64,000 bases of DNA from assembly GCA_000421045.1 (NCBI GenBank), contig ATWC01000001.1:62001-126000 (forward strand). Reading direction: 5' to 3'. Both the position numbers and the translations under genes were made by a program. Shown piece by piece: positions 1 through 64,000 of this stretch; the first letter of the stretch is position 1, and the number at the start of each line of letters is the position of its first letter. Origin of the DNA: Lachnospiraceae bacterium NK4A179 (GTDB lineage: Bacteria > Bacillota > Clostridia > Lachnospirales > Lachnospiraceae). The notes beneath the pieces were generated by a model that was not told the DNA's origin, did not search any database, and worked only from the letters and a program-made list of their open reading frames with translations.

Positions 1-630
1 ATCCATTGTTATGGATAAAACTGCCAGATCCTCATTTGAAGCCGCAGTACTCTCTGAAAGACCTTCAATATGATCATTCATATCACCAACAAAATAAACG
101 CCCTGTGATGATGCAGTTGCCTCTTCGTTAGTAAATGCCGCCGCTCTGATCACGGTACACTTATCTACAGCTTCATCTGAGGGAGCATCAAAGCCGCTTA
201 CATATCTGCAAACTGTCTCGTCAAGCTCACTTCCATCAAAAGATATAAGATCAGGCAAAACAGCTGAAACAACATTATGTCTGTCCTTTGAATCCGTTAT
301 CTTCACCGGATCGGCATACTTAATCCTTGTTTTGCTGCAAGCCGGATCACTTCCATCAAGCGTATAGTAGATCGTATCGGCGCCATCACAGGAAATTGAA
401 AGTTCAAACTCCTCCTTATAGCATCCGGAGGGTGCTGACATTATGATGACCTGATCCTCAGGAGCCACATAAAGATTATTATCAGAAACCGGTTCATCAC
501 CAACCTGCGCGGTCTCTTCCGATTGCACCAAGCTGTCATTCTTTTTACTGTAAAGGGCACACAGTCCGCAAAAAGCTATCAGGATAACACCTGAAATAGC
601 AAGTAGTGTATAATAAGTACGTTTCTTCAT
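1..630 (-). CDS. CotH-like secreted/membrane protein, N-terminal part (truncated by window edge)
   Basis: An open frame starts at an ATG at 630 and is still open at base 1, so only about 210 N-terminal residues are visible. There is a single hydrophobic segment at residues 6-27 (signal peptide or membrane anchor). It is followed by an acidic linker and a region around residues 60-110 with the pattern TIYYTLDGSDP, typical of the chitobiase/hexosaminidase C-terminal type fold (CHB_HEX_C) that precedes CotH domains in Clostridia. The last visible residues (LAVLSITMD) resemble the start of a CotH kinase-like domain, which usually begins with a similar phrase. It is divergent from the gene at 735. 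The CotH assignment is an inference, because the catalytic part lies outside the window. Confidence 0.6.
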   Translation of the reverse strand, partial: MKKRTYYTLLAISGVILIAFCGLCALYSKKNDSLVQSEETAQVGDEPVSDNNLYVAPEDQVIIMSAPSGCYKEEFELSISCDGADTIYYTLDGSDPACSKTRIKYADPVKITDSKDRHNVVSAVLPDLISFDGSELDETVCRYVSGFDAPSDEAVDKCTVIRAAAFTNEEATASSQGVYFVGDMNDHIEGLSESTAASNEDLAVLSITMD

Positions 631-734
631 AGCTTATGAGTTACCTCCAACTAACTCCATCCAACAAATCGGTATTATAGCAGAAGAATTATTAAAAAAA
701 CATTAAATCTTTCTTAATTTTCAGGAGAAGCATA

Positions 735-3266
735 ATGACGCTCAAACGACTTAACATTAAAAATATAGAATGGCTTATTTCAGGTATTTTAAGCGTTATT
801 GTCATATTAATTATCTTCGGCCTTATGAATATCCTTCCCTGGCAGGAGAATTCGATATTTTCCGGTGACCTCAGGGAACAGTGCATTCCTTTTACAAAGA
901 TGTTTTTAAGAAAACTATTTTCCGGCAGCAGCCTTATATATTCAAATGAATACGGAATGGGCGGCAACACCTCACTTCTCTACGCCTTTTATTCACTTAG
1001 TCTGTTCAATATTCCTTATATTTTCATTCAAAATATTTATGTCGCCACACTGATAATGTATATCATGAGATTTTTCTGTGCTTCGGCATTCTTTTCCCTT
1101 TTTGGCAAACAGGTACTGAAATCCGAAGGTAAATGGAATATATTTTTCTCGGTTATCTATTCATTAAGCCCCTGCGCCTTTTCTTTAACAAAAATGCCGC
1201 CTTTGCTGGAAGGTTTTATTTATCTTCCTCTTATACTTATGCTTACTGATCGTTATATAAAAACCGGAAAAAAGGCCCTGCTTACCATGTTTTTTGCTCT
1301 GCTCTTTATATCACAGTTCTACTGTGGATTTGTAGTGGCCCTTACCGCGACAGGATTTACCGTATGCGAACTTATAATAAAAAAGGACAGCATCAAAGAT
1401 AAAACTGTTTTAAAATCTTTCTGCGGCTTTGCATTAAGCGGAATAACTGCAGCACTCATTTCCGGTATATTATTACTGCCTGCCGGCTACTATGCTCTGT
1501 TTCTCAACGGCTCCGGCCCCCAAGATGGAATAAGCTTATATTCCATGCCATTAGCATGGTTTTATCCTTTGCTTCCCGGCCGGACAATGGAACATAATTC
1601 AATGATCCCGTACCTGTATTGCGGTATCATAACTTTGCCTTTGATCGTTCTTTATTTTTCGGATAAAACAATAAGGAAGAAAGAACGTATCGCAGCTTTC
1701 ACATCTCTGGTTTTAGTCTATTTAAGCTTTTTTGTCAGACCGTTATACAACTTTATGCATCTTTTCAATGAACCCAATGCGTACACGCACAGGCATACAT
1801 ATGTGTGCGTATTTATTCTGTGTGCGATCGCTCTTAAAGAACTCCATTTGGGAAACTGGAACAGAAAAAAGCTCATACTTTCTTCGATCGGTATGATGAT
1901 CTTTGAAATCCTCCTGTGGCTGCTTTTTGTTATCACTCCCTACGGAAACAGTATCGGTATAGAAGGGATAGGTTTATATGGTTTATGTATAGGCCTTATC
2001 CTTTACCCAATTCTTATCACAGCCATAAAAAGCAAAAGCAGCAGGATACTTACAGTGATCCTCTTTATCATTCTGTTGACCGAAAATGTTATTTACGATA
2101 AAGAAATGATAAGATCAAATCTTTTCATAAATATGGATCAAGTCAACTTTGAAGATATTCATACAAGACATAATATAGATGAGATCAGATCATCAGAAGG
2201 ATACGCTCATCAAAGGATCAAATATAATGATCAGTTTCTATTTAATGCTGCTCCTATGTATGGATTTGAATCCTACGGTTATTTTTCTTCGGTTTTTTCA
2301 CCCGCACATCAAAAAGTACTAAGTAAATTAGGACTTTTTTCAAATGGTTTCGAGCAGACAAATAAAGGCAGTACTCCAATATTTGATCTTCTATCCGGAG
2401 TTGGATATCAGGTTACACAAGAGGATTTTGAAAAAGGCGGAAATGACATAATTACTGTCAATGATAAGACTCTGCCCATAGGATATTCAGTCAGTGGTGA
2501 TCCCTACTCGATCTCGCTTCCTGAACAGGATCCGTTTAATGCCCTGAACACCCTTATAAATGATTTTACGGGTTCCGGAACAAATCCGTTTAAATCATAC
2601 GGAAATAATATGAACCTTGAATGGTATGATCTGGATGCCTACGCTGAAGGAGAGAATTATAAATTTATCCCCAAAGGTGAAACGCCCTGTCTTAGGGTCT
2701 CTGTGCCTCATATAGAAGGCAGGAATGCATATTTTTACCTGGTATATAATATAGAGGATGGTAATGATGTCAAACCGGTAAATACTTATATCGTACCCGG
2801 TGAGCATATTGGCGATAATGATATAGTTGACCTTAAATTTATTAAGAAGGCTGACGGAGCGTTTACATTAACCGACGCTACCCGTTTTGCTTATCTTGAC
2901 CCTGATGCTCTTGATGAAACATGGAATATACTTTCAGAAGGTGCGCTTCACATAAACAATATGTCAGACGGACATATTGAAGGATCTGTTGATGTATCCG
3001 AGGGACAAAATTATCTGTTCTTCTCGATCACATATGAGAAAGGCTGGGAAGCTTATGTTGATGGCCAAAAAGCAGATGTGATCCCTCTTGTTGAGGGTGC
3101 TTTTACAGGTGTCAGAGTTACTCCCGGACATCACGATATAGTCCTCGATTATAAAGCGCCCATGAAAAATGCCGGCTGCATTTCTTTCTTTGCCGGCATT
3201 ATTCTCCTTATATTATTTGTTATTAAAGACAGGTCGATCGATAAAGCTGAAAAAAGCAAATCTTAA
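735..3266 (+). CDS. YfhO family multi-pass membrane protein
   Basis: This 843-residue protein has about 12 hydrophobic segments in residues 12-450, a long soluble region (about 470-800) and a final membrane segment near residue 810. It contains the YfhO-type opening motifs FSGDLREQCIPF and YSNEYGMGGNTS, which in this family form a conserved extracytoplasmic loop after the first membrane helix. The C-terminal YEKGWEAYVDGQKA segment matches the YfhO tail domain. Members are GT-C-like membrane proteins linked in Bacillus and Listeria to glycosylation of lipoteichoic acid or other envelope polymers; the substrate here is unknown. The start is supported by AGGAGAAG a few bases upstream. It is convergent with the GH31 gene, only 5 bp away. 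Confidence 0.85.
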   Translation: MTLKRLNIKNIEWLISGILSVIVILIIFGLMNILPWQENSIFSGDLREQCIPFTKMFLRKLFSGSSLIYSNEYGMGGNTSLLYAFYSLSLFNIPYIFIQNIYVATLIMYIMRFFCASAFFSLFGKQVLKSEGKWNIFFSVIYSLSPCAFSLTKMPPLLEGFIYLPLILMLTDRYIKTGKKALLTMFFALLFISQFYCGFVVALTATGFTVCELIIKKDSIKDKTVLKSFCGFALSGITAALISGILLLPAGYYALFLNGSGPQDGISLYSMPLAWFYPLLPGRTMEHNSMIPYLYCGIITLPLIVLYFSDKTIRKKERIAAFTSLVLVYLSFFVRPLYNFMHLFNEPNAYTHRHTYVCVFILCAIALKELHLGNWNRKKLILSSIGMMIFEILLWLLFVITPYGNSIGIEGIGLYGLCIGLILYPILITAIKSKSSRILTVILFIILLTENVIYDKEMIRSNLFINMDQVNFEDIHTRHNIDEIRSSEGYAHQRIKYNDQFLFNAAPMYGFESYGYFSSVFSPAHQKVLSKLGLFSNGFEQTNKGSTPIFDLLSGVGYQVTQEDFEKGGNDIITVNDKTLPIGYSVSGDPYSISLPEQDPFNALNTLINDFTGSGTNPFKSYGNNMNLEWYDLDAYAEGENYKFIPKGETPCLRVSVPHIEGRNAYFYLVYNIEDGNDVKPVNTYIVPGEHIGDNDIVDLKFIKKADGAFTLTDATRFAYLDPDALDETWNILSEGALHINNMSDGHIEGSVDVSEGQNYLFFSITYEKGWEAYVDGQKADVIPLVEGAFTGVRVTPGHHDIVLDYKAPMKNAGCISFFAGIILLILFVIKDRSIDKAEKSKS

Positions 3267-3271
3267 GTCAG

Positions 3272-5647
3272 TTATTCACCTGCTATACGGACTTTATAAC
3301 TGTCATTTATTTGACCGTTAACGTAGAGCGTCTTTTCTTGATCAGACCATCTGAGTTCGGTTAATTTATAATCGCCCTTTTCATAGGTATATCCGTCACC
3401 GGCATCCTCATATAGAGTAAAGCAGCCATCAGCACCCGGATAAACCGTTATAGTAACAGGTCCTGTCTGTTCTTCCGTTGAACATGCAAAATCGGTTTCG
3501 GGGATTATTGATCCAGCCTTTACAAATACAGGAATATGATCAAGGGGGGCATCAGCATTTATACACTGTCCGCCTTCATAATACTTTTCAGTATAGAGAT
3601 CATACCAGCCCGTATTCTCCGGAAGAATGACTTTTCTAAATGTTGAAACATCCTTTATACTTTCGCCCTTTTGACCGTGACCTTTATGTTCAAAAAACAT
3701 AGGCTCGGTAACCGGACAGATCATCAACTCATCTCCGAACATATATTGGTCAAAGACAGTTCTTAATCCCTCATCATCCGGAAACATAAATGATAACGGT
3801 CTCATAATAAGCCTGTCTTTAAGCCATACCATGCCCGCAAGCGAATAAATATACGGCATTAACCTGTATCTTAGATGATTGGTCTTAACAAGCGCGTCAT
3901 AAAACGGAGCCTCAGGTCTGTCAAAATTCCAAAGTTCACGTCTTACATCCGTACCATGACCACGGAATACCGGAAGAAAAGCCCCCCATTCATACCATCT
4001 TGTAAACAGCTCGCAATAAGCAGGGTCCTCCGCTCCCAGATCGTAATCGCCTTTCCAATACCACTGCTCTCCTCTCTTTACAAAGAAAGCTCCAATATCA
4101 ACTGTCCAGTACGGAAATCCGCTTGCACAGAAATTAAGCCCCGCAGCGATCTGTTTTCTTAAAGTATCCCAGGTGGCTTCTATATCACCCGACCAGAGAA
4201 TAATGCCAAATTTCTGTCCGCCGGTATAAGTATTCCTTGTTAGATTGATGACACGTTTTTCGTTTGGTTTATCTCTATAATAAGATCTCTGTCCTTCATA
4301 GATGCCCTGAGCATGATAATATCCGAATGTATTGGTCTTTTCAGCAGGGATATGATCTGCTACGATCCGACAGTAATCTTCATACATCCGGCTGTTTTCA
4401 GGACGGACCATATAATTCCATTCAGGCGTAACAGGCTCACTGTTGTCACACCACCAAGCATCTACGCCATGACAGAAAAGCCCCTGTGTCAGCTGTTCCC
4501 AATATGTCTCTCTTGCTTCCTGCATGAAAGCATTATAAATATGTACTCCCGGAAGGAACTCACCTTTCGATTCGAATTCCTTGCCGTTTACGGTATCAGC
4601 TTCTGTATTTGGCCATACCGATATCATAAAATGCACATGACTGTCATGAAGATCCGAGATCATAGCAGAGGGATCAGGAAAACGATCCGCATCAAAAGTT
4701 TTCTGCCCCCACTGACCCTCAGGCCATGAAAACCAGTCAAGCACAACACAATCCAAACCTATATCACGTTTTCTGTACTCTTCTGCAACGCTTATGATCT
4801 CTGCCTGAGTCTCATATCTTTCCTGACTCTGAATATAACCGAAAGCCCATTTGGGAAGCATCACAGCCTTCCCTGTAAGCGATCTGTAAAGCCCGATAAC
4901 ACCATCAGGTGTGCCTCCGTTCATAAAGAAGAAATCCATCTGAGGGTCAGCTTCTGTATAAAAATATGTGCCGTCTTCATTGTCATTAAATACTGCCGGA
5001 CTGCCGGTATTAAAGAGAATACCGTATCCTTTTGTACTGACAAACATAGGAATAGCGATCTTCCTGTTTGCCTGATGAAGATATATGCGTTTTCCTCTCA
5101 GTGAAGAAAAGCCTTCTTCATGCTGTCCCAGTCCATATAAATCCTCAGCTTCATCTAAACAAAAATGATATCTTGTATGATAAGCGGTTCCTGTCTGGAT
5201 CCTGGCAGCATCTCTTATCAGTTCCTTTTTTCCGTCTGCAGTATCGATCTGTGTTTTAACTGCAGATCCTTCATCTATACGATATACAGGAAACTCATCC
5301 AGTTCCTTTGAAGTTTCTTTTTTCTCGGCGAAAAGGATTTTTCCGTTTTTATCCAAATAACTTATACTGCAGGTATTGCAGTCAATATGCAGATCCAGCT
5401 CTCCAAGACTGACATTGATAAAAGTATCATTTTGCGAAAATGTCCATTTATCATATTCACCTAAAGGGAGTATCCCACAATTCTCATTTTCAAAAAAAGC
5501 TGATCGTTCTGTATAAGTGACCCTGACACATCTTTCAGAAAGCGGCTGAAGCCTCAGCATACCTTCCTTAGTTTTCAGGAAAAGTAAAGCATCTTTTCTT
5601 TCAACATCAGTTATCATCATACTTTTTTCTGATTGACACGTAAGCAT
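3272..5647 (-). CDS. Glycoside hydrolase family 31 (alpha-xylosidase/alpha-glucosidase type)
   Basis: This 791-residue protein has no signal peptide and is therefore cytoplasmic. An N-terminal beta-sandwich (about 1-250) precedes the GH31 barrel. The nucleophile is Asp401 in WWCDNSEP (family pattern WxDxxE) and the acid/base is Asp488 in ILWSGDI. A FPYWTVDIGAFF segment follows the acid/base, as in family members. Length and layout resemble bacterial alpha-xylosidases such as YicI. It would remove alpha-linked xylose or glucose from imported oligosaccharides; exact specificity cannot be read from sequence. A ribosome site AGAGGTGAT precedes the ATG. It ends 5 bp from the YfhO gene and lies 4 bp downstream of the MATE gene on the same strand, so the two are probably co-transcribed. 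Confidence 0.88.
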   Translation of the reverse strand: MLTCQSEKSMMITDVERKDALLFLKTKEGMLRLQPLSERCVRVTYTERSAFFENENCGILPLGEYDKWTFSQNDTFINVSLGELDLHIDCNTCSISYLDKNGKILFAEKKETSKELDEFPVYRIDEGSAVKTQIDTADGKKELIRDAARIQTGTAYHTRYHFCLDEAEDLYGLGQHEEGFSSLRGKRIYLHQANRKIAIPMFVSTKGYGILFNTGSPAVFNDNEDGTYFYTEADPQMDFFFMNGGTPDGVIGLYRSLTGKAVMLPKWAFGYIQSQERYETQAEIISVAEEYRKRDIGLDCVVLDWFSWPEGQWGQKTFDADRFPDPSAMISDLHDSHVHFMISVWPNTEADTVNGKEFESKGEFLPGVHIYNAFMQEARETYWEQLTQGLFCHGVDAWWCDNSEPVTPEWNYMVRPENSRMYEDYCRIVADHIPAEKTNTFGYYHAQGIYEGQRSYYRDKPNEKRVINLTRNTYTGGQKFGIILWSGDIEATWDTLRKQIAAGLNFCASGFPYWTVDIGAFFVKRGEQWYWKGDYDLGAEDPAYCELFTRWYEWGAFLPVFRGHGTDVRRELWNFDRPEAPFYDALVKTNHLRYRLMPYIYSLAGMVWLKDRLIMRPLSFMFPDDEGLRTVFDQYMFGDELMICPVTEPMFFEHKGHGQKGESIKDVSTFRKVILPENTGWYDLYTEKYYEGGQCINADAPLDHIPVFVKAGSIIPETDFACSTEEQTGPVTITVYPGADGCFTLYEDAGDGYTYEKGDYKLTELRWSDQEKTLYVNGQINDSYKVRIAGE

Positions 5648-5651
5648 ACTA

Positions 5652-7010
5652 TCACCTCTTCAGCACATGAATCCATTTCTTTGACTTGAATCTGCCCATA
5701 CACCATATAGCTTTAAGTATATTATCAATGTTAAGGAAAAAGTAGGTCCAAAATGCATTCAAATGTAATACAAGTCCCGCTAAAGCTCCAAGAGGAACAG
5801 ATGCTGCCCACAGAAAGGCTACATCTCCTACCATAAGGAACTTTGTATCGCCGCCGCCTCTGAGCACGCCTTTGGTCAGAACAGAACATATCATCCTGAA
5901 GATTATCATGAAGCTTATGGAATTCATCAAAGAATCCGCTATAAGCTGCGTTTCTTCACCTATATTGAAGGATGCGATAACAGGAACCTTTATGGCATAG
6001 ATCACAAAACCTGAGATGATACCTATCATGACAGATAATGATAATAAAGTCTTGCCCTCTTCATAGGCACGTTCCTTATCACCTCTTCCAAGCGTAAATC
6101 CGATCATTGAGCTGGAGGCAAACATTACACCGGAAGTGAATACATTGACCATCTGCTGGGTTACGCTGGTGATCGAAAAAGCAGCAACAAATTCCTTGCT
6201 TATATGTCCCATGACTATAGCAACCATATTATTTCCAAGACCAAGAAGTGTATCGCTTATAAGTACAGGGATCGCATATCTGAAATATGGTGCCAGATAA
6301 TCGCGGAATTTTGTATTGAAGAGATTTTTTATCCTGTAATTCATGTTCTTATCAAAGAAGAACACGTAACCACCGATAAACAGGAACTCGGCCGCTCTTG
6401 CTATAAGCGTGCCTAATGCAGCACCTTCAAGCTCAAGCCTCGGGAAGCCCAGATGACCGAATATAAGAACCCAGTTGAAAAATATATTTGTAATAAAGCC
6501 TATTATAGAACTTATAAGAGGTATGACCGTCTTTCCGACTGTTCTTAACACCTGTGTTAATGTAAGTGACACCCCATGAAGAAGAAAACAGAAACAGAGA
6601 TATTTGTAATAAACTATGCAATCCTTCACTATCGATTCATCATCCGTATATATCCTCATTATCGGGCCGGGGATAATAAGAGTAAGGACAGTAAATACAG
6701 TTCCGATGGCTAACGTAAGATAAAGCATTATAGTCAGAGACTTGTGGATACCTTCCTGATCCTGACGTCCCCAAGCCTGGGCTGTCATAACAGCCGCACC
6801 TCCGCCAAGACCCATACACATGATCTGATAAAGACTGAAAAACTGATTCGACAGATTGGTCGCCGAAAGATAACCTTCACCGAAATTTCCGAGCATGAGA
6901 GTATCGAGTAGATTGATGCCGATAGTGATACTGCTCTGTAAAATGATAGGTACAGCAATACTCAATAATTTCTTATAAAATCGTTTGTCACGTATGAAAA
7001 ATCTGTTCAT
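5652..7010 (-). CDS. MATE family multidrug/metabolite efflux transporter
   Basis: This 452-residue protein has 12 predicted membrane segments and the two-fold repeat of the MATE family. The N-terminal half carries PIILQSSITIGINLLDTLMLG and the second half a related membrane pattern near residues 240-280. It is an ion-coupled exporter of drugs or metabolites in the cytoplasmic membrane. A GGAGTG ribosome site lies 7-8 bases before the ATG. A TATAAT-like -10 can be seen on this strand in the divergent region near 7032, shared with the GH127 gene. The position directly upstream of a GH31 gene may mean the two share regulation, but no functional link is evident. Confidence 0.88.
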   Translation of the reverse strand: MNRFFIRDKRFYKKLLSIAVPIILQSSITIGINLLDTLMLGNFGEGYLSATNLSNQFFSLYQIMCMGLGGGAAVMTAQAWGRQDQEGIHKSLTIMLYLTLAIGTVFTVLTLIIPGPIMRIYTDDESIVKDCIVYYKYLCFCFLLHGVSLTLTQVLRTVGKTVIPLISSIIGFITNIFFNWVLIFGHLGFPRLELEGAALGTLIARAAEFLFIGGYVFFFDKNMNYRIKNLFNTKFRDYLAPYFRYAIPVLISDTLLGLGNNMVAIVMGHISKEFVAAFSITSVTQQMVNVFTSGVMFASSSMIGFTLGRGDKERAYEEGKTLLSLSVMIGIISGFVIYAIKVPVIASFNIGEETQLIADSLMNSISFMIIFRMICSVLTKGVLRGGGDTKFLMVGDVAFLWAASVPLGALAGLVLHLNAFWTYFFLNIDNILKAIWCMGRFKSKKWIHVLKR

Positions 7011-7139
7011 AAAAGCACTCCTTCACATGCACCGCGGTCTATTATATCACACACAAAGTTCAGATCAGGCAGTGCTGGAAAAAAGGGATATCCGAAAGTA
7101 TAATTAAACAAAGTGATAAAAACATGAGGATCAGCCTAT

Positions 7140-9026
7140 ATGAAGGGTAAGATGAAACTCGAAAAATTAAACATCAAAGATGTGGAAATGCTTCCCGGAC
7201 AATTTCTGGAACGCATGAATGTAAACGCCCGCTATCTCCTTGAGCTAGACACAGACTGTCTTCTTCAGAATTATTATCTTGAAGCAGGTATGACTTTACC
7301 GGGAATGCAATCCGTAAGCAAGCCTGACGAAGTAAATATGCACTGGGGCTGGGAGGCTCCCTCCTGCCAGCTGCGTGGTCATTTCCTCGGTCATTGGATG
7401 AGTGCCGCTGCAAAACTGACTGCAGGCGTAAAGGTTAATGACGACCAGTCAGGATGGCAGAACGGGAGAAATGATGATGACCGCGTTCCCGGAAGAACAG
7501 ACCTTTTAAGTCTCAGAGCAAAGCTTATCGATATAGTTTCCGGTCTGCGTTTTTGCCAGAAAAAGAACGGTGGCAAATGGGTTGGCCCCATTCCCGAGAA
7601 ATATTTTGACATTCTTATGACAGATGATTATATATGGTCTCCCCAGTACACCATGCATAAACTGCTTATGGGTCTCGTCGACACATATATCTATACCGGT
7701 TCAGATGCTGCTCTTGAAATTGCTGATAATCTTGCCGACTGGTACGTTGAATGGGTTAAAAAATGTCAGGATATCAATCCTGCAGCCGTATACAGCGGCG
7801 AACAGGCAGGTATGCTGGAAATATGGGTTAAGCTCCTTGAGATAAAAGGAACAGATAAATATAAATTCCTTGTAAAGTCCTATATGGATAACTCACTCTT
7901 TGAGAAGCTTGATAAAACAGACGATGCACTAGCCGATCTGCACGCTAATGCCAGCATCCCCATCATGCACGGTGCAGCCGTTATGTATATGGAAACCGGT
8001 GAAAACATATGGAAAGAGCGTCTACTCAGATTCTGGGACCAGGCAGTCACTACCCGCGGTATGCTTGCAACAACAGGCGCCAATGCCGGTGAATTCTGGA
8101 TACCTAAGATGCAGATAGGCGCTTATATCGGAAACCGCGACCAGGAATTCTGCACAGTCTACAATATGGTCAGAACTGCCGATTATCTTTACAGGATCAC
8201 CGGCGAGACCAGATTTGCTGACTATATAGAAAGAGCCCTGTATAACGGCTTCCTTGCTCAACAGAACCGTAATACAGGCATGCCCACCTACTTCCTTCCT
8301 CTCATTCCCGGAAGTAAAAAGGTCTGGGGAAGCAAGAGACATGATTTCTGGTGCTGCACAGGAACCATGGTTCAAAGTCAGACACTCTATCCCGAGCTCA
8401 TATATTACAAAGAAGATAAAAGCATCATAGTCAGCCAGTATATTCCTTCTTCTGCGGTATTTTTGATCGATGATGTTGAGGTCAAGCTGACACAGCGTCT
8501 CAATATGAAGAATTACGATAATCAGGTACTATTTGATGAAAAGAATGTTGGCGGAAAGATCTCCAGATGGAGTCTGAAATTCAGGATCGAAACAAGTAAG
8601 CCCGTTACTTTCGATCTTAAGCTGCGTATTCCTGTATGGAGCGAGGATGTAAGGCTTGAAGGCGCTGATATCTCACAAAAAGCAGACGGATATATGACAG
8701 TCACCAAAGAATGGAAAGATGATGAAATGACCGTTGAATTCGGAAGTTCACCTGTACTCGAGCCACTTCCCGATGAACCCGACAGAGCTGCGATCGTTGA
8801 CGGTCCCATCGTTCTTGCAGCCCTTGCAGATAATGATCCGGGGCTTAAGATAAAAGATGACTTAAAACATACTCTTGTAAGGAAAACCGAACATACATAT
8901 GATACTTTTGTCTGGAAACAAAATAATTATATGACGAGAGGACAGGACAAAAACTACAATCTGATCCCTCTGTTCGATGTCACAGATGAAGCATATACCG
9001 TATATCTTTCGGTAGATAATACTTAA
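7140..9026 (+). CDS. GH127 family beta-L-arabinofuranosidase (DUF1680)
   Basis: This 628-residue protein lacks a signal peptide. It shows the GH127 zinc site: Glu336 and Cys338 in QEFCTVYN, and Cys405-Cys406 in FWCCTGT, corresponding to the Glu/Cys/Cys-Cys set of the Bifidobacterium enzyme HypBA1, where a zinc-bound Cys is the nucleophile. The alpha/alpha barrel occupies about residues 20-420 and beta-sandwich domains follow. Known members remove beta-L-arabinofuranose from arabino-oligosaccharides or glycoproteins of plants. GAGGA lies 10 bases before the chosen ATG; an in-frame ATG at 7152 is a second possible start. With the neighbouring GH31 enzyme it suggests intracellular breakdown of plant cell-wall oligosaccharides. 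Confidence 0.87.
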   Translation: MKGKMKLEKLNIKDVEMLPGQFLERMNVNARYLLELDTDCLLQNYYLEAGMTLPGMQSVSKPDEVNMHWGWEAPSCQLRGHFLGHWMSAAAKLTAGVKVNDDQSGWQNGRNDDDRVPGRTDLLSLRAKLIDIVSGLRFCQKKNGGKWVGPIPEKYFDILMTDDYIWSPQYTMHKLLMGLVDTYIYTGSDAALEIADNLADWYVEWVKKCQDINPAAVYSGEQAGMLEIWVKLLEIKGTDKYKFLVKSYMDNSLFEKLDKTDDALADLHANASIPIMHGAAVMYMETGENIWKERLLRFWDQAVTTRGMLATTGANAGEFWIPKMQIGAYIGNRDQEFCTVYNMVRTADYLYRITGETRFADYIERALYNGFLAQQNRNTGMPTYFLPLIPGSKKVWGSKRHDFWCCTGTMVQSQTLYPELIYYKEDKSIIVSQYIPSSAVFLIDDVEVKLTQRLNMKNYDNQVLFDEKNVGGKISRWSLKFRIETSKPVTFDLKLRIPVWSEDVRLEGADISQKADGYMTVTKEWKDDEMTVEFGSSPVLEPLPDEPDRAAIVDGPIVLAALADNDPGLKIKDDLKHTLVRKTEHTYDTFVWKQNNYMTRGQDKNYNLIPLFDVTDEAYTVYLSVDNT

Positions 9027-9078
9027 TCCTGTTAAAATACGGAAGTAAGTGAGGAAATCACCCTGCGATAACAAAAGT

Positions 9079-9115
9079 GGCTGTGAAAAAATGAGATAAT
9101 CATTTTTTCACAGCC
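9079..9115. terminator. Strong bidirectional terminator between GH127 and chemoreceptor genes
   Basis: A perfect 16-bp inverted repeat (GGCTGTGAAAAAATGA and its complement) closes a 5-base loop between two convergent genes. A T-rich tract follows on the minus strand, so it can end both transcripts. Confidence 0.85.
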
Positions 9116-9143
9116 CATTTAATATTCTTACCGATCAGTCAGA

Positions 9144-10619
9144 TCAGCCAACAAGCTTATTCATATTATCTGAGATACTCTGTATCAGATCAACAGACTT
9201 TCTGATCTCAGATGCATTATCCCTGGTGGTGGAAAGCGTCTCTGTTGTCGTAGCCGAGAATTCTTCACTTACAGCCAAAAGAGTTGCTGTAGAATCAGTA
9301 ACCTGATCATTGGCCTTGGTTACCTTTTCCATTACATTTCCTATATCCTTTAACTGTTTGCTCAGATTATCGGATCTGTCTTTTGTCTCATTTAAGAATT
9401 CCTTGGTCTTACCTGCGAGAGAAGCCTGTTCGGAAGCCATAGATACTGTTTCATCAGCCTTTCCTGAAACAGCATCTGCGTTTTCAGCAAGTGAATTCAA
9501 AAGCGTTGTGATCTGTTCCGTAGACTCTTTTGTCTGACTTGCCAGTTTTCCTATCTCATCTGCAACCACCGCAAAGCCTCTGCCTGCTTCACCTGCTCTT
9601 GCAGCTTCAATGGAAGCATTAAGGGCAAGAAGATTTGTCTTATTTGAGATATTCATTATCATAGATGTAATATCTCTTGCGTCATCGGAAGCAGCCTTCT
9701 GTTTTTCTGCAGCATCCTTCATTTCATTACCCACTCTTGTGGTATCGACCGTCATTCTTACCAGTCTGTCCATATCGACAAGACCGTTTTCAAGAACCTG
9801 CTTCATTTCTTCGGATGTCTCTACAGCTTCATTAGTAACGGTATTTGTAGCTGCTATTGCCTCCTGAATATCAGCAGTGAGAACAGTCTGGCTTTCTGCC
9901 GCTTTAACAATATCCTCAGTACCCTTACTGATCTCTGTCATAGACTCAGCTATAGCATCGGATGTGCCGCCTATGATCGTCATGGCATCTTTAAGCACCT
10001 GTATGTCTGTATTAACACCACCTGAGACCTCCATGATCTTTTTAGTGGTCTCGGCCTCCTGAAGATTCTTTTCCTCAACCTCTTTCATATTTTCGGAAAT
10101 AAACTTATATAAAAGAGTGGTTCCCATTGTAAGCGCCACAAAAGCAATTATAGATACAATGATCTGGATCATTATAAATTCAATATCAGTCTGAATCGAA
10201 TGGGATGTGGCAAATATCAGCACTATCTTTACAAAACTGATGAGCAGAAATATCACACCGAATATCCTCGAATACTTAACGTCCATATAGACCATAAGCA
10301 CCATCATCACAGGAAAGATATATGTAAAGGTATGATTGCTTTCGGCCAGCCATAGCATCGATGCATATATAACTGCATAATATGCCGTCGCAGTCTTATA
10401 AAACGTCTGAGCCCTTGAGCCTGAACTCAAAACAAAGATAAGCGGTAAATTGATCACCATAAAGACTAACGGTATTACACCAAGTATTACCGGCACATCT
10501 GAAAATCCCAGCTGTGAAATGATACCGATCAGCCCGAAAATAGTAGAAACCAGAAGAACTGTTTTTAAAACACGATTAAGTGCTTTGACCTGAGATTCCT
10601 TTAAGAAATGTTTTTCCAT
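9144..10619 (-). CDS. Methyl-accepting chemotaxis protein
   Basis: This 491-residue protein begins with about six closely spaced membrane helices (residues 15-175) and little extracytoplasmic sequence, then a cytoplasmic coiled coil. The signalling tip [36 protein letters not shown], the hallmark of chemoreceptors, is complete. There is no large ligand-binding domain, so it may sense membrane state, energy or a hydrophobic ligand through the helices. It would relay to CheA/CheW, which are not in this window. AAGGAGAG precedes the ATG. The gene stands alone between a terminator and a 184-bp spacer in which I see no clear promoter. It indicates a motile organism. Confidence 0.92.
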
Positions 10620-10803
10620 AACTGTCTCTCCTTGAATAAACTATTTCATGTGACGCACAGATGTAAACATTTATCAAGTAAGTTAAGTAAGCAGGAACAA
10701 ATATGTATATATTTTACAATATCTGTTAAAATCTGTTAATCTTTTTCAGTTATTTTAAAGTATATTTTCAGGTACAACTCTTCTGATTTCTTCTTTATTT
10801 CTT

Positions 10804-13608
10804 TTATTTTCTGTTTATATATTCTGCCTTAGCATCATCCAGCAAAAAGCTGCCGACAACAAGTTTAAACGGCTTATCAGCTCCCTTTGCATTAATGCCA
10901 TGTAATCTTACTGATGAAAATGTAGTATTTCCCGTCAATTTAAGGCTGCCACGGAATTTAACCTCATGCCCTGCCCCTTCTATAGTGATCGAGTTATATC
11001 CCTTCACAGGCATTTTAAACACACCTGCAGCGTTTACATCTCCTGACAGGACTACTTTCAGATCAGAAGCTCCGTTCTTGATATCAGCATTCATTGCGGA
11101 TCTTACATCTTTCCATACACCATAGGTCTTATCACCGTATCCGATCGTAGATCCGAATATGCAGACTTTTCCGGGTGTCAGATAATAAAGCCCTGTATCC
11201 CAACTGTTATCGGTGATCCCCTTCACATCAAATACTGCCAGAAGATGTTCCGGAGAAAGTTTATTCTTATTTGCATTTATGACTCTAGTACCGTCTGATA
11301 ACTTTTTACCCTTTAAACATATATTTCCGGATGCATCACCCTTTAAAGAAATAGGCTTATTAAAGCCGTCTCCCAGCACGATATTACCGCCTTCGCCCTT
11401 TAACAGGTATTTGATGATAACCTTTGAATTCCTATCCACGATCAGATCGGCATCCTTACTCAGGACAACATTTCCCGCAGTAAGATTATTCACTTTAACA
11501 TTTTCATCAACTCTAAGCTCACCAACACATTTGATCGTTGTGCCCGTTGTCTGGGTAAAGTCCACGGCTTTTCCGATAGTCAGATTCCTTTTAGCAGTGA
11601 GTGTAAGCTTAGCCAAGCCGCCTTTTTTACTGAGAGTCCTGACCCTGACATTCTCAAGCTTCAGTTCATTTCCTGCTGTAAGCTTATTGCCTCTTATATT
11701 CAAAATATGCCCGTTTCCATTGATCGTGACTTTAGCAGGAGCTGCAGGCATTATGAAATTTTTGTCAAAATATACATCTGAATCAAGCAAAACGGTATAT
11801 TCCTTTGCTTCATTCATTTTTGAGATTGCCTCTTTAAAGGAACCTACGATTTCTCCATTAAGACTTACCTTTTCAGCCCCTACTACAGGATTTTCAGGAA
11901 CTACAGGTTTTTCCGGTACTGTAGGAGTTTCAGGAACAGCCGGGGCTTCTGTAACTTCGGGCGCTTCAGTTGCTTCAGGTGATTCTGTAGTTTCCGGTAC
12001 CTCCGGGGCATCCGTAGCTCCCGGCGCCTCCGTTGTTTCCGGGGTTTCAGTTGCTCCGGGTGTTTCAGTTGCTTCAGGCGCTTCAGTTGCTCCGGGTGTT
12101 TCCGTTACTTCAGGAGCTTCTGTTGTGGTTTTCTTCTCACTAACCGTAATATCACCTACGATCAGCCAGCCATCTCCGTTTACGCCTTTATTTGCAAAGC
12201 TGAAAGCAACTCCTCCTTTAAGAGGACTGACAACTTTTATAGCCATCTGATAAGTGCCGGTATTTACATCAACATTTTTGATCTGATGGGTAAATGAAAC
12301 CTTTTCACCGGGCAGTACTTTATTGATGTCCCATGAAGTCCTGCAGGTTTTTATGACCTTTCCGTTCTGTATAAAAGAGATATCAACAGGCCAGGTCTCA
12401 TGGCCGTAATAGAACGGAGCAACACCGATATTTGTCATGTTGATCCCGAAGGTCATATCTGCCCCTACAGAAGTGTCATTGTATAAAGCTTCCGTAACCC
12501 TCAGGTCATAGCCCATCATCTTGGCACATTTTTTTGCTATTTCAAGTTCACTGCCTGTATATTCTTTCATCTTGGAACAGAGCATCCATGTTGCATGAGA
12601 CTTATCGACACAATCATCCCATAAATAACCACCTGAATACTGTACCGGTTCTTTCTCAAAAAGGGTTTTCTGCCATGCGGGAACAACCTCTCCGCCAATG
12701 CACTCTGTTTTCCATACATCACCTAAGCCATAAGCATTCAATTTGGGAACAAAATGGCTTGAGCTGGGTCCAAGTGTATCTTCGGTAAACATATCATCAT
12801 TAAAGCCGATGCGAAGCTTTGAAAAATCCAAACCTTCCTTTGGCTCTCTGAGCAGGAGCTTTGTATGAGTAAATGAATCCATGTATGTATCGAGCACCTT
12901 CTGTTTAAGTTCAACCGGCAGGTGCCATCTGGAAGATGCATCTTTTTTATCTTCATAGGGCCATAAATGCCATTCGCCGTAGAATCCGAGAAAACCAACT
13001 GATATAAATGCTATCCTCGGATCGTTATCATACTTTTTACCAAATGCCTTTATGAAATTGATCATTGACTGCTGAAACACTTCATCATGATAGTTTGGTG
13101 AAATACCATGATTATCCCATTTAGTTGTAGTAGTACCGTCGTAATGATAAACCTCCAGCATATGCTCACCGGGATGCTCGCTCTTAAATTCTGCAACAGC
13201 TTGAGCATCATCAGCATTTACGGGATTAAGGAATGAAGGAATCCCGCTTTTTACCTCCTTACTCGATCCTGCCGGATTATCATAATAGAATCTGAATATT
13301 GCCTGATTTCCTCTTCCTGAAATCTTATTAAGTTTTGACTCAAGAGCAGACCAGTCATATGTATCCATTCCCGTCTGAACTGCGTTAACGGGAATATCAA
13401 AGTATTCCATGCTATGCGGAAAGTTATCATTTGAGGATTCATACTGCACAAATCCCCTTAAAGGTGCTTCATCGGCACTCTCTCCGGCCGTGACCGCATG
13501 CGATTTTAATCCTTCATCTGCTTTAGCTGACGCAGGTGCTGTCAATCCCGATAAGAGGATACTGAAGCAGGCAAAAATAACAAATGATCTTTTTAATAAT
13601 TTTTTCAT
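10804..13608 (-). CDS. Secreted DUF4874/DUF4832 protein with proline-threonine-glutamate stalk
   Basis: This 934-residue protein starts with a signal peptide (about residues 1-28, KKLLKRSFVIFACF then a small-residue cleavage region). Residues 55-240 match DUF4874 (GFVQYESSNDNFP; FRFYYDNPAG) and residues 240-500 match DUF4832 (GFLGFYGEWHLWPYE), both found in secreted Firmicutes and Bacteroidetes proteins of uncharacterised, possibly glycan-related, function. Residues about 495-575 form a low-complexity TEAPEVTETPGA-type linker. The last 350 residues are repetitive and beta-rich (VTINGNGHILNI, ITIEGAGHEVKF), suggesting a parallel beta-helix carbohydrate-binding or adhesion domain. No LPXTG anchor is seen. 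GGGAG lies upstream of the ATG and a TATAAT at about 13654-13659 could be its -10. Confidence 0.78.
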   Translation of the reverse strand: MKKLLKRSFVIFACFSILLSGLTAPASAKADEGLKSHAVTAGESADEAPLRGFVQYESSNDNFPHSMEYFDIPVNAVQTGMDTYDWSALESKLNKISGRGNQAIFRFYYDNPAGSSKEVKSGIPSFLNPVNADDAQAVAEFKSEHPGEHMLEVYHYDGTTTTKWDNHGISPNYHDEVFQQSMINFIKAFGKKYDNDPRIAFISVGFLGFYGEWHLWPYEDKKDASSRWHLPVELKQKVLDTYMDSFTHTKLLLREPKEGLDFSKLRIGFNDDMFTEDTLGPSSSHFVPKLNAYGLGDVWKTECIGGEVVPAWQKTLFEKEPVQYSGGYLWDDCVDKSHATWMLCSKMKEYTGSELEIAKKCAKMMGYDLRVTEALYNDTSVGADMTFGINMTNIGVAPFYYGHETWPVDISFIQNGKVIKTCRTSWDINKVLPGEKVSFTHQIKNVDVNTGTYQMAIKVVSPLKGGVAFSFANKGVNGDGWLIVGDITVSEKKTTTEAPEVTETPGATEAPEATETPGATETPETTEAPGATDAPEVPETTESPEATEAPEVTEAPAVPETPTVPEKPVVPENPVVGAEKVSLNGEIVGSFKEAISKMNEAKEYTVLLDSDVYFDKNFIMPAAPAKVTINGNGHILNIRGNKLTAGNELKLENVRVRTLSKKGGLAKLTLTAKRNLTIGKAVDFTQTTGTTIKCVGELRVDENVKVNNLTAGNVVLSKDADLIVDRNSKVIIKYLLKGEGGNIVLGDGFNKPISLKGDASGNICLKGKKLSDGTRVINANKNKLSPEHLLAVFDVKGITDNSWDTGLYYLTPGKVCIFGSTIGYGDKTYGVWKDVRSAMNADIKNGASDLKVVLSGDVNAAGVFKMPVKGYNSITIEGAGHEVKFRGSLKLTGNTTFSSVRLHGINAKGADKPFKLVVGSFLLDDAKAEYINRK
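11886..12126 (-). repeat. Degenerate tandem repeat encoding a T/E/A/P-rich stalk
   Basis: Tandem units of 12-24 bp encode variants of the ETPGATEAP motif. This is a coding repeat inside the DUF4832 protein, typical of extended cell-surface linkers and likely variable in length between strains. Confidence 0.8.
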
Positions 13609-13722
13609 TTAGCAATAATCTCCCGGCATTTCTTTTTTTATTTTTACGCGATGGCATTATACTACCATTTGTAGGGCTCTATGGGCCTACGGGCTTGAAT
13701 TAACAATATATTGGAATGAATC

Positions 13723-13755
13723 AAAAAACCGCCTCTTTTTGTGAGGCGGTTAAAA
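13723..13755 (-). terminator. Rho-independent terminator
   Basis: The 9-bp stem AACCGCCTC/GAGGCGGTT has a 7-base loop and is followed by T6 on the minus strand. It lies downstream of the diguanylate cyclase gene and insulates the DUF4832 gene. Confidence 0.7.
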
Positions 13756-13859
13756 GCTCAATAAGTCACGAGACAGGATTCTCCGACTCCAGTCATCTGA
13801 TAAAATGTTTCAAGAAAAAATATGGCGTAACGCCTTATAAATATCGTTACGCCACCTAA
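13743..13859 (+). pseudogene. Remnant of an AraC-family regulator C-terminus
   Basis: Reading frame 1 from 13743 to a TAA at 13857 encodes a string including HETGFSDSSHLIKCFKKKYG followed by VTPYKYRYAT. This matches the second helix-turn-helix of AraC/XylS regulators (usual pattern GFSDxSxFxRxFKKxxGxTPxxYR). There is no start codon, the upstream helix is degraded and the frame is preceded by a terminator stem, so it is a fragment of a lost gene. It is not detectable as a normal ORF. The last bases double as a terminator hairpin for the opposite strand. Confidence 0.55.
13815..13853 (-). terminator. Terminator of the diguanylate cyclase gene
   Basis: The perfect 9-bp stem GGCGTAACG/CGTTACGCC has a 12-base loop, and a T-rich tract follows on the minus strand, 11 bp past the stop codon. 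Confidence 0.65.
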
Positions 13860-13863
13860 GCCA

Positions 13864-14949
13864 TCATTCGTCTGCATCCTTAAAGACAACTATATTTTTA
13901 CCGTGCTGTTTGCCATAATACATCCTCTCATCGGCAACTTTTATGATACTGTCTGACTCTTTATATTTTTTATCATATTCCACGACTCCGATAGTTATTG
14001 TTACCGGTATATGCTTGTTATAAAAAACTGTAGGCACGGTCTCTATGAGCTTTCTAACATTCTCCATACTGTCTACAGCTTTATTCAGATCATAGCCTTT
14101 CATGAGGATCACAATCTCTTCGCCACCCCATCTGCATATATCACAGTCGCTCATTTCTTTTTTGATCATCCTTGAAATATGTTTCAGGACTTCATCCCCG
14201 CACTCGTGGCCATAGCTGTCGTTTACACGTTTAAAATTATCAATATCACAGAATGCAACACTGAACGTTTCTTTGTCCGCATTTTTTATCTGTTCATCCA
14301 CCTTTGGCTTAAATCCACGTCTGTTTAGCATATCCGTCAGGATATCATTTTTTGCATCAACAGAAAGCTGTTCATTCTCTTTTTCAAGAGTATTCATTTC
14401 ATGTTCACTGGAATATATATAGACGGTGTTATAAAAGATCATCGAAAAAAACATTACGAAAGCAGAGAATATCGTAAATACACTTACTAATCCATCATTA
14501 ACCGCAAAAATCGGGGCTGCCTCAGAATAGTATATATAGAGTATCGAATACTCCAGGAAGATCAATCCAAGAGAAAGCACGATGATCCAGCGTTTGCTGT
14601 TCTTAAAAATAAAGCTGCCGAAATATATCACAATAGGCACTATTGAAAACAAGAAGCAGTAAGAGCAACACTGCCACCCGATATAGTAAACCGATACAGC
14701 CGCATATATCCCCACTTCCAAAAGAATGCTCACATATACAGGAGTGATATGTCCGAACTTACACAGAATAATACAAAAAAGATAAACTATCACGCTAAGG
14801 ACATTAAACAACACTATTGTATCGGCTTTCGCAAACCATGACAGCACCAACAGAGTGGCATGAACCAGACACATGATCACAACAGTAAAAAGAAAACTGT
14901 TGTGTATAAGAAAATGCATAACATTATCAACTGCTTTTTTTTCGTTCAC
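13864..14949 (-). CDS. Membrane-bound diguanylate cyclase (GGDEF)
   Basis: This 361-residue protein has six or seven membrane helices (about 15-190) and a GGDEF domain (200-358). The catalytic loop reads RWGGEEIVIL, an active GGEE variant, with FCDIDNFKRVNDSYGH upstream for metal and GTP binding. The inhibitory RxxD site expected just before GGEE is not present (SDCD), so product inhibition may be absent. It makes cyclic di-GMP from two GTP. The start is a GTG at 14949, preceded by AGAGAGGAAAAG; no ATG is available nearby. It sits behind its own promoter, leader peptide and terminator (15003-15150), which suggests attenuation control. Confidence 0.87.
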   Translation of the reverse strand: MNEKKAVDNVMHFLIHNSFLFTVVIMCLVHATLLVLSWFAKADTIVLFNVLSVIVYLFCIILCKFGHITPVYVSILLEVGIYAAVSVYYIGWQCCSYCFLFSIVPIVIYFGSFIFKNSKRWIIVLSLGLIFLEYSILYIYYSEAAPIFAVNDGLVSVFTIFSAFVMFFSMIFYNTVYIYSSEHEMNTLEKENEQLSVDAKNDILTDMLNRRGFKPKVDEQIKNADKETFSVAFCDIDNFKRVNDSYGHECGDEVLKHISRMIKKEMSDCDICRWGGEEIVILMKGYDLNKAVDSMENVRKLIETVPTVFYNKHIPVTITIGVVEYDKKYKESDSIIKVADERMYYGKQHGKNIVVFKDADE

Positions 14950-15002
14950 TTAGTCTTTTCCTCTCTTGTTTGCATCAACCATGCGATCTGCATTTAATAG
15001 CT

Positions 15003-15044
15003 CAAAAAAAGCGAACATTGAATAAGAATATTCAACGCCCGCTT
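15003..15044 (-). terminator. Strong terminator in the leader of the diguanylate cyclase gene (possible attenuator)
   Basis: A 16-bp stem with three G-U pairs (arms 15029-15044 and 15009-15024) has a 4-base loop and is followed by T7 on the minus strand. It lies 170 bp beyond the SGNH hydrolase stop and 55 bp before the GTG of the cyclase. It begins exactly at the stop codon of a 15-codon ORF, so it could end the upstream operon, act as an attenuator, or both. Confidence 0.75.
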
Positions 15045-15090
15045 ACCACAATAATGCAAGATCATTTTGGTTCGTACCGCAAATAAGCAT
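15043..15090 (-). CDS. Putative 15-residue leader peptide upstream of diguanylate cyclase
   Basis: The ORF MLICGTNQNDLALLW starts at ATG 15090, 6-7 bases after GGGAG, and its TAA overlaps the first bases of the terminator stem. A ribosome at the stop would cover the 5' arm and prevent hairpin formation, so translation could couple to read-through into the cyclase gene. It is too short to judge by similarity; the evidence is the position, the ribosome site and the hairpin. Confidence 0.4.
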   Translation of the reverse strand: MLICGTNQNDLALLW

Positions 15091-15121
15091 AGACTTACTC
15101 CCAGCTTTATAATTTATACAT

Positions 15122-15150
15122 ATTTTACAATCCCAAGAGTATCAAGTCAA
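15122..15150 (-). promoter_or_regulatory. Putative sigma-A promoter upstream of the leader peptide
   Basis: TTGACT, 17 bases, then TAAAAT on the minus strand, about 35 bases before the leader ATG. The surrounding DNA is AT-rich. The rest of 15151-15214 shows nothing else recognisable. Confidence 0.5.
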
Positions 15151-15214
15151 TTTTATTGTGAAATTTTTACAATCCAAGATGGATCAATCTGCATTTATAT
15201 ATTAAATTGTATGA

Positions 15215-15838
15215 TCAATCTAAAAGCGGCTCCAGCACACTTATGACCGCATCCGCAAGAGCTCTGTGTCCCTCTTCCTCCATATGTTCTTCATCTTTAT
15301 GGCTGACTACAGCATGATCGGATGCTGCTAAGAAAAGTGTGGAGTATTCCGCAGACAACTTTCTGTATTCTGCTTCCAGCTGCTTTGAAACATAAACAGA
15401 ATTCTCATTAAACTCTGTATCATATCCATCTTTCCATACATCATTTCCAAGATGTATGGGTGAGACCAAAAGGATCTCAATATCTTCTTTTAGATTTCTA
15501 AATTCTTCTATGCAGGCTCTAAGCCCCTCTGCGATCTGCTCTGCACTAAGAGCATAAAAGCTTTTGCAGTCATTGGTCCCAAGCATCAGAACCACTATAT
15601 CAACATCCGGATGCGAACATAACGCATCTTTTATGGAATCAAGTCCTTTCCTTCCCGGTCTGAACTCATCTTCATAAACAGTCGTTCTTCCGCATACACC
15701 GTCTTCTATAACCTCAGATTTTCCTCTGAGCCTTTCTCCAAGTATGCCTGTCCATCTGGTATCTGCAGGATAGCGACTGTCGGTTCCCGGGATAAGCCCC
15801 CAGGTATTGGAATCACCAAAGCATAGAATTTTTTTCAT
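15215..15838 (-). CDS. SGNH/GDSL-family hydrolase (arylesterase-like)
   Basis: This 207-residue cytoplasmic protein has all four SGNH blocks: FGDSNTWG (Ser nucleophile), the Gly block near residue 60, LGTNDCK (Asn, residues 91-97) and SDHAVVSHKDEEHMEEEGH, which carries the catalytic Asp/His. The pattern GDSNTWGLIPGTDSRYPADTRWTGIL matches the lysophospholipase/arylesterase subgroup. It hydrolyses an ester or acetyl group; the substrate is unknown. It lies 8 bp after the GNAT gene and is the last gene of the long minus-strand run that begins with the nitrogenase-like genes, though it may be only loosely related to it. Confidence 0.85.
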   Translation of the reverse strand: MKKILCFGDSNTWGLIPGTDSRYPADTRWTGILGERLRGKSEVIEDGVCGRTTVYEDEFRPGRKGLDSIKDALCSHPDVDIVVLMLGTNDCKSFYALSAEQIAEGLRACIEEFRNLKEDIEILLVSPIHLGNDVWKDGYDTEFNENSVYVSKQLEAEYRKLSAEYSTLFLAASDHAVVSHKDEEHMEEEGHRALADAVISVLEPLLD

Positions 15839-15846
15839 CGTTTACC

Positions 15847-16329
15847 TCAAAAATTTAGTCTCATCTGATTCCATTTTACACCTCCTATCCTTGATCCGGA
15901 AAGTCCTTCATTGACAAAACCAAATCCGGAGTAAAAACTGATAAGACTGTCTTCACAGGTAAGAACTATCCCGGACCTGCCTTCATTTTTAACGTCTTCA
16001 ATGACTTTATTCATAAGTTTTCCCGCATAGCCATGGTGTCTGTACTCAGGTCCTGTTACGACTGAAAATATCATCTGCCATCTGCCTTCAGGTTCGTGAA
16101 GACTTGCATTATCATACATTTCATCGTTCAGATCCTTAGTATCGGTGTCAAAACCGTTTATAAAAGATACTATAGTGCCATCCTCTTCAAGCACCCAGAA
16201 ATGATCAGAAAAGGTCTCAAGTCTTTTTCTTATACTTTCCTTTGATGCTGCCCATCCGGCCGGGAAAGCCGTTTTTTCAAGTTCTGTAAGCCTGTCGAGG
16301 TCATCTATATTCGCATGTCTTATCTGCAT
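15847..16329 (-). CDS. GNAT family N-acetyltransferase
   Basis: This 160-residue single-domain protein has the acetyl-CoA loop VTGPEYRHHGYAGKLM (Q/RxxGxG/A type, about residues 95-110) and a C-terminal FYSGFGF motif typical of small-molecule acetyltransferases. It resembles the arylalkylamine-type GNAT group. The acceptor is unknown; in this operon an amine or amino-acid analogue linked to sulfur metabolism is possible but unproven. It lies 16 bp downstream of the ABC ATPase gene. Confidence 0.85.
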   Translation of the reverse strand: MQIRHANIDDLDRLTELEKTAFPAGWAASKESIRKRLETFSDHFWVLEEDGTIVSFINGFDTDTKDLNDEMYDNASLHEPEGRWQMIFSVVTGPEYRHHGYAGKLMNKVIEDVKNEGRSGIVLTCEDSLISFYSGFGFVNEGLSGSRIGGVKWNQMRLNF

Positions 16330-16345
16330 ATTTACTATCCTTTCT

Positions 16346-17041
16346 TCATGATGCCTTTAACGCATCCTTTTCATTTACACACTTGCCGTATTCTATCCTG
16401 TATATCTCATCCGCTGCGGGAAGGATATCTTTTTCATGAGTCACAAGGATAACCGTTGCTCCATCACCTGCCGCTGTCTTTAACAGTTCTATAACAATAT
16501 CCGAATTTTCTTCATCCAGATCATTGGTAGGTTCATCAGCCAGTAACAGATGTGGGCTTTGGATCATAGCTCTTACAACAGAGACTCTGCGTTGTTCCCC
16601 GCCTGAAAGGATCTCTGTTTTACAATCACGGAGATGATATATCCCGGCCTTTTGCATAAGATCATCGGCACGTTTAAATATATCTGTATCCGAAACCGTC
16701 CCATCCATGTAAAAAGATACAGGAAGCAATATATTTTCTTTAACGGTGAGCTTTCCCAGATCACATCTGTTCTGCGGAATTATCCCTATATTCTTGTTTC
16801 TGAAGCGGCAGAGTTCATTTTCCGATAGAGAATAAATATCCGTGCCATCTATCAAAACACTTCCGGTATCAGGCTTAATCAGTCCGCCCAGCATATTTAC
16901 AAGACTGCTCTTACCGCTTCCGGAATGACCGATAAAAGCGGCAATGATCCCATCACCTATCTCTATGTTTATATTATCTGCAGCATTTACTTTTTTATCC
17001 CCCCTAAGAAAGCTCTTGCTCAGATCATCAGTTTTTATCAT
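16346..17041 (-). CDS. ABC transporter ATP-binding protein (MacB/LolD type)
   Basis: This 231-residue protein has Walker A GHSGSGKSS, signature LSGGEQRR, Walker B LLLADEPTNDLD and the H-loop VTHEKD. The DEPTNxLD form and its coupling to an FtsX-type permease place it in the MacB/LolCDE-like export or mechanotransmission class rather than among importers. It starts 1 bp after the permease stop, so the two are translationally coupled. It forms a complex with the permease at 17043-18251; the cargo is unknown. Confidence 0.9.
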   Translation of the reverse strand: MIKTDDLSKSFLRGDKKVNAADNINIEIGDGIIAAFIGHSGSGKSSLVNMLGGLIKPDTGSVLIDGTDIYSLSENELCRFRNKNIGIIPQNRCDLGKLTVKENILLPVSFYMDGTVSDTDIFKRADDLMQKAGIYHLRDCKTEILSGGEQRRVSVVRAMIQSPHLLLADEPTNDLDEENSDIVIELLKTAAGDGATVILVTHEKDILPAADEIYRIEYGKCVNEKDALKAS

Positions 17042-17042
17042 T

Positions 17043-18251
17043 TCAATCTCTCCTAAGAATGACCGCAGGATCGGCTCTGTCTATCCTTCCGATCCATAAT
17101 GCAGCGGCAACCGGGCCTGTGATCGCAGTAATTATCGCTGTTCCAAGAAAAATGATCAAAAGTTCCGGACCTGATACCGTCATATACGGTATATCCGTAT
17201 TGATCTTTATAGCATTGCCATAAACGAGCACAAGAGTTAGTGCCAGGACTGCCCCCGGTATCGATCCCAACAGACTTTGGATAAATGCCTCCGTAAAATA
17301 CTGCCTTTTTTGCCTTCCCGGGATCAATCCAAGCATTCTCACAACAGCAAACTCCTTTTCCCTTTCCGTTACAGATAATCCAAAAAGGATCACAAGAACA
17401 GCAAAAGAGATCACAAAAAATGCTATGCATATAAACATGAGCATGCTGCTTATAAGAGAAAGTCCATCTGAGATATTACTTATCATCCCGGCAGAAGAAA
17501 CCACATCAACTCCGTCTATGCTTTTCCGTATCCTTTTTTCAACATCATCAGTTTCATATCCCTCGGATATTTTTACCAGTATGGCTGATATGCTCTCCTT
17601 AGGCTTTGTTTCATCCGGAAACACAAAGCTTTTTTCCAAAGCATAATCCATAAGCTTATTGATAGTTTCCATATCAGCAAAAACCGCATTATCGAGGCCT
17701 GTTCCGGTCTCTGACAGCTGTGCTTTGACATTGAATCTGTGACCATACAGTTCGATAGAGCCACTATCAACAAGCACATTGCTTCCGGCTATTATTTCCC
17801 TGCTGTCATCATTTGGCGTAATGTTATCCTTCAGTTCAAGAAACTGGGATTGTATCCACGGACTTACAACAAAATCACTCCCCGGGTCATATCCTATTAT
17901 CTCAACCTTGACCGAACAGCAGGATGCATTCAATGACGTGAGATAAAACTGGGCCGTCGCACTCTCAACACCTTCTGTATGACTCACCAGGTCATAAACA
18001 GATGAATCCATGTAGAAGTATCCTGTTGCACCCTGAAGAAGTATATCCTGAACACTTTTATCACTTCCTTCAGGGATCACGATAAGATCCGCACCAAGCC
18101 TGTTACTTGTGCTTTCAAGTCCGTTCTGAAAGCTTTTTACAAGTGCACTTCCGCCGGAAAGTGAAAAGGACAGCAGGGCTGTCATAGCAGCGACACACGC
18201 TGTCCTAAACGGGTTGCGTATTACATTTATCAAAGGTAGCTTATTTTTCAT
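17043..18251 (-). CDS. FtsX-like ABC permease (MacB type)
   Basis: This 402-residue protein has one N-terminal helix (about 15-40), a large extracytoplasmic domain (40-260) and three C-terminal helices in the FtsX arrangement (about 270-395). The conserved cytoplasmic loop SVTEREKEFAVVRMLG is present. It overlaps the DUF4418 gene by 11 bp and abuts its ATPase, forming a compact three-gene unit. The family exports peptides, lipids or drugs, or acts as a mechanical coupler. The placement directly behind the sulfur-type importer suggests a role in the same physiology, but the substrate cannot be inferred. Confidence 0.87.
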   Translation of the reverse strand: MKNKLPLINVIRNPFRTACVAAMTALLSFSLSGGSALVKSFQNGLESTSNRLGADLIVIPEGSDKSVQDILLQGATGYFYMDSSVYDLVSHTEGVESATAQFYLTSLNASCCSVKVEIIGYDPGSDFVVSPWIQSQFLELKDNITPNDDSREIIAGSNVLVDSGSIELYGHRFNVKAQLSETGTGLDNAVFADMETINKLMDYALEKSFVFPDETKPKESISAILVKISEGYETDDVEKRIRKSIDGVDVVSSAGMISNISDGLSLISSMLMFICIAFFVISFAVLVILFGLSVTEREKEFAVVRMLGLIPGRQKRQYFTEAFIQSLLGSIPGAVLALTLVLVYGNAIKINTDIPYMTVSGPELLIIFLGTAIITAITGPVAAALWIGRIDRADPAVILRRD

Positions 18252-18660
18252 CTGAAACTTTTCCGGACTTTAAATTTCTGACAGCTCCAAATATTCCCAC
18301 AGCTATCAGCACTATGCTTATAACAACCACAGAAGGTTTTGTCACAGCCACACACTGCATCGTCTCCATCTTGCAAAGTCCTATGAGAAATGTGACCAGT
18401 GCAATGTTATATATGCCTAAAAAAGTCTGAGCCAATGCTACAGCCCCTTTTGCTTTAACATCATTTATCACCAGATGAACAACCGAAAGTGCTGCCGATA
18501 TTATCCCGCTTCCGAGCAATGCTCTGGAGGCCCAGTGACATCTCATGAATGAGCCATCATCCTTTGGTCCGCATACAGGAAAAAGAACAAATAACCCTGT
18601 TATAAGAAACACCGCAACCGCTAAAAAAACGATGCCTTCTATATCTAATTTTTTCTTCAT
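18241..18660 (-). CDS. DUF4418 family membrane protein
   Basis: This 139-residue protein has four membrane helices. It carries the DUF4418 features FPVCGPKDDGSFMRCHWASRA, with paired Cys and His residues on the outer face after the first helix, and a further Cys pair near residues 100-107 (CKMETMQC). The Cys/His content suggests metal or disulfide chemistry at the membrane surface. In Clostridia such genes often precede FtsX-type ABC permeases, as here (11-bp overlap). The molecular function of the family is not known. Confidence 0.72.
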   Translation of the reverse strand: MKKKLDIEGIVFLAVAVFLITGLFVLFPVCGPKDDGSFMRCHWASRALLGSGIISAALSVVHLVINDVKAKGAVALAQTFLGIYNIALVTFLIGLCKMETMQCVAVTKPSVVVISIVLIAVGIFGAVRNLKSGKVSDEK

Positions 18661-18682
18661 AATTCACGCCTTTCCATTCTAG

Positions 18683-19471
18683 TCAAATATAGTATTCCGG
18701 TTCAGGTTCCAGACTAGCCAGATGGAATCTGTCCAGTATCCTGTTCCTGTATTCGATAAAATTCTCACTTGCCCGGTTTCTTTTTTTAGAGAGATTTACA
18801 TCAAGTATCTCTGCGATCTTTCCGGGACGCGGTGTCATGATCACAATTCGATCAGAAAGATATACTGCTTCATCCACATCATGAGTTACCAGTATCATTG
18901 TTATGCCACTATTTCTCTGTATCTCAAGCAGCTTATCCTGGAGATCTGCCCTTGTAAAAGAATCAAGCGCCCCCATAGGTTCATCCAAGAGTAAAATCTC
19001 AGGATCGTTTATAAGCGACCTTGCAATCGCCACTCTTTGAGCCATTCCACCGCTTATCTGATGCGGATATGCTTTTTCAAAGCCCTGCAATCCGGTCAGT
19101 TCGATAAAATGCGGTATCTTATCCTTTTCCTTCCCATACACACCTCTGGCTTTTAAACCAGCAGCTATGTTCTGTTCAACTGTCAGCCAGGAAAACAATC
19201 CACCCTGCTGGAATACATATCCTCTTTTGGGATCAGGGCCTGTTATGGGAGTGTCACCAAGAGATACCGTACCTGATGCAGGCTTATCGAGCCCTGCGAT
19301 CAGGCGCAGCAATGTTGTCTTGCCGCATCCGGATGCACCGATGATCGAAATAAATTCGCCTTTACGCACCTCAAGATTTACATTCCTTAGTGCTTCAACC
19401 TCTTTCTCCTCATCATTTCCGCCATATGTTCTGTATATATTTTTAACAGTAAGGATCACATCATTTTTCAT
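18683..19471 (-). CDS. Sulfonate/nitrate/taurine-type ABC importer, ATP-binding subunit
   Basis: This 262-residue protein has Walker A GASGCGKTT, signature ISGGMAQRVAIARSL, Walker B ILLLDEPMGALD and H-loop VTHDVDEAV. The DEPxGALD and SGGMxQR forms are those of the SsuB/TauB/NrtD group. The ATG at 19471 overlaps the permease stop as ATGA, so I prefer it to an in-frame GTG 21 bp upstream. With the permease and lipoprotein it forms a complete importer, here probably for an organosulfur compound feeding the nitrogenase-like enzyme and MetY (inference from context). Confidence 0.88.
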   Translation of the reverse strand: MKNDVILTVKNIYRTYGGNDEEKEVEALRNVNLEVRKGEFISIIGASGCGKTTLLRLIAGLDKPASGTVSLGDTPITGPDPKRGYVFQQGGLFSWLTVEQNIAAGLKARGVYGKEKDKIPHFIELTGLQGFEKAYPHQISGGMAQRVAIARSLINDPEILLLDEPMGALDSFTRADLQDKLLEIQRNSGITMILVTHDVDEAVYLSDRIVIMTPRPGKIAEILDVNLSKKRNRASENFIEYRNRILDRFHLASLEPEPEYYI

Positions 19472-20496
19472 ACGACCAATCCTTTCTGCCACCTTAATAC
19501 ACGGTTGCGGATAATGCTTATGCCTTTTGATATAAGTGAAAAGAGAACTGCCATTACTACGATAGAAGCAAATACTTTATAATACGCACTCCATACTTTT
19601 GATGCATTTATATAATATCCAAGGCCTCCGGGCTGTCCCATCATTTCGGCCATTACAAGCGTTGTAAACGCAAACGCATTTGCCGTTCCGATACCCGTAA
19701 ATATATGAGGCATTGCATACGGTATAGCCACACGGAAGATCTGATACTTTGTATCAGCTCCAAGAGTCTTAGCCGCTTCAAACATAACCTTTGGTGTGCT
19801 CATGATCCCCTGTGCCGTAAGAGATGCTATAGGGAACCATGCACAGATGATTATCAGAAATACCGCTGCAGTAAACGGTGTCGGCAGAAGAGTCAGTGCA
19901 AAAGGCATCCATGCAACTGCAGGGATCACACCTGTAATATTAAGTACAGGCGTTACCCAATAGCTGATCTTTGGAAACCATCCGATAAGCACTCCTGTAC
20001 CGATCCCAAACAAAACTCCGAGACTGAATCCTGCCACATATAACCTGAGCGAATAAAGTGTATTGGTAAAAATATACTCAGGCTCTTCAAGAAACGCCTC
20101 TGCAATGCCGGCAGGCCCGGGAAAGAACGGCTGTGGCAGTATCTGAAGCTTTGTTCCGGTCACATCCCAAAGTGCCAGAGCAATACCGCATGCGAAACGA
20201 AATTTTGCTTTTTTGATATATGCCGCCCTGGCATTCTTGTCTGCATATGATAAGAATCCGGATATTATGTACCCAACAGCCAGTGCGATCAGTAGCAGAT
20301 CATAAAGATCATTCATATTGAAGACCAGTCTTCCGAACTGATAGTCTTTTATAACCACGCCCTCTGCAACCTGGGCAAATAATCTGTTCACAAGTATCGC
20401 GACAACAAATCCACCGGCCGAAAGAAAGAGATGTCCTGTATATTTCCGATTTGCTATAAAAACAGCTTTTTCACTTGTTTCAGCTACTGCTTCCAT
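19468..20496 (-). CDS. Sulfonate/nitrate/taurine-type ABC importer, permease
   Basis: This 342-residue protein has two additional N-terminal helices before the usual six of the SsuC/TauC family. The cytoplasmic coupling loop EAAKTLGADTKYQIFRVAIPYAMP matches the EAA motif of binding-protein-dependent permeases. AAGGAGG sits 6 bases before the ATG at 20496; a TTG 21 bp upstream opens the frame but lacks a ribosome site. The gene lies 29 bp after the binding-protein gene and overlaps the ATPase gene by 4 bp, so the three are translated together. Confidence 0.87.
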   Translation of the reverse strand: MEAVAETSEKAVFIANRKYTGHLFLSAGGFVVAILVNRLFAQVAEGVVIKDYQFGRLVFNMNDLYDLLLIALAVGYIISGFLSYADKNARAAYIKKAKFRFACGIALALWDVTGTKLQILPQPFFPGPAGIAEAFLEEPEYIFTNTLYSLRLYVAGFSLGVLFGIGTGVLIGWFPKISYWVTPVLNITGVIPAVAWMPFALTLLPTPFTAAVFLIIICAWFPIASLTAQGIMSTPKVMFEAAKTLGADTKYQIFRVAIPYAMPHIFTGIGTANAFAFTTLVMAEMMGQPGGLGYYINASKVWSAYYKVFASIVVMAVLFSLISKGISIIRNRVLRWQKGLVV

Positions 20497-20525
20497 TAGT
20501 TTCCTCCTTAATTCCAAAACCGCCT

Positions 20526-21614
20526 TTATTTGGAGAGATCTTCATCAGAAATATCAAAATAAGCTTTCTCTATAAACTCATCCGCAGGTGTTTTAAGATA
20601 ACCTATGTTATTGAGCGCCTTGGAAAAGTACAGAACATTTTCTTTAGTGTTCTGGGAATTGCTTTTCCTTGTTTCTTCAGACGGATATTCATAGGATGTA
20701 ATAAGTTCTATCGCAAGATCCTTATCTTCTATCTGTGAATACTTTCCTTCGATAATAATATTAACTGCTTCTTCCGGGTTCTTGCTAATAAAGTCCTGTG
20801 CCTTCCTGATAGCTCTAAGCATTGCATATATCTCTTCAGGGTCCTCTTTAAGAACTTTGTTGGAACCATAGATAAAGCAGCAATACTTACCTGCAAAGGG
20901 CTCATCTGTAGTGATATTGAGGATAGTGCGGACTGATCCAGCCTTTTCAGCAACAGATGCTAAAGGATCCCACATTGCAGCCACATCAATATCTCCGTTT
21001 TTGAGTGCTTCCAACTCGAGCGAGCCATCTGAAAAAGCTACGAATGTAACTTCACCAGCAGAAGCCGCAGCTGAAATCCCTGCATTTTCAAGCCACACGC
21101 TGGCTACCTGATAAGGTGTGCCGCCTATCTCATCAACACCAATGGTAAGACCCTTAAGATCCTCTGCCTTCTGTATGGGAGAATCAGGTTTTACAACAAG
21201 CTTGATACATCCGTTATGAAGACCGTCTATAACACTTACTTCCACACCGGATTCGATCGAAGGGAAGAACTGAAAGTCACCGTTTGTGATAGGGATACTT
21301 CCATTATTCAGTCCCACCTTACGAGTCTCGGAATCAGCAGAGATAAGAGTTACCTTAACGCCTTCTTCAGCAAAATATCCGTTTTCATAAGCTATATATA
21401 AAGGTGCTCCGCAAAGCGCTCCGTCAAGAGCCGGAAGATCTGCTTCCCACTTATAATCTGCAGTGGTTTCGGTTGTGGTTTCGGTTGTGGTTTCAGCTGT
21501 TTTTCCCTCTGGAGCTGCGGGCGCAGGTGATGAAGATGCCACTCCACATCCGGTGAAAAGTATCGCAGATATGAGACCTACGGTTCCAAGTGTGCGTCGG
21601 ATTTTTTTGTTCAT
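20526..21614 (-). CDS. Sulfonate/nitrate/taurine-type ABC importer, substrate-binding lipoprotein
   Basis: This 362-residue lipoprotein has signal and lipobox LFTGC (Cys23), then a Thr/Glu-rich linker (about 30-50) and an NMT1/SsuA-like periplasmic-binding fold. GAPLYIAYENGYFAEEGVKVTL near residue 65, and KAEDLKGLTIGVDEIGGTPYQ in the middle, are characteristic. The family binds alkanesulfonates, taurine, nitrate, thiamine precursors or aromatic sulfur compounds. Placement between metY and the transporter genes in a nitrogenase-like operon argues for an organosulfur ligand. The absence of an SsuD/TauD oxygenase fits an anaerobe using a reductive route. Confidence 0.85.
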   Translation of the reverse strand: MNKKIRRTLGTVGLISAILFTGCGVASSSPAPAAPEGKTAETTTETTTETTADYKWEADLPALDGALCGAPLYIAYENGYFAEEGVKVTLISADSETRKVGLNNGSIPITNGDFQFFPSIESGVEVSVIDGLHNGCIKLVVKPDSPIQKAEDLKGLTIGVDEIGGTPYQVASVWLENAGISAAASAGEVTFVAFSDGSLELEALKNGDIDVAAMWDPLASVAEKAGSVRTILNITTDEPFAGKYCCFIYGSNKVLKEDPEEIYAMLRAIRKAQDFISKNPEEAVNIIIEGKYSQIEDKDLAIELITSYEYPSEETRKSNSQNTKENVLYFSKALNNIGYLKTPADEFIEKAYFDISDEDLSK

Positions 21615-21670
21615 ATTTTTTCTCCTTTGTTTAGTCCTTATGTTTATGCCGTCAATGTTGTTTCAACTTA

Positions 21671-22990
21671 TTATTCTGAAAATGCGATTTTAAAAGCCTG
21701 TTCCAGATCGGCGATCAGATCATCCACATCTTCAAGACCCGCAGATATTCTTATAAGATTATCCGGTATATCTGCGATCTTCTTTTCCTTATCTTCAAGC
21801 TCAGAATGTGTTGTATCCGGAGAATCAACTATAAGACTTCTTACATCACCAAGATTCACATGATAATGGAAAAGTTTTGTTGAATTCAGGAATAGCTCCT
21901 TTTGCTCCTGTGAACCGATAAAGCCGAACGAAAGGATTCCGCCTGCTCCGTTAGGAAGATTCTTCTTCGCAATATCATAGAAAGAACTGGAGAAAAGTCC
22001 CGGATATCTGACAAAATTTACATGTTCATTATCTTCAAGGTACTGTGCCAGCTTAAGAGCAGTCTTTGACTGTCTTGAAAGTCTTTCGGAAAGGGTTTCT
22101 ATGCCAAGCACGGTAAGATATGCATCAAAAGGTGACAGAACAGAACCAACCAGATCAAGATATTTTACCCTGAGTCTTACTGTAAACGGAGTTTCAGGGA
22201 AAACTTCTGTAACAGTCCTCCAATTACCGGCATCATCCCTGAGCGTATAATACTTCTCATCAAACTGCGGATAATGTCCATTGTTGTAATTGAATTTACC
22301 GCTTTCAAGAACTATACCTGCGATCGCATTTCCATGACCGTTTAAACCTTTTGTTGCAGAATAAACAACAATATCTGCTCCGTGTTCAAAAGGTTTGTAA
22401 AGATACGGCGTAGCACCCGTATTATCTACAACGAGAACTATACCGTGATCATGTGCAACCTTTGCGATCGCATCAATATCAAGTACATATGCGTTGGGAT
22501 TGCTTATGCTCTCTACAAAGATAGCTCTTGTATCAGGCTTAATCTCATCAGCAAGCAATTCAGGTTCAAGTATGTGTTCCGCAGTATCGATATGTATCCC
22601 GAAAGGCTCATACACCTTTTTGAAACCATCAACACTTCCACCATAAATATAAGGTGAAACAAGCACTCTGCCGCCGCCTTCAGCTAGGTTGAATATAGTG
22701 TTGCTGATCGCAGCCATTCCCGAAGCAACCGTAACTGCACCGGCTGCGCCGTCAAGTTTGCTTATTTTTTCCTCAAGGACTAAATTTGTAGGATTGGAAT
22801 CCCTTGTGTAAAGGAAACCTGTTTTCTTCAGTCCAAAAAGATCATGGGCCTCCTGCACATCCTCAAACTCAAATGCTGCAGTTGCATAGATCGGAAGTGA
22901 AACCGCCTTTAAGTTTTCATACGGATCATATCCTGCAGTTATTCTCTGTGTATCAAATCTGTAACCTTTATCGTCTGCTCTGTATGCCAT
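21671..22990 (-). CDS. metY: O-acetylhomoserine sulfhydrylase (homocysteine/methionine synthase type)
   Basis: This 439-residue PLP enzyme of the Cys/Met metabolism family has the PLP-binding Lys in VVYSATKGLNGHGNAIAG, a substrate/PLP loop ASGMAAIS and the Asp in VVDNTGATPYLYKP. Length and the FDTQRITAGYDP opening fit O-acetylhomoserine sulfhydrylase rather than the shorter gamma-lyases. It condenses O-acetylhomoserine with sulfide to homocysteine, or with methanethiol to methionine. The ATG at 22990 follows TTGGAGAA and is preferred to a TTG 15 bp upstream. Its place directly after the nitrogenase-like nifH gene is the main hint that the operon releases sulfide or methanethiol. Confidence 0.87.
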   Translation of the reverse strand: MAYRADDKGYRFDTQRITAGYDPYENLKAVSLPIYATAAFEFEDVQEAHDLFGLKKTGFLYTRDSNPTNLVLEEKISKLDGAAGAVTVASGMAAISNTIFNLAEGGGRVLVSPYIYGGSVDGFKKVYEPFGIHIDTAEHILEPELLADEIKPDTRAIFVESISNPNAYVLDIDAIAKVAHDHGIVLVVDNTGATPYLYKPFEHGADIVVYSATKGLNGHGNAIAGIVLESGKFNYNNGHYPQFDEKYYTLRDDAGNWRTVTEVFPETPFTVRLRVKYLDLVGSVLSPFDAYLTVLGIETLSERLSRQSKTALKLAQYLEDNEHVNFVRYPGLFSSSFYDIAKKNLPNGAGGILSFGFIGSQEQKELFLNSTKLFHYHVNLGDVRSLIVDSPDTTHSELEDKEKKIADIPDNLIRISAGLEDVDDLIADLEQAFKIAFSE

Positions 22991-23044
22991 GTTAGTATTC
23001 TCCAATCTGATCGTATGTACTCAATGATCGATCGCTGCGATATG

Positions 23045-23917
<873 letters not shown>

Positions 23918-23987
23918 TTAACCTTTTTCTTTTCTGTTAATTTGTTGTGTAATAAAAAGTGCGATCAGTAATTGCGCTTTCAAATTT

Positions 23988-24896
23988 TTAGCCGTGGCTG
24001 AAATTCTGTGTCGGCTCCTGTTCAGAACCGTATATAAGCTTTGAAATATTCTCACCGCCTGGTATACCCACAGCATCAGCGCGGCATCTTTTGCAATGCA
24101 TGAATACATCGATATATTCGCCTGCCTTGCTTCTGGTTTCATCTATCTCTTTGCAGGTCGGTGCTCTGCATCCTGACAGCTGCGCCTGAGGGATAAGCGG
24201 GATAATGTTGTATATCTTTGCTCCCGCAGCTGCAACCAGTTTTGCCACAGCAGGAACATGCTCCATATTGATTTCAGGGACTAACACGGTATTTACCTTT
24301 ATCGTTATCCCTGCAGCTGCCACTTCCCTTATTCCGCTGATCTGATTATGGATAAGTATCTCTGCAGCTTCTTTTCCGGAGTACTGCTTTCCGTGATAGA
24401 CGATCATATTGTTTAACTTAGCCTCTATCTCAGGATCTACTGCATTTACTGTAACCGTAAGTGAATCGATACCTATATCTATGATCTCTGCAGCCTTATC
24501 CGGCAGGAGCAGACCGTTTGTACTCATGCACTTGATGATCTTCGGATATTTCTCTTTGATCTTTCTAAAAGTCTCCAGTGCATAATCCGTCGCAAGCGTA
24601 TCTCCGGGACCTGCTATACCGGCAACCGTGATATCTGGATTGATAGCGATCGCTTTTCCGACCGCCTCAACTGCTTCATCCGGCGTGATCACAGTACTGC
24701 TGACTCCGGGTCTGTCTTCGTAGTCATTTATATCCCTTCTGCAAAACCGGCAGGCTATATTACATCCGGGCGACACAGGCAGATGTATCCTGCCTTTGTT
24801 ATTAGCATGTTTCCTTGCAAAGCACGGATGATTTAATGTCAATTCTGTATAACTGGTTCCCAAATCAAACCGCCTCTCTCTGCCCAAAGTGTTCAT
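23988..24896 (-). CDS. NifB-like radical SAM cofactor synthase (NifX-less form)
   Basis: This 302-residue protein has the radical SAM Cys triad at Cys45, Cys49 and Cys52 (GCNIACRFC), and the NifB-specific HPC (Cys25) and HCKRCRADAVG near the C-terminus. It lacks the C-terminal NifX domain, as archaeal NifB does; that domain is encoded separately just upstream. NifB makes the 8Fe-9S-carbide core (L-cluster/NifB-co) from 4Fe-4S clusters and SAM. The annotated ATG overlaps the previous gene by 32 bp and has a weak ribosome site. A TTG at 24863, placed 1 bp after that gene's stop and 9 bases after AGAGAGG, is a credible alternative start that keeps every motif. Confidence 0.87.
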   Translation of the reverse strand: MNTLGRERRFDLGTSYTELTLNHPCFARKHANNKGRIHLPVSPGCNIACRFCRRDINDYEDRPGVSSTVITPDEAVEAVGKAIAINPDITVAGIAGPGDTLATDYALETFRKIKEKYPKIIKCMSTNGLLLPDKAAEIIDIGIDSLTVTVNAVDPEIEAKLNNMIVYHGKQYSGKEAAEILIHNQISGIREVAAAGITIKVNTVLVPEINMEHVPAVAKLVAAAGAKIYNIIPLIPQAQLSGCRAPTCKEIDETRSKAGEYIDVFMHCKRCRADAVGIPGGENISKLIYGSEQEPTQNFSHG

Positions 24897-25209
24897 CCAG
24901 CAGTTCGGATACTATCTTGTCTATAAAGCCATGAGCCTCGAAAACCCTGATTCCCTGCCGGATCATATGGTATGCAGCCGATTCACCGATCTTTAATACG
25001 AAGACTGCGTCAACATCCTTAAGCAATCTTGTGACCTCATCGAATCCGCCCTCACAATGCCCCTTGCAGAGAGGATTGGCTCTTCTTTCTTCCACATATG
25101 TCACTTCACCACCTGCCAGATCATATATCTGAAAATAATCAGCAGATCCAAAGTGTTCATCTATATATGCATTATTGGAAGATGCAAATGCTATTCTTGT
25201 TGTTCTCAT
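24865..25209 (-). CDS. NifX/NafY-like dinitrogenase iron-cofactor-binding domain protein
   Basis: This 114-residue single-domain protein has the motifs IAFASSN, IDEHFGSADYFQIYD and a conserved Gly-rich end, as in the dinitrogenase iron-molybdenum cofactor (NifX/NifB C-terminal) family. Members bind the NifB product or FeMo-co and hand it to the apo-enzyme. The ATG at 25209 has GGAGG 5 bases upstream; longer frames overlap the K gene and lack a site. CKGHC in the middle is a possible metal-binding pair. It lies between the K and B genes, as expected for a carrier between synthase and enzyme. Confidence 0.8.
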   Translation of the reverse strand: MRTTRIAFASSNNAYIDEHFGSADYFQIYDLAGGEVTYVEERRANPLCKGHCEGGFDEVTRLLKDVDAVFVLKIGESAAYHMIRQGIRVFEAHGFIDKIVSELLDEHFGQREAV

Positions 25210-25228
25210 AATTTCCTCCATCCTATCC

Positions 25229-26569
25229 TTATGCAAACTTTGATAATGTTCCGCTGTAAATATCCTCAATAAGTCTGAGACCACCGGAGAATCCTACATA
25301 ATTTGCATTCAGGACCATTCGATAATCTGTAGGCAATGCAGCATTGATAAAATCAAATCCTCTGTCATCAGCTAACTTCTTATCCCATCCTGATCCGATG
25401 ATCAGGCCCTTGCCCCTGTGGCTTAAGGATTTTATCTTCTCCTGAGCCCTTCCGGCATCAGGAAGGAAGAAGACTTCAATATCTCTTTTTTCTGAAATAG
25501 ACTGAAGTTCATCAGCTATCTTCTGCTGGAATTTCTCCGGAGTGTCATCCACTATAAACTGTTCCTTCGGGATAACTCCTGTTTCATTTAACAGGAATTT
25601 GGAAAGTCCCAGAACATAGCTTGCGTCATGAATGATGTGTACATATCCCGGCAGACCGTATCTGAATTCCAGAAGGAAGGTTGCCAGTTCTTCGATCTCG
25701 GCATAATAAGCTGCATCTTCTTTCTTCAGATACTTCCTTACTGCCAGCTCGTTAATGTCAGCTCCGTTCTCTATAGCAAATGCAACTACCGCATTCAGGA
25801 ATTTTTCAGTTTCATTAGCACCGATCGGCATATTCGGATACTGAAGGAACGGCTGTCCGTATAAATCCTTAAGATGCTCCACTATCGGAAGGCCGTACCA
25901 CGGAGATACCAGAATGTTAAAATTGGCTTCCGGTATCTGTTGCCATTCCTTAACGCCTTTAGACTCAGAGCCAAACAGGATATTTACCTCGAGTCCTACA
26001 GCTTCAAGCAGGCGCTTATATTCAGCAAGATTTCCTTTCCAGAACAGATCCTGGTAAGGGATCGAAGCAAACAGATTAACTGTGTTTTTGCGGCTTCTGA
26101 AAGTGCTTTCGTTCTCGAAACCTGACACATACTGATCGATGATCGCATTAACAACCGCTGAATGTGCTACAAAGTTATTGCTTTTAAATCCCGGGCTTTC
26201 AACATATACTACAGGCTTGCCCTGATCTCTGAATTCTTCCGCTACGGAAGCCACATCATCACCGACTATTCCTGCAGTACATCCCGTGAATATTACCTGC
26301 AGATCCGAATCAAGTATCTTGTAGGAATTCTCAAGCAGCTCCCTTAATTTATTTATTCCGCCAAATACAACTTCTTTCTCCGAGAAATTGGTGCAGGGTA
26401 CTGTGCTTCCTCCTGCATATCCTTTGTTCCTTGAAAAGAATTCAGATACATTGTCTCCGCATCCGGGTCCCGAATGAAGAATGGGAAGCGCCTTAGGTAT
26501 TGCTACTACGCTCTGCATAGCTCCCAGCGCACATGTAAATCTTTCCTGTTCTATTATTCCTGCTCCCAT
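25229..26569 (-). CDS. Nitrogenase-like component 1 beta subunit (NifK/MarK homologue)
   Basis: This 446-residue protein of the oxidoreductase/nitrogenase component 1 family is shorter than typical NifK (about 520). Cys13 (FTCALG), Cys37 (GPGCGD) and Cys97 (FTGCTAGIVGDD) line up with the three P-cluster ligands of NifK. The ATG at 26569 is 1 bp after the D-gene stop with GGTGG upstream; the longer frame to 26656 overlaps the D gene and is rejected. It pairs with the D subunit as an alpha2beta2 tetramer that receives electrons from the NifH-like protein. It could also be read as NifN-like, but no second K exists here, so it is most likely the catalytic partner. Confidence 0.83.
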   Translation of the reverse strand: MGAGIIEQERFTCALGAMQSVVAIPKALPILHSGPGCGDNVSEFFSRNKGYAGGSTVPCTNFSEKEVVFGGINKLRELLENSYKILDSDLQVIFTGCTAGIVGDDVASVAEEFRDQGKPVVYVESPGFKSNNFVAHSAVVNAIIDQYVSGFENESTFRSRKNTVNLFASIPYQDLFWKGNLAEYKRLLEAVGLEVNILFGSESKGVKEWQQIPEANFNILVSPWYGLPIVEHLKDLYGQPFLQYPNMPIGANETEKFLNAVVAFAIENGADINELAVRKYLKKEDAAYYAEIEELATFLLEFRYGLPGYVHIIHDASYVLGLSKFLLNETGVIPKEQFIVDDTPEKFQQKIADELQSISEKRDIEVFFLPDAGRAQEKIKSLSHRGKGLIIGSGWDKKLADDRGFDFINAALPTDYRMVLNANYVGFSGGLRLIEDIYSGTLSKFA

Positions 26570-26570
26570 T

Positions 26571-28061
26571 TCATACCACCTCTTTTTTCTTTGCTTCTTT
26601 AAGGAACATATCCGGACTCTGTTCCATCCACCAGTCTGTATAAGGATTGATCGCATGCTTTGAAAGATTCTTTACAAATTCATCATTCTCAAGAGCATCG
26701 ACCACCTTTTCGCCGTAATTTACTAGGCCTTCATATCCCATATTTGCCTGCTCATCTTCAACCAAAAGTGCAGGTATTCCAAGTTTTGCAGCCCACAATG
26801 TGATACCGCCGTGTCTTGCAAGAAGGATATCCGGTCTGATCCTGTTGAGTACATTTACGAACTCAAACTCCTGCTTCGAGCAGACATTGTAATTCGGTAC
26901 ATCGCCATAATCCTTAACTCTTCTTGAGAGCAGATCAGCTGCTTCAAAGCCTGAATCAAATTTAGGATCATGATGGAAGACACTTGCTCCGGCTGCCTCC
27001 ATGCCAAGGTCTCCTACTATGTTCAGAAGAGCATGTCCATGAGCCGAACCGGCTGTTACATATGCCCTTACTCCCTTAAGTTTCTTTCTGAGTTCTTCTA
27101 TCTTGGGCAGATACTCTTCTTTCTTCTGATGTATAACCTCTTCTGCCACGTCCTCTTTTCCAAGGAGCTTTCCAAGCTCTCTGAACCACCTGTCAGTCTG
27201 TATGATTCCGTAAGGTGCTGCAGTTTTGATCTCAGGTACACCGAATTCCTGTTCAAGAGCCGCTCCAAGGTACGAGCCAAGTGTCGGACATATCTGAACT
27301 GTTGCTATAGCTTCAGATGCATGACCCAGTCCATCCACCGTCGAAAACGGTGTTATCAGATTAGGCTTTACACCAAAGGGTTCGAACCATTTGGTGAAGA
27401 CATCCGATCCCCAGAAATTGATAACGTTGATAACATCCTTTCTTTTCTGTACAGGAGGCTTTACAAGCTTCCTTACGATCCCGTGATAACCGGCATCAAA
27501 ACCTGTAGTCCATACTGTTGACTTGAAACCTTCACAGAAGATAGCCACTACCGGCTTGCCGATCTCGGCTTCTGCCTCATCACATACGCTTTCTATATCA
27601 TCACCTATGATGGCTGATGCGCATGAACTGAGAACAAATATTGCCGATGCTTCAGTCCTCTCATTTACTTCGCGGATCGCTGCCGCAAGTTTTCTTGCAC
27701 CACCGTATACCGTGTCAGTTTCCTTCAGATTGGTGGAATACATCCTTCTTGTGGTAGGATCCTTGATCCCTCTTCTGGGATTTGCATTTACCAGATAGGT
27801 GAATTCAAATTCATGAAGGCAGGAAGAGCATCCAACCGGTCCGTGTATGATAACTGCAGCATCCTGTATCAGTGATACCATGCAGGCAGCTTTTGATATT
27901 GAACAGCCGGCGCACTGGGAAAAACCTCTTCCTCTGTTACCGGGATGACCGCAGCAGGACTTTTCAACCAGATCCTCAGCAGTTCCCTGATAACCTGTTA
28001 TCGATCCAAGCCTGATCTCTCTGATAGATACTTCGGGTATACTTAAATCAATTTGGCTCAT
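26571..28061 (-). CDS. Nitrogenase-like component 1 alpha subunit (NifD/MarD homologue)
   Basis: This 496-residue protein is similar in length to NifD. P-cluster-type ligands are visible: Cys53 (in CAGC), Cys78 (HGPVGC) and Cys147 (SSCASAIIGDD). Cys258 in VQICPTLGSYLG aligns with the NifD cofactor Cys275, so a metallocluster is probably bound. The region equivalent to cofactor His442 reads LLVEDEQANMGYEG and has no His, unlike nitrogenase. Extra Cys residues (36, 37, 50, 60, 81) lie near the cluster site. With no nifE/nifN nearby, this fits the methylthio-alkane reductase-like clade better than true nitrogenase. GGAGAA precedes the ATG. It is the first gene of the operon, behind an attenuator-type leader. 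Confidence 0.85.
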   Translation of the reverse strand: MSQIDLSIPEVSIREIRLGSITGYQGTAEDLVEKSCCGHPGNRGRGFSQCAGCSISKAACMVSLIQDAAVIIHGPVGCSSCLHEFEFTYLVNANPRRGIKDPTTRRMYSTNLKETDTVYGGARKLAAAIREVNERTEASAIFVLSSCASAIIGDDIESVCDEAEAEIGKPVVAIFCEGFKSTVWTTGFDAGYHGIVRKLVKPPVQKRKDVINVINFWGSDVFTKWFEPFGVKPNLITPFSTVDGLGHASEAIATVQICPTLGSYLGAALEQEFGVPEIKTAAPYGIIQTDRWFRELGKLLGKEDVAEEVIHQKKEEYLPKIEELRKKLKGVRAYVTAGSAHGHALLNIVGDLGMEAAGASVFHHDPKFDSGFEAADLLSRRVKDYGDVPNYNVCSKQEFEFVNVLNRIRPDILLARHGGITLWAAKLGIPALLVEDEQANMGYEGLVNYGEKVVDALENDEFVKNLSKHAINPYTDWWMEQSPDMFLKEAKKKEVV

Positions 28062-28111
28062 AATTTAGTTCTCCAATTCCCTTTCTTTTTGATTGATTGA
28101 TTTTTAGGCGC

Positions 28112-28149
28112 AAAAAAACCCGGAATCTTTTAAAAGCGCAGATTCCGGG
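28112..28149 (-). terminator. Intrinsic terminator (attenuator) before the nitrogenase-like operon
   Basis: The perfect 10-bp stem CCCGGAATCT/AGATTCCGGG is followed by T7 on the minus strand. It lies between the leader ORF and the D gene, 50 bp before its ATG. Since no gene ends here except the leader ORF, it must regulate entry into the operon. Confidence 0.88.
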
Positions 28150-28237
28150 CAGATTTCAATAACTATGTTTACGGATCTATATCTATGAATACACAAAATT
28201 ATACTCACATTCCGACATAGCAATACTGCCCGGTCTG
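28139..28237 (-). promoter_or_regulatory. Antiterminator pairing between leader ORF and terminator arm
   Basis: CCGGGCAG at 28226-28233 (codons 24-26 of the leader ORF) is exactly complementary to CTGCCCGG at 28145-28152. CAGA/TCTG (28234-28237 with 28139-28142) extends it beyond a 2-base bulge. This pairing consumes the 5' arm of the terminator, so the two structures exclude each other. Coordinates are read on the minus strand. Confidence 0.65.
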
Positions 28238-28302
28238 GAACATGAATACATTCGTCCACATCTGAAATTTTGTCTGAGTAATGACTCGAACAAATTCAGC
28301 AT
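28183..28302 (-). CDS. 39-residue Cys-containing leader peptide of the nitrogenase-like operon
   Basis: The ORF runs from ATG 28302 to TAG 28183, with an excellent ribosome site (AAAAGGAGGA, 8-base spacing). The product begins MLNLFESLLRQNFRCGRMYS and has Cys at positions 15, 21 and 32 and internal Met at 18 and 29. It sits between promoter and attenuator, and its codons 24-26 form one arm of the antiterminator. A ribosome paused at Cys15 would leave that arm free and favour read-through; one paused at Cys21 would cover it. A sulfur amino-acid sensing leader is the natural reading. A stable small protein cannot be excluded. I do not recognise a family. Confidence 0.7.
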   Translation of the reverse strand: MLNLFESLLRQNFRCGRMYSCSRPGSIAMSECEYNFVYS

Positions 28303-28326
28303 CTTGTTTTTCCTCCTTTTGTATTT

Positions 28327-28343
28327 CCTACCTATCAAGTAGG
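28327..28343. promoter_or_regulatory. Operator palindrome 2 (CCTAC-N7-GTAGG)
   Basis: A perfect 5-7-5 inverted repeat just downstream of the -10, over the probable transcription start. It has the same architecture as the site over the -35, 41 bp away (about four helical turns). The pattern resembles operators of Rrf2-family regulators (IscR, CymR), an inference. Confidence 0.6.
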
Positions 28344-28351
28344 TTGTGTGC

Positions 28352-28380
28352 ATATTACAAACAATTTCCTATTTTGTCAA
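28352..28380 (-). promoter_or_regulatory. Near-consensus sigma-A promoter of the nitrogenase-like operon
   Basis: TTGACA (28375-28380), 17-base spacer, TAATAT (28352-28357) on the minus strand. Transcription would begin near 28345, giving a leader of about 285 bases before the D gene. The -35 lies inside one palindrome and the start site inside another, so repression is expected. Confidence 0.82.
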
Positions 28381-28384
28381 TAGG
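28368..28384. promoter_or_regulatory. Operator palindrome 1 (CCTAT-N7-ATAGG) over the -35
   Basis: A perfect 5-7-5 inverted repeat containing the whole -35 hexamer. Binding here would block RNA polymerase. It is paired with the site at 28327-28343. Confidence 0.6.
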
Positions 28385-28409
28385 TTTTAACAAAGTTTTT
28401 TTATCAGGA

Positions 28410-28428
28410 CTATAAGTATTTCTTATAG
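28410..28428. promoter_or_regulatory. LysR-type dyad upstream of the promoter
   Basis: CTATAAG-TATTT-CTTATAG is a perfect 7-5-7 inverted repeat containing the ATAA-N7-TTAT form common to LysR-type activator sites. It is centred about 74 bp before the likely transcription start. No T-run follows on either strand, so it is not a terminator. Confidence 0.45.
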
Positions 28429-28431
28429 CAA

Positions 28432-28464
28432 AAAAATAGGACCGGTTTCCCGGTCCTTTTTTTA
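28432..28464. terminator. Bidirectional terminator after the nitroreductase gene
   Basis: The 7-8 bp stem GGACCGG/CCGGTCC has a 4-base loop and T-runs on both strands (T7 each side). It separates the nitroreductase transcript from the promoter region of the nitrogenase-like operon. Confidence 0.85.
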
Positions 28465-28471
28465 ACACTTT

Positions 28472-28996
28472 TTATGCGTAATATACGTAATTCTCTTTGC
28501 GCGGTGCCGGGGCTGCAAGAGGCTCGGCAGCATATCCGAGTGCACAGTGACCTATTCCTTCATAGTCTCCCTCGATACCAAGCTTCTTAAGCAGATCCTT
28601 TCCGAACTGCGAATCAAACTCTTCCTTAGCTCTGTGGATCCATATAGATGCTACATCCAGACTCTGTGCCGCATTCATAAGATTCCCCATAACGAGTGCG
28701 CCGTCATATACATGGGTTGCAACCGATCTGTCTGCAAGAACGATAAGTATAACCGGAGCTCCATAAAAAGGATCAAATCCTTCATTCCATCCACCTATCT
28801 TACGGTTCTCTTCCGAAATCTGATCTCGCAGCGTCTTGTCAGTAACAGCGATAATGATAGGACTCTGCTTGCCCATTCCGGTTGCGGCATATGTTCCTGC
28901 CCTGAGGATCATGTCCAGTTTTTCTTTTTCAACCATATCAGGCTTAAACTTCCTGCAGCTTCTTCTGGTTTCAAGTGTCTTTAATGTCTCGTTCAT
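28472..28996 (-). CDS. Nitroreductase family FMN protein
   Basis: This 174-residue protein opens with TLETRRSCRKFKPD, the FMN-phosphate binding start of the nitroreductase family. It also has IWIHRAKEEF and GHCALGYAAE, which correspond to the flavin and dimer contacts. It would be a homodimeric FMN oxidoreductase using NAD(P)H; natural substrates of such small clostridial members are usually unknown. GAGGAG lies 8 bases before the ATG at 28996, preferred to a GTG 15 bp upstream. A strong terminator follows, so it is not part of the nitrogenase-like operon although it precedes it on the same strand. Confidence 0.87.
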   Translation of the reverse strand: MNETLKTLETRRSCRKFKPDMVEKEKLDMILRAGTYAATGMGKQSPIIIAVTDKTLRDQISEENRKIGGWNEGFDPFYGAPVILIVLADRSVATHVYDGALVMGNLMNAAQSLDVASIWIHRAKEEFDSQFGKDLLKKLGIEGDYEGIGHCALGYAAEPLAAPAPRKENYVYYA

Positions 28997-29035
28997 CTTA
29001 GGTCTCCTCACTTACTGCCACAACTCAATTCATCA

Positions 29036-29743
29036 TCAAGCCGGTCTGGCTAAATAGAATCCCTGAAAAAGATCTATTCCCAGGCCCACAAGATAATCAA
29101 ATTCCTCTTTTTCCTCCACGCCTTCAGCGCATACCAGTATTCCACGTGAATGAAAGTCCAGAACCAGTTTTGTTACATTTTCCTGCTTTTCCGGGATATG
29201 ATCGATACCTGATATGAGTTCCCTGTCAAGTTTCACTATATGTGGATTCATGATCTGTACACGCTCCATATCATTGATGCCGTTCCCGAAATCATCAACC
29301 GAAAACATATTATCCATGAACCTGACAGATCTGTTTTTTTCCTCCCAATGTTCCATTGAGAAATAGGGATATTCGAGACTTTCGATAATCATCCTTCCGC
29401 GGATCTCTTCTCCGAAATATTCATAAAATGCATCAGCCTCTTCAGCTTTCATGCAGTCAGACGGAAAAGAATTGATAGATACTTTCTGTTCATAGCCTCT
29501 TAAGAAATAAGCCTGCATTGCTCCGAAAAAGGTAGCTACCTCAAGAATGTGCAATTTATCATTCTTTGCATATTCATCTATGAGTTCCATAACCGTCTTT
29601 CCCTGAGGGCGCATAAGAGCTTCATATGCGTAAACAGTCTTTCCATCCGGCAAAAAAATCGGCTGGAAAACATAATCAATAGAAAGCTCTCCGAGAGCTT
29701 TCAGTATTTCTTTATCCAAGGGTAAATGGTCATAATATACCAT
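29036..29743 (-). CDS. EAL-domain cyclic-di-GMP phosphodiesterase
   Basis: This 235-residue stand-alone EAL domain has the expected residues: EAL itself in AYEALMRP, Asn in SINSFP, Glu in IIESLEY, DDFGNG for loop 6 and metal, KLD, and the Glu of CAEGVEE with a terminal LFQGF. It therefore looks catalytically competent for hydrolysis of c-di-GMP to pGpG. There is no membrane or sensor domain, so it is cytoplasmic and probably regulated by expression or partners. GGAGAG precedes the ATG. Together with the GGDEF protein at 13864 it implies c-di-GMP control of motility or attachment. Confidence 0.88.
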   Translation of the reverse strand: MVYYDHLPLDKEILKALGELSIDYVFQPIFLPDGKTVYAYEALMRPQGKTVMELIDEYAKNDKLHILEVATFFGAMQAYFLRGYEQKVSINSFPSDCMKAEEADAFYEYFGEEIRGRMIIESLEYPYFSMEHWEEKNRSVRFMDNMFSVDDFGNGINDMERVQIMNPHIVKLDRELISGIDHIPEKQENVTKLVLDFHSRGILVCAEGVEEKEEFDYLVGLGIDLFQGFYLARPA

Positions 29744-29862
29744 ATCAATCTCTCCAACTGATTCATTTATATTCTATCTTATTACTTCAAGATCTATATA
29801 ACCATTTGCTACCATATAATTATACTTTGTTTTTGAAAAAAAGTAACATAAATTAACAAAAA

Positions 29863-30693
29863 CTACATCATATCAGGATGTTCACCCGACCACCCCGTTT
29901 CCGGTATACAGGACAGAAAAGATATCTCTTCATCGGTCAGATGAAAATCAAACACATCAAGATTCTGCTTCATTCGCTCTTTTGATGATGCCTTGGGGAT
30001 TACTGCGATATCTCTGTCCAAGAGGTATCTGAGCAGGATCTGTGCAGCTGATCTGCCATGTTTCTCTGCGATCGCAAGAACCCTTTCATCATTCAGAACC
30101 CTTGCACGTCCGAGCGGGCTCCAGGCCTGGATCACAATTCCTTTGGAACGCAGGTAATTAGTCGCATATTCCTGCATATAGCCCACATGCAGCTCAAGCT
30201 GATCGAGCATGGGCAATATTTTTATATTCTTAATAAGCGGCTCTATGTGATGCGGCAGGAAATTTGACAGCCCGATAGCCCTTACACGACCGGCCTCATA
30301 CAGTTCTTCCATCAGTTTCCAGGTCTCTATCTGAAGTGCAAGCCAGTCAGTATCCTTATCCGGTCCCATGGGCCAATGGATGAGAAACATATCAAGATAG
30401 TCCGTCCCAAGAGCCTTAAGAGATGCTTCGAATGACTGCAGAGTCTTTTCTCTTCCGAGCATTGTATGCCAGACCTTGCTGACAAGGAAAAGATCCTCTC
30501 TTTTTATATCGTATTCGGCAAGCGCCTCTCCTATCTCAGCTTCATTCTGATAGAACATCGCAGTATCAATATATCGATAGCCTGCATCCAGAGCATCTAT
30601 GATGGTCTGTTTGCCATTGCCCTCTGTCGAAAGATACGAACCATAACCTACAGCAGGTATCTCAACTCCGTTACTTAATCTGAAAGACTTCAT
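29863..30693 (-). CDS. Aldo/keto reductase
   Basis: This 276-residue protein has the full aldo/keto reductase catalytic tetrad: Asp and Tyr in YRYIDTAMFYQNE, Lys in LVSKVWH and His in FLIHWP. NADPH-binding elements SPLGRARVL and IPKASSKERMKQN lie near the C-terminus. It belongs to the AKR5 (2,5-diketo-D-gluconate reductase-like) group, reducing small aldehydes or ketones. It is monocistronic: 119 bp separate it from the EAL gene and its upstream side faces a divergent gene. Confidence 0.9.
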   Translation of the reverse strand: MKSFRLSNGVEIPAVGYGSYLSTEGNGKQTIIDALDAGYRYIDTAMFYQNEAEIGEALAEYDIKREDLFLVSKVWHTMLGREKTLQSFEASLKALGTDYLDMFLIHWPMGPDKDTDWLALQIETWKLMEELYEAGRVRAIGLSNFLPHHIEPLIKNIKILPMLDQLELHVGYMQEYATNYLRSKGIVIQAWSPLGRARVLNDERVLAIAEKHGRSAAQILLRYLLDRDIAVIPKASSKERMKQNLDVFDFHLTDEEISFLSCIPETGWSGEHPDMM

Positions 30694-30944
30694 AATATAC
30701 TGCTCCTTTTTGGGTTCATGGGTGTAATAATATTATATATTAAAACTTACCGCTTGTTGTACCATTAACTTCCTCACACCGGCAGCCTTGTCTGACAGTG
30801 AAATCGTTCGCCAACCAGTTCTTACGAAAATGCCCATTGTTATAGTATATTTCCGGCACCAGGGCTTATGTATATGATAGAATACTTTTGATATGGAAGT
30901 GAGGGCCATATCGCAAAAAAATTTTAACAATGAGAGGGGAAAAA

Positions 30945-31958
30945 ATGACTAATCTTAATGGTATGGAGGAACTTAACAAAGTACGTCGAAAAGCTATACT
31001 CGGATACGGATTAATGCCGGCAGGTTTTATTGGCATGTTCATTTTGGAGAGCTTGTTCATAATACTAAACACTGAATCCGTAGGCTTTTTGATGCTCTCT
31101 TTACTGCGGTTCCTGATTTTTCTGGCAGGAATAGCAGTCATGATCCTGGGTGCTGCTATAGCCGCAGGAACAACGAAAAAGTACAAGAATATCTATAAAG
31201 AGGTTTTTGTAAAAAGATCGCTTGAAGACAATTTCGAAAAGTTGACTTATGAATGGATGAGTGGATTCACAGAAAATACGGTACAGGGGTTCCAACTGTG
31301 TGAAATGGGAAACAGATTTAGACTTTACTCAGAGGATTTTGTTCAGGCAATCTGGCAGAAAACGCCCTTTGAAATGTCAGATGTACGTATTGCTCCGTGT
31401 GGATCAGGGGGAACCAGCGATTCTGCCAAGATATTATTTCAGGGAAGGATCCTTGTGTTTGATATTCCGAATATGCATACAGGGTCCATCCAGATCTTCT
31501 CAGCAAACTTTTTACACAAAGCGATCAATCCTGCAGCAACACAGTTAGCCCGTCCGGCAGAAGCCAATGGTTTTGCGATCTTTGCCGTAAATCCACAGGA
31601 GGCCCAAACAATACTGACTCCGCAACTTATGCAGGGCTTAACTTATTTAAGCGGCAAATTCCACAGCATTGCGTTCCACATGAATGATACAAAAGTCGCT
31701 GTAGCACTGGCAGATAACGGATCGGCATTGGGATCGGCATTTGATGCCAAACACCTTTTCGCAAAAACCTCAGATCAGGAAGAAATGGCCAAGATAGACA
31801 GAGAAATAAATGATATAAAGGAAATCATTTCCACATTTTGCAATGCCATATCAAGACCGGATCCTTCCAACAATATTGCTCCTGCAACCCTTTTGCCGGG
31901 AGGCTTTTTGGTTGAACATAAAGCGAATATTCATTCGTACACAGATAAAGCGTTATAA
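30945..31958 (+). CDS. DUF3137 family membrane-anchored protein
   Basis: This 337-residue protein has two hydrophobic helices (about 20-45 and 55-80) followed by a cytoplasmic domain of about 250 residues. The central string AKILFQGRILVFDIPN and the following beta-rich part are typical of DUF3137 (GFxxGxFxxxDF-type) proteins, whose function is unknown. The ATG at 30945, 6 bases after GAGAGGGG, is preferred to one 15 bp upstream. The gene is convergent with the S41 peptidase gene and their stop ends overlap by 6 bp; I see no terminator there. Confidence 0.7.
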   Translation: MTNLNGMEELNKVRRKAILGYGLMPAGFIGMFILESLFIILNTESVGFLMLSLLRFLIFLAGIAVMILGAAIAAGTTKKYKNIYKEVFVKRSLEDNFEKLTYEWMSGFTENTVQGFQLCEMGNRFRLYSEDFVQAIWQKTPFEMSDVRIAPCGSGGTSDSAKILFQGRILVFDIPNMHTGSIQIFSANFLHKAINPAATQLARPAEANGFAIFAVNPQEAQTILTPQLMQGLTYLSGKFHSIAFHMNDTKVAVALADNGSALGSAFDAKHLFAKTSDQEEMAKIDREINDIKEIISTFCNAISRPDPSNNIAPATLLPGGFLVEHKANIHSYTDKAL

Positions 31959-33662
31959 GCAATCCATATGCATCTGAGTATAATTCAGTGCATAATCCTC
32001 CCCCAGGTCAAAAATAGCCTTTACAGCTTCCGTATCCATGGGGATATACTCATCAAAAGGTGTCCTGCCTAAGCGATCCGGCCTTGTATCGATGATAGGT
32101 TCGCTCTCTTCATCCAGATTTGGCACAGCTGAAAAAGCTATATCACCGTTCTGTAAGCTTTCATATGTTACCGCCTGACAGGAGCTGTTGGTCCTGGTAA
32201 AGCCCATGACCTTTACATTTGGATATTCTCCCATCGTGTAAGTCATCTCATCACCGGCACTTACACACATAGCATTTACTAACAATACTATCTGTCCGTC
32301 ATGCCACAGATCCTCGCCTGTATAGCTAAGAGGCTCTTTCTTTGTATACTTTCCGTCAGCACCTCTTTTAAATGTTGCACTTTTCTCATCTATAACCGTA
32401 CTGTAACTTTCCACATGCTCGCCTTCAGGAGCGAACAGTCCGGCTACACTCATCACAAACCAGGGGCTGCCGCCGCTGTTTGCACGCAAGTCAAATATTA
32501 TATTTTTTATACCTGCTTCTTTATAAGCAATTATCTCTTCCCTCAGTTTATTTGTCATCTCGGTGTAATCCACACCTGCATAGGTGTCCGCATCATATGC
32601 CATCTCCCTGATGCGAAGCAGCACGGTATCGTCATCCACAGGCTGCCAGGTCAGATTCGTAATATTTACACCCCTGTCGATCTTAGAAAAGGTATCCATT
32701 AACCTTGGCGTATAAGCCCCAAGCGACGGAGCTTTCACTGTCTGTTCGGTGCCATTTTCATCCAAAAAGCTTATCGTAACACTGCCGCTATCTTTATCAA
32801 AACGCTGCGCATAGGGTACTCTATCGCTATTACTGATCCCTGCCACATACATAGGCAGGTAAAATTCCTCATTTTCTTTCACCGGATATTGAGTCAGATA
32901 ATATTTCACAGCATCATAATATTCCGTGATATCCTTCCCGTTCCATTTGGTGATGATGCTACCGTTATGAAGCCCGGCATTCTTAAGTGTCAATCTTTTA
33001 TCAGAAACGTCAGCCGGATGATATTCATCATCGATCCTGTAAAATCCGTAATCATCTTCTTCATCATTAATACTGTAACAGTTGTCATATCCTTCCACGT
33101 TTACGGCCGCATATTCACCTGTGCTTAACCGTATCAGTGACAGACCATAGTCGTTTCCGTAGCTCTCGACAACAGCTCTTAGGCCTTCATCCTCTTCTTT
33201 TACCACATACTGCACATGACCATCATAAAACTCTCCCGTAAATTCCTGCCACAGTTCATAATCGTATACCGGATCCTGAAGCCTGTCCGCTTCCTTAAAG
33301 AGCGGTTCATATTTTGAATACAGTTTGTTCCAGTCAATATCTTTTTCCTTATCAAGCACATAGTGTTCTTTCATGAGAGCAAAGGCTGTCTCAAAATCTT
33401 TATAATATTCTCTGTGCTCTGAAGGCATTGCAAAATACCAGCCTATATTTCCTATGAGCAATAAGGCAGTAAGCGAAAATACACTGATCCTCCACTTCTT
33501 CTTTTCAGCATAGAAGCACAGAACCGGCAGCGCAGCTGCAATATATGCTGGCAGAAATTTAATATGAAAGCCATATACAAAAACTATAAAAACGCCTAAG
33601 AAGCACGGTGCGGCAAAAATCAGTCTTGCTCTGTTTGAAATATATTTTTTAATGTAATCCAT
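31953..33662 (-). CDS. Membrane-anchored S41 (C-terminal processing) peptidase
   Basis: This 569-residue protein has three N-terminal hydrophobic segments (15-75) and then an extracytoplasmic part. A PDZ-like stretch (about 225-265, NGSIITKWNGKDITEYYDAV) precedes the S41 domain: FDLRANSGGSPWF (about 395) and VNAMCVSAGDEMTY with the nucleophilic Ser. The usual catalytic Lys position appears altered (GFTRTNSS), so it may use a different dyad or be inactive. It sits 15 bp after the ABC-2 permease genes on the same strand, suggesting that the exporter and the peptidase act on the same peptide or envelope stress. Confidence 0.8.
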   Translation of the reverse strand: MDYIKKYISNRARLIFAAPCFLGVFIVFVYGFHIKFLPAYIAAALPVLCFYAEKKKWRISVFSLTALLLIGNIGWYFAMPSEHREYYKDFETAFALMKEHYVLDKEKDIDWNKLYSKYEPLFKEADRLQDPVYDYELWQEFTGEFYDGHVQYVVKEEDEGLRAVVESYGNDYGLSLIRLSTGEYAAVNVEGYDNCYSINDEEDDYGFYRIDDEYHPADVSDKRLTLKNAGLHNGSIITKWNGKDITEYYDAVKYYLTQYPVKENEEFYLPMYVAGISNSDRVPYAQRFDKDSGSVTISFLDENGTEQTVKAPSLGAYTPRLMDTFSKIDRGVNITNLTWQPVDDDTVLLRIREMAYDADTYAGVDYTEMTNKLREEIIAYKEAGIKNIIFDLRANSGGSPWFVMSVAGLFAPEGEHVESYSTVIDEKSATFKRGADGKYTKKEPLSYTGEDLWHDGQIVLLVNAMCVSAGDEMTYTMGEYPNVKVMGFTRTNSSCQAVTYESLQNGDIAFSAVPNLDEESEPIIDTRPDRLGRTPFDEYIPMDTEAVKAIFDLGEDYALNYTQMHMDCL

Positions 33663-33677
33663 CTGTTTCTCCCCCTG

Positions 33678-34454
33678 TCAATCCATATCATCCCGTCTGA
33701 AAATCCCATATCCCATAAACAGATAGAATGCTGTCATAATTAAAGAAACGAGTATCGTTCCAACGATCACATCCATATCCAATTCGCTCTTATACCGACC
33801 GTAATAAACAACACCGTTTACCGGATCCAGATTATAGATCACCCAGGCACCGAAATCGCCAAGCAATCCGATGTTAAAAACACTCGTATATAAGCTTCTG
33901 CCATGATCAAAAAAATCCACTAATCCCATTCCTATTTCGGATATAAGAAAACCGGCGGCAAAGACAACATAAGAATTTTTTATGATAAAGCAGATAACGG
34001 TAACGAATGCCGCAAACCTTAAGTAAGGGAAAAAACACAATAATTGTCTGAGGATCACATCCTTAAATCTAGACATGTCCCCAAAGCCTTTTAGCATCGA
34101 TCCGGCTGCCAGCGGGAAAAAGTTGATCATTGTAGCCGCTGCTGCAGCAAACAGAATACCAAACAGACTTCTGGCCATAAAGATACTTAAACGGGAATGC
34201 CCCGAGAGTATCTCATAATTTATTGTCTTATCAATATGATCATCATTGCATATGATGCCAACAGCCAATGCCGCGATAAATGCACTTGTCATCCAATAAA
34301 TGTATCCATTTTCGAAAATCACAAAGCCGCATCCCTTTTCATCAACATTTATCATTGCCGAAAGCGAAAGCATCACTGCTGTCAGCAGGTAGACCACCGC
34401 AAAAAATTTGGAATGGCGCAGATCATAATAAGCCGAACGTATTATATTTTTCAT
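33678..34454 (-). CDS. ABC-2 type permease subunit (second)
   Basis: This 258-residue protein has six membrane helices and starts MKNIIRSAYYDLRHSKFF, a pattern shared with its neighbour and with immunity or antimicrobial-peptide ABC permeases (LtnG/BcrB-like). The cytoplasmic motif DKTINYEILSGHSRLSIF is also present in the neighbour, so the two arose by duplication. They start 2 bp apart and probably form a heterodimer with the ATPase at 35241. Confidence 0.83.
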   Translation of the reverse strand: MKNIIRSAYYDLRHSKFFAVVYLLTAVMLSLSAMINVDEKGCGFVIFENGYIYWMTSAFIAALAVGIICNDDHIDKTINYEILSGHSRLSIFMARSLFGILFAAAAATMINFFPLAAGSMLKGFGDMSRFKDVILRQLLCFFPYLRFAAFVTVICFIIKNSYVVFAAGFLISEIGMGLVDFFDHGRSLYTSVFNIGLLGDFGAWVIYNLDPVNGVVYYGRYKSELDMDVIVGTILVSLIMTAFYLFMGYGIFRRDDMD

Positions 34455-34456
34455 CG

Positions 34457-35248
34457 TCAGTCCCTGTCCCTCCTTTTAAACTCCGCATATGCCAACAGGA
34501 TATAGACCATAGCCAAAGTGAGCGATATGATGATCGTCTTTACCGTCATTTCCGTACTGAGTGCGGTATCAAATACTGTGATACTCTTTCCATCGATCAC
34601 AACATTCCTATGATTTCCCGGGCTGATAAGCCACAGCATGTTTGTCAGGCCCAATTCCAATATTATGTCTTTATTGTATAATTCCTGCAAAACAGAGGCT
34701 ACGAGCGAACCAGCCATAAGCATGGCATATGAAACCGCAATCCCTTTTCCTGCACTGCGAAGCAGGCTTGCCAACAGCACATTAAATGCACATATCCTGA
34801 TCAACGGGAATAAAGTCATTGTTATTCTGAAAAGTATCCCCCACCTGTCCGTCTCCCTTCCCCATCCGTAGATCAGCTCATAAACAAGCACCGGATACAA
34901 AGAAAAAAGCCACATTATAACGACGCCCCACAGAAAGGCCGTGAGCATCCTTCCACAAAAAATCCTGTTCCTGTTATGCCCTGCAAGGAATTCATAGTTT
35001 ATGGTCTTATCCGAAGCGTCTGAAGCAACTGCCTTGCACGACAGAATAAGTGCACAGAAATATATTACGAAAAAATAAAAGTCCATGGCTTGCGTTGCAA
35101 AATATGCACTTACCGTAAGACCTTCTGCACCAAGTTCCGGCATATATTGTGGTATCAGAAATGGCGTAACAATTAGCGTTATAAAAACTATCCATACCAC
35201 CATATCTCTTCGGAGCGTATAATTCTGTGAGCGGATTATATTAAACAT
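34457..35248 (-). CDS. ABC-2 type permease subunit (first)
   Basis: This 263-residue protein has six membrane helices. It opens FNIIRSQNYTLRRDMVVW and contains DKTINYEFLAGHNRNRIF, paralogous to the following gene. It overlaps the ATPase gene by 8 bp and the next permease starts 2 bp after its stop, a tight operon. The two-permease plus one-ATPase layout is that of lantibiotic or bacitracin resistance exporters; the divergent two-component system supports an inducible detoxification role. Confidence 0.83.
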   Translation of the reverse strand: MFNIIRSQNYTLRRDMVVWIVFITLIVTPFLIPQYMPELGAEGLTVSAYFATQAMDFYFFVIYFCALILSCKAVASDASDKTINYEFLAGHNRNRIFCGRMLTAFLWGVVIMWLFSLYPVLVYELIYGWGRETDRWGILFRITMTLFPLIRICAFNVLLASLLRSAGKGIAVSYAMLMAGSLVASVLQELYNKDIILELGLTNMLWLISPGNHRNVVIDGKSITVFDTALSTEMTVKTIIISLTLAMVYILLAYAEFKRRDRD

Positions 35249-36170
35249 CTTTTCCCTCCGAATCCTTTACTAACTTCATGTAATAATCTTCCAGATTTAC
35301 CTCGTTGAGGGAAAGTTCCGTGGGTATCACACCATTTTCATACAGTTTCTTTGAAATGCTGCGTATATCATCCAGCCCGTCATAGATGCGTATCTTGCCG
35401 TCCTCCATTACCTCAAGCCTGCCTATCCCGCAATCGTTTGTAAGTATCGCCCCGGCACGCTCATTATTGTCAGTATCGATCAGGTAGTATTCGCTGCAGG
35501 CTGCTTTAAGTTCATCTGAGGTAAATATCCCCTTGATCCTGCCGTTATTGATAAATATATAATCGGTACACAAAAGCGATAGCTCACTTAATATATGAGA
35601 GGAGATAACAATCGTGATATCTTCATCTTTATTGAGTTTCCTGAAAAGCTCCCTTATCTCCACTATGCCTTCAGGATCAAGGCCGTTTGTCGGTTCATCC
35701 AGGATCATAAGTTCAGGCTTTCCAAGAAGCGCATTTGCAAGCCCCAGCCTCTGTTTCATTCCAAGTGAAAAATTCTTTACGGCCTTTTTACCGGTATCTT
35801 TCAGGTCTACTATATCAAGCACTTCATCTATGCGTTTCTTATCAGGGATGCCTTTTTGTAAACGCTGCTTTTCAAGATTCTCTCTTGCTGTCATATTCTT
35901 CTTTTCGTAAGGGGTCTCTATCATAAAGCTCATGCGTGTTCTGGCATGATTTAAACCTTTTTCATCAGCTGCCCCGTAAAGCTTCATTTCTCCGCCTGTA
36001 GGAAAAGCAAGCCCGCCCAATATTTTCATAATGGTAGTCTTACCGGCTCCGTTTGGTCCGATAAGACCAACTATGCTTCCTTTCCTTATGGTAAAAGACA
36101 CTTCATCCAGCGCTTTATGCTTTCCATACTGTTTTGTCAGTTTATTAACTTCTACTACGTTTTCTCTCAT
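35241..36170 (-). CDS. ABC transporter ATP-binding protein (antimicrobial peptide/drug export type)
   Basis: This 309-residue protein has Walker A GPNGAGKTT, signature FSLGMKQRLGLA, Walker B LMILDEPTNGLDPEG and H-loop SSHILSELS. The C-terminal extension (about 220-309) is usual for the BcrA/CcmA-like group. With the two permease genes it forms one exporter, probably of a peptide antibiotic or lipid. It is divergent from the response regulator at 36359. The 190-bp region between carries two hairpins in its own leader and a direct-repeat operator. Confidence 0.9.
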   Translation of the reverse strand: MRENVVEVNKLTKQYGKHKALDEVSFTIRKGSIVGLIGPNGAGKTTIMKILGGLAFPTGGEMKLYGAADEKGLNHARTRMSFMIETPYEKKNMTARENLEKQRLQKGIPDKKRIDEVLDIVDLKDTGKKAVKNFSLGMKQRLGLANALLGKPELMILDEPTNGLDPEGIVEIRELFRKLNKDEDITIVISSHILSELSLLCTDYIFINNGRIKGIFTSDELKAACSEYYLIDTDNNERAGAILTNDCGIGRLEVMEDGKIRIYDGLDDIRSISKKLYENGVIPTELSLNEVNLEDYYMKLVKDSEGKDV

Positions 36171-36179
36171 TTTTGTTCT

Positions 36180-36275
36180 CCACGAAGAGAAATCCGCTTA
36201 TGCGGTTTCTCTGAGCCTGCAGATCAGAGCGTACGCTGAAGGCGTCTTTATTTGCTCTGATTTTGGTTTGTCTGT
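36180..36275 (-). promoter_or_regulatory. Structured leader upstream of the ABC exporter operon
   Basis: Two inverted repeats lie in series. The first, at about 36185-36213, has arms AGAGAAATCCGC and GCGGTTTCTCT (11 bp with one bulge, loop TTAT). The second, at about 36222-36262, has 8-bp arms ATCAGAGC/GCTCTGAT with a 23-base loop. They would fold in the 5' leader of the exporter mRNA. The role is unknown. Confidence 0.4.
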
Positions 36276-36300
36276 CATCAAATACACTTTATAACTAAAG

Positions 36301-36339
36301 TTTAAAGAATTCCTTAAGTATGTTTAAAAAATTACTTAA
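36301..36339 (+). promoter_or_regulatory. 22-bp-spaced direct repeat, probable response-regulator operator
   Basis: TTTAAAGAATTCCTTAA (36301-36317) is repeated as TTTAAAAAATTACTTAA (36323-36339), 15 of 17 identical, exactly 22 bp apart. This is the two-turn spacing used by OmpR/PhoB-type dimers. It lies directly before the response regulator gene, so autoregulation is likely. Confidence 0.5.
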
Positions 36340-36358
36340 TCCTGTTACAATGATTTTC

Positions 36359-37036
36359 ATGAAGCACATACTCATTATTGAAGATGACAATGAAATACGC
36401 ACGCTTCTTAAGGACTACTTGAATAAAAACTCCTATATCACTTCAGAAGCAGCCGACGGAAATACGGGGCTCTCACTTATCCTGAATGAAAACTATGACC
36501 TGATACTTTTGGATCTGATGCTTCCCGGTATATCCGGTGAAAAGCTGCTTAAGGAGCTTAGATCCTCCGGTAACACTACCCCTGTTATTGTCATTTCTGC
36601 CAAAAGTCTGAAGACCACCCGACTGGAAGTACTTAGAATGGGCGCAGATGATTATCTGGTTAAGCCTTTTGATCTGGATGAAGTGATGGTACGCATGGAA
36701 GTGGTGATGCGAAGGAGCGAGTCTTCTGTTGAAAACACAGTTCTTTCCTATGCCGGGATCGAACTGGATACCGAGCTAAACTGTGCAAGTGTTAACGGAA
36801 ATGAACTTAAGCTCACATCAAAAGAAATGAACCTGCTTAAGCTTTTTCTGGAGAATCCGAAAAAGACTTTTTCAAAAGCCAATCTTTACGAATCAGTCTG
36901 GAATGAAACATATATATATGAGGACAATACCATTAATGTCCATCTGAGCAACCTGCGAAGCAAGTTAAAGAAAGCAGGCGGTATTGATTACATTGAAACC
37001 GTCTGGGGCATAGGATACAAGCTGAAGGCTATATGA
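36359..37036 (+). CDS. OmpR/PhoB-family response regulator
   Basis: This 225-residue protein has a receiver domain (KHILIIEDD acidic pocket; phospho-acceptor Asp in LILLDLMLPG; Lys in LVKPFDLDE) and a winged-helix domain (about 130-225) ending in VWGIGYKL, the canonical OmpR-type finish. I use the ATG at 36359 because family members begin at this point; the frame extends to an ATG at 36320, but neither has a clear ribosome site. TACAAT at 36346 may be a -10, which would make the message nearly leaderless. It overlaps the kinase gene by 4 bp. It presumably controls itself and the divergent ABC exporter. Confidence 0.9.
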   Translation: MKHILIIEDDNEIRTLLKDYLNKNSYITSEAADGNTGLSLILNENYDLILLDLMLPGISGEKLLKELRSSGNTTPVIVISAKSLKTTRLEVLRMGADDYLVKPFDLDEVMVRMEVVMRRSESSVENTVLSYAGIELDTELNCASVNGNELKLTSKEMNLLKLFLENPKKTFSKANLYESVWNETYIYEDNTINVHLSNLRSKLKKAGGIDYIETVWGIGYKLKAI

Positions 37037-37941
37037 ACACAAACGATCTTATCTTTTTGATCTGCATCATAATTCTTTTAATCGCAGTCATCATTCTGGC
37101 TCTGCGCCTTTTTCTGTTAAGAAGCAGTATCCGGTCCATATCAAAAGAGCTCGAAAACACTCTCAAATCTGATTATAACCGCCAGATAAAGATTGATCTG
37201 TCTGATGCAGCACTTAATGACCTCGCAGTAAATATCAATAAAAATCTGGATGAACAGAAAAAGCTTAAGTTAAAAGAAGAACGATCTCGCAGACAGCTTG
37301 AACAGTCCGTTGCTGACATAGCCCACGACCTGCGCACACCTCTGACGATTGTCAAAGGCAATCTTCAGTTATTGGATTCGGAAGCTCTCTCCGAAAAAGG
37401 CAGGCAGTATCTTGATGTAAGCACAAAGAAAACAGAAGCCTTGAAAAATATGGTAGACGAATTCTTTGAGCTTTCTGTTTTAGAGAGTGATCCCACGCCT
37501 GCAAGACTTGAAACGATCGATCTGACTGCTTTTCTTACAGAATTTCTGATTGACCACGAGGAACTGATACGCGCTCATTCATTAGAACCCGAAATACAGC
37601 TGCAAGAAAGAGAGATAAACGTTTCCGCAAATCGTGAAATGCTTCAACGTGTGTTTGAGAATCTGATAAGTAATATCTTAAAATATGCCAACAATAGCTT
37701 TTTCATAAAACTCACAGAAAACGGAAGTCTAACTGTAGGAAACAAGCTTGCAGGTGGTGTAACTATAGACACTGAGCATATATTCGACCGCACATACCGC
37801 GCCGACAAAGCCAGAAGCAGCGGCAGCGCCGGCCTCGGTCTCTACATCGCAAAACTCCTCATGGAGAAACAAAACGGCACCATCACTGCAAGTGATAGTG
37901 CCGGCATTCTCTCATTCCGTCTGGAATTTACAAAACCCTAA
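37033..37941 (+). CDS. Sensor histidine kinase
   Basis: This 302-residue protein has only one N-terminal membrane helix (5-29) and no extracytoplasmic sensor, then a DHp domain with His98 in DIAHDLRTPLTI, an N box (FENLISNILKYA) and a G box (SAGLGLYIAKLL). Such short kinases usually sense through the membrane or through a partner transporter, as BceS-type kinases do. It starts in an ATGA overlap with the response regulator. The divergent ABC-2 exporter and S41 peptidase are the likely partners or targets. Confidence 0.9.
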   Translation: MNTNDLIFLICIIILLIAVIILALRLFLLRSSIRSISKELENTLKSDYNRQIKIDLSDAALNDLAVNINKNLDEQKKLKLKEERSRRQLEQSVADIAHDLRTPLTIVKGNLQLLDSEALSEKGRQYLDVSTKKTEALKNMVDEFFELSVLESDPTPARLETIDLTAFLTEFLIDHEELIRAHSLEPEIQLQEREINVSANREMLQRVFENLISNILKYANNSFFIKLTENGSLTVGNKLAGGVTIDTEHIFDRTYRADKARSSGSAGLGLYIAKLLMEKQNGTITASDSAGILSFRLEFTKP

Positions 37942-37947
37942 ATAATT

Positions 37948-38250
37948 TTATACCTCATAATCCATGCATACTCTGCTGGCGGTAAAAGGTCTTACCTTAG
38001 TATCGGCCACTTCAACATGCGCGGGGTGAACCGCATATCCCTTAAGCGCAGCTTCATCCTCAAGTGTTGAATCCAGCATAAGATCACAATTAGAGCTCTC
38101 AAGCGGAGATATATTAACCTTGATCTCCTTAAGTCCCGGAACCTTTCCAAGAAGCCCCTCAAGACCTTCCTTGATCCCCTGCTTTATCTGTGCCTTCTCC
38201 TCTGCTGAATACTCGTCTTTAAGCGTCCATAATATAACATGCTTTACCAT
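37948..38250 (-). CDS. Dabb-family (stress-responsive alpha/beta barrel) protein
   Basis: This 100-residue protein begins MVKHVILWTLKDEY and has LLGKVPGLKEIKVN and YAVHPAHVEVAD, the defining pattern of the dimeric alpha-beta barrel (Dabb) domain. Family members include stress-induced proteins and small cyclases; the function here is unknown. It lies 30 bp downstream of the Gfo/Idh/MocA oxidoreductase gene on the same strand, a frequent combination in sugar-metabolising Firmicutes. Confidence 0.85.
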   Translation of the reverse strand: MVKHVILWTLKDEYSAEEKAQIKQGIKEGLEGLLGKVPGLKEIKVNISPLESSNCDLMLDSTLEDEAALKGYAVHPAHVEVADTKVRPFTASRVCMDYEV

Positions 38251-38280
38251 TACTTATCTCCTTTACCAATTCATTGTTTA

Positions 38281-39261
38281 TTAATTCCAGAATCCGATCT
38301 TGGATAAAATACGGTCCATAAGTTTTATGTTCTTAAGTGAAAACTCTGCCGATACATGCGGAGTTTCATTATTAAGAACACATCTGCTCAGATTCTCTAT
38401 TTCAAGAGAATAATTGTGAGGAACTTCAACCATTCTCTCTGTCACAGTGTCTCCGACATAGATCTTATATGATACTTCTCCGGCCTGATTATATTCCACG
38501 TCAGAACGTATAGAGCCCTTTGAGCCGTGAATAAAGAGTCTGTCATATCTTGAGTTGCTATCTTCTCCAAGTATCATACCAACCTGGAAAGATGCACGTG
38601 CTCCGTTTGCAAAGCGGATGATCGAAGATGTGGACATATCCACTCCCTTGTCAGAAAATTCCGCTGCAGCTCCAACATATTCAGGTTCGGAATCGATGAG
38701 CGAAAGTATCATAGTTGTGCAATAGCATCCCAGATCATACATAGCGCCTCCGCCAAGCTCCTTATGAAGACGGAAATCTTCCTTGTATCCCTGTGTAACG
38801 AATGCCGTATCGATATAATCAACGTCTCCTATGATCCCGGAGCGTACATCCGCCTTAAGACTCTCAATATAAGGACTGTGAAGATAAGCATATGCTTCCA
38901 TAAGTATCACGCCGTTTTCCTCGGCAGTCTTGTACATAAGCTCAGCCTCATCTGTATTCAAAGCAAGCGGCTTCTCACAAAGTACATTCCTTTTCTTTTT
39001 CAGAGCTTCAGTTACCCACTTTACATGGATATCATTCGGAAGCGGGATATAAACACAGCTTACTTCAGGATCATCCAACAATTCATCGTAGCTTCCATAA
39101 GCTTTGGTGAAGCCAAACTGTTCCTTATAGCTTTCAGCCTTTTGCAGAGATCTTCCTGCAATAGCATACAGCTCACACGACGGTGCAAGCTGCATTCCGG
39201 GTATAGTTCCCCATCTTGCCACATTTGCTGTTCCGAGTACACCCCATTTTACTTTTTCCAT
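38281..39261 (-). CDS. Gfo/Idh/MocA-family oxidoreductase
   Basis: This 326-residue protein has an N-terminal Rossmann fold (WGVLGTANVARWG, 5-18) and the EKPLALN motif (Lys about residue 97), which carries the catalytic or cofactor-contacting Lys. The C-terminal alpha/beta substrate domain includes GGGAMYDLGCYCTTMI, with Asp and Cys where many members have a catalytic Asp/His. It uses NAD(P) to oxidise or reduce a sugar, inositol or similar polyol. The upstream ATG follows a GGGAG site. It is probably co-transcribed with the Dabb gene. Confidence 0.9.
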   Translation of the reverse strand: MEKVKWGVLGTANVARWGTIPGMQLAPSCELYAIAGRSLQKAESYKEQFGFTKAYGSYDELLDDPEVSCVYIPLPNDIHVKWVTEALKKKRNVLCEKPLALNTDEAELMYKTAEENGVILMEAYAYLHSPYIESLKADVRSGIIGDVDYIDTAFVTQGYKEDFRLHKELGGGAMYDLGCYCTTMILSLIDSEPEYVGAAAEFSDKGVDMSTSSIIRFANGARASFQVGMILGEDSNSRYDRLFIHGSKGSIRSDVEYNQAGEVSYKIYVGDTVTERMVEVPHNYSLEIENLSRCVLNNETPHVSAEFSLKNIKLMDRILSKIGFWN

Positions 39262-39307
39262 GTCATTCTCCCTTCAAGTAAGTAATTTAAACTAGCCCTG
39301 ATAACAC

Positions 39308-40276
39308 TTAATCCCACCAATAACACCCGTAAAATCTGTCGACTCTGTTTCCATCGGTACCCAGTTCAAAAATCCCGACCAATGTCAGGTCTGAAGCCGC
39401 ATCAGGATCATTCTCTATGTTCTGGACATTTCTTTTTAGCCATTCAAGAGGGGTATCACCTTCCTCATAATTCGTAAAAAATCCTGTCTCGCATGAAGGA
39501 TCAAATACAGTATTCTCATCAACTATCAACAGTATATCTTCAGGCTCTTTTACAAAAGGATGCTCATACCCATCAGCATAAAACTCATCATAGGTAAATG
39601 TAAGATCGATCTCCTCTGTATTTTTTATTATTGCGGCATTGTCCAGCAATTCCACTTCCATCGGAGCCCTGCATGTTAACGTCTTGTGTATACCGGTACA
39701 ATCCCCGGAGAATTTAACATAAGCATCCTTATAGCCATCTTTCTTAACATATTCCAGTATGGAATCGGCCTTTTCCTTAGTGTCGTATCTTCCGGCACTA
39801 ACACAAAAAAACGGTTCGGGATTAAGTTCTTCCCATTCGGGAGAATAAACGATCTCGGCACTATATCCGATCTCGCCCAGCTTGATAAGCTGCTCATGTG
39901 CAGATTCGGAATCCTTAACAGCCGAAACAAACACACCATAAAACGGATGCTGTGAAAGATCCGGTTTCCACAACGAAGCAGGATCGGTTGCGGAGTCTTT
40001 CTCCGGATGCTCAGTAACACTGTCGCTCTCTGTAATTGGTTCATCGTCAGCATCCGGATGCGCATCCTCTTTGGATTCAGTCTCTTGAGACTTAGTCTCT
40101 TGAACCTCTGGCTCCCGAGATTCAGCCTTTTCTTCTGCTATATCTTCGTTCTCTTCTTCAACTTCTGATTCTGTTTCAACAGAGTTTTCGAACTCACTTC
40201 CAGAACTACCGCATCCCGTAAGGCAGAATACTGAAATCGCAACCGTAGTTAATGATCTGAAAAAAACATTTTTCAT
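39308..40276 (-). CDS. Lipoprotein with acidic linker and SPOR-like domain
   Basis: This 322-residue lipoprotein has lipobox LTGC (Cys22) and then about 80 residues of Glu/Ser/Thr-rich sequence (EVQETKSQETES). Residues about 110-195 (YGVFVSAVKDSESAHEQLIK through FFCVSAGRYDTKEKAD) have the two-repeat shape of a SPOR peptidoglycan-binding domain. The C-terminal 120 residues are unrecognised and end with CYWWD. It would sit on the outer face of the membrane, possibly contacting denuded glycan at division sites. SPOR is an inference from pattern rather than strong similarity. Confidence 0.6.
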   Translation of the reverse strand: MKNVFFRSLTTVAISVFCLTGCGSSGSEFENSVETESEVEEENEDIAEEKAESREPEVQETKSQETESKEDAHPDADDEPITESDSVTEHPEKDSATDPASLWKPDLSQHPFYGVFVSAVKDSESAHEQLIKLGEIGYSAEIVYSPEWEELNPEPFFCVSAGRYDTKEKADSILEYVKKDGYKDAYVKFSGDCTGIHKTLTCRAPMEVELLDNAAIIKNTEEIDLTFTYDEFYADGYEHPFVKEPEDILLIVDENTVFDPSCETGFFTNYEEGDTPLEWLKRNVQNIENDPDAASDLTLVGIFELGTDGNRVDRFYGCYWWD

Positions 40277-40337
40277 TCTTTGTCATTCTTTCTTTTAAAC
40301 ATAAAGAGTATCATTCCGGCAATTTATTATACCGTTT

Positions 40338-41189
40338 CTAGTAGTTATTTGCATTGTGAAACTCACTTGGACGATTAGCATCATTTATACTAAAATCAGC
40401 TATGTAGAATTCTCTTCCGTCAGAAGCAGAAAAATAATAGAGTGTTACCGGTGCCTCCACACGCCTTGGAGCATCTCCGGTAAGCGTTACATCATCAAGA
40501 TCATATCCTGTATCCGCAAAAGTCATTACCTCAGTCCTGAGAAATTTTGCATCCGGATCCATTTCTTTTGCCTTAATTGTATATTCCTCAATCAATTGTT
40601 GATCACGTCCCGACCACTCCATAGACGGAAGCGTTATAAATCCTACTATCCCATCCGGTTGGTCATAGTATCCCGTTCGATCAAAATAATAGCTGTCAGC
40701 AGCAAGTACCGTGATCGTCTGGTCATCCAGTCTGTGTTTAAGATTGTTATCCTGCATTATTGCAGCAATCTCAAGTGCAGCCTGTTTTGCAGAATCCGGA
40801 TCATCAGCATATACATTCAGTCCCCAATCTTTAGTAAAGCTCGCTCCGTATTTACTCTCAATATTGTTTATAGCAGTTTGTTCATCAGTTGTTATCTTTT
40901 CCAGAAGAGAATACTCAAAATCATCCCAGGTTCCGGGCAGACTGCCGAATGTTTCTCCGTCAATGGAAATAGGATCCATGGTGCTTGAAACCGAATAATC
41001 AAAATCCTGCAGTGTATCATGCAGTACTACTGTAGCGCCGTCAGTATTCTTGGTCTTACTTACTACCGTTGCCGAACCGTGTTCCAACTCCGCCTCACTG
41101 ATAAGAAAGTTTACACCCTTAGCACGTCCGCATCCTGTCAGTCCCAGAATAGTAAGACAAATTATTAACCCCACAATTATCCTCTCCAT
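40338..41189 (-). CDS. Putative lipoprotein, unknown function
   Basis: This 283-residue protein has signal IIVGLIICLTILGLTGC (lipobox LTGC). The body has no recognised motif; it contains two alpha/beta-like halves and ends SEFHNANNY. The ATG at 41189 directly follows GGAGGGG; a TTG 15 bp further upstream opens the frame but is less likely. It lies just inside the left copy of the 21-bp direct repeat that bounds the galactoside region, so the repeat sits in its 5' region and may have altered its promoter. Confidence 0.65.
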   Translation of the reverse strand: MERIIVGLIICLTILGLTGCGRAKGVNFLISEAELEHGSATVVSKTKNTDGATVVLHDTLQDFDYSVSSTMDPISIDGETFGSLPGTWDDFEYSLLEKITTDEQTAINNIESKYGASFTKDWGLNVYADDPDSAKQAALEIAAIMQDNNLKHRLDDQTITVLAADSYYFDRTGYYDQPDGIVGFITLPSMEWSGRDQQLIEEYTIKAKEMDPDAKFLRTEVMTFADTGYDLDDVTLTGDAPRRVEAPVTLYYFSASDGREFYIADFSINDANRPSEFHNANNY

Positions 41190-41199
41190 CTTCCCCTCC

Positions 41200-41220
41200 T
41201 TCAATGGTTTTCCATCGCAT
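41200..41220 (+). repeat. Left copy of 21-bp direct repeat flanking the galactoside region
   Basis: The 21 bases starting TTCAATGGTTTT and ending CCATCGCAT recur exactly, in the same orientation, at 52724-52744. The unit contains the small dyad ATGG-TTTT-CCAT. Chance recurrence of an exact 21-mer in a window of this size is very unlikely. Confidence 0.8.
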
Positions 41221-41284
41221 ATTTCTTTCCGGCTTCAAAGTGATATTTTACGATGCCAAGATCCACCTTGCTGTAAAGGTAATA

Positions 41285-42070
41285 TTAATTATTATCTCTC
41301 TTAATATATCTTCCTATTCCATCAAGTCCCGGATATATACTTCTTTCGTCTATCCCAAGAATTGATAGACAGTCCAATATATTCTTTTTGTCCTGTCCAT
41401 TGATAAGTATCTTATTTACAGTTATAGGAGTTCTGGACTTGTCAGCCATAACCTTGTTCTCCTCAAGAGGATATTGGTCTGAACCCCATACAAGAAATGC
41501 TGAACGCTGAGCAGCCATACGTTCCTCTAAGAAATAAGGTTCAACTACAAATGGTGCCTTGACACTGTCATATTCCGGCTCTGAGCTGAGTATTCCTGAA
41601 ACAATATCCTTATGTTTTCTTGTTCTATATACCTCTTCATCTATTCCAGATATTTGAAGATTGCCGGATATTACATAAACAGCGCCATCTTTATCCGAAT
41701 CATGCAGGCATGAAAACCAAAGTGCAACAAGAGGATTTCTGGTAATATCCAGAAGTCTGGTTGGTACGCCGTGATGCTGTGCCAGAACTGTCCAGTTCCA
41801 TACATCCTCTTCAGGTATAGAGCTATATCTTCTGGCTTCTCTCATAAATGAACGAAGGCAGTCCTTCTCATGATTCTGAAAGTCCACCTTGGAAAAACAT
41901 GTATTGTTAGGTCTGTAGGCAGAAGGAAGCAGTTCTAAGCTTTCATCACTAACCCCTCTAAAATACGGCAGCCCTTTTTTTAGATAACCACCCTGTGATA
42001 TCTGTTCAACATTCTCAAACAGACCTTCTATTTTATTAAAATATTCATAAATAGGATTGAATCTAACCAT
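41285..42070 (-). CDS. FRG-domain protein
   Basis: This 261-residue cytoplasmic protein has an FRG domain in residues about 30-190: YFRGVSDESLELLPSAYR at the start, WTVLAQHHGVPTRLLDITRNP in the middle (the HGxPTRLLDxTxxP motif) and QRSAFLVWG near the end. FRG proteins are uncharacterised and are frequently found in mobile or defence islands. It is on the strand of the alpha-galactosidase but separated by 138 bp, and it is the last gene before the left 21-bp repeat. It is out of place in a sugar operon and may be a passenger of the island. Confidence 0.82.
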   Translation of the reverse strand: MVRFNPIYEYFNKIEGLFENVEQISQGGYLKKGLPYFRGVSDESLELLPSAYRPNNTCFSKVDFQNHEKDCLRSFMREARRYSSIPEEDVWNWTVLAQHHGVPTRLLDITRNPLVALWFSCLHDSDKDGAVYVISGNLQISGIDEEVYRTRKHKDIVSGILSSEPEYDSVKAPFVVEPYFLEERMAAQRSAFLVWGSDQYPLEENKVMADKSRTPITVNKILINGQDKKNILDCLSILGIDERSIYPGLDGIGRYIKRDNN

Positions 42071-42208
42071 AACCTAATCCTCCCCATACAGCCTAGAAAA
42101 CTACATATATCATACCATAATATGCATAATCAAAACCCACATCATTCACAGCTTAGAATTATTTTTTCAGCCTTACCTTATAAGCTGACCATACATCAGA
42201 TTCGTTTT

Positions 42209-44563
42209 CTAATCTACTTTTTCAAGAAAATACATTCTGGATGAAAAATCTGGATAAACTCTGGTCTTATCATTAAATCCTGTGGCAGAGAACTTTGGAG
42301 ATAGCATAACTCCACCCTCCATAAGACTGTCTCCATAGGCCTTGTAGTCTTCCTTCTCACCGTCCATCTTTACAAACTTAGCAAGCATATTGTGAGCAAA
42401 TGAACCATTCTTAATATGAACCGGAGACACAGCATTAACCAAATCACCAAACATTCTTATATCTATCTTAAAAGGCAGATTATAGAAATGATATAAGGCA
42501 TCCCTGTCAAGACCTCTTAGCTTCACCCTTCCCCTTTGGTCATTAGGTCTTACCAGACCTTGGAAGTTCATAAATACTGCCTCAGACTTATCTTCACTGA
42601 CAACCATCCAGCCCGCTTCATTACATTCAAAAATACTATCAGTTCTATAAAATCTTCCATACTGAAAAACCTGTCGCCAGGCTTTATACAGTTTAATCTC
42701 TTCTTTAATCTCATCAAGTGTATTGTTATCTAAATCTGAGAAATTACACTCATATCCCAAAGAACCATATGCCGCTACATTAAACCTTGTAGATAATGGA
42801 GTAATCCTAAGAGTCTGGTGGTTAGGAACGCCAGATACATGTGCCCCCATAGTACAAAGCGGATAGCAATAGCTATATCCTGTCTGTATCTTTACCCTCT
42901 CAAGAGCATCTGTATCATCACTTGCCCATATCTGCGGAAAGTAGCAAAGTGCTCCAAGGTCAAATCTATTGCCACCCGATGCGCATCCCTCAAAAAGTAC
43001 ATTTGGAAAAGTGTTAGTTAACTTATCAAGTACTCTGTATAAACCTAAAACATATTTATATGCCACCTCTCCCTGCTTATCTGCCAGCAGAGAAGGAGAA
43101 TATACATCAGTCATAGTTCTATTCATATCCCATTTTACATAATCAACTTCACCTTCACTAAGAAGATTAGAAATCGTCTCAATAAGATAATCCTGAACCT
43201 CCCTGTTGGCCATATCTATAATCATCTGGTTTCTGCCTTCAGAATGTGGCTTACCTGGTATCTGCATAGCCCAGTCAGGATGTTTCTTATATAGTTCACT
43301 ATTTGAACTAATCATTTCTGGTTCAAGCCATATACCAAATTTCATACCAAGATCATGTATCTTGTCAGATATACCCTTTACTCCAGATGGAAGCTTCTTT
43401 TTATTTGGATACCAGTCACCAAGAGATGAAGTATCATCATTTCGCTCACCAAACCAGCCATCGTCCATAACAAAGAGCTCTATCCCAGCTTCCTTACCTG
43501 CCTTAGCCATCTTAAGGAGCTTTGATTCACTTATATTAAAATATGCTGCTTCCCAGCTGTTTAACAGTACTGGTCTTTCCTTATCAGCCCAGTAACCTCT
43601 TAAAATATGCTTTTTTACAAATTGGTGCATATTCTGCGACATACCGTTATAACCCGCATCAGAATATGTCATAACAGCCTCTGGTGCTTCAAAAACGCAT
43701 CCCGGTTCCAGACTGTATTCAAAACCTCTGGGATTGATTCCAGAAAGAATTCTTAATTTTCCAAATTCACTAACCTCTGCATATTCAACATGGTTACCAC
43801 TATATACAAGATTAAAACCATATGCTTGGCCCTTATCCTCGTTAGTAGTTTTCTTTCCAAGCATAAAAAATGGATTAGCTGTAGAGGAAGATACTCCAGC
43901 GCAAGATTCATTGATAAGAGTACCCCTTGTAAGCTGATGTCTGCACATCTCCATCTCTCTTGCCCATGCCCCATTAAAACTTGTAAGGGTATAATCAGAG
44001 TCGTAGTCATCAACTTGCAGAGACATAAGTCTGAGAATCCTTACCTTATCATCGCTGTTATTGATTAACCTTGCTGACCTTGTAATAACATCGCACTCTT
44101 CAAAAACATAATATGATAGCTCAAGTTCCAGGTTGTAGTTCTTATCAAGAAAAGTCACGATAAGCCCCTGACATTCTCCATATGATGACGGCAAATCTTT
44201 AGGCAGTCTTTTCTCTGAAACAATCTCAGCCTTTTCAAATACAAAGTCTGAGGTTCTGGATCCATCACCATGAATTATTTCAACAAAAGGCTGTCTGTTA
44301 TCTCCCTTGCCATTAGAAGAAAACTCCAGCCTCATATCATTAAGAGTATAGGTCATATGTTCCTTATCATAAGCATTATTATTCCCCGGCATAAATGCAT
44401 GTTTCTCACATAATGAATCCAAAAGAAGCTGCCCCTTACTGTCAATAAGCCTTATCTTCTTTCCGTAATAAAGATGTTCAGGGTGCCCGCTTTCAAGCAC
44501 CCTAAAAACATATGAACTATTATTTGTTTCTAAAATATATGTATTATCAACCTGTTTAATCAT
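42209..44563 (-). CDS. GH36 alpha-galactosidase
   Basis: This 784-residue protein, close to the size of clostridial and Geobacillus GH36 enzymes, has no signal peptide and is cytoplasmic. The nucleophile is Asp479 in YVKWDMNR, the acid/base is Asp549 in ASDDTD, and the substrate pocket VMDDGWFGERNDD is conserved. It hydrolyses alpha-1,6-galactosides such as melibiose and raffinose. It lies 39 bp downstream of the GPH symporter gene, in the LacI-led operon. Galactose released would enter the galK/galT route encoded divergently. Confidence 0.92.
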   Translation of the reverse strand: MIKQVDNTYILETNNSSYVFRVLESGHPEHLYYGKKIRLIDSKGQLLLDSLCEKHAFMPGNNNAYDKEHMTYTLNDMRLEFSSNGKGDNRQPFVEIIHGDGSRTSDFVFEKAEIVSEKRLPKDLPSSYGECQGLIVTFLDKNYNLELELSYYVFEECDVITRSARLINNSDDKVRILRLMSLQVDDYDSDYTLTSFNGAWAREMEMCRHQLTRGTLINESCAGVSSSTANPFFMLGKKTTNEDKGQAYGFNLVYSGNHVEYAEVSEFGKLRILSGINPRGFEYSLEPGCVFEAPEAVMTYSDAGYNGMSQNMHQFVKKHILRGYWADKERPVLLNSWEAAYFNISESKLLKMAKAGKEAGIELFVMDDGWFGERNDDTSSLGDWYPNKKKLPSGVKGISDKIHDLGMKFGIWLEPEMISSNSELYKKHPDWAMQIPGKPHSEGRNQMIIDMANREVQDYLIETISNLLSEGEVDYVKWDMNRTMTDVYSPSLLADKQGEVAYKYVLGLYRVLDKLTNTFPNVLFEGCASGGNRFDLGALCYFPQIWASDDTDALERVKIQTGYSYCYPLCTMGAHVSGVPNHQTLRITPLSTRFNVAAYGSLGYECNFSDLDNNTLDEIKEEIKLYKAWRQVFQYGRFYRTDSIFECNEAGWMVVSEDKSEAVFMNFQGLVRPNDQRGRVKLRGLDRDALYHFYNLPFKIDIRMFGDLVNAVSPVHIKNGSFAHNMLAKFVKMDGEKEDYKAYGDSLMEGGVMLSPKFSATGFNDKTRVYPDFSSRMYFLEKVD

Positions 44564-44602
44564 AGTATGTAACCCTCGTTTTGCCTGCTACCAGTTGGTT
44601 AT

Positions 44603-46012
44603 TTATGCCTGGCCTACTGCATGCTCCGACTTGTTTCCAAGTTCCTTACTTATCTCTTCCATCTTCTTCTCATCAAGGATGAACTTCTTCTTGAAGTAGA
44701 ATATAGCTATAAACAAGCCGACTACTGGAATGAGGCTCATAGTCATTCTAAGCCCTATCTTTGCTGACTGAGCTACGTTAAGAGAAAAATCCAGATTCTT
44801 CTCAGCTTCTGTAACTGCATCGCTCTTAAGGTTATTAATCGAAAGACAGATAGATGCTGCAAATGCCGCAACGCCCGACGCTAGCTTAACCACAAATGTC
44901 TGCATAGAGAAGATAACCGATTCATCTCTTCGACCATTCTTATATTCACCATAATCAACAGAATTAGCCAAGAATACTGTAGTTAATACCTGAAGTACAC
45001 CATTGGCTGCGAAGATAAAGAATCCAGGAACAAATAGAATATATACACTGCTCATAGCTGTAAATGCTATGGCAAAAAGACAGATATAACCGATAACTGC
45101 ACTTGCTGTACAGATATAGAATATCTTTACATTACTGCATTTCTTTCTAAGAAGCGGATAGAAAATCATCATAGAAAGAATCTGAATTGCTCCGCCAAAC
45201 ATGTTGAAATAAGTATAACTTTCAAACCATTTTGTTCCTCCAAAGTCATATTTGAAGAAATATATTACGAGGTTAGATGTGATATAAACCGAGCAGTTTA
45301 TAAGCACGATAGCTATAACTGCTGTCATAGCCTGGTCGTTCTTAACAAGAGCCTTGAACATCTGCCCAACAGATGCAGTCTCCATATCTACATTTGATTT
45401 TTCCTTAACATTGATACATGTAACAGTAATAAATACTATGAAAAGAATTGAGATTATAACGGCAAACCACATAAAGCCCACTCTTTCATTGTCACCGCCA
45501 AGCCAGTGAACAGCCATCATAGTTATAACTGTAACTATGGCAGAACCGGCTCCTGCACAGGATCTCGCAAGAGTTGTAAGACCCTCTCTTTCTTTTCCGG
45601 TCTTAGTAAAAGCCGGAATCATAGACCAATATGGTATATCCATCATGGTATATGTTACGCCCCATAGGATGTAGGTTATAGCCGCATAAGCAGCCATCCC
45701 TTTCCCGTCAAATGCTGGCGGCATAGCAAACATCATAAATAAGATGACCGCATTGGAGATAGTTCCTATCATGAGCCAGGGCCTGAACTTACCCCATTTT
45801 GTCTTGGTTTTCGCAACAATAACCCCCATAATAGGGTCATTGAATGCATCGAATATTCTTGCAACAAGCAGGATAGTTCCCATAATCATGGCATTGATTC
45901 CAAGAATATCTTGATAATAGTAGAGGATATAGCTGGCAGATAACATATATACCATGTCCTTACCAACTGCGCCTAGTCCGTATGATATCTTTTCTTTAAA
46001 TGTAAGCCCCAT
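44603..46012 (-). CDS. GPH-family (MelB-like) glycoside:cation symporter
   Basis: This 469-residue protein has 12 membrane helices. The GPH family signatures are present: EKISYGLGAVGKDMVY at the start, ARIFDAFNDPIMG (MelB-type cation site Asp) and KTKWGKFRPWLMIG. It imports melibiose, lactose or related galactosides with H+ or Na+. Its place between the beta- and alpha-galactosidase genes supports galactoside substrates. Confidence 0.9.
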   Translation of the reverse strand: MGLTFKEKISYGLGAVGKDMVYMLSASYILYYYQDILGINAMIMGTILLVARIFDAFNDPIMGVIVAKTKTKWGKFRPWLMIGTISNAVILFMMFAMPPAFDGKGMAAYAAITYILWGVTYTMMDIPYWSMIPAFTKTGKEREGLTTLARSCAGAGSAIVTVITMMAVHWLGGDNERVGFMWFAVIISILFIVFITVTCINVKEKSNVDMETASVGQMFKALVKNDQAMTAVIAIVLINCSVYITSNLVIYFFKYDFGGTKWFESYTYFNMFGGAIQILSMMIFYPLLRKKCSNVKIFYICTASAVIGYICLFAIAFTAMSSVYILFVPGFFIFAANGVLQVLTTVFLANSVDYGEYKNGRRDESVIFSMQTFVVKLASGVAAFAASICLSINNLKSDAVTEAEKNLDFSLNVAQSAKIGLRMTMSLIPVVGLFIAIFYFKKKFILDEKKMEEISKELGNKSEHAVGQA

Positions 46013-46085
46013 AACATAATCTCCTTTCTGCTAAAACAGAATCTTTAATCTTCTCTAACACCCCAGAACCCTTACAATTGCTTTT

Positions 46086-48506
46086 TTATGCTTCTATATC
46101 AAATTCAATCCAGATAGTTTCTCCCATATTATTAGTTACATTAAGGTAGGCTTTGCCAGACTTGCCAACAGTCTTAACATATGTTCCACCCATACCACCC
46201 TGAAGTGATATAACCTTTGGTCCAATAATTTCTATAGGTCCATCTGCCTCAAGAGTAATTGGATCATTATAGAAATTAAGTAAACCGCCATTCTCATCAA
46301 GTGCTCTTATTCTTACCGCTGCCACGTCATAAGTCTTAGTTTCCTTAAGTACCTGTGATGAAGGTTTAAGTTCAAGGTGCGGCTTAGTAGAAGTAGATAC
46401 AACAAGTTCTTTAACTACCTTGCCATCCTTTACTGCCTCAAATCTGTATGAAACAGCCTTACCCCCCCAGTTACCAATATATTTGTTATAAAGAGTTACA
46501 GCATCAGTCATCTGCATATGATACTTGGCAGCCAGGTATCCTGCCTTAAGCATAAATGCCGGAGATAACTTATATAACCCAACGCCAGCCACCTGATTAA
46601 GAAGTCCTTTGATTTCTTCTGCCTTCTTATATGGCATACCTTCTTTTTCAACCAGCGCATTGCCAATATAGTCATCAATCTTAATTGGGCCATGTGGTAT
46701 ATTCTTATACTTTGTATCCTTAGCAGAGTATACCTTTAATAACTCCCCATTCTTATACATCTTTACGCGGTCAGCATTGGTAATTATATATACATCACCA
46801 ACATTGCCACCTGAATGCTCTCCGATATTCATTGCTGATGAAATTTCAAGCACCGGTGACTCATCGCTCTGAGCTGCATAAAGATATGCTGCCAGCTTAG
46901 GATTTCTAAATATGTCACATACACCGTGGTAGCAGATTCTGTCCCCACTTCCAAAGTCCTTATGTGTGTTATAGTCAAACATACACCAGCCAAATGAACC
47001 AGCTATATCGCTTTCACCTGCTGCCCCATTAAGTACGTTAGCATGTCTGAGCATATGCTCCTGTCTGTGCTCTTCGCTGTCGTATGTTTTAGTCGGGAAC
47101 ATATGACCATTATATTCAGTTATAAGATACGGTTTCTTTACATCCGGTGTAACTGCTGCCTTTTTTGATACTCCGGCATTGGTTCCAAAGTGGCTGAAGT
47201 CATTGAATGTAAATACATCTTCCTGGAATATGCCCTTCTTGTAACATCTTACACCGCCCGTCTGCCTTGAAGGATCTTCCTTATGAGCCATAATATTAGT
47301 TCTCTCATAGAACTTTTCATCATCAACTGATTCGTTGATTCTTACGCCCCAAAGAATAATTGACGGATGATTGATATTCTGTCTTATCATATCCTTTACA
47401 TTATTAACAGCTATATCTTTCCATTCATCGCCGCCAATATGCTGCCATCCTGGAATCTCTGTAAAGACAAGGAGTCCTATCTCATCGCACTTATCAAAAA
47501 ATGCCTGATCTTGTGGATAATGAGAAGTTCTTACTGCATTAAGTCCAAGTTCATACTTAAGAATCTCTGCATCAAATTCCTGCATAGAATCCGGCATAGC
47601 ATATCCAACATAAGCATATGACTGGTGACGATTAAGTCCTCGTATTTTATACTTCTTACCATTAAGATAAAATCCGTTTGTTTTAAATACAGCTTTTCTG
47701 TATCCAAATGTTGTTTCCATGGTATCGATTATGTTACCATCTTCATCAACTAAATCTGTTTTAAGTTCATAAAGAGCAGGATTTTCCGGCTCCCAAAGCG
47801 TTACCTCACTATCAGATGCCTTTACTATGGTTACCTCTCCTGTAACCTGTTCTTCTCCCGCCTTATAATATTCTTCCTGACCTTTTTTTCTAAGATACTG
47901 AACCAGTTTCATAGAATCAGAAGGGTTCACTATGTGAACTTTTGAATATGCAGCTGACCGCTTACAGTACATATGTCCATCTTCTTCATATCTGTCTGAT
48001 AGTTTAGTATCAACAGCAATACGACTTATATGAGACATTTCCTTCACTTCAAGGTAAACGTCTCTATAGATTCCGCCATATGTCATATAGTCGATTGCAA
48101 AGCCAAAAGGCGGCTGGTTAAGACTTTCGTTACTGTCACAGCGAACAGTTATAACATTGTCATTCCCGTAGTTGACATATTCTGCAATATCAGTAGTAAA
48201 TGCTGTATAACCACACTGATGCTTTGCTACTTCCTGTCCGTTAACATATACAGTTGCCTGGTGAGCAACTCCTGCAAAGGTAAGAAGTATAGACTTCCCC
48301 TTCCACTCTTTTTCTATATAAATGTGTCTTCTGTATCCACTCACCATCTGATATATGCTTTCATCAAAGTAGTGAAGCGGCATATCCTTAACATTGTGCG
48401 GAATAAGCACATCTTCCATAGCCGATTCATCATAAGATACTCCGGTCATCTCATCACAAAACTTCTCTGCAAATTTCCAATCGCGATCAAGATATATTCT
48501 TTCCAT
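46086..48506 (-). CDS. GH2 beta-galactosidase
   Basis: This 806-residue cytoplasmic protein has a sugar-binding jelly roll (1-160), an immunoglobulin-like domain (160-270) and a TIM barrel (270-560). The acid/base is Glu392 in GVRINES and the nucleophile is Glu464 in LITEYNGH. C-terminal Ig-like domains (DUF4982-type, about 600-800) are typical of this GH2 subgroup, which is shorter than LacZ. It hydrolyses beta-galactosides, probably lactose or plant/host galacto-oligosaccharides. It lies 33 bp after the lacI-type gene. Confidence 0.9.
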   Translation of the reverse strand: MERIYLDRDWKFAEKFCDEMTGVSYDESAMEDVLIPHNVKDMPLHYFDESIYQMVSGYRRHIYIEKEWKGKSILLTFAGVAHQATVYVNGQEVAKHQCGYTAFTTDIAEYVNYGNDNVITVRCDSNESLNQPPFGFAIDYMTYGGIYRDVYLEVKEMSHISRIAVDTKLSDRYEEDGHMYCKRSAAYSKVHIVNPSDSMKLVQYLRKKGQEEYYKAGEEQVTGEVTIVKASDSEVTLWEPENPALYELKTDLVDEDGNIIDTMETTFGYRKAVFKTNGFYLNGKKYKIRGLNRHQSYAYVGYAMPDSMQEFDAEILKYELGLNAVRTSHYPQDQAFFDKCDEIGLLVFTEIPGWQHIGGDEWKDIAVNNVKDMIRQNINHPSIILWGVRINESVDDEKFYERTNIMAHKEDPSRQTGGVRCYKKGIFQEDVFTFNDFSHFGTNAGVSKKAAVTPDVKKPYLITEYNGHMFPTKTYDSEEHRQEHMLRHANVLNGAAGESDIAGSFGWCMFDYNTHKDFGSGDRICYHGVCDIFRNPKLAAYLYAAQSDESPVLEISSAMNIGEHSGGNVGDVYIITNADRVKMYKNGELLKVYSAKDTKYKNIPHGPIKIDDYIGNALVEKEGMPYKKAEEIKGLLNQVAGVGLYKLSPAFMLKAGYLAAKYHMQMTDAVTLYNKYIGNWGGKAVSYRFEAVKDGKVVKELVVSTSTKPHLELKPSSQVLKETKTYDVAAVRIRALDENGGLLNFYNDPITLEADGPIEIIGPKVISLQGGMGGTYVKTVGKSGKAYLNVTNNMGETIWIEFDIEA

Positions 48507-48539
48507 ACTTAATTCTCCTCTATAAAGAAAATAAACCTC

Positions 48540-49547
48540 TTAGTATCTAACCTGCTCCGATGATTTTCGAATCTCAAGCTTGCATGGAATCTTAAGAGAG
48601 ATAGGTCCACTTAAGTTATACTTAATATCTCCCAGAAGAAGATTTACACTGTGCTTGCCCATATCATACGATGGTGCATCGAGTGATGTGAGTTCCGGAA
48701 CCGCATATCTTGCTGTAGCGGAATTATTACACCCGATAAATGCTATATCTCTTGGTATCTTAAGTCCTGCCTCTTTTGCCGCCTTCATAGCTCCAACAGC
48801 TATCTCATCACTTGCTGCAAATATTGCGGTTGGTTCCTTAGGAAGTATCTGTTTCATAAGACTGTATCCGGAATCCTGTGTAAACTTATCCTCTAAAACC
48901 AACTCTTCATCATATAATGAATGTTCTTTCATAGTATTGATGTAAGAATTCTTTCTCTCATCCATAAAGATCTCATTTTCATCTATATATTCGATACCTC
49001 CAAGATAAGCTATTCTCTTGTATCCGTCTTTAATTAACCTTTCAAGAGCATCTTTTACTCCCTGTCTAAAGTCCATAGATACAAAACTCACTCCATCAAA
49101 GCCGTTAAGTCTTGGTATTGATGACATAGCCATATCCGCAACAACAATACGCTTGCATATATTTGCATAATGAATTATTTTTCTCTCGCCAAACTTTCCA
49201 AGAAGAATGATTCCATCAACCTCTGCAAGTTTACTATCTAAATCTTCATCATCTTCCATATATCTGCTAAGAAATGTACCTGATATTCTACATGTATCTA
49301 TTATTCCCGAAGCAGCATTTTGATAATATTTATCGCTGATATCATGGTCTACATTAACCCACTGGATAAGGGCAAGTTTTATTCCATCTTTTATCTTTAC
49401 CCCTTTAAGATAGCCAACATCCTCAGCTGCTTTTCTAATACGAAGTTTTGTATTCTCTGATATAGGAACATCCTTTGACGCCAGTACTCTCGATACTGTC
49501 GATATAGATACTCCTGCTCTAAGTGCAACATCTTTTAACGTAGCCAT
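48540..49547 (-). CDS. LacI-family transcriptional regulator of the galactoside genes
   Basis: This 335-residue protein has an N-terminal helix-turn-helix TLKDVALRAGVSISTVSRVLA, a hinge helix (about 45-60) and a periplasmic-binding-like effector domain (60-330) containing IFAASDEIAVGAMKA. It is the first gene of the minus-strand galactosidase operon and is divergent from galK, so it can control both directions. The region in front of it contains repeated ATAATGCAAAT elements and a palindromic CTATGCAATAG that are its likely operators. The effector is probably galactose or a galactoside. Confidence 0.9.
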   Translation of the reverse strand: MATLKDVALRAGVSISTVSRVLASKDVPISENTKLRIRKAAEDVGYLKGVKIKDGIKLALIQWVNVDHDISDKYYQNAASGIIDTCRISGTFLSRYMEDDEDLDSKLAEVDGIILLGKFGERKIIHYANICKRIVVADMAMSSIPRLNGFDGVSFVSMDFRQGVKDALERLIKDGYKRIAYLGGIEYIDENEIFMDERKNSYINTMKEHSLYDEELVLEDKFTQDSGYSLMKQILPKEPTAIFAASDEIAVGAMKAAKEAGLKIPRDIAFIGCNNSATARYAVPELTSLDAPSYDMGKHSVNLLLGDIKYNLSGPISLKIPCKLEIRKSSEQVRY

Positions 49548-49590
49548 ATTCTGCCTCCTTATATTGTTTAGATTAATGTTAGTATATATA

Positions 49591-49623
49591 ATAATGCAAA
49601 TCTATGCAATAGATAATGCAAAT
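49591..49623. promoter_or_regulatory. Paired ATAATGCAAAT elements, probable LacI-type operators
   Basis: ATAATGCAAAT occurs at 49591-49601 and 49613-49623, exactly 22 bp apart, with the near palindrome CTATGCAATAG in between. They lie between the LacI-type gene and galK. Confidence 0.5.
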
Positions 49624-49649
49624 ATTTTTAATTATTTTCGTATTTTGCA

Positions 49650-49679
49650 TTGACATTTGCATTATGAGTGTACTATATT
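49650..49679 (+). promoter_or_regulatory. galK promoter with embedded operator element
   Basis: TTGACA (49650-49655), an 18-base spacer, TATATT (49674-49679). The spacer contains ATTTGCATTAT (49655-49665), an inverted third copy of the element seen upstream, so repressor binding would block polymerase. Confidence 0.6.
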
Positions 49680-49724
49680 ATGGATAAAGGAGAGAGACCT
49701 TTACTATAGATAGGAGGTAGAAAA

Positions 49725-51020
49725 ATGAGTCTTATAACCCCCGCCATTAAAGAAAGACTAACTCAGATATACGGTAATAATCCCCAGATAATCTCATATC
49801 AAAAAGAGCGTTACGAAAAGGCTATGCAAAACTATGCAAATATTTTTGTATCAGAATCTGAATTCCACATTTTTTCTGCTTCCGGTCGCACTGAAATAGG
49901 AGGCAACCATACCGACCACCAGATGGGTCAGGTTTTGGCTGCTTCCCTTAGTATAGATTCCATCGCAGTAACTTCGATGAATAACAGTATGGAGGTTAAA
50001 CTCTACTCTGAAGGATACAAGATGTTTACTGTGGATCTTACCAGCTTAGATGTTAAAGACGATGAACTCGGTACAACCACCGGTCTTATAAGAGGTGTCG
50101 CTGCTGGATTTGCAAAAAAAGGGCTTAAGATAGGTGGTTTTAACGCTTACGTTGTAAGCGATGTTCTTAGTGGTTCAGGCCTGTCATCTTCCGCCTCATT
50201 CGAATCCCTTGTAGGAGTTATTTTTTCAGGACTTTTCAACGAAGGAAAAGTTTCTACTGTAGACATAGCCAAGATAGGGCAGTTTGCAGAAAACGTATAT
50301 ATGGGTAAACCTTGCGGCCTTATGGATCAGATGGCATGTGCTGTTGGTGGATTTGTTCACATAGATTTTAAGAAAGAGTCTGATACAGATTGTTTTATGG
50401 ATAATTCTTATCCTTCATATGAAAAGATTGAATTCAATCCTGCTGATTATGGTTATACTCTTTGCATTACAGATACAAAAGGCTCTCACGCAGGTCTTAC
50501 TGACGAATACGCTGCTATACCAGCTGAGATGAAGGCCGTTGCAGCTTGCTTTGGTAAAGAGGTATTGAGCCAGGTATCAGAAGAAGAATTCATAAAAAAC
50601 ATAGCATATATCAAAACCAAAGTTGGTGACAGAAGCGTTCTTAGAGCCATTCACTACTTTGAAGAAAACAAGAGAGTCATAAAAGAAGCTAAAGCACTTG
50701 AAGAAAACAACTTTGATGCTTTTCTAAAGCAGTTCTTAGCTTCTGGAAATTCATCATACAAGTACCTTCAGAATATTTATTCTTGCAAGGATGTTACAAC
50801 CCAGCCAATATCTGCAGCTCTTGCAGTTAGCGACATGATACTGGATACGCCTAATAAAGGTATAGCCCGAGTTCACGGCGGCGGTTTTGCAGGAACTATT
50901 CAGTCATTTGTAAAGAATGAGTATGTAGATGAATATATAAAAGTTATGGACAGTATGTTTGGAGAAGGCGTTTCTACAAAGCAGTACATAAGAAAGTACG
51001 GATGTGTGCAGGTGATATAA
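49725..51020 (+). CDS. galK: Galactokinase
   Basis: This 431-residue GHMP kinase has the galactokinase signature GRTEIGGNHTDHQMG (about 50-64), the ATP loop LSGSGLSSSASFE (about 143-155) and the C-terminal HGGGFAGT. It phosphorylates alpha-D-galactose to galactose-1-phosphate in the Leloir pathway. An AGGAGGT site precedes the ATG. galT follows on the same strand with a weak hairpin between; galE and galM are not in the window. It is divergent from the LacI-type regulator. Confidence 0.94.
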   Translation: MSLITPAIKERLTQIYGNNPQIISYQKERYEKAMQNYANIFVSESEFHIFSASGRTEIGGNHTDHQMGQVLAASLSIDSIAVTSMNNSMEVKLYSEGYKMFTVDLTSLDVKDDELGTTTGLIRGVAAGFAKKGLKIGGFNAYVVSDVLSGSGLSSSASFESLVGVIFSGLFNEGKVSTVDIAKIGQFAENVYMGKPCGLMDQMACAVGGFVHIDFKKESDTDCFMDNSYPSYEKIEFNPADYGYTLCITDTKGSHAGLTDEYAAIPAEMKAVAACFGKEVLSQVSEEEFIKNIAYIKTKVGDRSVLRAIHYFEENKRVIKEAKALEENNFDAFLKQFLASGNSSYKYLQNIYSCKDVTTQPISAALAVSDMILDTPNKGIARVHGGGFAGTIQSFVKNEYVDEYIKVMDSMFGEGVSTKQYIRKYGCVQVI

Positions 51021-51059
51021 ACATCACTTAGTTAAATACAATATATAGAATGTTACTTC

Positions 51060-51093
51060 AAAGCCGCGGCTAGATTATTAGTTTTGCGGCTTT
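51060..51093 (+). terminator. Hairpin between galK and galT
   Basis: The 8-bp stem AAAGCCGC/GCGGCTTT has an 18-base loop and is followed by a short T-rich stretch. It may reduce read-through from galK to galT or stabilise the galK message. Confidence 0.5.
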
Positions 51094-51109
51094 ATTTACA
51101 GGAGAGATT

Positions 51110-52702
51110 ATGAATAGAAACATTTCAGATTTAATTTATGAATTAATTGAATATGGTAAGAGAACAGGTCTTGTTGAGGCAGATGATGAAATATACTGCA
51201 GCAACAGGCTTCTAGAGTTATTTGAAGTTTCAGAATATAGACCTGATATTTTGGATTATGCTTCACCAAGCAATGACAGCATAGAGCAATATGCTAGTCG
51301 TCCTCTCCATCTTATCTTAGAAGATATGCTTTCGTATGCAGTAGAAAAAGAACTCTGCCAGGATACTGCTGCATCTAAAGATTTATTTGATACAAAGATT
51401 ATGGGACTTATTACCCCTGCACCATCTGTAGTTAGAAAAGAATTCGCTTCCAGATTATCTGCATCAGCAAAAGCAGCTACTGACTATTACTACAACTTTT
51501 CCAAGGCAACCAACTATATTCGTACAGATAGAATAGCTAAGGACATAAAGTGGACTACTGATGTACCATACGGTACTTTAGATATAACTATTAACTTATC
51601 TAAACCTGAAAAGGATCCAAGAGATATTGCCAATGCATTAAAGGCCACAAAGTCTAGCTACCCAAAGTGTCTTCTTTGTAAAGAAAATGAAGGCTACGCA
51701 GGCACTCTTTCGCATCCAGCAAGACAGAATCACAGAATTATACCTATTACTCTTGGTGGTGAGCAGTATTATATGCAGTATTCGCCATATGTATATTACA
51801 ATGAGCACTGCATAATCTTTAATGAAAAGCACACTCCTATGAAGATTGACCATGGAACATTTGTAAAGTTCATGGATTTCTTAAAGTTATTTCCACACTA
51901 TACTATAGGCTCTAATGCAGACCTTCCTATTGTCGGCGGTTCTATCCTTACTCATGATCATTTTCAGGGTGGATGCTATGAATTCCATATGGTTAGAGCT
52001 AAGTACAAAGAGACTTTTGCCCTCAAAGACTTTCCAGATATTAAAGCAGGTATCATTAACTGGCCTCTTTCCACCATCAGACTTCAGTCAAAGAACCCTG
52101 ACAGTATAATAGCAGCTTCAGATAAGATACTTGATGCATGGAGAAATTATACCGACGAAGATGCTTACATCTTTGCATATACAGACGAATACGGAGTTAG
52201 AACTCCTCACAACACTATCACTCCTATTGCAAGGATGAGAGGCGACCTTTTCGAGATAGACCTTGTACTTCGTAATAATATCACTACAGAAGAATGTCCT
52301 ATGGGACTATACCACCCACACAAGGAATACCACCATATCAAGAAAGAGAATATCGGCCTTATAGAGGTTATGGGTCTTGCTATACTTCCTGCAAGACTAA
52401 AATCCGAGTTTAAACAAATCGCTGAAATAATAAACAGCCACGCTTCCCTAGAGAAAAATGTAGCTGTAGATAAGATATATTCTGAACTATTAGCTTCAGA
52501 TAAGTTGACCCCTCACGGAGACTGGGTTAAGGAAATCTTAACCAAAGAGGATTCGATACCAGATAGCTCACAGATTGATTCTTTCATTCAAAAAGAATGC
52601 GGCATCGTCTTCTCTCATGTACTTGAAGACGCTGGCGTGTTTAAGCTTAATGATAATGGCATAGCTAATTTCATGAAATTTATAGTTGTTTTATGCCATT
52701 AA
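51110..52702 (+). CDS. galT: Galactose-1-phosphate uridylyltransferase, Firmicutes (class II) type
   Basis: This 530-residue protein of the long Firmicutes GalT type (about 500 residues, against about 350 in E. coli) has KCLLCKENEGYAG and NHRIIPI for the N-terminal half and the catalytic-site GGSILTHDHFQGG, with His residues flanking Asp where the classical enzyme has HPHxQ. It transfers UMP between UDP-glucose and galactose-1-phosphate. GGAGAG lies before the ATG. It is the last gene before the right 21-bp repeat. Confidence 0.92.
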   Translation: MNRNISDLIYELIEYGKRTGLVEADDEIYCSNRLLELFEVSEYRPDILDYASPSNDSIEQYASRPLHLILEDMLSYAVEKELCQDTAASKDLFDTKIMGLITPAPSVVRKEFASRLSASAKAATDYYYNFSKATNYIRTDRIAKDIKWTTDVPYGTLDITINLSKPEKDPRDIANALKATKSSYPKCLLCKENEGYAGTLSHPARQNHRIIPITLGGEQYYMQYSPYVYYNEHCIIFNEKHTPMKIDHGTFVKFMDFLKLFPHYTIGSNADLPIVGGSILTHDHFQGGCYEFHMVRAKYKETFALKDFPDIKAGIINWPLSTIRLQSKNPDSIIAASDKILDAWRNYTDEDAYIFAYTDEYGVRTPHNTITPIARMRGDLFEIDLVLRNNITTEECPMGLYHPHKEYHHIKKENIGLIEVMGLAILPARLKSEFKQIAEIINSHASLEKNVAVDKIYSELLASDKLTPHGDWVKEILTKEDSIPDSSQIDSFIQKECGIVFSHVLEDAGVFKLNDNGIANFMKFIVVLCH

Positions 52703-52723
52703 GCTTTACACTTTTTCCCGTAT

Positions 52724-52744
52724 TTCAATGGTTTTCCATCGCAT
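52724..52744 (+). repeat. Right copy of 21-bp direct repeat flanking the galactoside region
   Basis: Identical to 41200-41220, 22 bp after the galT stop. The two copies enclose about 11.5 kb containing only the FRG gene and the galactoside regulon. Confidence 0.8.
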
Positions 52745-52845
52745 GTATATATTTTCCCCAACACCACCCTCACCTGATAACTGACAATAGGTAATAACAA
52801 TACACATTGATCGTACACATGTAACATTACAGGACGTAACTGTAA

Positions 52846-52915
52846 GATAGGGATTCGAACCCATTATACGTGCCCAGCGTACAAACCGGAGGTGCGATAC
52901 ATTCTCTATCGCGGA
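52846..52915 (-). other. tRNA-like remnant (T-arm-like sequence) next to the right repeat
   Basis: On the minus strand GGGTTCGAATCCC (52850-52862) has the conserved TTCGAAT loop of a tRNA T-arm. GCGATA-GAGAATG-TATCGC (52894-52912) forms a 6-bp stem with a 7-base loop at roughly arm distance. I could not build a complete cloverleaf or identify an anticodon, so this is at most a decayed or partial tRNA, or a mimic. The rest of the gap 52745-52949 shows nothing else. Confidence 0.3.
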
Positions 52916-52949
52916 GATCATGTCCACCTTATCAGGCTACCAGCTTTAT

Positions 52950-53402
52950 TTAAAGAAGTTCCGTCGTCCAGTTTGCCTCCTGCAATTTATCATCCAGCAG
53001 ACGCAGCTCCTTGGAATACCCATCCAGCTGTTTCTGCATCTCTGCCACATCTACCGTGCTCAGTATCTTGATCTCTTTATTCGAATAGCGATCGATCTTG
53101 TTGCTGGCAATAGTAAGGAAATCCCTGTAAATCTTTATCTTCTGCTTAAGTACATCCCGCTTTGCTATGTATTCTGTAATAGTAAGACCGTCAAGTTTTG
53201 TGGAACTGTTTGTAATATTGATCTTTATTATCAGCTCTTCCAATCGACTCATACATCTCTCAAGTTCCGAAATGAGCTCCAAAGGTTCTTCAGATGGCTT
53301 TTCACCCTCCTGAACCTTTGCATTGCTGTTAAGTCTCTGTGAAAGTTCGTGTATCCTCGTCTGAAGATCTGCTCTCTCCGATAATGCTGTTGCAAGTTTC
53401 AT
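52950..53402 (-). CDS. DIP1984-family protein
   Basis: This 150-residue, almost fully helical and coiled-coil protein begins MKLATALSERADLQTRI, the characteristic start of the DIP1984 family (sometimes labelled septicolysin-like). The LDGLTITEYIAKRDVLK and ending LDDKLQEANWTTELL segments also match. The function is unknown. The ATG at 53402 is preceded by AGGAGGTG; a GTG 30 bp upstream is less likely. It stands alone, 72 bp beyond the WYL regulator gene. Confidence 0.8.
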   Translation of the reverse strand: MKLATALSERADLQTRIHELSQRLNSNAKVQEGEKPSEEPLELISELERCMSRLEELIIKINITNSSTKLDGLTITEYIAKRDVLKQKIKIYRDFLTIASNKIDRYSNKEIKILSTVDVAEMQKQLDGYSKELRLLDDKLQEANWTTELL

Positions 53403-53474
53403 ATTCTGCACCTCCTGCACTTTAACTGACACTAATTTATCTTATTGTATATTAACTAAAATCTTCCAAATGGC

Positions 53475-54464
53475 CTACTTATACATCTTCATCATCGCCG
53501 AAATCTCATTCCTGAATCTTTCCACCACATTCTCCGGCCCCGTTATCTTTACACCTGTCCCCAGTGCAAATATCCATCCCAAAAACTGGTCGCTAACAGC
53601 AATATCAACTGCTATCTGTGACCAGCCTTCCTGATCGGTCGGAGTCACCCTGATATCCCGTCCAAAACGGTCAATGAAGACTCCTACCAGTTCATTTTTA
53701 AACTTAAGCGTAACCTTTTTCTGATCTCCGCCAAACATGCCGAAATTCATCTTGGCATACTTAGCCAGATTGAACTCCCTGAACTTATCACGGCCGGTAC
53801 GCTTCTCTTCCAGTATCTGTATGCTTTTCATCTTATCGACCCTGAAATGCTTGATGCGGTCAGCATCTTCATCATATGCGATCAGATAATAATTTTCATC
53901 ATCCCAGGTCAACGCCCAAGGGCTTACCACGTAAGGCGCCTCCCTTCGGCGCTCCATCTTTCTTTCCAGATTCCACTTCATATACTCGAAACTGATCTGC
54001 CTATTATCGGCAATGGCACGGTGAACATCATCAACAAAGTAATAGATGCTTTCATTCATCGTTTTGACTCTGCCCTGCACGACTACCTGACGCTTCAGTT
54101 GAGTCGCCTCATAATCGCTTGCCATACCGGTCAGTTTCTTTATCAGCTCATTGGATTTCTTCTCCGTTATAAACTTTGAGGACTGTATAGCATCCACAAG
54201 GAGCTTCAGTTCAGCTATCTCAAACTGCTTCTGGCCCACATGATAGTAGAAATTACGCCCTACCTTTTCACCGATAACATCTATTCCGAGCACGCTTAAG
54301 GATTCCAGGTCATCATAGAGGCTTTTCCTGTCAGCGGTCACTCCATATGCTTCAAGATCCTGCTTTATCTCCGGCATCGTTATCATGTGCTCATCATCGG
54401 TCTTTTCCGTCATGATCCTGGCAAGATAATAAAGCTTAAACTTCTGCTTCGTCCCCTTTGGCAT
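53475..54464 (-). CDS. WYL-domain transcriptional regulator
   Basis: This 329-residue protein has an N-terminal winged helix (about 5-75, QKFKLYYLARIMTEKTDDEH) and a WYL domain (about 140-225, APYVVSPWALTWDDENYYLIAYDEDADRIKHFRVDKM). A C-terminal WCX dimer extension (about 240-325) completes it. WYL domains bind nucleic acids or nucleotides, and many such proteins regulate defence or DNA-damage genes. AAAGGAGGG precedes the ATG at 54464; the longer frame to 54515 lacks a site. It ends a four-gene minus-strand run with J-like, HIRAN and Sel1 genes. Confidence 0.88.
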   Translation of the reverse strand: MPKGTKQKFKLYYLARIMTEKTDDEHMITMPEIKQDLEAYGVTADRKSLYDDLESLSVLGIDVIGEKVGRNFYYHVGQKQFEIAELKLLVDAIQSSKFITEKKSNELIKKLTGMASDYEATQLKRQVVVQGRVKTMNESIYYFVDDVHRAIADNRQISFEYMKWNLERKMERRREAPYVVSPWALTWDDENYYLIAYDEDADRIKHFRVDKMKSIQILEEKRTGRDKFREFNLAKYAKMNFGMFGGDQKKVTLKFKNELVGVFIDRFGRDIRVTPTDQEGWSQIAVDIAVSDQFLGWIFALGTGVKITGPENVVERFRNEISAMMKMYK

Positions 54465-54517
54465 GGCCGCGCCCTCCTTTTTCGGAATATGTACCATTTT
54501 AGCACTTTTCCGCATGT

Positions 54518-55117
54518 TTAAGCGAAGTCTATGCCCAATTCATTCAGTCTTTGCTTTGCCTTGATACAATAATCATCCTCACAGCCAAACTCTTCAAACT
54601 TCTTGCCAAGCTCAATGGACTTTCTATAATTAAAAATTGCCTTCTCCATGTTTCTTTCAATGCCTAAACCCTCTTCATAGAGTCTGCCCATATAATAAAA
54701 TCCGCATGGATTATTTCCGTCCATCTTCAAGAGATATTCATAGGCTTTATCATAATTCCCCATATCAAAATAAATCTCACCAATGCAATCGTTCCCAAAT
54801 AAGATTCCCAGATCTGCCGCGGCCTGATAATACTTTATTGCGAGAAGCGGATCCCTGCTATTCCAGTATCCTCCTGCCAGGATCAATGTCCATGGTTCTA
54901 TATTTGCTTTTTGGTCATATGCCAGACCAAAATACCGGCCGGCTTTATCATAGCTTTCACTGACATAATCGCCCTCAAAATACATCTGTGCCAGTGCATA
55001 CATGGCTTCCCCGTCATCCTCAGCCATGGCCGCCTCAAGATATAATTGATAAGCATTCCTAATATTCCCTCGATTTTCCTGCTTTTTTGCCAATTCACAA
55101 AGTTTGCTATTGTTCAT
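54518..55117 (-). CDS. Sel1/TPR-repeat protein
   Basis: This 199-residue protein is built of about five Sel1-like alpha/alpha repeats, for example AMYALAQMYFEGDYVSESYDKA and YYMGRLYEEGLGIERNMEKA. It has no signal peptide, so it is cytoplasmic. Sel1 repeats mediate protein-protein contacts. GGAGGCAG lies before the ATG at 55117; a TTG 24 bp upstream is rejected. It begins 13 bp after the HIRAN gene stop and is followed after 53 bp by the WYL gene. Confidence 0.85.
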   Translation of the reverse strand: MNNSKLCELAKKQENRGNIRNAYQLYLEAAMAEDDGEAMYALAQMYFEGDYVSESYDKAGRYFGLAYDQKANIEPWTLILAGGYWNSRDPLLAIKYYQAAADLGILFGNDCIGEIYFDMGNYDKAYEYLLKMDGNNPCGFYYMGRLYEEGLGIERNMEKAIFNYRKSIELGKKFEEFGCEDDYCIKAKQRLNELGIDFA

Positions 55118-55130
55118 CAGTCTGCCTCCA

Positions 55131-55526
55131 TCAGAAATCAACCAGATAAATGTTTATTCTTATCAACCTAAATGAGCCCTTCGGTTCAACATACTTAACC
55201 CTGGCTATCAGATACTTGCCGGCATCCATAAGTCTTGCGAATACTGTATTATCTTTCTCCGGGATATATCCGAGTTTCCGATTCTGTGAATCAAGGATCA
55301 TTATGGAATTGTCATCAAATCGGTTATCCGGCTCCCGTTTAAGTGCCAATACATCTCCCTCTTTGAGATGATCAAGTATTGACTCATCCTCGATATGAGT
55401 CGTACCGGCAATATAAGAATCAAAGAGCAGTATCTCAGTCTTAAGCGGCTTTAGCAGGTCGCCCAGTGGATGATCCGATATGAGCGAAACCATATTCTGT
55501 TTTCCGATAGTCAGTTCATTTGCCAT
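55131..55526 (-). CDS. HIRAN-domain protein
   Basis: This 131-residue protein has a HIRAN domain in residues about 30-128: FDSYIAGTTHIED at the start, then DVLALKREPDNRFDDNSIMI and LGYIPEKDNTVFARLMDAG, the conserved core. HIRAN domains bind single-stranded 3' DNA ends in HLTF/Rad5-type remodelers, and stand-alone bacterial forms are thought to act in DNA repair or damage recognition. The ATG at 55526 lies inside the end of the preceding gene, whose ribosome site GGAGG is 12 bases away, implying coupled translation. Confidence 0.85.
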   Translation of the reverse strand: MANELTIGKQNMVSLISDHPLGDLLKPLKTEILLFDSYIAGTTHIEDESILDHLKEGDVLALKREPDNRFDDNSIMILDSQNRKLGYIPEKDNTVFARLMDAGKYLIARVKYVEPKGSFRLIRINIYLVDF

Positions 55527-56314
55527 ACGATCGATACGCCTCCTTCGCACAGCATATCATCTATTGCCTGTGAAAGGTTTACCAGATACTCTTCATAATC
55601 ATCATGCTCGGCCTGCAGCTGTTCTTTATATGCCTTTTTCTTCTCATCATCCTCAATGAGCTCTTTGTAGATATAGGGTTCGGACGTGATCATATCGTTG
55701 ATCTGATTCTCCACACGCTCGATCCTCTCATCTATATCAATAAGATTCAGCTCAAAGCTTTCATCTCCCAGATCATCCAAAGCCTTTCTAACCAGAACTT
55801 CCAAATCTTCCAAGGCATCCACATCAGTTCTCTGATAGGCTTCATATATCTGTTCCCAGAGTTCCCTTAAAGTCTCATCCTCTGTAGTTTTTATATTGAT
55901 ATCGGGATGAAGTATCTTTGTCAGCCTGCGATAGATCTTTTTGGCACGGTTCAGGCAGAAGTCACTGATCATCCCTGCCTTTTGGGCCCTGTTATTATCT
56001 TCAGCCATTTCTTTAAGTTGCGTATAATAGAGCTTCATCTCTTTATCGATTGCACCCTGCATACGGTCAATTTCTATGGGAAGACCTCTGTTTATCCTCC
56101 TTCTGCAGTAGCTGATGATCTTTTTCTTCTTAATGCACTCCACTTTAAGCTCAAAGTTGGCCATGATCATATCGCCGAACTCCTTCGTATATGCAGTCAA
56201 TATGGAGCCGGACTCTCTGAATATCTGATCCCTCTTGAGCAGAAGCTCCTCATACTCTTCAACCCTTGTATCATCATTTTCTACAGCTTCCAATGAATAG
56301 TTTTCTTCGTTCAT
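55511..56314 (-). CDS. Helical protein with J-domain-like segment
   Basis: This 267-residue, strongly charged helical protein has residues 125-180 (IYRRLTKILHPDINIKTTED then LWEQIYEAYQRTDVDAL) resembling a J-domain, with HPD present in the right place between two helices. Upstream are coiled-coil helices and at the C-terminus a further acidic coiled coil. It may recruit a DnaK-like chaperone. AAGGAGG precedes the ATG at 56314. It is the first gene of the HIRAN/Sel1/WYL run and overlaps the HIRAN gene by 16 bp. Confidence 0.7.
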   Translation of the reverse strand: MNEENYSLEAVENDDTRVEEYEELLLKRDQIFRESGSILTAYTKEFGDMIMANFELKVECIKKKKIISYCRRRINRGLPIEIDRMQGAIDKEMKLYYTQLKEMAEDNNRAQKAGMISDFCLNRAKKIYRRLTKILHPDINIKTTEDETLRELWEQIYEAYQRTDVDALEDLEVLVRKALDDLGDESFELNLIDIDERIERVENQINDMITSEPYIYKELIEDDEKKKAYKEQLQAEHDDYEEYLVNLSQAIDDMLCEGGVSIVWQMN

Positions 56315-56343
56315 ATTTACCTCCTTATGTGTCAAACGTGTAA

Positions 56344-56374
56344 ATGAACCAGGGGGACGGGGTTAGCGGTTCAT
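56344..56374 (+). repeat. GGGGACGGGG palindromic repeat, copy 1
   Basis: ATGAACC, then AGGGGGACGGGGTTAGC, then GGTTCAT: 7-bp perfect outer arms around a G-rich core. Four further copies lie at 57172, 60714, 61747 and 62535. Confidence 0.75.
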
Positions 56375-56447
56375 TCTAAGCCTCCTCTGAGTACAGAGTA
56401 ACACCCGGAAAGTCCTATAAAAATGGCTCAATTGATATAATCTGAAG

Positions 56448-56480
56448 CAAAAAAATAAAGCCCACTTTGTGAGCTTTATT
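56448..56480 (-). terminator. Terminator of the XRE regulator gene
   Basis: AATAAAGC/GCTTTATT plus an inner CAC/GTG stem with one mismatch, followed by T7 on the minus strand, 20 bp past the stop. The rest of the gap 56315-56499 holds only the repeat copy. Confidence 0.75.
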
Positions 56481-56499
56481 CTGTATCCTCATTCCAATG

Positions 56500-57096
56500 T
56501 CATTGCTCTTTTACCGGATCGATCAAAAACAATCCATCACGATTGCAGTAAAAGAATATCCTTTTTACTCCTCGGATTTTAAATCCGGCTTCAGCGTTCC
56601 CCTCCGGATATAGTTTTACCAACTGCATATCACCGGACGAAGCCGCTGCCACAAATGAAATATAATGTTCTTTCGTCATGCTGTGGTCGATCCTAACATA
56701 ATACTCATCCTCTATGCGCTCGATAGATATCATGTGATGATCATCCGGAGCTTCAGCCTCTAATGGCATAAGCTGTATGCCATGACAATGGATAGCTGCC
56801 TCACCCATGCTGTGTATCACATTGCCGCAGACAGGGCAGACATAAAACTTTGACCGTAACATATTTGCGGATACATTAGCATTTTGAATGGCATTACCGG
56901 ATATCAGTTCCGTAACCGAGATCTTGAATACCTTTGCAATAGATTCCAACAGGGAAATGTCGGGATATCCGCGGAAGCATTCCCATTTAGAGATACTTTT
57001 ATCACTCACTCCCAGCTTTTCCGCAAGCTGAAGTTGAGTCATATTGTTCTTTTCTCTAAGCTCCTTAATAACGGTTCCTGTAACATATTGGTTCAT
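56500..57096 (-). CDS. XRE regulator fused to a desulfoferrodoxin/superoxide-reductase-like domain
   Basis: This 198-residue protein has an XRE helix-turn-helix in residues 8-62 (MTQLQLAEKLGVSDKSISKWE). Residues 85-108 (CPVCGNVIHSMGEAAIHCHG) have the desulforedoxin layout, with the usual CxxC and CC as Cys87, Cys90, Cys104 and His105. Residues 115-198 follow the superoxide reductase domain: His120/121, DHSMTKEHYISF (His138, His144) and YCNRDGLF, where Cys184 is kept but the last His ligand is Asp187. So iron binding is plausible and full catalysis doubtful; a superoxide- or redox-sensing regulator is my inference. It is divergent from moxR. Confidence 0.8.
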   Translation of the reverse strand: MNQYVTGTVIKELREKNNMTQLQLAEKLGVSDKSISKWECFRGYPDISLLESIAKVFKISVTELISGNAIQNANVSANMLRSKFYVCPVCGNVIHSMGEAAIHCHGIQLMPLEAEAPDDHHMISIERIEDEYYVRIDHSMTKEHYISFVAAASSGDMQLVKLYPEGNAEAGFKIRGVKRIFFYCNRDGLFLIDPVKEQ

Positions 57097-57171
57097 ATAT
57101 TCTCACCTCCATGCACAGATTGTATAGCCGTTTTATCGGTGATGGTACCTACTCATAGTAGAGTTTCGACG

Positions 57172-57203
57172 GCCCTCGGGGACGGGGTTAAGGGGTCATC
57201 AAT
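57172..57203 (+). repeat. GGGGACGGGG repeat, copy 2 (degenerate arms)
   Basis: The core CGGGGACGGGGTTAAGG is followed by GGTCAT; the left arm is eroded. It lies in the XRE-moxR divergent region. Confidence 0.6.
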
Positions 57204-57317
57204 TGTATGACAAAAAATCCTCTTCGTTGCCAATAAACACATTAATGTCAATATAGCGTTCTTCACCCGAGTAGTGTAGCAAAAGGCTTTCTGAAAAGCA
57301 ATGATACGTCTCCTTTA

Positions 57318-57346
57318 TTGACGCAATTATCCACAACTGTTAATGT
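57318..57346 (+). promoter_or_regulatory. Putative promoter of the moxR operon
   Basis: TTGACG, 17 bases, TAATGT on the plus strand, about 40 bp before the moxR ATG. Otherwise the 291-bp gap (57097-57387) holds only repeat copy 2. Confidence 0.45.
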
Positions 57347-57387
57347 ATACTAATACTATAGAAATTACATAAACAAGGGGGCTTATC

Positions 57388-58356
57388 ATGTCAGAAGCGA
57401 TCACCACTGAAGCCTGTGTCAGGGCAAAAGAAAAACTTGATATATTAAGAGAAAACATCCAAAAGGTCATCATCGGAAACGGACATACGATCGATATGGT
57501 CATCACAGCCATGGTGGCCGGCGGCCATATTTTGCTTGAGGCTACTCCGGGAACCGGCAAGACAACGCTTGCAAGAGTTCTGGCCAGATCGATCGACGGT
57601 AAGTTTTCCAGGATACAGTTCACACCGGATCTGATGCCGGCAGATATCACCGGCCTGAATATTTACAGCAAAAAGGAAGAGGCCTTTGTCTTTATGGAGG
57701 GTCCTATCATGACCAACATCCTGTTGGCAGATGAGATCAACCGTGCTACGCCGCGAACCCAATCCGCTCTCCTTGAAGCAATGCAGGAAGAGCAGGTCAC
57801 GGTGGACGGAACCACCCGTACATTGGCACAACCGTTCATGGTCATCGCAACCCAAAATCCTATTGAAACTGTAGGCACTTTCCCGCTTCCGGAAGCACAA
57901 CTTGACCGTTTTGCCATCCAGCTTTCCATGGGCTTTCCGAGTCCGGAAGAGGAAGTCGCGATATTAAACCGCTTTTCCGAAGATGATCCCACAAGAGATG
58001 TAGGACCTGTGATCACAACACAGGATATCGTCTCAGTCAGGGAGCTGGCCAGACAGGTAAAAGTGCATCAGGATCTGGTGCAGTATATGGTAGCGATCGT
58101 AAATGCTACGAGAAATCACTCTTCTATCCTGACCGGAGCAAGTCCCAGAGCTACACTCTTTTTACAGACCATTGCCAAGGCTCATGCTCTATCCTGCGGA
58201 AGAGATCATGTATTGCCTGAGGATATCAAACCGCTGGCCGCCGACGTTCTGACACACAGGATCCAGTTTTATTCGACGACGGACCGTAACAGTAAATTGG
58301 AGATCATAGGCAATCTTTTGGACAAGATCACCGTCCCGAGTGAGGATTTTTCATGA
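57388..58356 (+). CDS. MoxR-family AAA+ ATPase
   Basis: This 322-residue protein has Walker A EATPGTGKTTLARVLA (about residues 54-69), Walker B NILLADEINRATPRTQSALLEAMQEEQVT, sensor 1 VIATQNPIE and arginine-finger GSFPLPEAQLDRF-type sequence (here GTFPLPEAQLDRFAIQ). MoxR ATPases act as chaperones for metal insertion or maturation of partner complexes. It overlaps the DUF58 gene by 4 bp (ATGA), and a DUF4129-like membrane protein follows: the conserved MoxR-DUF58-membrane protein operon. Confidence 0.93.
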   Translation: MSEAITTEACVRAKEKLDILRENIQKVIIGNGHTIDMVITAMVAGGHILLEATPGTGKTTLARVLARSIDGKFSRIQFTPDLMPADITGLNIYSKKEEAFVFMEGPIMTNILLADEINRATPRTQSALLEAMQEEQVTVDGTTRTLAQPFMVIATQNPIETVGTFPLPEAQLDRFAIQLSMGFPSPEEEVAILNRFSEDDPTRDVGPVITTQDIVSVRELARQVKVHQDLVQYMVAIVNATRNHSSILTGASPRATLFLQTIAKAHALSCGRDHVLPEDIKPLAADVLTHRIQFYSTTDRNSKLEIIGNLLDKITVPSEDFS

Positions 58357-59465
58357 CGCTGTTAATTGCATTTTTGATCGCTCTGCTGATCTATCAGATC
58401 CAGGCCGTTATTTACAGGCGATATTGGAGTAAAGGACTTAGGACATCCATGTCCTTTGAAAAGGATGTGTTGTATGAGGGACAGAACAATCATCTGGTCG
58501 AGATCATCGAAAACCGAAAAAAACTGCCGATCCCTATCCTGCAGGTTAAGTTTTCGATCACAAAAACCTTTCTGTTCGAGAAGCAGATAAAAGGAAATGT
58601 AACTGATAAATATTATCGTAGTGAATTTTTTACCATTATGCCCTGGCAGAAGATCACCAGGACATACCCCATCACCTGCAGCAAGCGGGGCTTTTATACT
58701 ACAGACAGTATGAATCTGATCGGCTGGAATTTTTTTCTGACAGAAAAACTGATCGAAACACATCAGGAAGATGTAAGCGTATGCGTTCTGCCCGGAAGGA
58801 TCCGTCCTCTGGATGTACCGGAAACGGTAAATACCCTGCTTGGAGAAACTGAGAAGAATTTAAAGATCAATGAGGATCCCTTCACTTTTGCCGGGATCCG
58901 TGAATATCAGCCCTCCGACAATATCCGGAGCATCAACTGGAAGGCTACTGCCAGGCATGACAGTCTACTGGTGAATACCTATAACAGCACCTTTTCAAAA
59001 CGCGTTGTACTCCTTTTAAATTTAGAATCGAACAGCATGCAGCATAAAGACGATCTGGCTGAGTGGGCGATCAAGATCGCAGCTCATCTGGCATCACGTT
59101 ACATCTCTGCCGGAATCCCTACAGCTTTTTACACCAACGGTAACAGTCCGATCGGGTGTCCTGCTCTGGATCCCGGTGCGGATCTTGCCCATATCCGGGC
59201 GATCGAAACAGCTCTTGCCCGTATCGATCTGGCAATTCCGTTCACTCGTTTTACAGATCTTATGGATGACCGGATCAAAACGGACGGCCATTCTGTAGAA
59301 TATGTGATCATCTCCAACTACCGCAAAAAAGACGTAACAGAGCGGTATGAGCATCTGTTATCCCAAGGCTGCAGTATACATTTTGTGATCCCCTATGTCC
59401 GCGAAAATATCGAGGAGGGATTCGAATGCGGAAAGTATACACAGTGGCCGATAGAAATCATCTAA
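58353..59465 (+). CDS. DUF58 domain protein
   Basis: This 370-residue protein has one N-terminal helix (1-16), a beta-sandwich region and the DUF58 core with FAGIREYQPSDNIRSINWKATAR (about residues 175-197), the family hallmark, followed by a von Willebrand A-like fold. It works with the MoxR ATPase encoded immediately upstream; clients are unknown, and cell-envelope or transglutaminase-related roles are usual for the operon type. Confidence 0.9.
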   Translation: MTLLIAFLIALLIYQIQAVIYRRYWSKGLRTSMSFEKDVLYEGQNNHLVEIIENRKKLPIPILQVKFSITKTFLFEKQIKGNVTDKYYRSEFFTIMPWQKITRTYPITCSKRGFYTTDSMNLIGWNFFLTEKLIETHQEDVSVCVLPGRIRPLDVPETVNTLLGETEKNLKINEDPFTFAGIREYQPSDNIRSINWKATARHDSLLVNTYNSTFSKRVVLLLNLESNSMQHKDDLAEWAIKIAAHLASRYISAGIPTAFYTNGNSPIGCPALDPGADLAHIRAIETALARIDLAIPFTRFTDLMDDRIKTDGHSVEYVIISNYRKKDVTERYEHLLSQGCSIHFVIPYVRENIEEGFECGKYTQWPIEII

Positions 59466-59478
59466 CGGGACGGGTATT

Positions 59479-60717
59479 ATGACTACGAAACGATTTCCTT
59501 TTTATCGCGATCTGATCAACTTAAGTTTGTTGTATATGCTGACCATCAGTTTCTTTATGGCACTGGCAACAAGAATCCATGTCCTGATGATGCCATTAGA
59601 ATTTATCGGGATCGGTTTTGTATTTCTTTGCTGTTACCTGATATGTGAACATGTAAGATGGCTCTGGGTGTATGTTGTTTTGCATTTTGCGGTGCTGGGA
59701 TCCGTCATGATCATTCCGTTAGATAGTGCCGGAAAACTCTGTCTGATGGTCTTAACCATAGTTATATTTATTCGAGACCTACATACCTGGTTAAATCATG
59801 ATAAGAGCATACGCGATCTGCATGCGGGAATGGGCTTGCTGTTTATACCGGCATTGTTATACACGAGCATACACACTGAATTCGGATATGCTGCATCGAT
59901 ATATTACATGGGCGTAGCATTTGTAGTACTGATCCTTATCCGAAACCTGCTTGCCAATTTTTATGAGCTTACGCAGACCGGGCAACTGGATGACGATATG
60001 CCTGTAAAGGAAATCTTTCGAAACGATACGTTGATAACTGCGGTGATCATCGCTTTGATCACAGGCGCGATGCTTTTTGTTCGCGCCGATAAGCTGATCC
60101 TTGCACTCAACCGGATAGGCTATGCTTTGTGGCGGATACTCTCCAACTTTCTGTCAAGAACGTCTGAAGGCAGCGAACAACCTGACATCCCTCAAGTAGA
60201 GTATATGGACTTACTATTAGAGGATCTGGCCACACAGGAGGAAGACGTAGGATTTTTCGGAGGGATCCTGCGGATTATCGTTGCCGGACTGATGCTTATG
60301 TGTATTTTGATGGTCGTATATTGTATCGGCAGGATGCTCCTCTATTTTGTCCGCGTATTGCTCGAGAAAAAAGGAAAACGAACAAAGCCTTACAAAACTT
60401 TTAAAACGAAAAATGAAGTCAGACAAAGTCTTCGTGAAGAAGCCATTAAAGAGCGAAGACACGGGATCTTCAGGACTCCGTACGAAAAATTCAGGAATCT
60501 TTACAGATCAGAATTGAAGAAACAAAAAAAGGCCGGTGCAGATGTACGAAACACAAGAACGCCTGAGGAAAACAGAGTAAGCATTCTTTCAAACAAAGGG
60601 ATCGATCTCAGGGATGCAACAGATCTTTATGAGCAGTTCCGTTATTCCACCGAAGCTGAAGTTACCGCATCGGACATTACGGATCTGAAAAACCGTATAA
60701 AATCTGCCGGCGGATGA
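59479..60717 (+). CDS. Membrane protein of the MoxR-DUF58 operon (DUF4129-like C-terminus)
   Basis: This 412-residue protein has about seven membrane helices (15-240) with a further helix near 270-300, then a basic cytoplasmic tail. The last 70 residues (RTPEENRVSILSNKGIDLRD and LYEQFRYSTEAEV) resemble the DUF4129 ending found in transglutaminase-like membrane proteins of MoxR operons. The transglutaminase domain itself is absent, so this is a reduced version. It starts 13 bp after the DUF58 stop with GGGACGGGT before the ATG. Confidence 0.7.
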   Translation: MTTKRFPFYRDLINLSLLYMLTISFFMALATRIHVLMMPLEFIGIGFVFLCCYLICEHVRWLWVYVVLHFAVLGSVMIIPLDSAGKLCLMVLTIVIFIRDLHTWLNHDKSIRDLHAGMGLLFIPALLYTSIHTEFGYAASIYYMGVAFVVLILIRNLLANFYELTQTGQLDDDMPVKEIFRNDTLITAVIIALITGAMLFVRADKLILALNRIGYALWRILSNFLSRTSEGSEQPDIPQVEYMDLLLEDLATQEEDVGFFGGILRIIVAGLMLMCILMVVYCIGRMLLYFVRVLLEKKGKRTKPYKTFKTKNEVRQSLREEAIKERRHGIFRTPYEKFRNLYRSELKKQKKAGADVRNTRTPEENRVSILSNKGIDLRDATDLYEQFRYSTEAEVTASDITDLKNRIKSAGG

Positions 60718-60744
60718 ACCATGGGGACGGGGTTTGTGGTCCAT
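60714..60744 (+). repeat. GGGGACGGGG palindromic repeat, copy 3
   Basis: ATGAACC-ATGGGGACGGGGTTTGT-GGTCCAT. It overlaps the stop codon of the preceding membrane-protein gene by 4 bp. Confidence 0.75.
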
Positions 60745-60804
60745 TTTCACCAAGAAATATGTTAAACTGACCATGTCCATTATATGAAAGAAAGGAACAA
60801 CATC

Positions 60805-61494
60805 ATGAAAAGATACGGCTCACTTCTTATCACGCTACTCATGCTGATACTCTTAACATCATGCGTAGAAAATAAGCAGGCCATACCGGAGCCTTCGCAT
60901 AAAGAAACAGTCAGCATAACAGCAACACCTACACAAGCCCCGACGTCGACTGCTTCACCTACCGAAACACCGGTTCCCACGAAAGAACCTACTCCAACTG
61001 CGGAACCGACGCCAACAGATTTACCTGCGCCAACCGATATACCGACGCCCACAGATATACCCGCGTCAACAGAAGCACCTACTCCCACACCGGAGCCTGC
61101 CATAGAGCCCCAACCTACACCTCCGGAGATCATCACCCCGGAACCTGTCACAGCGCAGCCTCTTTTAGAGCCTGGTGGCAGCTATACATCCAGAGATGAT
61201 GTAGCCCTTTACATACATACTTACGGAATTCTCCCGGGAAACTTTATAACAAAGAAAGATGCGCAGGCCCTTGGCTGGAGTGGTGGAAGTCTTGAACCCT
61301 ACTCCCCCGGAAAATGCATAGGCGGCGACTACTTCGGCAACTACGAAGAACTGCTTCCGGATGCTGATTATCACGAATGTGATATCGATACTCTCGGCAA
61401 AAAGAGCCGCGGCGCCAAACGCCTCGTATTCGATGCCGCAGGCAATATCTATTACACCGACGACCACTACGCAAGCTTTACCAAGCTCTACTAA
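60805..61494 (+). CDS. Lipid-anchored barnase-family ribonuclease
   Basis: This 229-residue lipoprotein has lipobox LLTSC (Cys19-20 region) and a Pro/Thr stalk of about 85 residues (PTPTDLPAPTDIPTPTD). The C-terminal barnase domain (about 125-229) has VALYIHTYGILPGNFITKKDAQALGW and CIGGDYFGNYEELLP. Catalytic residues equivalent to barnase Glu73 (HECDID), Arg87 (AKRLVFD) and His102 (TDDHYASF) are present. It cleaves RNA, here displayed on the outside of the cell, so a competition or nutrient role is possible. GAAAGGAAC lies before the ATG at 60805; an ATG 21 bp upstream is less likely. Barstar follows 11 bp downstream. Confidence 0.85.
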   Translation: MKRYGSLLITLLMLILLTSCVENKQAIPEPSHKETVSITATPTQAPTSTASPTETPVPTKEPTPTAEPTPTDLPAPTDIPTPTDIPASTEAPTPTPEPAIEPQPTPPEIITPEPVTAQPLLEPGGSYTSRDDVALYIHTYGILPGNFITKKDAQALGWSGGSLEPYSPGKCIGGDYFGNYEELLPDADYHECDIDTLGKKSRGAKRLVFDAAGNIYYTDDHYASFTKLY

Positions 61495-61505
61495 AGGAGA
61501 ATAAT

Positions 61506-61736
61506 ATGAAAGAGATAATCCTTGATATGAATAACATCTGCAGCGCAGACGAATTCTACGACCTGCTGGGAGAACACATAAAACTGCCCGATTACTTCGG
61601 GCGCAATCTGGATGCGCTCCATGATGTCTTAACCGATTTACCTGAGCCTGTAACAATCACGCTTATCAATACCGAGAGTTGCGAAGCACTGATGCCTAAA
61701 TTCCTGCGAAAACTAAGACGCGTGCTTGAAGCTTGA
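61506..61736 (+). CDS. Barstar-family ribonuclease inhibitor
   Basis: This 76-residue protein, slightly shorter than the Bacillus barstar (about 89), has EIILDMNNICSADEFYDLLG and the central NLDALHDVLTDLPEPVTITL, the barnase-binding helix and loop containing Asp residues. It is cytoplasmic and protects the cell from unsecreted enzyme. Its position directly after the ribonuclease gene makes the toxin-immunity pairing clear. Confidence 0.88.
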   Translation: MKEIILDMNNICSADEFYDLLGEHIKLPDYFGRNLDALHDVLTDLPEPVTITLINTESCEALMPKFLRKLRRVLEA

Positions 61737-61746
61737 ATACCCCGGC

Positions 61747-61776
61747 TGAACCCCGGGGACGGGGTTGGTGGGTCAT
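61747..61776 (+). repeat. GGGGACGGGG palindromic repeat, copy 4
   Basis: TGAACCC-CGGGGACGGGGTTGGT-GGGTCAT, 11 bp after the barstar stop. It might double as a weak terminator stem. Confidence 0.7.
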
Positions 61777-61812
61777 GAGTCCAGTTGATAAGGTTAAACA
61801 CAGCCCCCAATA

Positions 61813-62517
61813 CTATGGGCAAATATCTATATACGTATACTCCCCAATATTTTCTTCTATCACAGTTCTTACAAGGTTGAACCATCTTTCACATTCATCC
61901 AGAATTATGGCATCTCCGGTAGCTATCAGTGGTTTCTGTTTCAGGATATGATCAACCGCATCCTCTATTTCTACCTCGACTTCTATATCAGATTTTTCTG
62001 CATATTCATATATTTTCTGCTTCAATCTTCCGGAGTTTGATACGGGTTTATCCAGGTATATAACGCCCTTCCCCGCATTTAATCTTTCCAGTGTCCTGAG
62101 CAGCGCCTTGATTGCCAGATCTGTCTCCGGAATCAACCTGTATGTACCTCGGAGTCCGGCCAGATCTCTGATGGTTCCATCCATACAGGTAAAAAGCATT
62201 GATCCTGAAAATGCTATTTCAAGCCCTATGATCACATTGAAGCCATCTATATAAATCGTTTCACCTTCTATATGCTTCACTTCTCTGCTTAGCCTTGAAC
62301 ATATCTGTTTTTCCGGCGACACAGTTCTGGCAAGAGCCAGGCGCTGGCGTTCCGAGAACATATAATGGTCTCCAATGAATCTGGTTGCTCCTTTGACCGG
62401 ATATCCATGATCCAGAAGATATAATACTTCTTCAGAAGCCTTGCGCAGCTTGGGTAATTCCTTCTCTCCAAACTCTCGTTCATCTGAAGGAACGAAGCCT
62501 CTTTTTGCATCTTTCAT
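61813..62517 (-). CDS. DUF434/DUF5616 family protein
   Basis: This 234-residue cytoplasmic protein has the DUF434 part in the N-terminus (KLRKASEEVLYLLDHGYPVKGATRFIGDHYMF) and a DUF5616-like part (IYIDGFNVIIGLEIAFSG then YLDKPVSNSGRLKQKI). The second half resembles PIN- or Toprim-like nuclease folds with conserved Asp residues, as in archaeal DUF434 proteins. The function is unknown. AGAGG precedes the ATG. It is convergent with barstar; the stop lies 76 bp from it with repeat copy 4 between. Confidence 0.78.
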   Translation of the reverse strand: MKDAKRGFVPSDEREFGEKELPKLRKASEEVLYLLDHGYPVKGATRFIGDHYMFSERQRLALARTVSPEKQICSRLSREVKHIEGETIYIDGFNVIIGLEIAFSGSMLFTCMDGTIRDLAGLRGTYRLIPETDLAIKALLRTLERLNAGKGVIYLDKPVSNSGRLKQKIYEYAEKSDIEVEVEIEDAVDHILKQKPLIATGDAIILDECERWFNLVRTVIEENIGEYTYIDICP

Positions 62518-62534
62518 AATAATCCTCTTAAAAA

Positions 62535-62565
62535 ATGGACCACTGACCCCGTCCCTGGGGTTCTA
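62535..62565 (-). repeat. GGGGACGGGG palindromic repeat, copy 5 (inverted)
   Basis: On the minus strand the sequence reads GGGACGGGGTCAGTGGTCCAT with a degenerate left arm. It is opposite in orientation to the other four copies. Confidence 0.65.
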
Positions 62566-62569
62566 TTCT

Positions 62570-62992
62570 CTACAGCTTGGGATTTCCGTAGATCAAATCG
62601 TTATACTCTTTATTCAGGCTGGCAAACCCGATCCATACATATTTTATATCAAAGCCCTTATTTCTCATGTACTCCATCATGCTGTTTCTAAGAGTATTCA
62701 TGTACGGCGACTTTGCAAATTCGCTTAGTTTCATCTTTCCGGAAACTGCTCCGAATGTAGCGTGATAGCTTTCTATGGCAGCTTTTTGAGCAGCCTCTTC
62801 ATCCGGCTTGCCGTTAAAATCAAAATCAGCTCTGACACAGAGTTTAACATCCATGTCCCTTTCCGGATCATGATAAGGCACCTCGTTACATTCGACGAAC
62901 ATCTTGAAAGTCTCCGGTTTTTGTACTTCTTTCTCAGGTGCATTCGACTTTGATTTCTTTTCCTCTTTTTTCAGAAAATCAAATAATCCCAT
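62570..62992 (-). CDS. Hypothetical protein
   Basis: This 140-residue soluble protein begins GLFDFLKKEEKKSK, an amphipathic and basic start seen in many membrane-peripheral proteins. A compact alpha/beta domain of about 105 residues follows (FVECNEVPYHDPERDMDVKL to YVWIGFASLNKEYNDLIYG). I do not recognise the family. A GGAGGGAG site precedes the ATG. It is divergent from nothing and lies upstream of the DUF434 gene on the same strand, separated by repeat copy 5. Confidence 0.6.
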   Translation of the reverse strand: MGLFDFLKKEEKKSKSNAPEKEVQKPETFKMFVECNEVPYHDPERDMDVKLCVRADFDFNGKPDEEAAQKAAIESYHATFGAVSGKMKLSEFAKSPYMNTLRNSMMEYMRNKGFDIKYVWIGFASLNKEYNDLIYGNPKL

Positions 62993-63106
62993 ACTCCCTC
63001 CTTTTTTACTTTTTGTTTTATATCAGTTTTTTTGCATTAGTTTTCATTTTTTCACAATCTTTCGGATCATGTTTGTATCTTCTTCGCGAAACACCATAAG
63101 CCTGTG

Positions 63107-63691
63107 TTATTTTTGTATATATCTTGCCGGTATTGATTCCAATCTACTATCTGATTTATCTTCATTGTACAGATGGCCATCCTTGATCTCAAAGTAAGGA
63201 TTCGTATCATCCAACTCAATCTCATAAACAATATGACAATACGAGGTAGTTCCATCCGGATTTTCTGCCGTGTAATATATTTCTGCAGTACTCAGTATAA
63301 TATTTCTTATCTCAGGAGTAACAACCAATGTAAAAGTCACATCCTCTACATCGGCATCTTCAGGAATATTAGTATCATTTATATTTCCTTTTAAAGGAAG
63401 AACTGAAAACTGCATAGGAAGTCCTCTTCCATAAAATCCGCCATATTTGGTGACAGTACAGTTATCCAGTGTAGTTGCCTCTATTCTTTTCCCTTCTTCT
63501 GATCCATCCCAGTAGTAGATACTTACAAATGCACGGCTGTTTTTCCGATCCACTGCCCCTTCCCAGGCTCCCTCATCAACTATTTCGGCATAGTTAAAGC
63601 TTGAATCCACAGCTGATGTGCAAGCGGTAAAGACTATGCACATCAATACAGTTGCAAATAATGTAATAATTCTATTATTTAAACTTCTCAT
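63107..63691 (-). CDS. Putative lipoprotein, unknown function
   Basis: This 194-residue lipoprotein has signal LFATVLMCIVFTACTS (lipobox FTAC). The remainder is beta-rich (VSIYYWDGSEEGKRIEATTL and VTFTLVVTPEIRNIILSTAEI) without recognised motifs. The 114-bp gap to the next gene shows nothing. It lies 25 bp downstream of the DUF3021-like gene at the window edge and may share its transcript. Confidence 0.62.
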   Translation of the reverse strand: MRSLNNRIITLFATVLMCIVFTACTSAVDSSFNYAEIVDEGAWEGAVDRKNSRAFVSIYYWDGSEEGKRIEATTLDNCTVTKYGGFYGRGLPMQFSVLPLKGNINDTNIPEDADVEDVTFTLVVTPEIRNIILSTAEIYYTAENPDGTTSYCHIVYEIELDDTNPYFEIKDGHLYNEDKSDSRLESIPARYIQK

Positions 63692-63715
63692 ATCTTATTA
63701 CTCGAAATATCCTAC

Positions 63716-64000
63716 TCATTTAGACTGCTCAACCCCAAGTTCCGCCAGGATCCGGTTGGCCTTTCTTATCTGCATGAAGAAGCAGATATAATATACCAGA
63801 GCGCCTCCCAAAAACGGGATCGTTATTGAAATAAACATATCCCAATAAGCGGTCGGGGCATGTTCAGAAAACAATCCGTGTATAAATACCCCCAGGAACA
63901 CTATCCCGACCGTTAATACATACTGAGCGATAAATACGATCAGAAAAGGGAATTTCTGAAGGTAGAAATGAATTGACAATATCAGCGTTATAAGAACCGA
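63716..64000 (-). CDS. DUF3021-like membrane protein, C-terminal part (truncated by window edge)
   Basis: The frame is open through the last base of the window. An apparent start at 63979 is only a TTG inside it, so the real start lies outside. The visible 94 residues contain three membrane helices (VFIAQYVLTVGIVFLGVFIHG and MFISITIPFLGGALVYYICFF) and a short cytoplasmic tail, as in DUF3021 proteins, which usually neighbour LytTR regulators in Firmicutes. The assignment is tentative. Confidence 0.55.
   Translation of the reverse strand, partial: SVLITLILSIHFYLQKFPFLIVFIAQYVLTVGIVFLGVFIHGLFSEHAPTAYWDMFISITIPFLGGALVYYICFFMQIRKANRILAELGVEQSK

Follow-up and report, generated by a model that had tools for sequence, protein, structure and literature searches.

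Results

Organisation of the locus

The window, the whole 64,000-nucleotide stretch of Lachnospiraceae bacterium NK4A179 that was analysed, carries on its minus strand a nitrogenase-like operon whose features are listed in Table 1. Domain matches agreed with the initial annotation in placing D-K-X-B-H genes, a MetY gene and SsuABC-type importer genes between 18,683 and 28,061, all on that strand and separated by small gaps or overlaps. The TTG start of the NifB-type gene was chosen by eye, many homologues being of about 291 residues; the protein scored 264.2 bits against TIGR01290 (cut-off 343.65), its C-terminal part being represented here by a separate gene. As the binding protein of the importer scored below the cut-off of TIGR01728 (90.9 against 163.5 bits) and matched PF09084 (NMT1/THI5), whose members bind varied ligands, the name SsuABC-type is used at family level only.

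The range originally marked out ended at 28302, the start codon of a leader open reading frame (ORF) that is part of the system, and began at 15215, thereby spanning DUF4418, FtsX-type permease, ABC ATPase, GNAT and GDSL genes. Inclusion of the first three proved justified, since the same module recurs near the cluster in 12 further loci of the 126 annotated (in 11 genomes, L042 and L159 apparently coming from the same one), and the alternative view of these genes as unrelated, non-recurring neighbours was consequently dropped. The GDSL gene was found near the cluster in the window only, among the same 126 loci.

Table 1. Features of the operon, its control region and the downstream module, in order of transcription
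Feature	Position	Strand	Basis or remarks
Promoter region	28327..28384	-	operator-like CCTATTGACAAAATAGG (28368-28384) overlaps -35 TTGACA; -10 TAATAT ends 28352
Second palindrome, CCTACTTGATAGGTAGG	28327-28343	-	within promoter region
Leader ORF, 39 codons, 3 Cys	28183..28302	-	contains RCGRMYSCSRPGSIAMSE; relatives before housekeeping metY (C36) and metY of G066
Predicted antiterminator strand	28221..28234	-	inside leader ORF, 26 nt past first Cys codon; duplex -18.1 kcal/mol
Intrinsic terminator of attenuator	28112..28150	-	hairpin 28119-28150, T run
Catalytic subunit D, 496 aa, Mar-sister clade	26571..28061	-	similarity, ligand residues, tree
Catalytic subunit K, 446 aa	25229..26569	-	similarity, ligand residues
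NifX / NifB C-terminal-type cluster carrier, 114 aa	24865..25209	-	PF02579
NifB-type radical SAM protein, core domain only	23988..24863	-	domain matches
NifH-type ATP-dependent reductase, 284 aa	23045..23899	-	domain matches, similarity
MetY, O-acetylhomoserine sulfhydrylase family	21671..23005	-	domain matches, similarity
Importer substrate-binding lipoprotein, SsuA/NMT1 family	20526..21614	-	domain matches, similarity
Importer permease, SsuC-type	19468..20517	-	domain matches
Importer ATPase, SsuB-type	18683..19492	-	domain matches
Accessory module: DUF4418 (18241-18660), FtsX-type permease (17043-18251), ABC ATPase (16346-17041)	16346..18660	-	recurs beside cluster in relatives
GNAT acetyltransferase, doubtful member	15847..16329	-	same module precedes it in L145, L153, L158

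Similarity, phylogeny and ligand residues

The nearest solved structure for both catalytic subunits was that of the Rhodospirillum rubrum methylthio-alkane reductase MarBHDK (PDB 9FMG; PMC12552129), which stood far above any nitrogenase: D scored 413 bits to MarD compared with 120 for the next kind of enzyme, and K 390 compared with 66, the identities being 42% and 43%, respectively. In a tree of D proteins built without Vnf and Anf, which were compared in structure and domain searches only, the window D fell outside the NifD clade and within a group (clade A; support 100/98), known in print as Nfa or group IV-A, that joined the Mar group at 99/96 and lay apart from Nif. The Mar group itself (five rows, 97/90) did not include the window D, which belongs to its sister clade. 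Mar-type and clade-A D genes lie side by side in Pectinatus, an arrangement that suggests different jobs for the two.

The H protein was of NifH type rather than MarH type, at 458.2 bits to NifH 1cp2, which we take to be that of C. pasteurianum, compared with 306.5 bits to MarH (identities of 77% and 55%), and it scored above NCBI's NifH cut-off.

All of the cluster ligands of Mar are present in the window D and K, namely the six P-cluster cysteines, the cofactor ligands Cys270 and His429, and Arg428, the proposed hallmark, these roles being those assigned in the available portion of PMC12552129. Throughout clade A, Cys66, 91, 158 and 270, Trp195, Phe199, His375, Arg428 and His429 of D were retained in 91 of 91 rows, and Cys32, 56 and 121 of K in 79 of 79 (9FMG numbering). 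The positions equivalent to AvNifD Gln191 and His195, as located in that portion of the same paper, hold Trp and Phe in all 91 D rows. Mar His194, a residue near the cluster, is replaced by Val183 in the window D, and by Val, Ile or Met in every one of the clade-A rows with His in none, a change that may mean a substrate other than a methylthio-alkane.

A search of the whole genome with PF00148 yielded four matches, all within two D/K-type pairs. No NifE or NifN was recognised in the genome, the second D/K-type pair reaching only 67 and 44 bits against a NifE cut-off of 505.1; the combination of Nif-clade placement with nifEN elsewhere, which the initial annotation had named as contrary to its proposal, was thus absent. 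MetA was present. Among other carriers of clade A, the cultured Eubacterium oxidoreducens and Clostridium sporosphaeroides likewise showed no PF00148 set of Nif-like kind.

Operator and cysteine leader

The operon is preceded by an operator and a leader of the kind found at metY. Across the 3.22 Mb genome, exact matches to the operator pattern CCTATTGACANNRTNGG number three, each at a metY or nitrogenase-like promoter: that of the present operon, that of the housekeeping metY, and that of a third metY adjoining the second nitrogenase-like cluster. Allowing up to one mismatch gave four genome matches to the -35-overlapping site, the three exact ones included, and two to the reversed control. 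Three more exact matches were found in loci of relatives, upstream of metNIQ-D-K, Rrf2-D-K-cysK and sufCB/metY. An earlier candidate operator, CTACTNGATAGGTAG, gave six matches at up to two mismatches as against 31 for its reversed control, and was replaced by the -35-overlapping site.

The predicted antiterminator duplex was equalled or bettered by five of 300 single-letter shuffles. When terminators and antiterminators were sought in 14 leaders, L046, L102, L106 and L111 gave no terminator and L107 gave a wrong one; upstream regions of metY were taken from 30 loci, of which L103 was unreadable and L124 offered only 147 nt. Sequence relatives of the leader were confined to three of 250 family genomes, that of the window included. 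A regular expression for the leader, applied to 43 loci, recovered L035, L046 and the window, plus an ORF in L086 judged spurious, which places the motif at two clade-A operons (the window and L046) in that set; none was found in a scan of 84 loci, and the leader is therefore not a mark of clade A. The leader peptide matched no Pfam family, an Rfam scan of the window returned nothing, and no published description of a cysteine leader-attenuator family with the motif CCRMxxSRa turned up in a literature search. Rfam scanning of 19 relatives' loci detected one T-box, in L140.

Gene neighbourhoods of clade A

An intact clade-A D was present in 76 of the best 80 loci. Neighbourhoods were counted in the 44 clade-A loci flanked by at least 5 kb on both sides, those with less on either side being left out, as were L128, L135, L155 and L178, which had no intact D in the ORF set; L042/L159, L043/L173 and L044/L166 are near-duplicates, the contigs of each pair being equally long. 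MetY, other Cys/Met PLP or CysK (cysteine synthase)-type genes accompanied 37 of these 44 loci, and SsuABC- or MetQ-type importers 25, while seven had no sulfur gene among their nameable genes, L151, L169 and L172 also having no importer. The linkage of importer and MetY, correctly held to differ from the Rhodospirillum arrangement, recurs in many other genera.

Discussion

The gene neighbours, metal-binding residues and on-switch of the operon point away from N2 fixation and towards a role in scavenging sulfur to make methionine and cysteine. The enzyme is probably (at roughly 0.8) a clade-A C-S reductase, induced by cysteine shortage, that would pass its thiol product to MetY. The reaction, substrate, product, identity of the regulator and role of the DUF4418/FtsX/ABC module are as we infer them from sequence comparisons. 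The NifB-type and NifX-type proteins would build an [Fe8S9C]-type cluster that D would bind through Cys258 and His417, the P-cluster being ligated by three cysteines from each of D and K, and the NifH-type protein would deliver electrons at the expense of ATP. The SsuABC-type importer would take up a non-volatile organosulfur compound, from which the enzyme would release methanethiol or sulfide by reductive cleavage of a C-S bond, and the dedicated MetY would combine the thiol with O-acetylhomoserine to give methionine or homocysteine. Cysteine shortage is predicted to turn the operon on through an operator of the Rrf2/CymR type together with an attenuator based on cysteine codons.

The original proposal, an enzyme resembling Mar that helps to provide sulfur amino acids, is borne out by D/K similarity, ligands, phylogeny, neighbourhoods, operator and leader, and the lack of a recognisable NifEN; it is refined in that the enzyme belongs to the clade sister to Mar, outside Mar proper, and has an H of NifH type. 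Nitrogenase-like enzymes that scavenge organosulfur compounds have been described from two phototrophs, as Mar (PMC12552129) and Isr (PMC11423573), in the available text of those papers. With Mar the window system shares the P-cluster and [Fe8S9C] ligands, Arg428/His429, Trp195, Phe199 and His375, a putative NifB-type maturase and a link to methionine synthesis; unlike Mar, it has a separate NifX-type carrier, an SsuABC-type importer and MetY within the operon, and a cysteine attenuator. A MetY link and a sulfur-metabolism role for group IV nitrogenase-like genes were already suggested in 2012 (PMC3464626), where, in the available portion, such genes lie beside an O-acetylhomoserine sulfhydrylase gene as they do here; regulatory, importer and clade-wide analyses were not seen in that portion.

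That the enzyme is Mar in function, cleaving volatile methylthio-alkanes such as dimethyl sulfide or methylthioethanol while the importer serves another purpose, would agree with the shared ligands, with Arg428/His429 and with the MetY linkage, known beside such genes in R. rubrum from the available part of PMC3464626. It is nevertheless unlikely, given the placement of D outside the Mar group, the replacement of His194 throughout clade A, the adjoining Mar-type and clade-A genes of Pectinatus, and the importers at 25 of 44 loci. Still less probable is a sulfonate reductase like IsrBHDK, releasing sulfite from imported isethionate or taurine, to which the linked importer lends some weight: according to the accessible text of PMC11423573, Rhodobacter capsulatus requires both isr and ssuCAB to use isethionate, IsrBHDK and SsuCAB pairing, like the window system, a nitrogenase-like enzyme with an SsuABC-type importer to assimilate sulfur, with sulfite as the deduced product. 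By the same text, IsrD lacks the cofactor Cys and His and two of the P-cluster Cys, retaining one, and IsrB is not NifB-like, whereas the window D has every one of these ligands and its B appears NifB-like. Furthermore, no match to the NIR_SIR sulfite reductase domain was obtained in the genome, and no sulfite reductase of that type in seven of nine other clade-A genomes examined, so that any sulfite released would go unused unless a different enzyme could reduce it.

A true alternative (group IV) nitrogenase, with sulfur genes that are incidental or supply cofactor sulfur, is the most improbable of these readings, although H lies above the NifH cut-off, the cofactor Cys and His ligands are present, and Endomicrobium proavitum (genome PMC4505116), whose single D match (E <= 1e-20) is 61% identical and falls in the same clade, is stated to fix N2 in the available portions of PMC9147875 and PMC11257099. 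Against it stand the genome without recognised NifEN, the Trp/Phe replacements, the operator and leader of metY, and the E. proavitum locus itself, metY-ssuACB-D-K-X-PLP lyase-cysK-nifB-X-H, where Mar is the best match of D (433.8 bits; next 148.9) and also of H (487.5 bits; next 281.3). That Nfa ('group IV-A') system thus resembles the window's in grouping metY, ssuACB, nifB, X and H at a single locus, but differs in its extra PLP lyase- and cysK-type genes, in an H of MarH type (78% to MarH) and in having been published, so far as the available text shows, as a functional nitrogenase. As a clade-A enzyme within a sulfur-gene locus, its assignment is directly testable.

It seems somewhat better than an even bet that clade A constitutes a second type of C-S reductase built on the nitrogenase cofactor, with a substrate determined by the importer linked to it (SsuABC- or MetNIQ-type), that the E. 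proavitum enzyme is a member, either mis-assigned or reducing both N2 and C-S bonds, and that the present operon is governed by the CCRMxxSRa leader-attenuator family.

The placement of the reported E. proavitum case among metY, ssuACB, PLP lyase- and cysK-type genes casts doubt on whether group IV enzymes fix N2. Because an H such as the present one exceeds the NCBI cut-off for NifH and shares 77% identity with NifH 1cp2, nifH surveys can count bacteria of this kind as nitrogen fixers, and, if the C-S reductase reading is true, diazotroph counts from guts and termites that rely on NifH would include sulfur scavengers. Such enzymes would then operate in many anaerobes of guts, rumens, termites and soils under control tied to cysteine, and the methanethiol, sulfide or light hydrocarbons of guts and rumens may be one output.

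Organisation of the operon

A sigma-70-type promoter (TTGACA-17-TAATAT) on the minus strand of the window is followed by a leader ORF of 39 codons and an intrinsic terminator, then by the nitrogenase-like genes D, K, X, B and H, metY, and SsuABC-type genes coding for a binding protein, a permease and then an ATPase. Pfam and NCBIfam assignments of the operon proteins were concordant: D and K both carry PF00148, X (PF02579) matches NifB in its C-terminal region, the radical SAM protein B comes closest to NifB with a score below the relevant cut-off (264.2 against 343.65 bits), and H lies above the NifH cut-off (455.7 against 394.35).

The DUF4418, FtsX-type permease and ABC ATPase genes that come next are followed by GNAT and GDSL genes. 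FtsX relatives (E <= 1e-5) were present in 14 of 126 annotated loci, the window counted, and adjoined a DUF4418 or ABC ATPase gene in 13, the one without such a neighbour being a weak match in L069. FtsX-bearing modules mostly adjoin SsuB, MetY, PLP or D genes, that of L127 lying immediately 5' of D, and the DUF4418/FtsX/ABC ATPase module was recorded near sulfur clusters in the window, L127, L129, L139, L145, L149, L153, L158, L187, L066 and L073; its candidate roles are perhaps export or thiol stress.

Coordinates and contexts of the features described
Feature	Sequence	Position	Context
DUF4418/FtsX/ABC ATPase module	window	16346-18660	3' of SsuABC-type genes
Endomicrobium proavitum locus	L248	5593-18169	one strand: metY, ssuA, ssuC, ssuB, D, K, MetQ-like fragment, X, PLP lyase-type, cysK-type, nifB, X, H
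Second nitrogenase-like set	L035 (C24, own genome)	11235-16191	H-D-K with FecBCD-type importer
Pectinatus cerevisiiphilus locus	L138	7078-14152	Mar-type D/K adjoining clade-A D/K and MetY
Clade-C operon	L076	11051-15632	Rrf2-D-K-cysK, CCTATTGACANNRTNGG upstream
Tandem leader ORFs	L089 (metY of G173)	1450-1900	two ORFs; Met and Cys codons abundant in the first
CCTATTGACANNRTNGG site	window
CCTATTGACANNRTNGG site	C24
CCTATTGACANNRTNGG site	L177		5' of metNIQ-D-K (spirochaete MAG)
CCTATTGACANNRTNGG site	L076		5' of Rrf2 gene, then D-K-cysK
CCTATTGACANNRTNGG site	L145		between sufCB and metY

Relationship of D and K to methylthio-alkane reductase

The window D scored 413 bits against chain A of 9FMG, the structure of methylthio-alkane reductase (Mar; PMC12552129); its highest score against any other kind was 120, and the equivalent values for K were 390 and 66. 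In a tree of 56 D-type rows without Vnf, Anf, Bch, Cfb or Isr sequences, clade A comprised 25 rows including the window (support 100/98), and its sister (joint node 99/96) was a five-row group (97/90) that held Rhodospirillum rubrum MarD, a D from Pectinatus, two G278 loci and L050, which has a long branch. The Nif rows were separate from clade A plus the Mar group (98/97), and no clade-A row was among those flagged for long branches.

Alignment of 132 D sequences, the window included, of which the 91 scoring >450 bits constituted clade A, showed conservation in all 91 of Cys66, Cys73, Cys91, Cys158, Cys270, Trp195, Phe199, Phe374, His375, Arg428 and His429 (window Cys53, 60, 78, 147, 258, Trp184, Phe188, Phe362, His363, Arg416 and His417), the 9FMG numbering being taken from a printed alignment concordant with PMC12552129 at the sites named there. 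Three cysteines of K were likewise kept in 79 of 79 rows. Arg428 plus His429 has been proposed as a Mar hallmark, and Trp195 and Phe199 occupy the places of nitrogenase Gln191 and His195 (PMC12552129); the 19 most distant D rows kept the cysteine ligands, with Arg428/His429 in four. Since Mar His194 is replaced throughout clade A (Val 40, Ile 28, Met 23; Val183 in the window), the substrate may differ from that of Mar.

Distribution and gene neighbourhoods

D relatives (E <= 1e-60) were found in 35 of 299 Lachnospiraceae genomes. Of 582 confirmed stretches from named genomes the best 80 were retained; 76 of these carried an intact clade-A D, and the hosts included Ruminococcus albus, Eubacterium oxidoreducens, Clostridium sporosphaeroides, Pectinatus, Herbinix, Acetobacterium, Treponema, Endomicrobium and Synergistaceae. 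A plasmid of Candidatus Chlorohelix allophototropha (L086, NZ_CP128401.1) carries a D relative (53%). Its two nitrogenase-like clusters flank MetY and genes for ABC importers, and the D of the first cluster is without the His429 position.

Neighbourhoods were counted within 9 kb of D at the 44 of 90 usable clade-A loci with 5 kb on both sides. MetY was present at 23, other Cys/Met PLP genes at 30, CysK-type genes at 24 and at least one of these at 37, where by rough arithmetic only (~20 such genes per 3 Mb) a random point would have one about one time in ten; SsuABC- or MetQ-type importers were present at 25. For example, the PLP genes of L143 and L248 were nearest to cystathionine gamma-lyase/synthase models at scores below cut-off, and their CysK-type neighbours passed only the cysKM subfamily cut-off. 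Prior literature records MetY adjoining group IV genes (2012; PMC3464626), group IV-A genes together with sulfur genes (PMC10418091), Mar-like D/K in heliobacteria (PMC9147875) and a nitrogenase-like enzyme combined with an importer (PMC11423573).

In Pectinatus cerevisiiphilus, SsuABC-, PLP lyase- and CysK-type genes precede both D/K sets. In clade B, another Mar-related clade (~38-40% identical), nine of 14 H/D neighbour pairs (L053, L055, L057, L058, L059, L061, L063, L064 and L078) are separated by a CysK-type gene, and the product of the clade-B enzyme may therefore pass directly into cysteine.

The enzyme of E. proavitum (strain Rsa215, 1,588,979 bases; PMC4505116) has been taken as a functional nitrogenase, citing Zheng et al. 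2016 (PMC9147875, PMC11257099). Its genome yielded a single D match at E <= 1e-20, which is 61% identical to the window D, falls inside clade A and is nearest to Mar (433.8 bits against 148.9 for the next); H is nearest to MarH (487.5 against 281.3). Its ssuB was located by tblastn. The locus reported as that of a nitrogenase is a cluster of sulfur genes. No proposal of a sulfur role for this enzyme was found in the literature searched, which included passages of PMC12552129 and PMC11423573.

The second nitrogenase-like set (H-D-K) of the NK4A179 genome showed, by eye, an Isr-like cysteine pattern in D and no adjoining radical SAM gene; the same locus holds a divergent third MetY with the operator found in the window and a CCRM leader.

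Operator and leader

The putative operator overlapping the -35 element was described by the pattern CCTATTGACANNRTNGG, built from the sites of the window, C36, G066 and G173. Three exact matches were found in the organism's own genome (the window operon and metY on both C36 and C24) against ~0.05 expected by arithmetic with even base use, the C24 site having played no part in building the pattern; the 2.08 Mb of fetched loci plus window gave five against ~0.03. The L076 Rrf2 protein, which falls short of the cut-offs for both IscR (116 bits) and CymR (91 bits), is a candidate regulator, and these scores together with the operator sites make it likely that an Rrf2-type cysteine or Fe-S regulator acts in the system.

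Sequence relatives of the leader, present in three of 250 family genomes including its own, precede the housekeeping metY on C36 and metY of G066 (E 2.8e-7) and G173 (E 5.5e-4), and the C24 metY likewise has a leader ORF (MDKFILTSDIMMCCRMLISRANHLAG...) after its operator site. Of 30 metY loci from the family, nine had short upstream ORFs bearing CCRM and two more (C36, G066) bore RCGRM; the others had neither kind in a search that favoured Cys-bearing ORFs. Cysteine content was 1.3% in the nine operon proteins, and 3/39, 6/45 and 5/33 in the three leaders of the genome. A terminator plus antiterminator strand was identified in nine of 14 leaders, with <=5 of 300 shuffles equally good. The antiterminator starts 26 nt past the first Cys codon in the window, 42 nt past it on C36 and 16 nt past it in the other seven. 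A cysteine attenuator has been described 5' of cysS in Rhodobacterales (PMC8632094). This regulatory link is strong in NK4A179, whereas most relatives did not show it.

Cys-rich CCRMxxSRa leader ORFs lie 5' of metY in the Lachnospiraceae loci L102, L104, L106, L107, L111, L114, L117, L120 and L121; in L104, L114, L117, L120 and L121, where a terminator was found, the SR codons sit within the antiterminator strand. No description of this family was found in the literature searched.

Probable reaction product

NIR_SIR gave no match in the NK4A179 genome (the control was positive in 11 of 14), nor in seven of the nine further clade-A genomes searched (under 10 handles, since G103 and G302 are the same genome), E. 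proavitum among the seven, at least two of which are incomplete drafts (68% and 82%). MetA is present, and the operon MetY is 38% identical to the housekeeping enzyme, a value compatible with use of a different thiol. Taken together, these sequence data favour a thiol, such as methanethiol, or sulfide, rather than sulfite, as the product.
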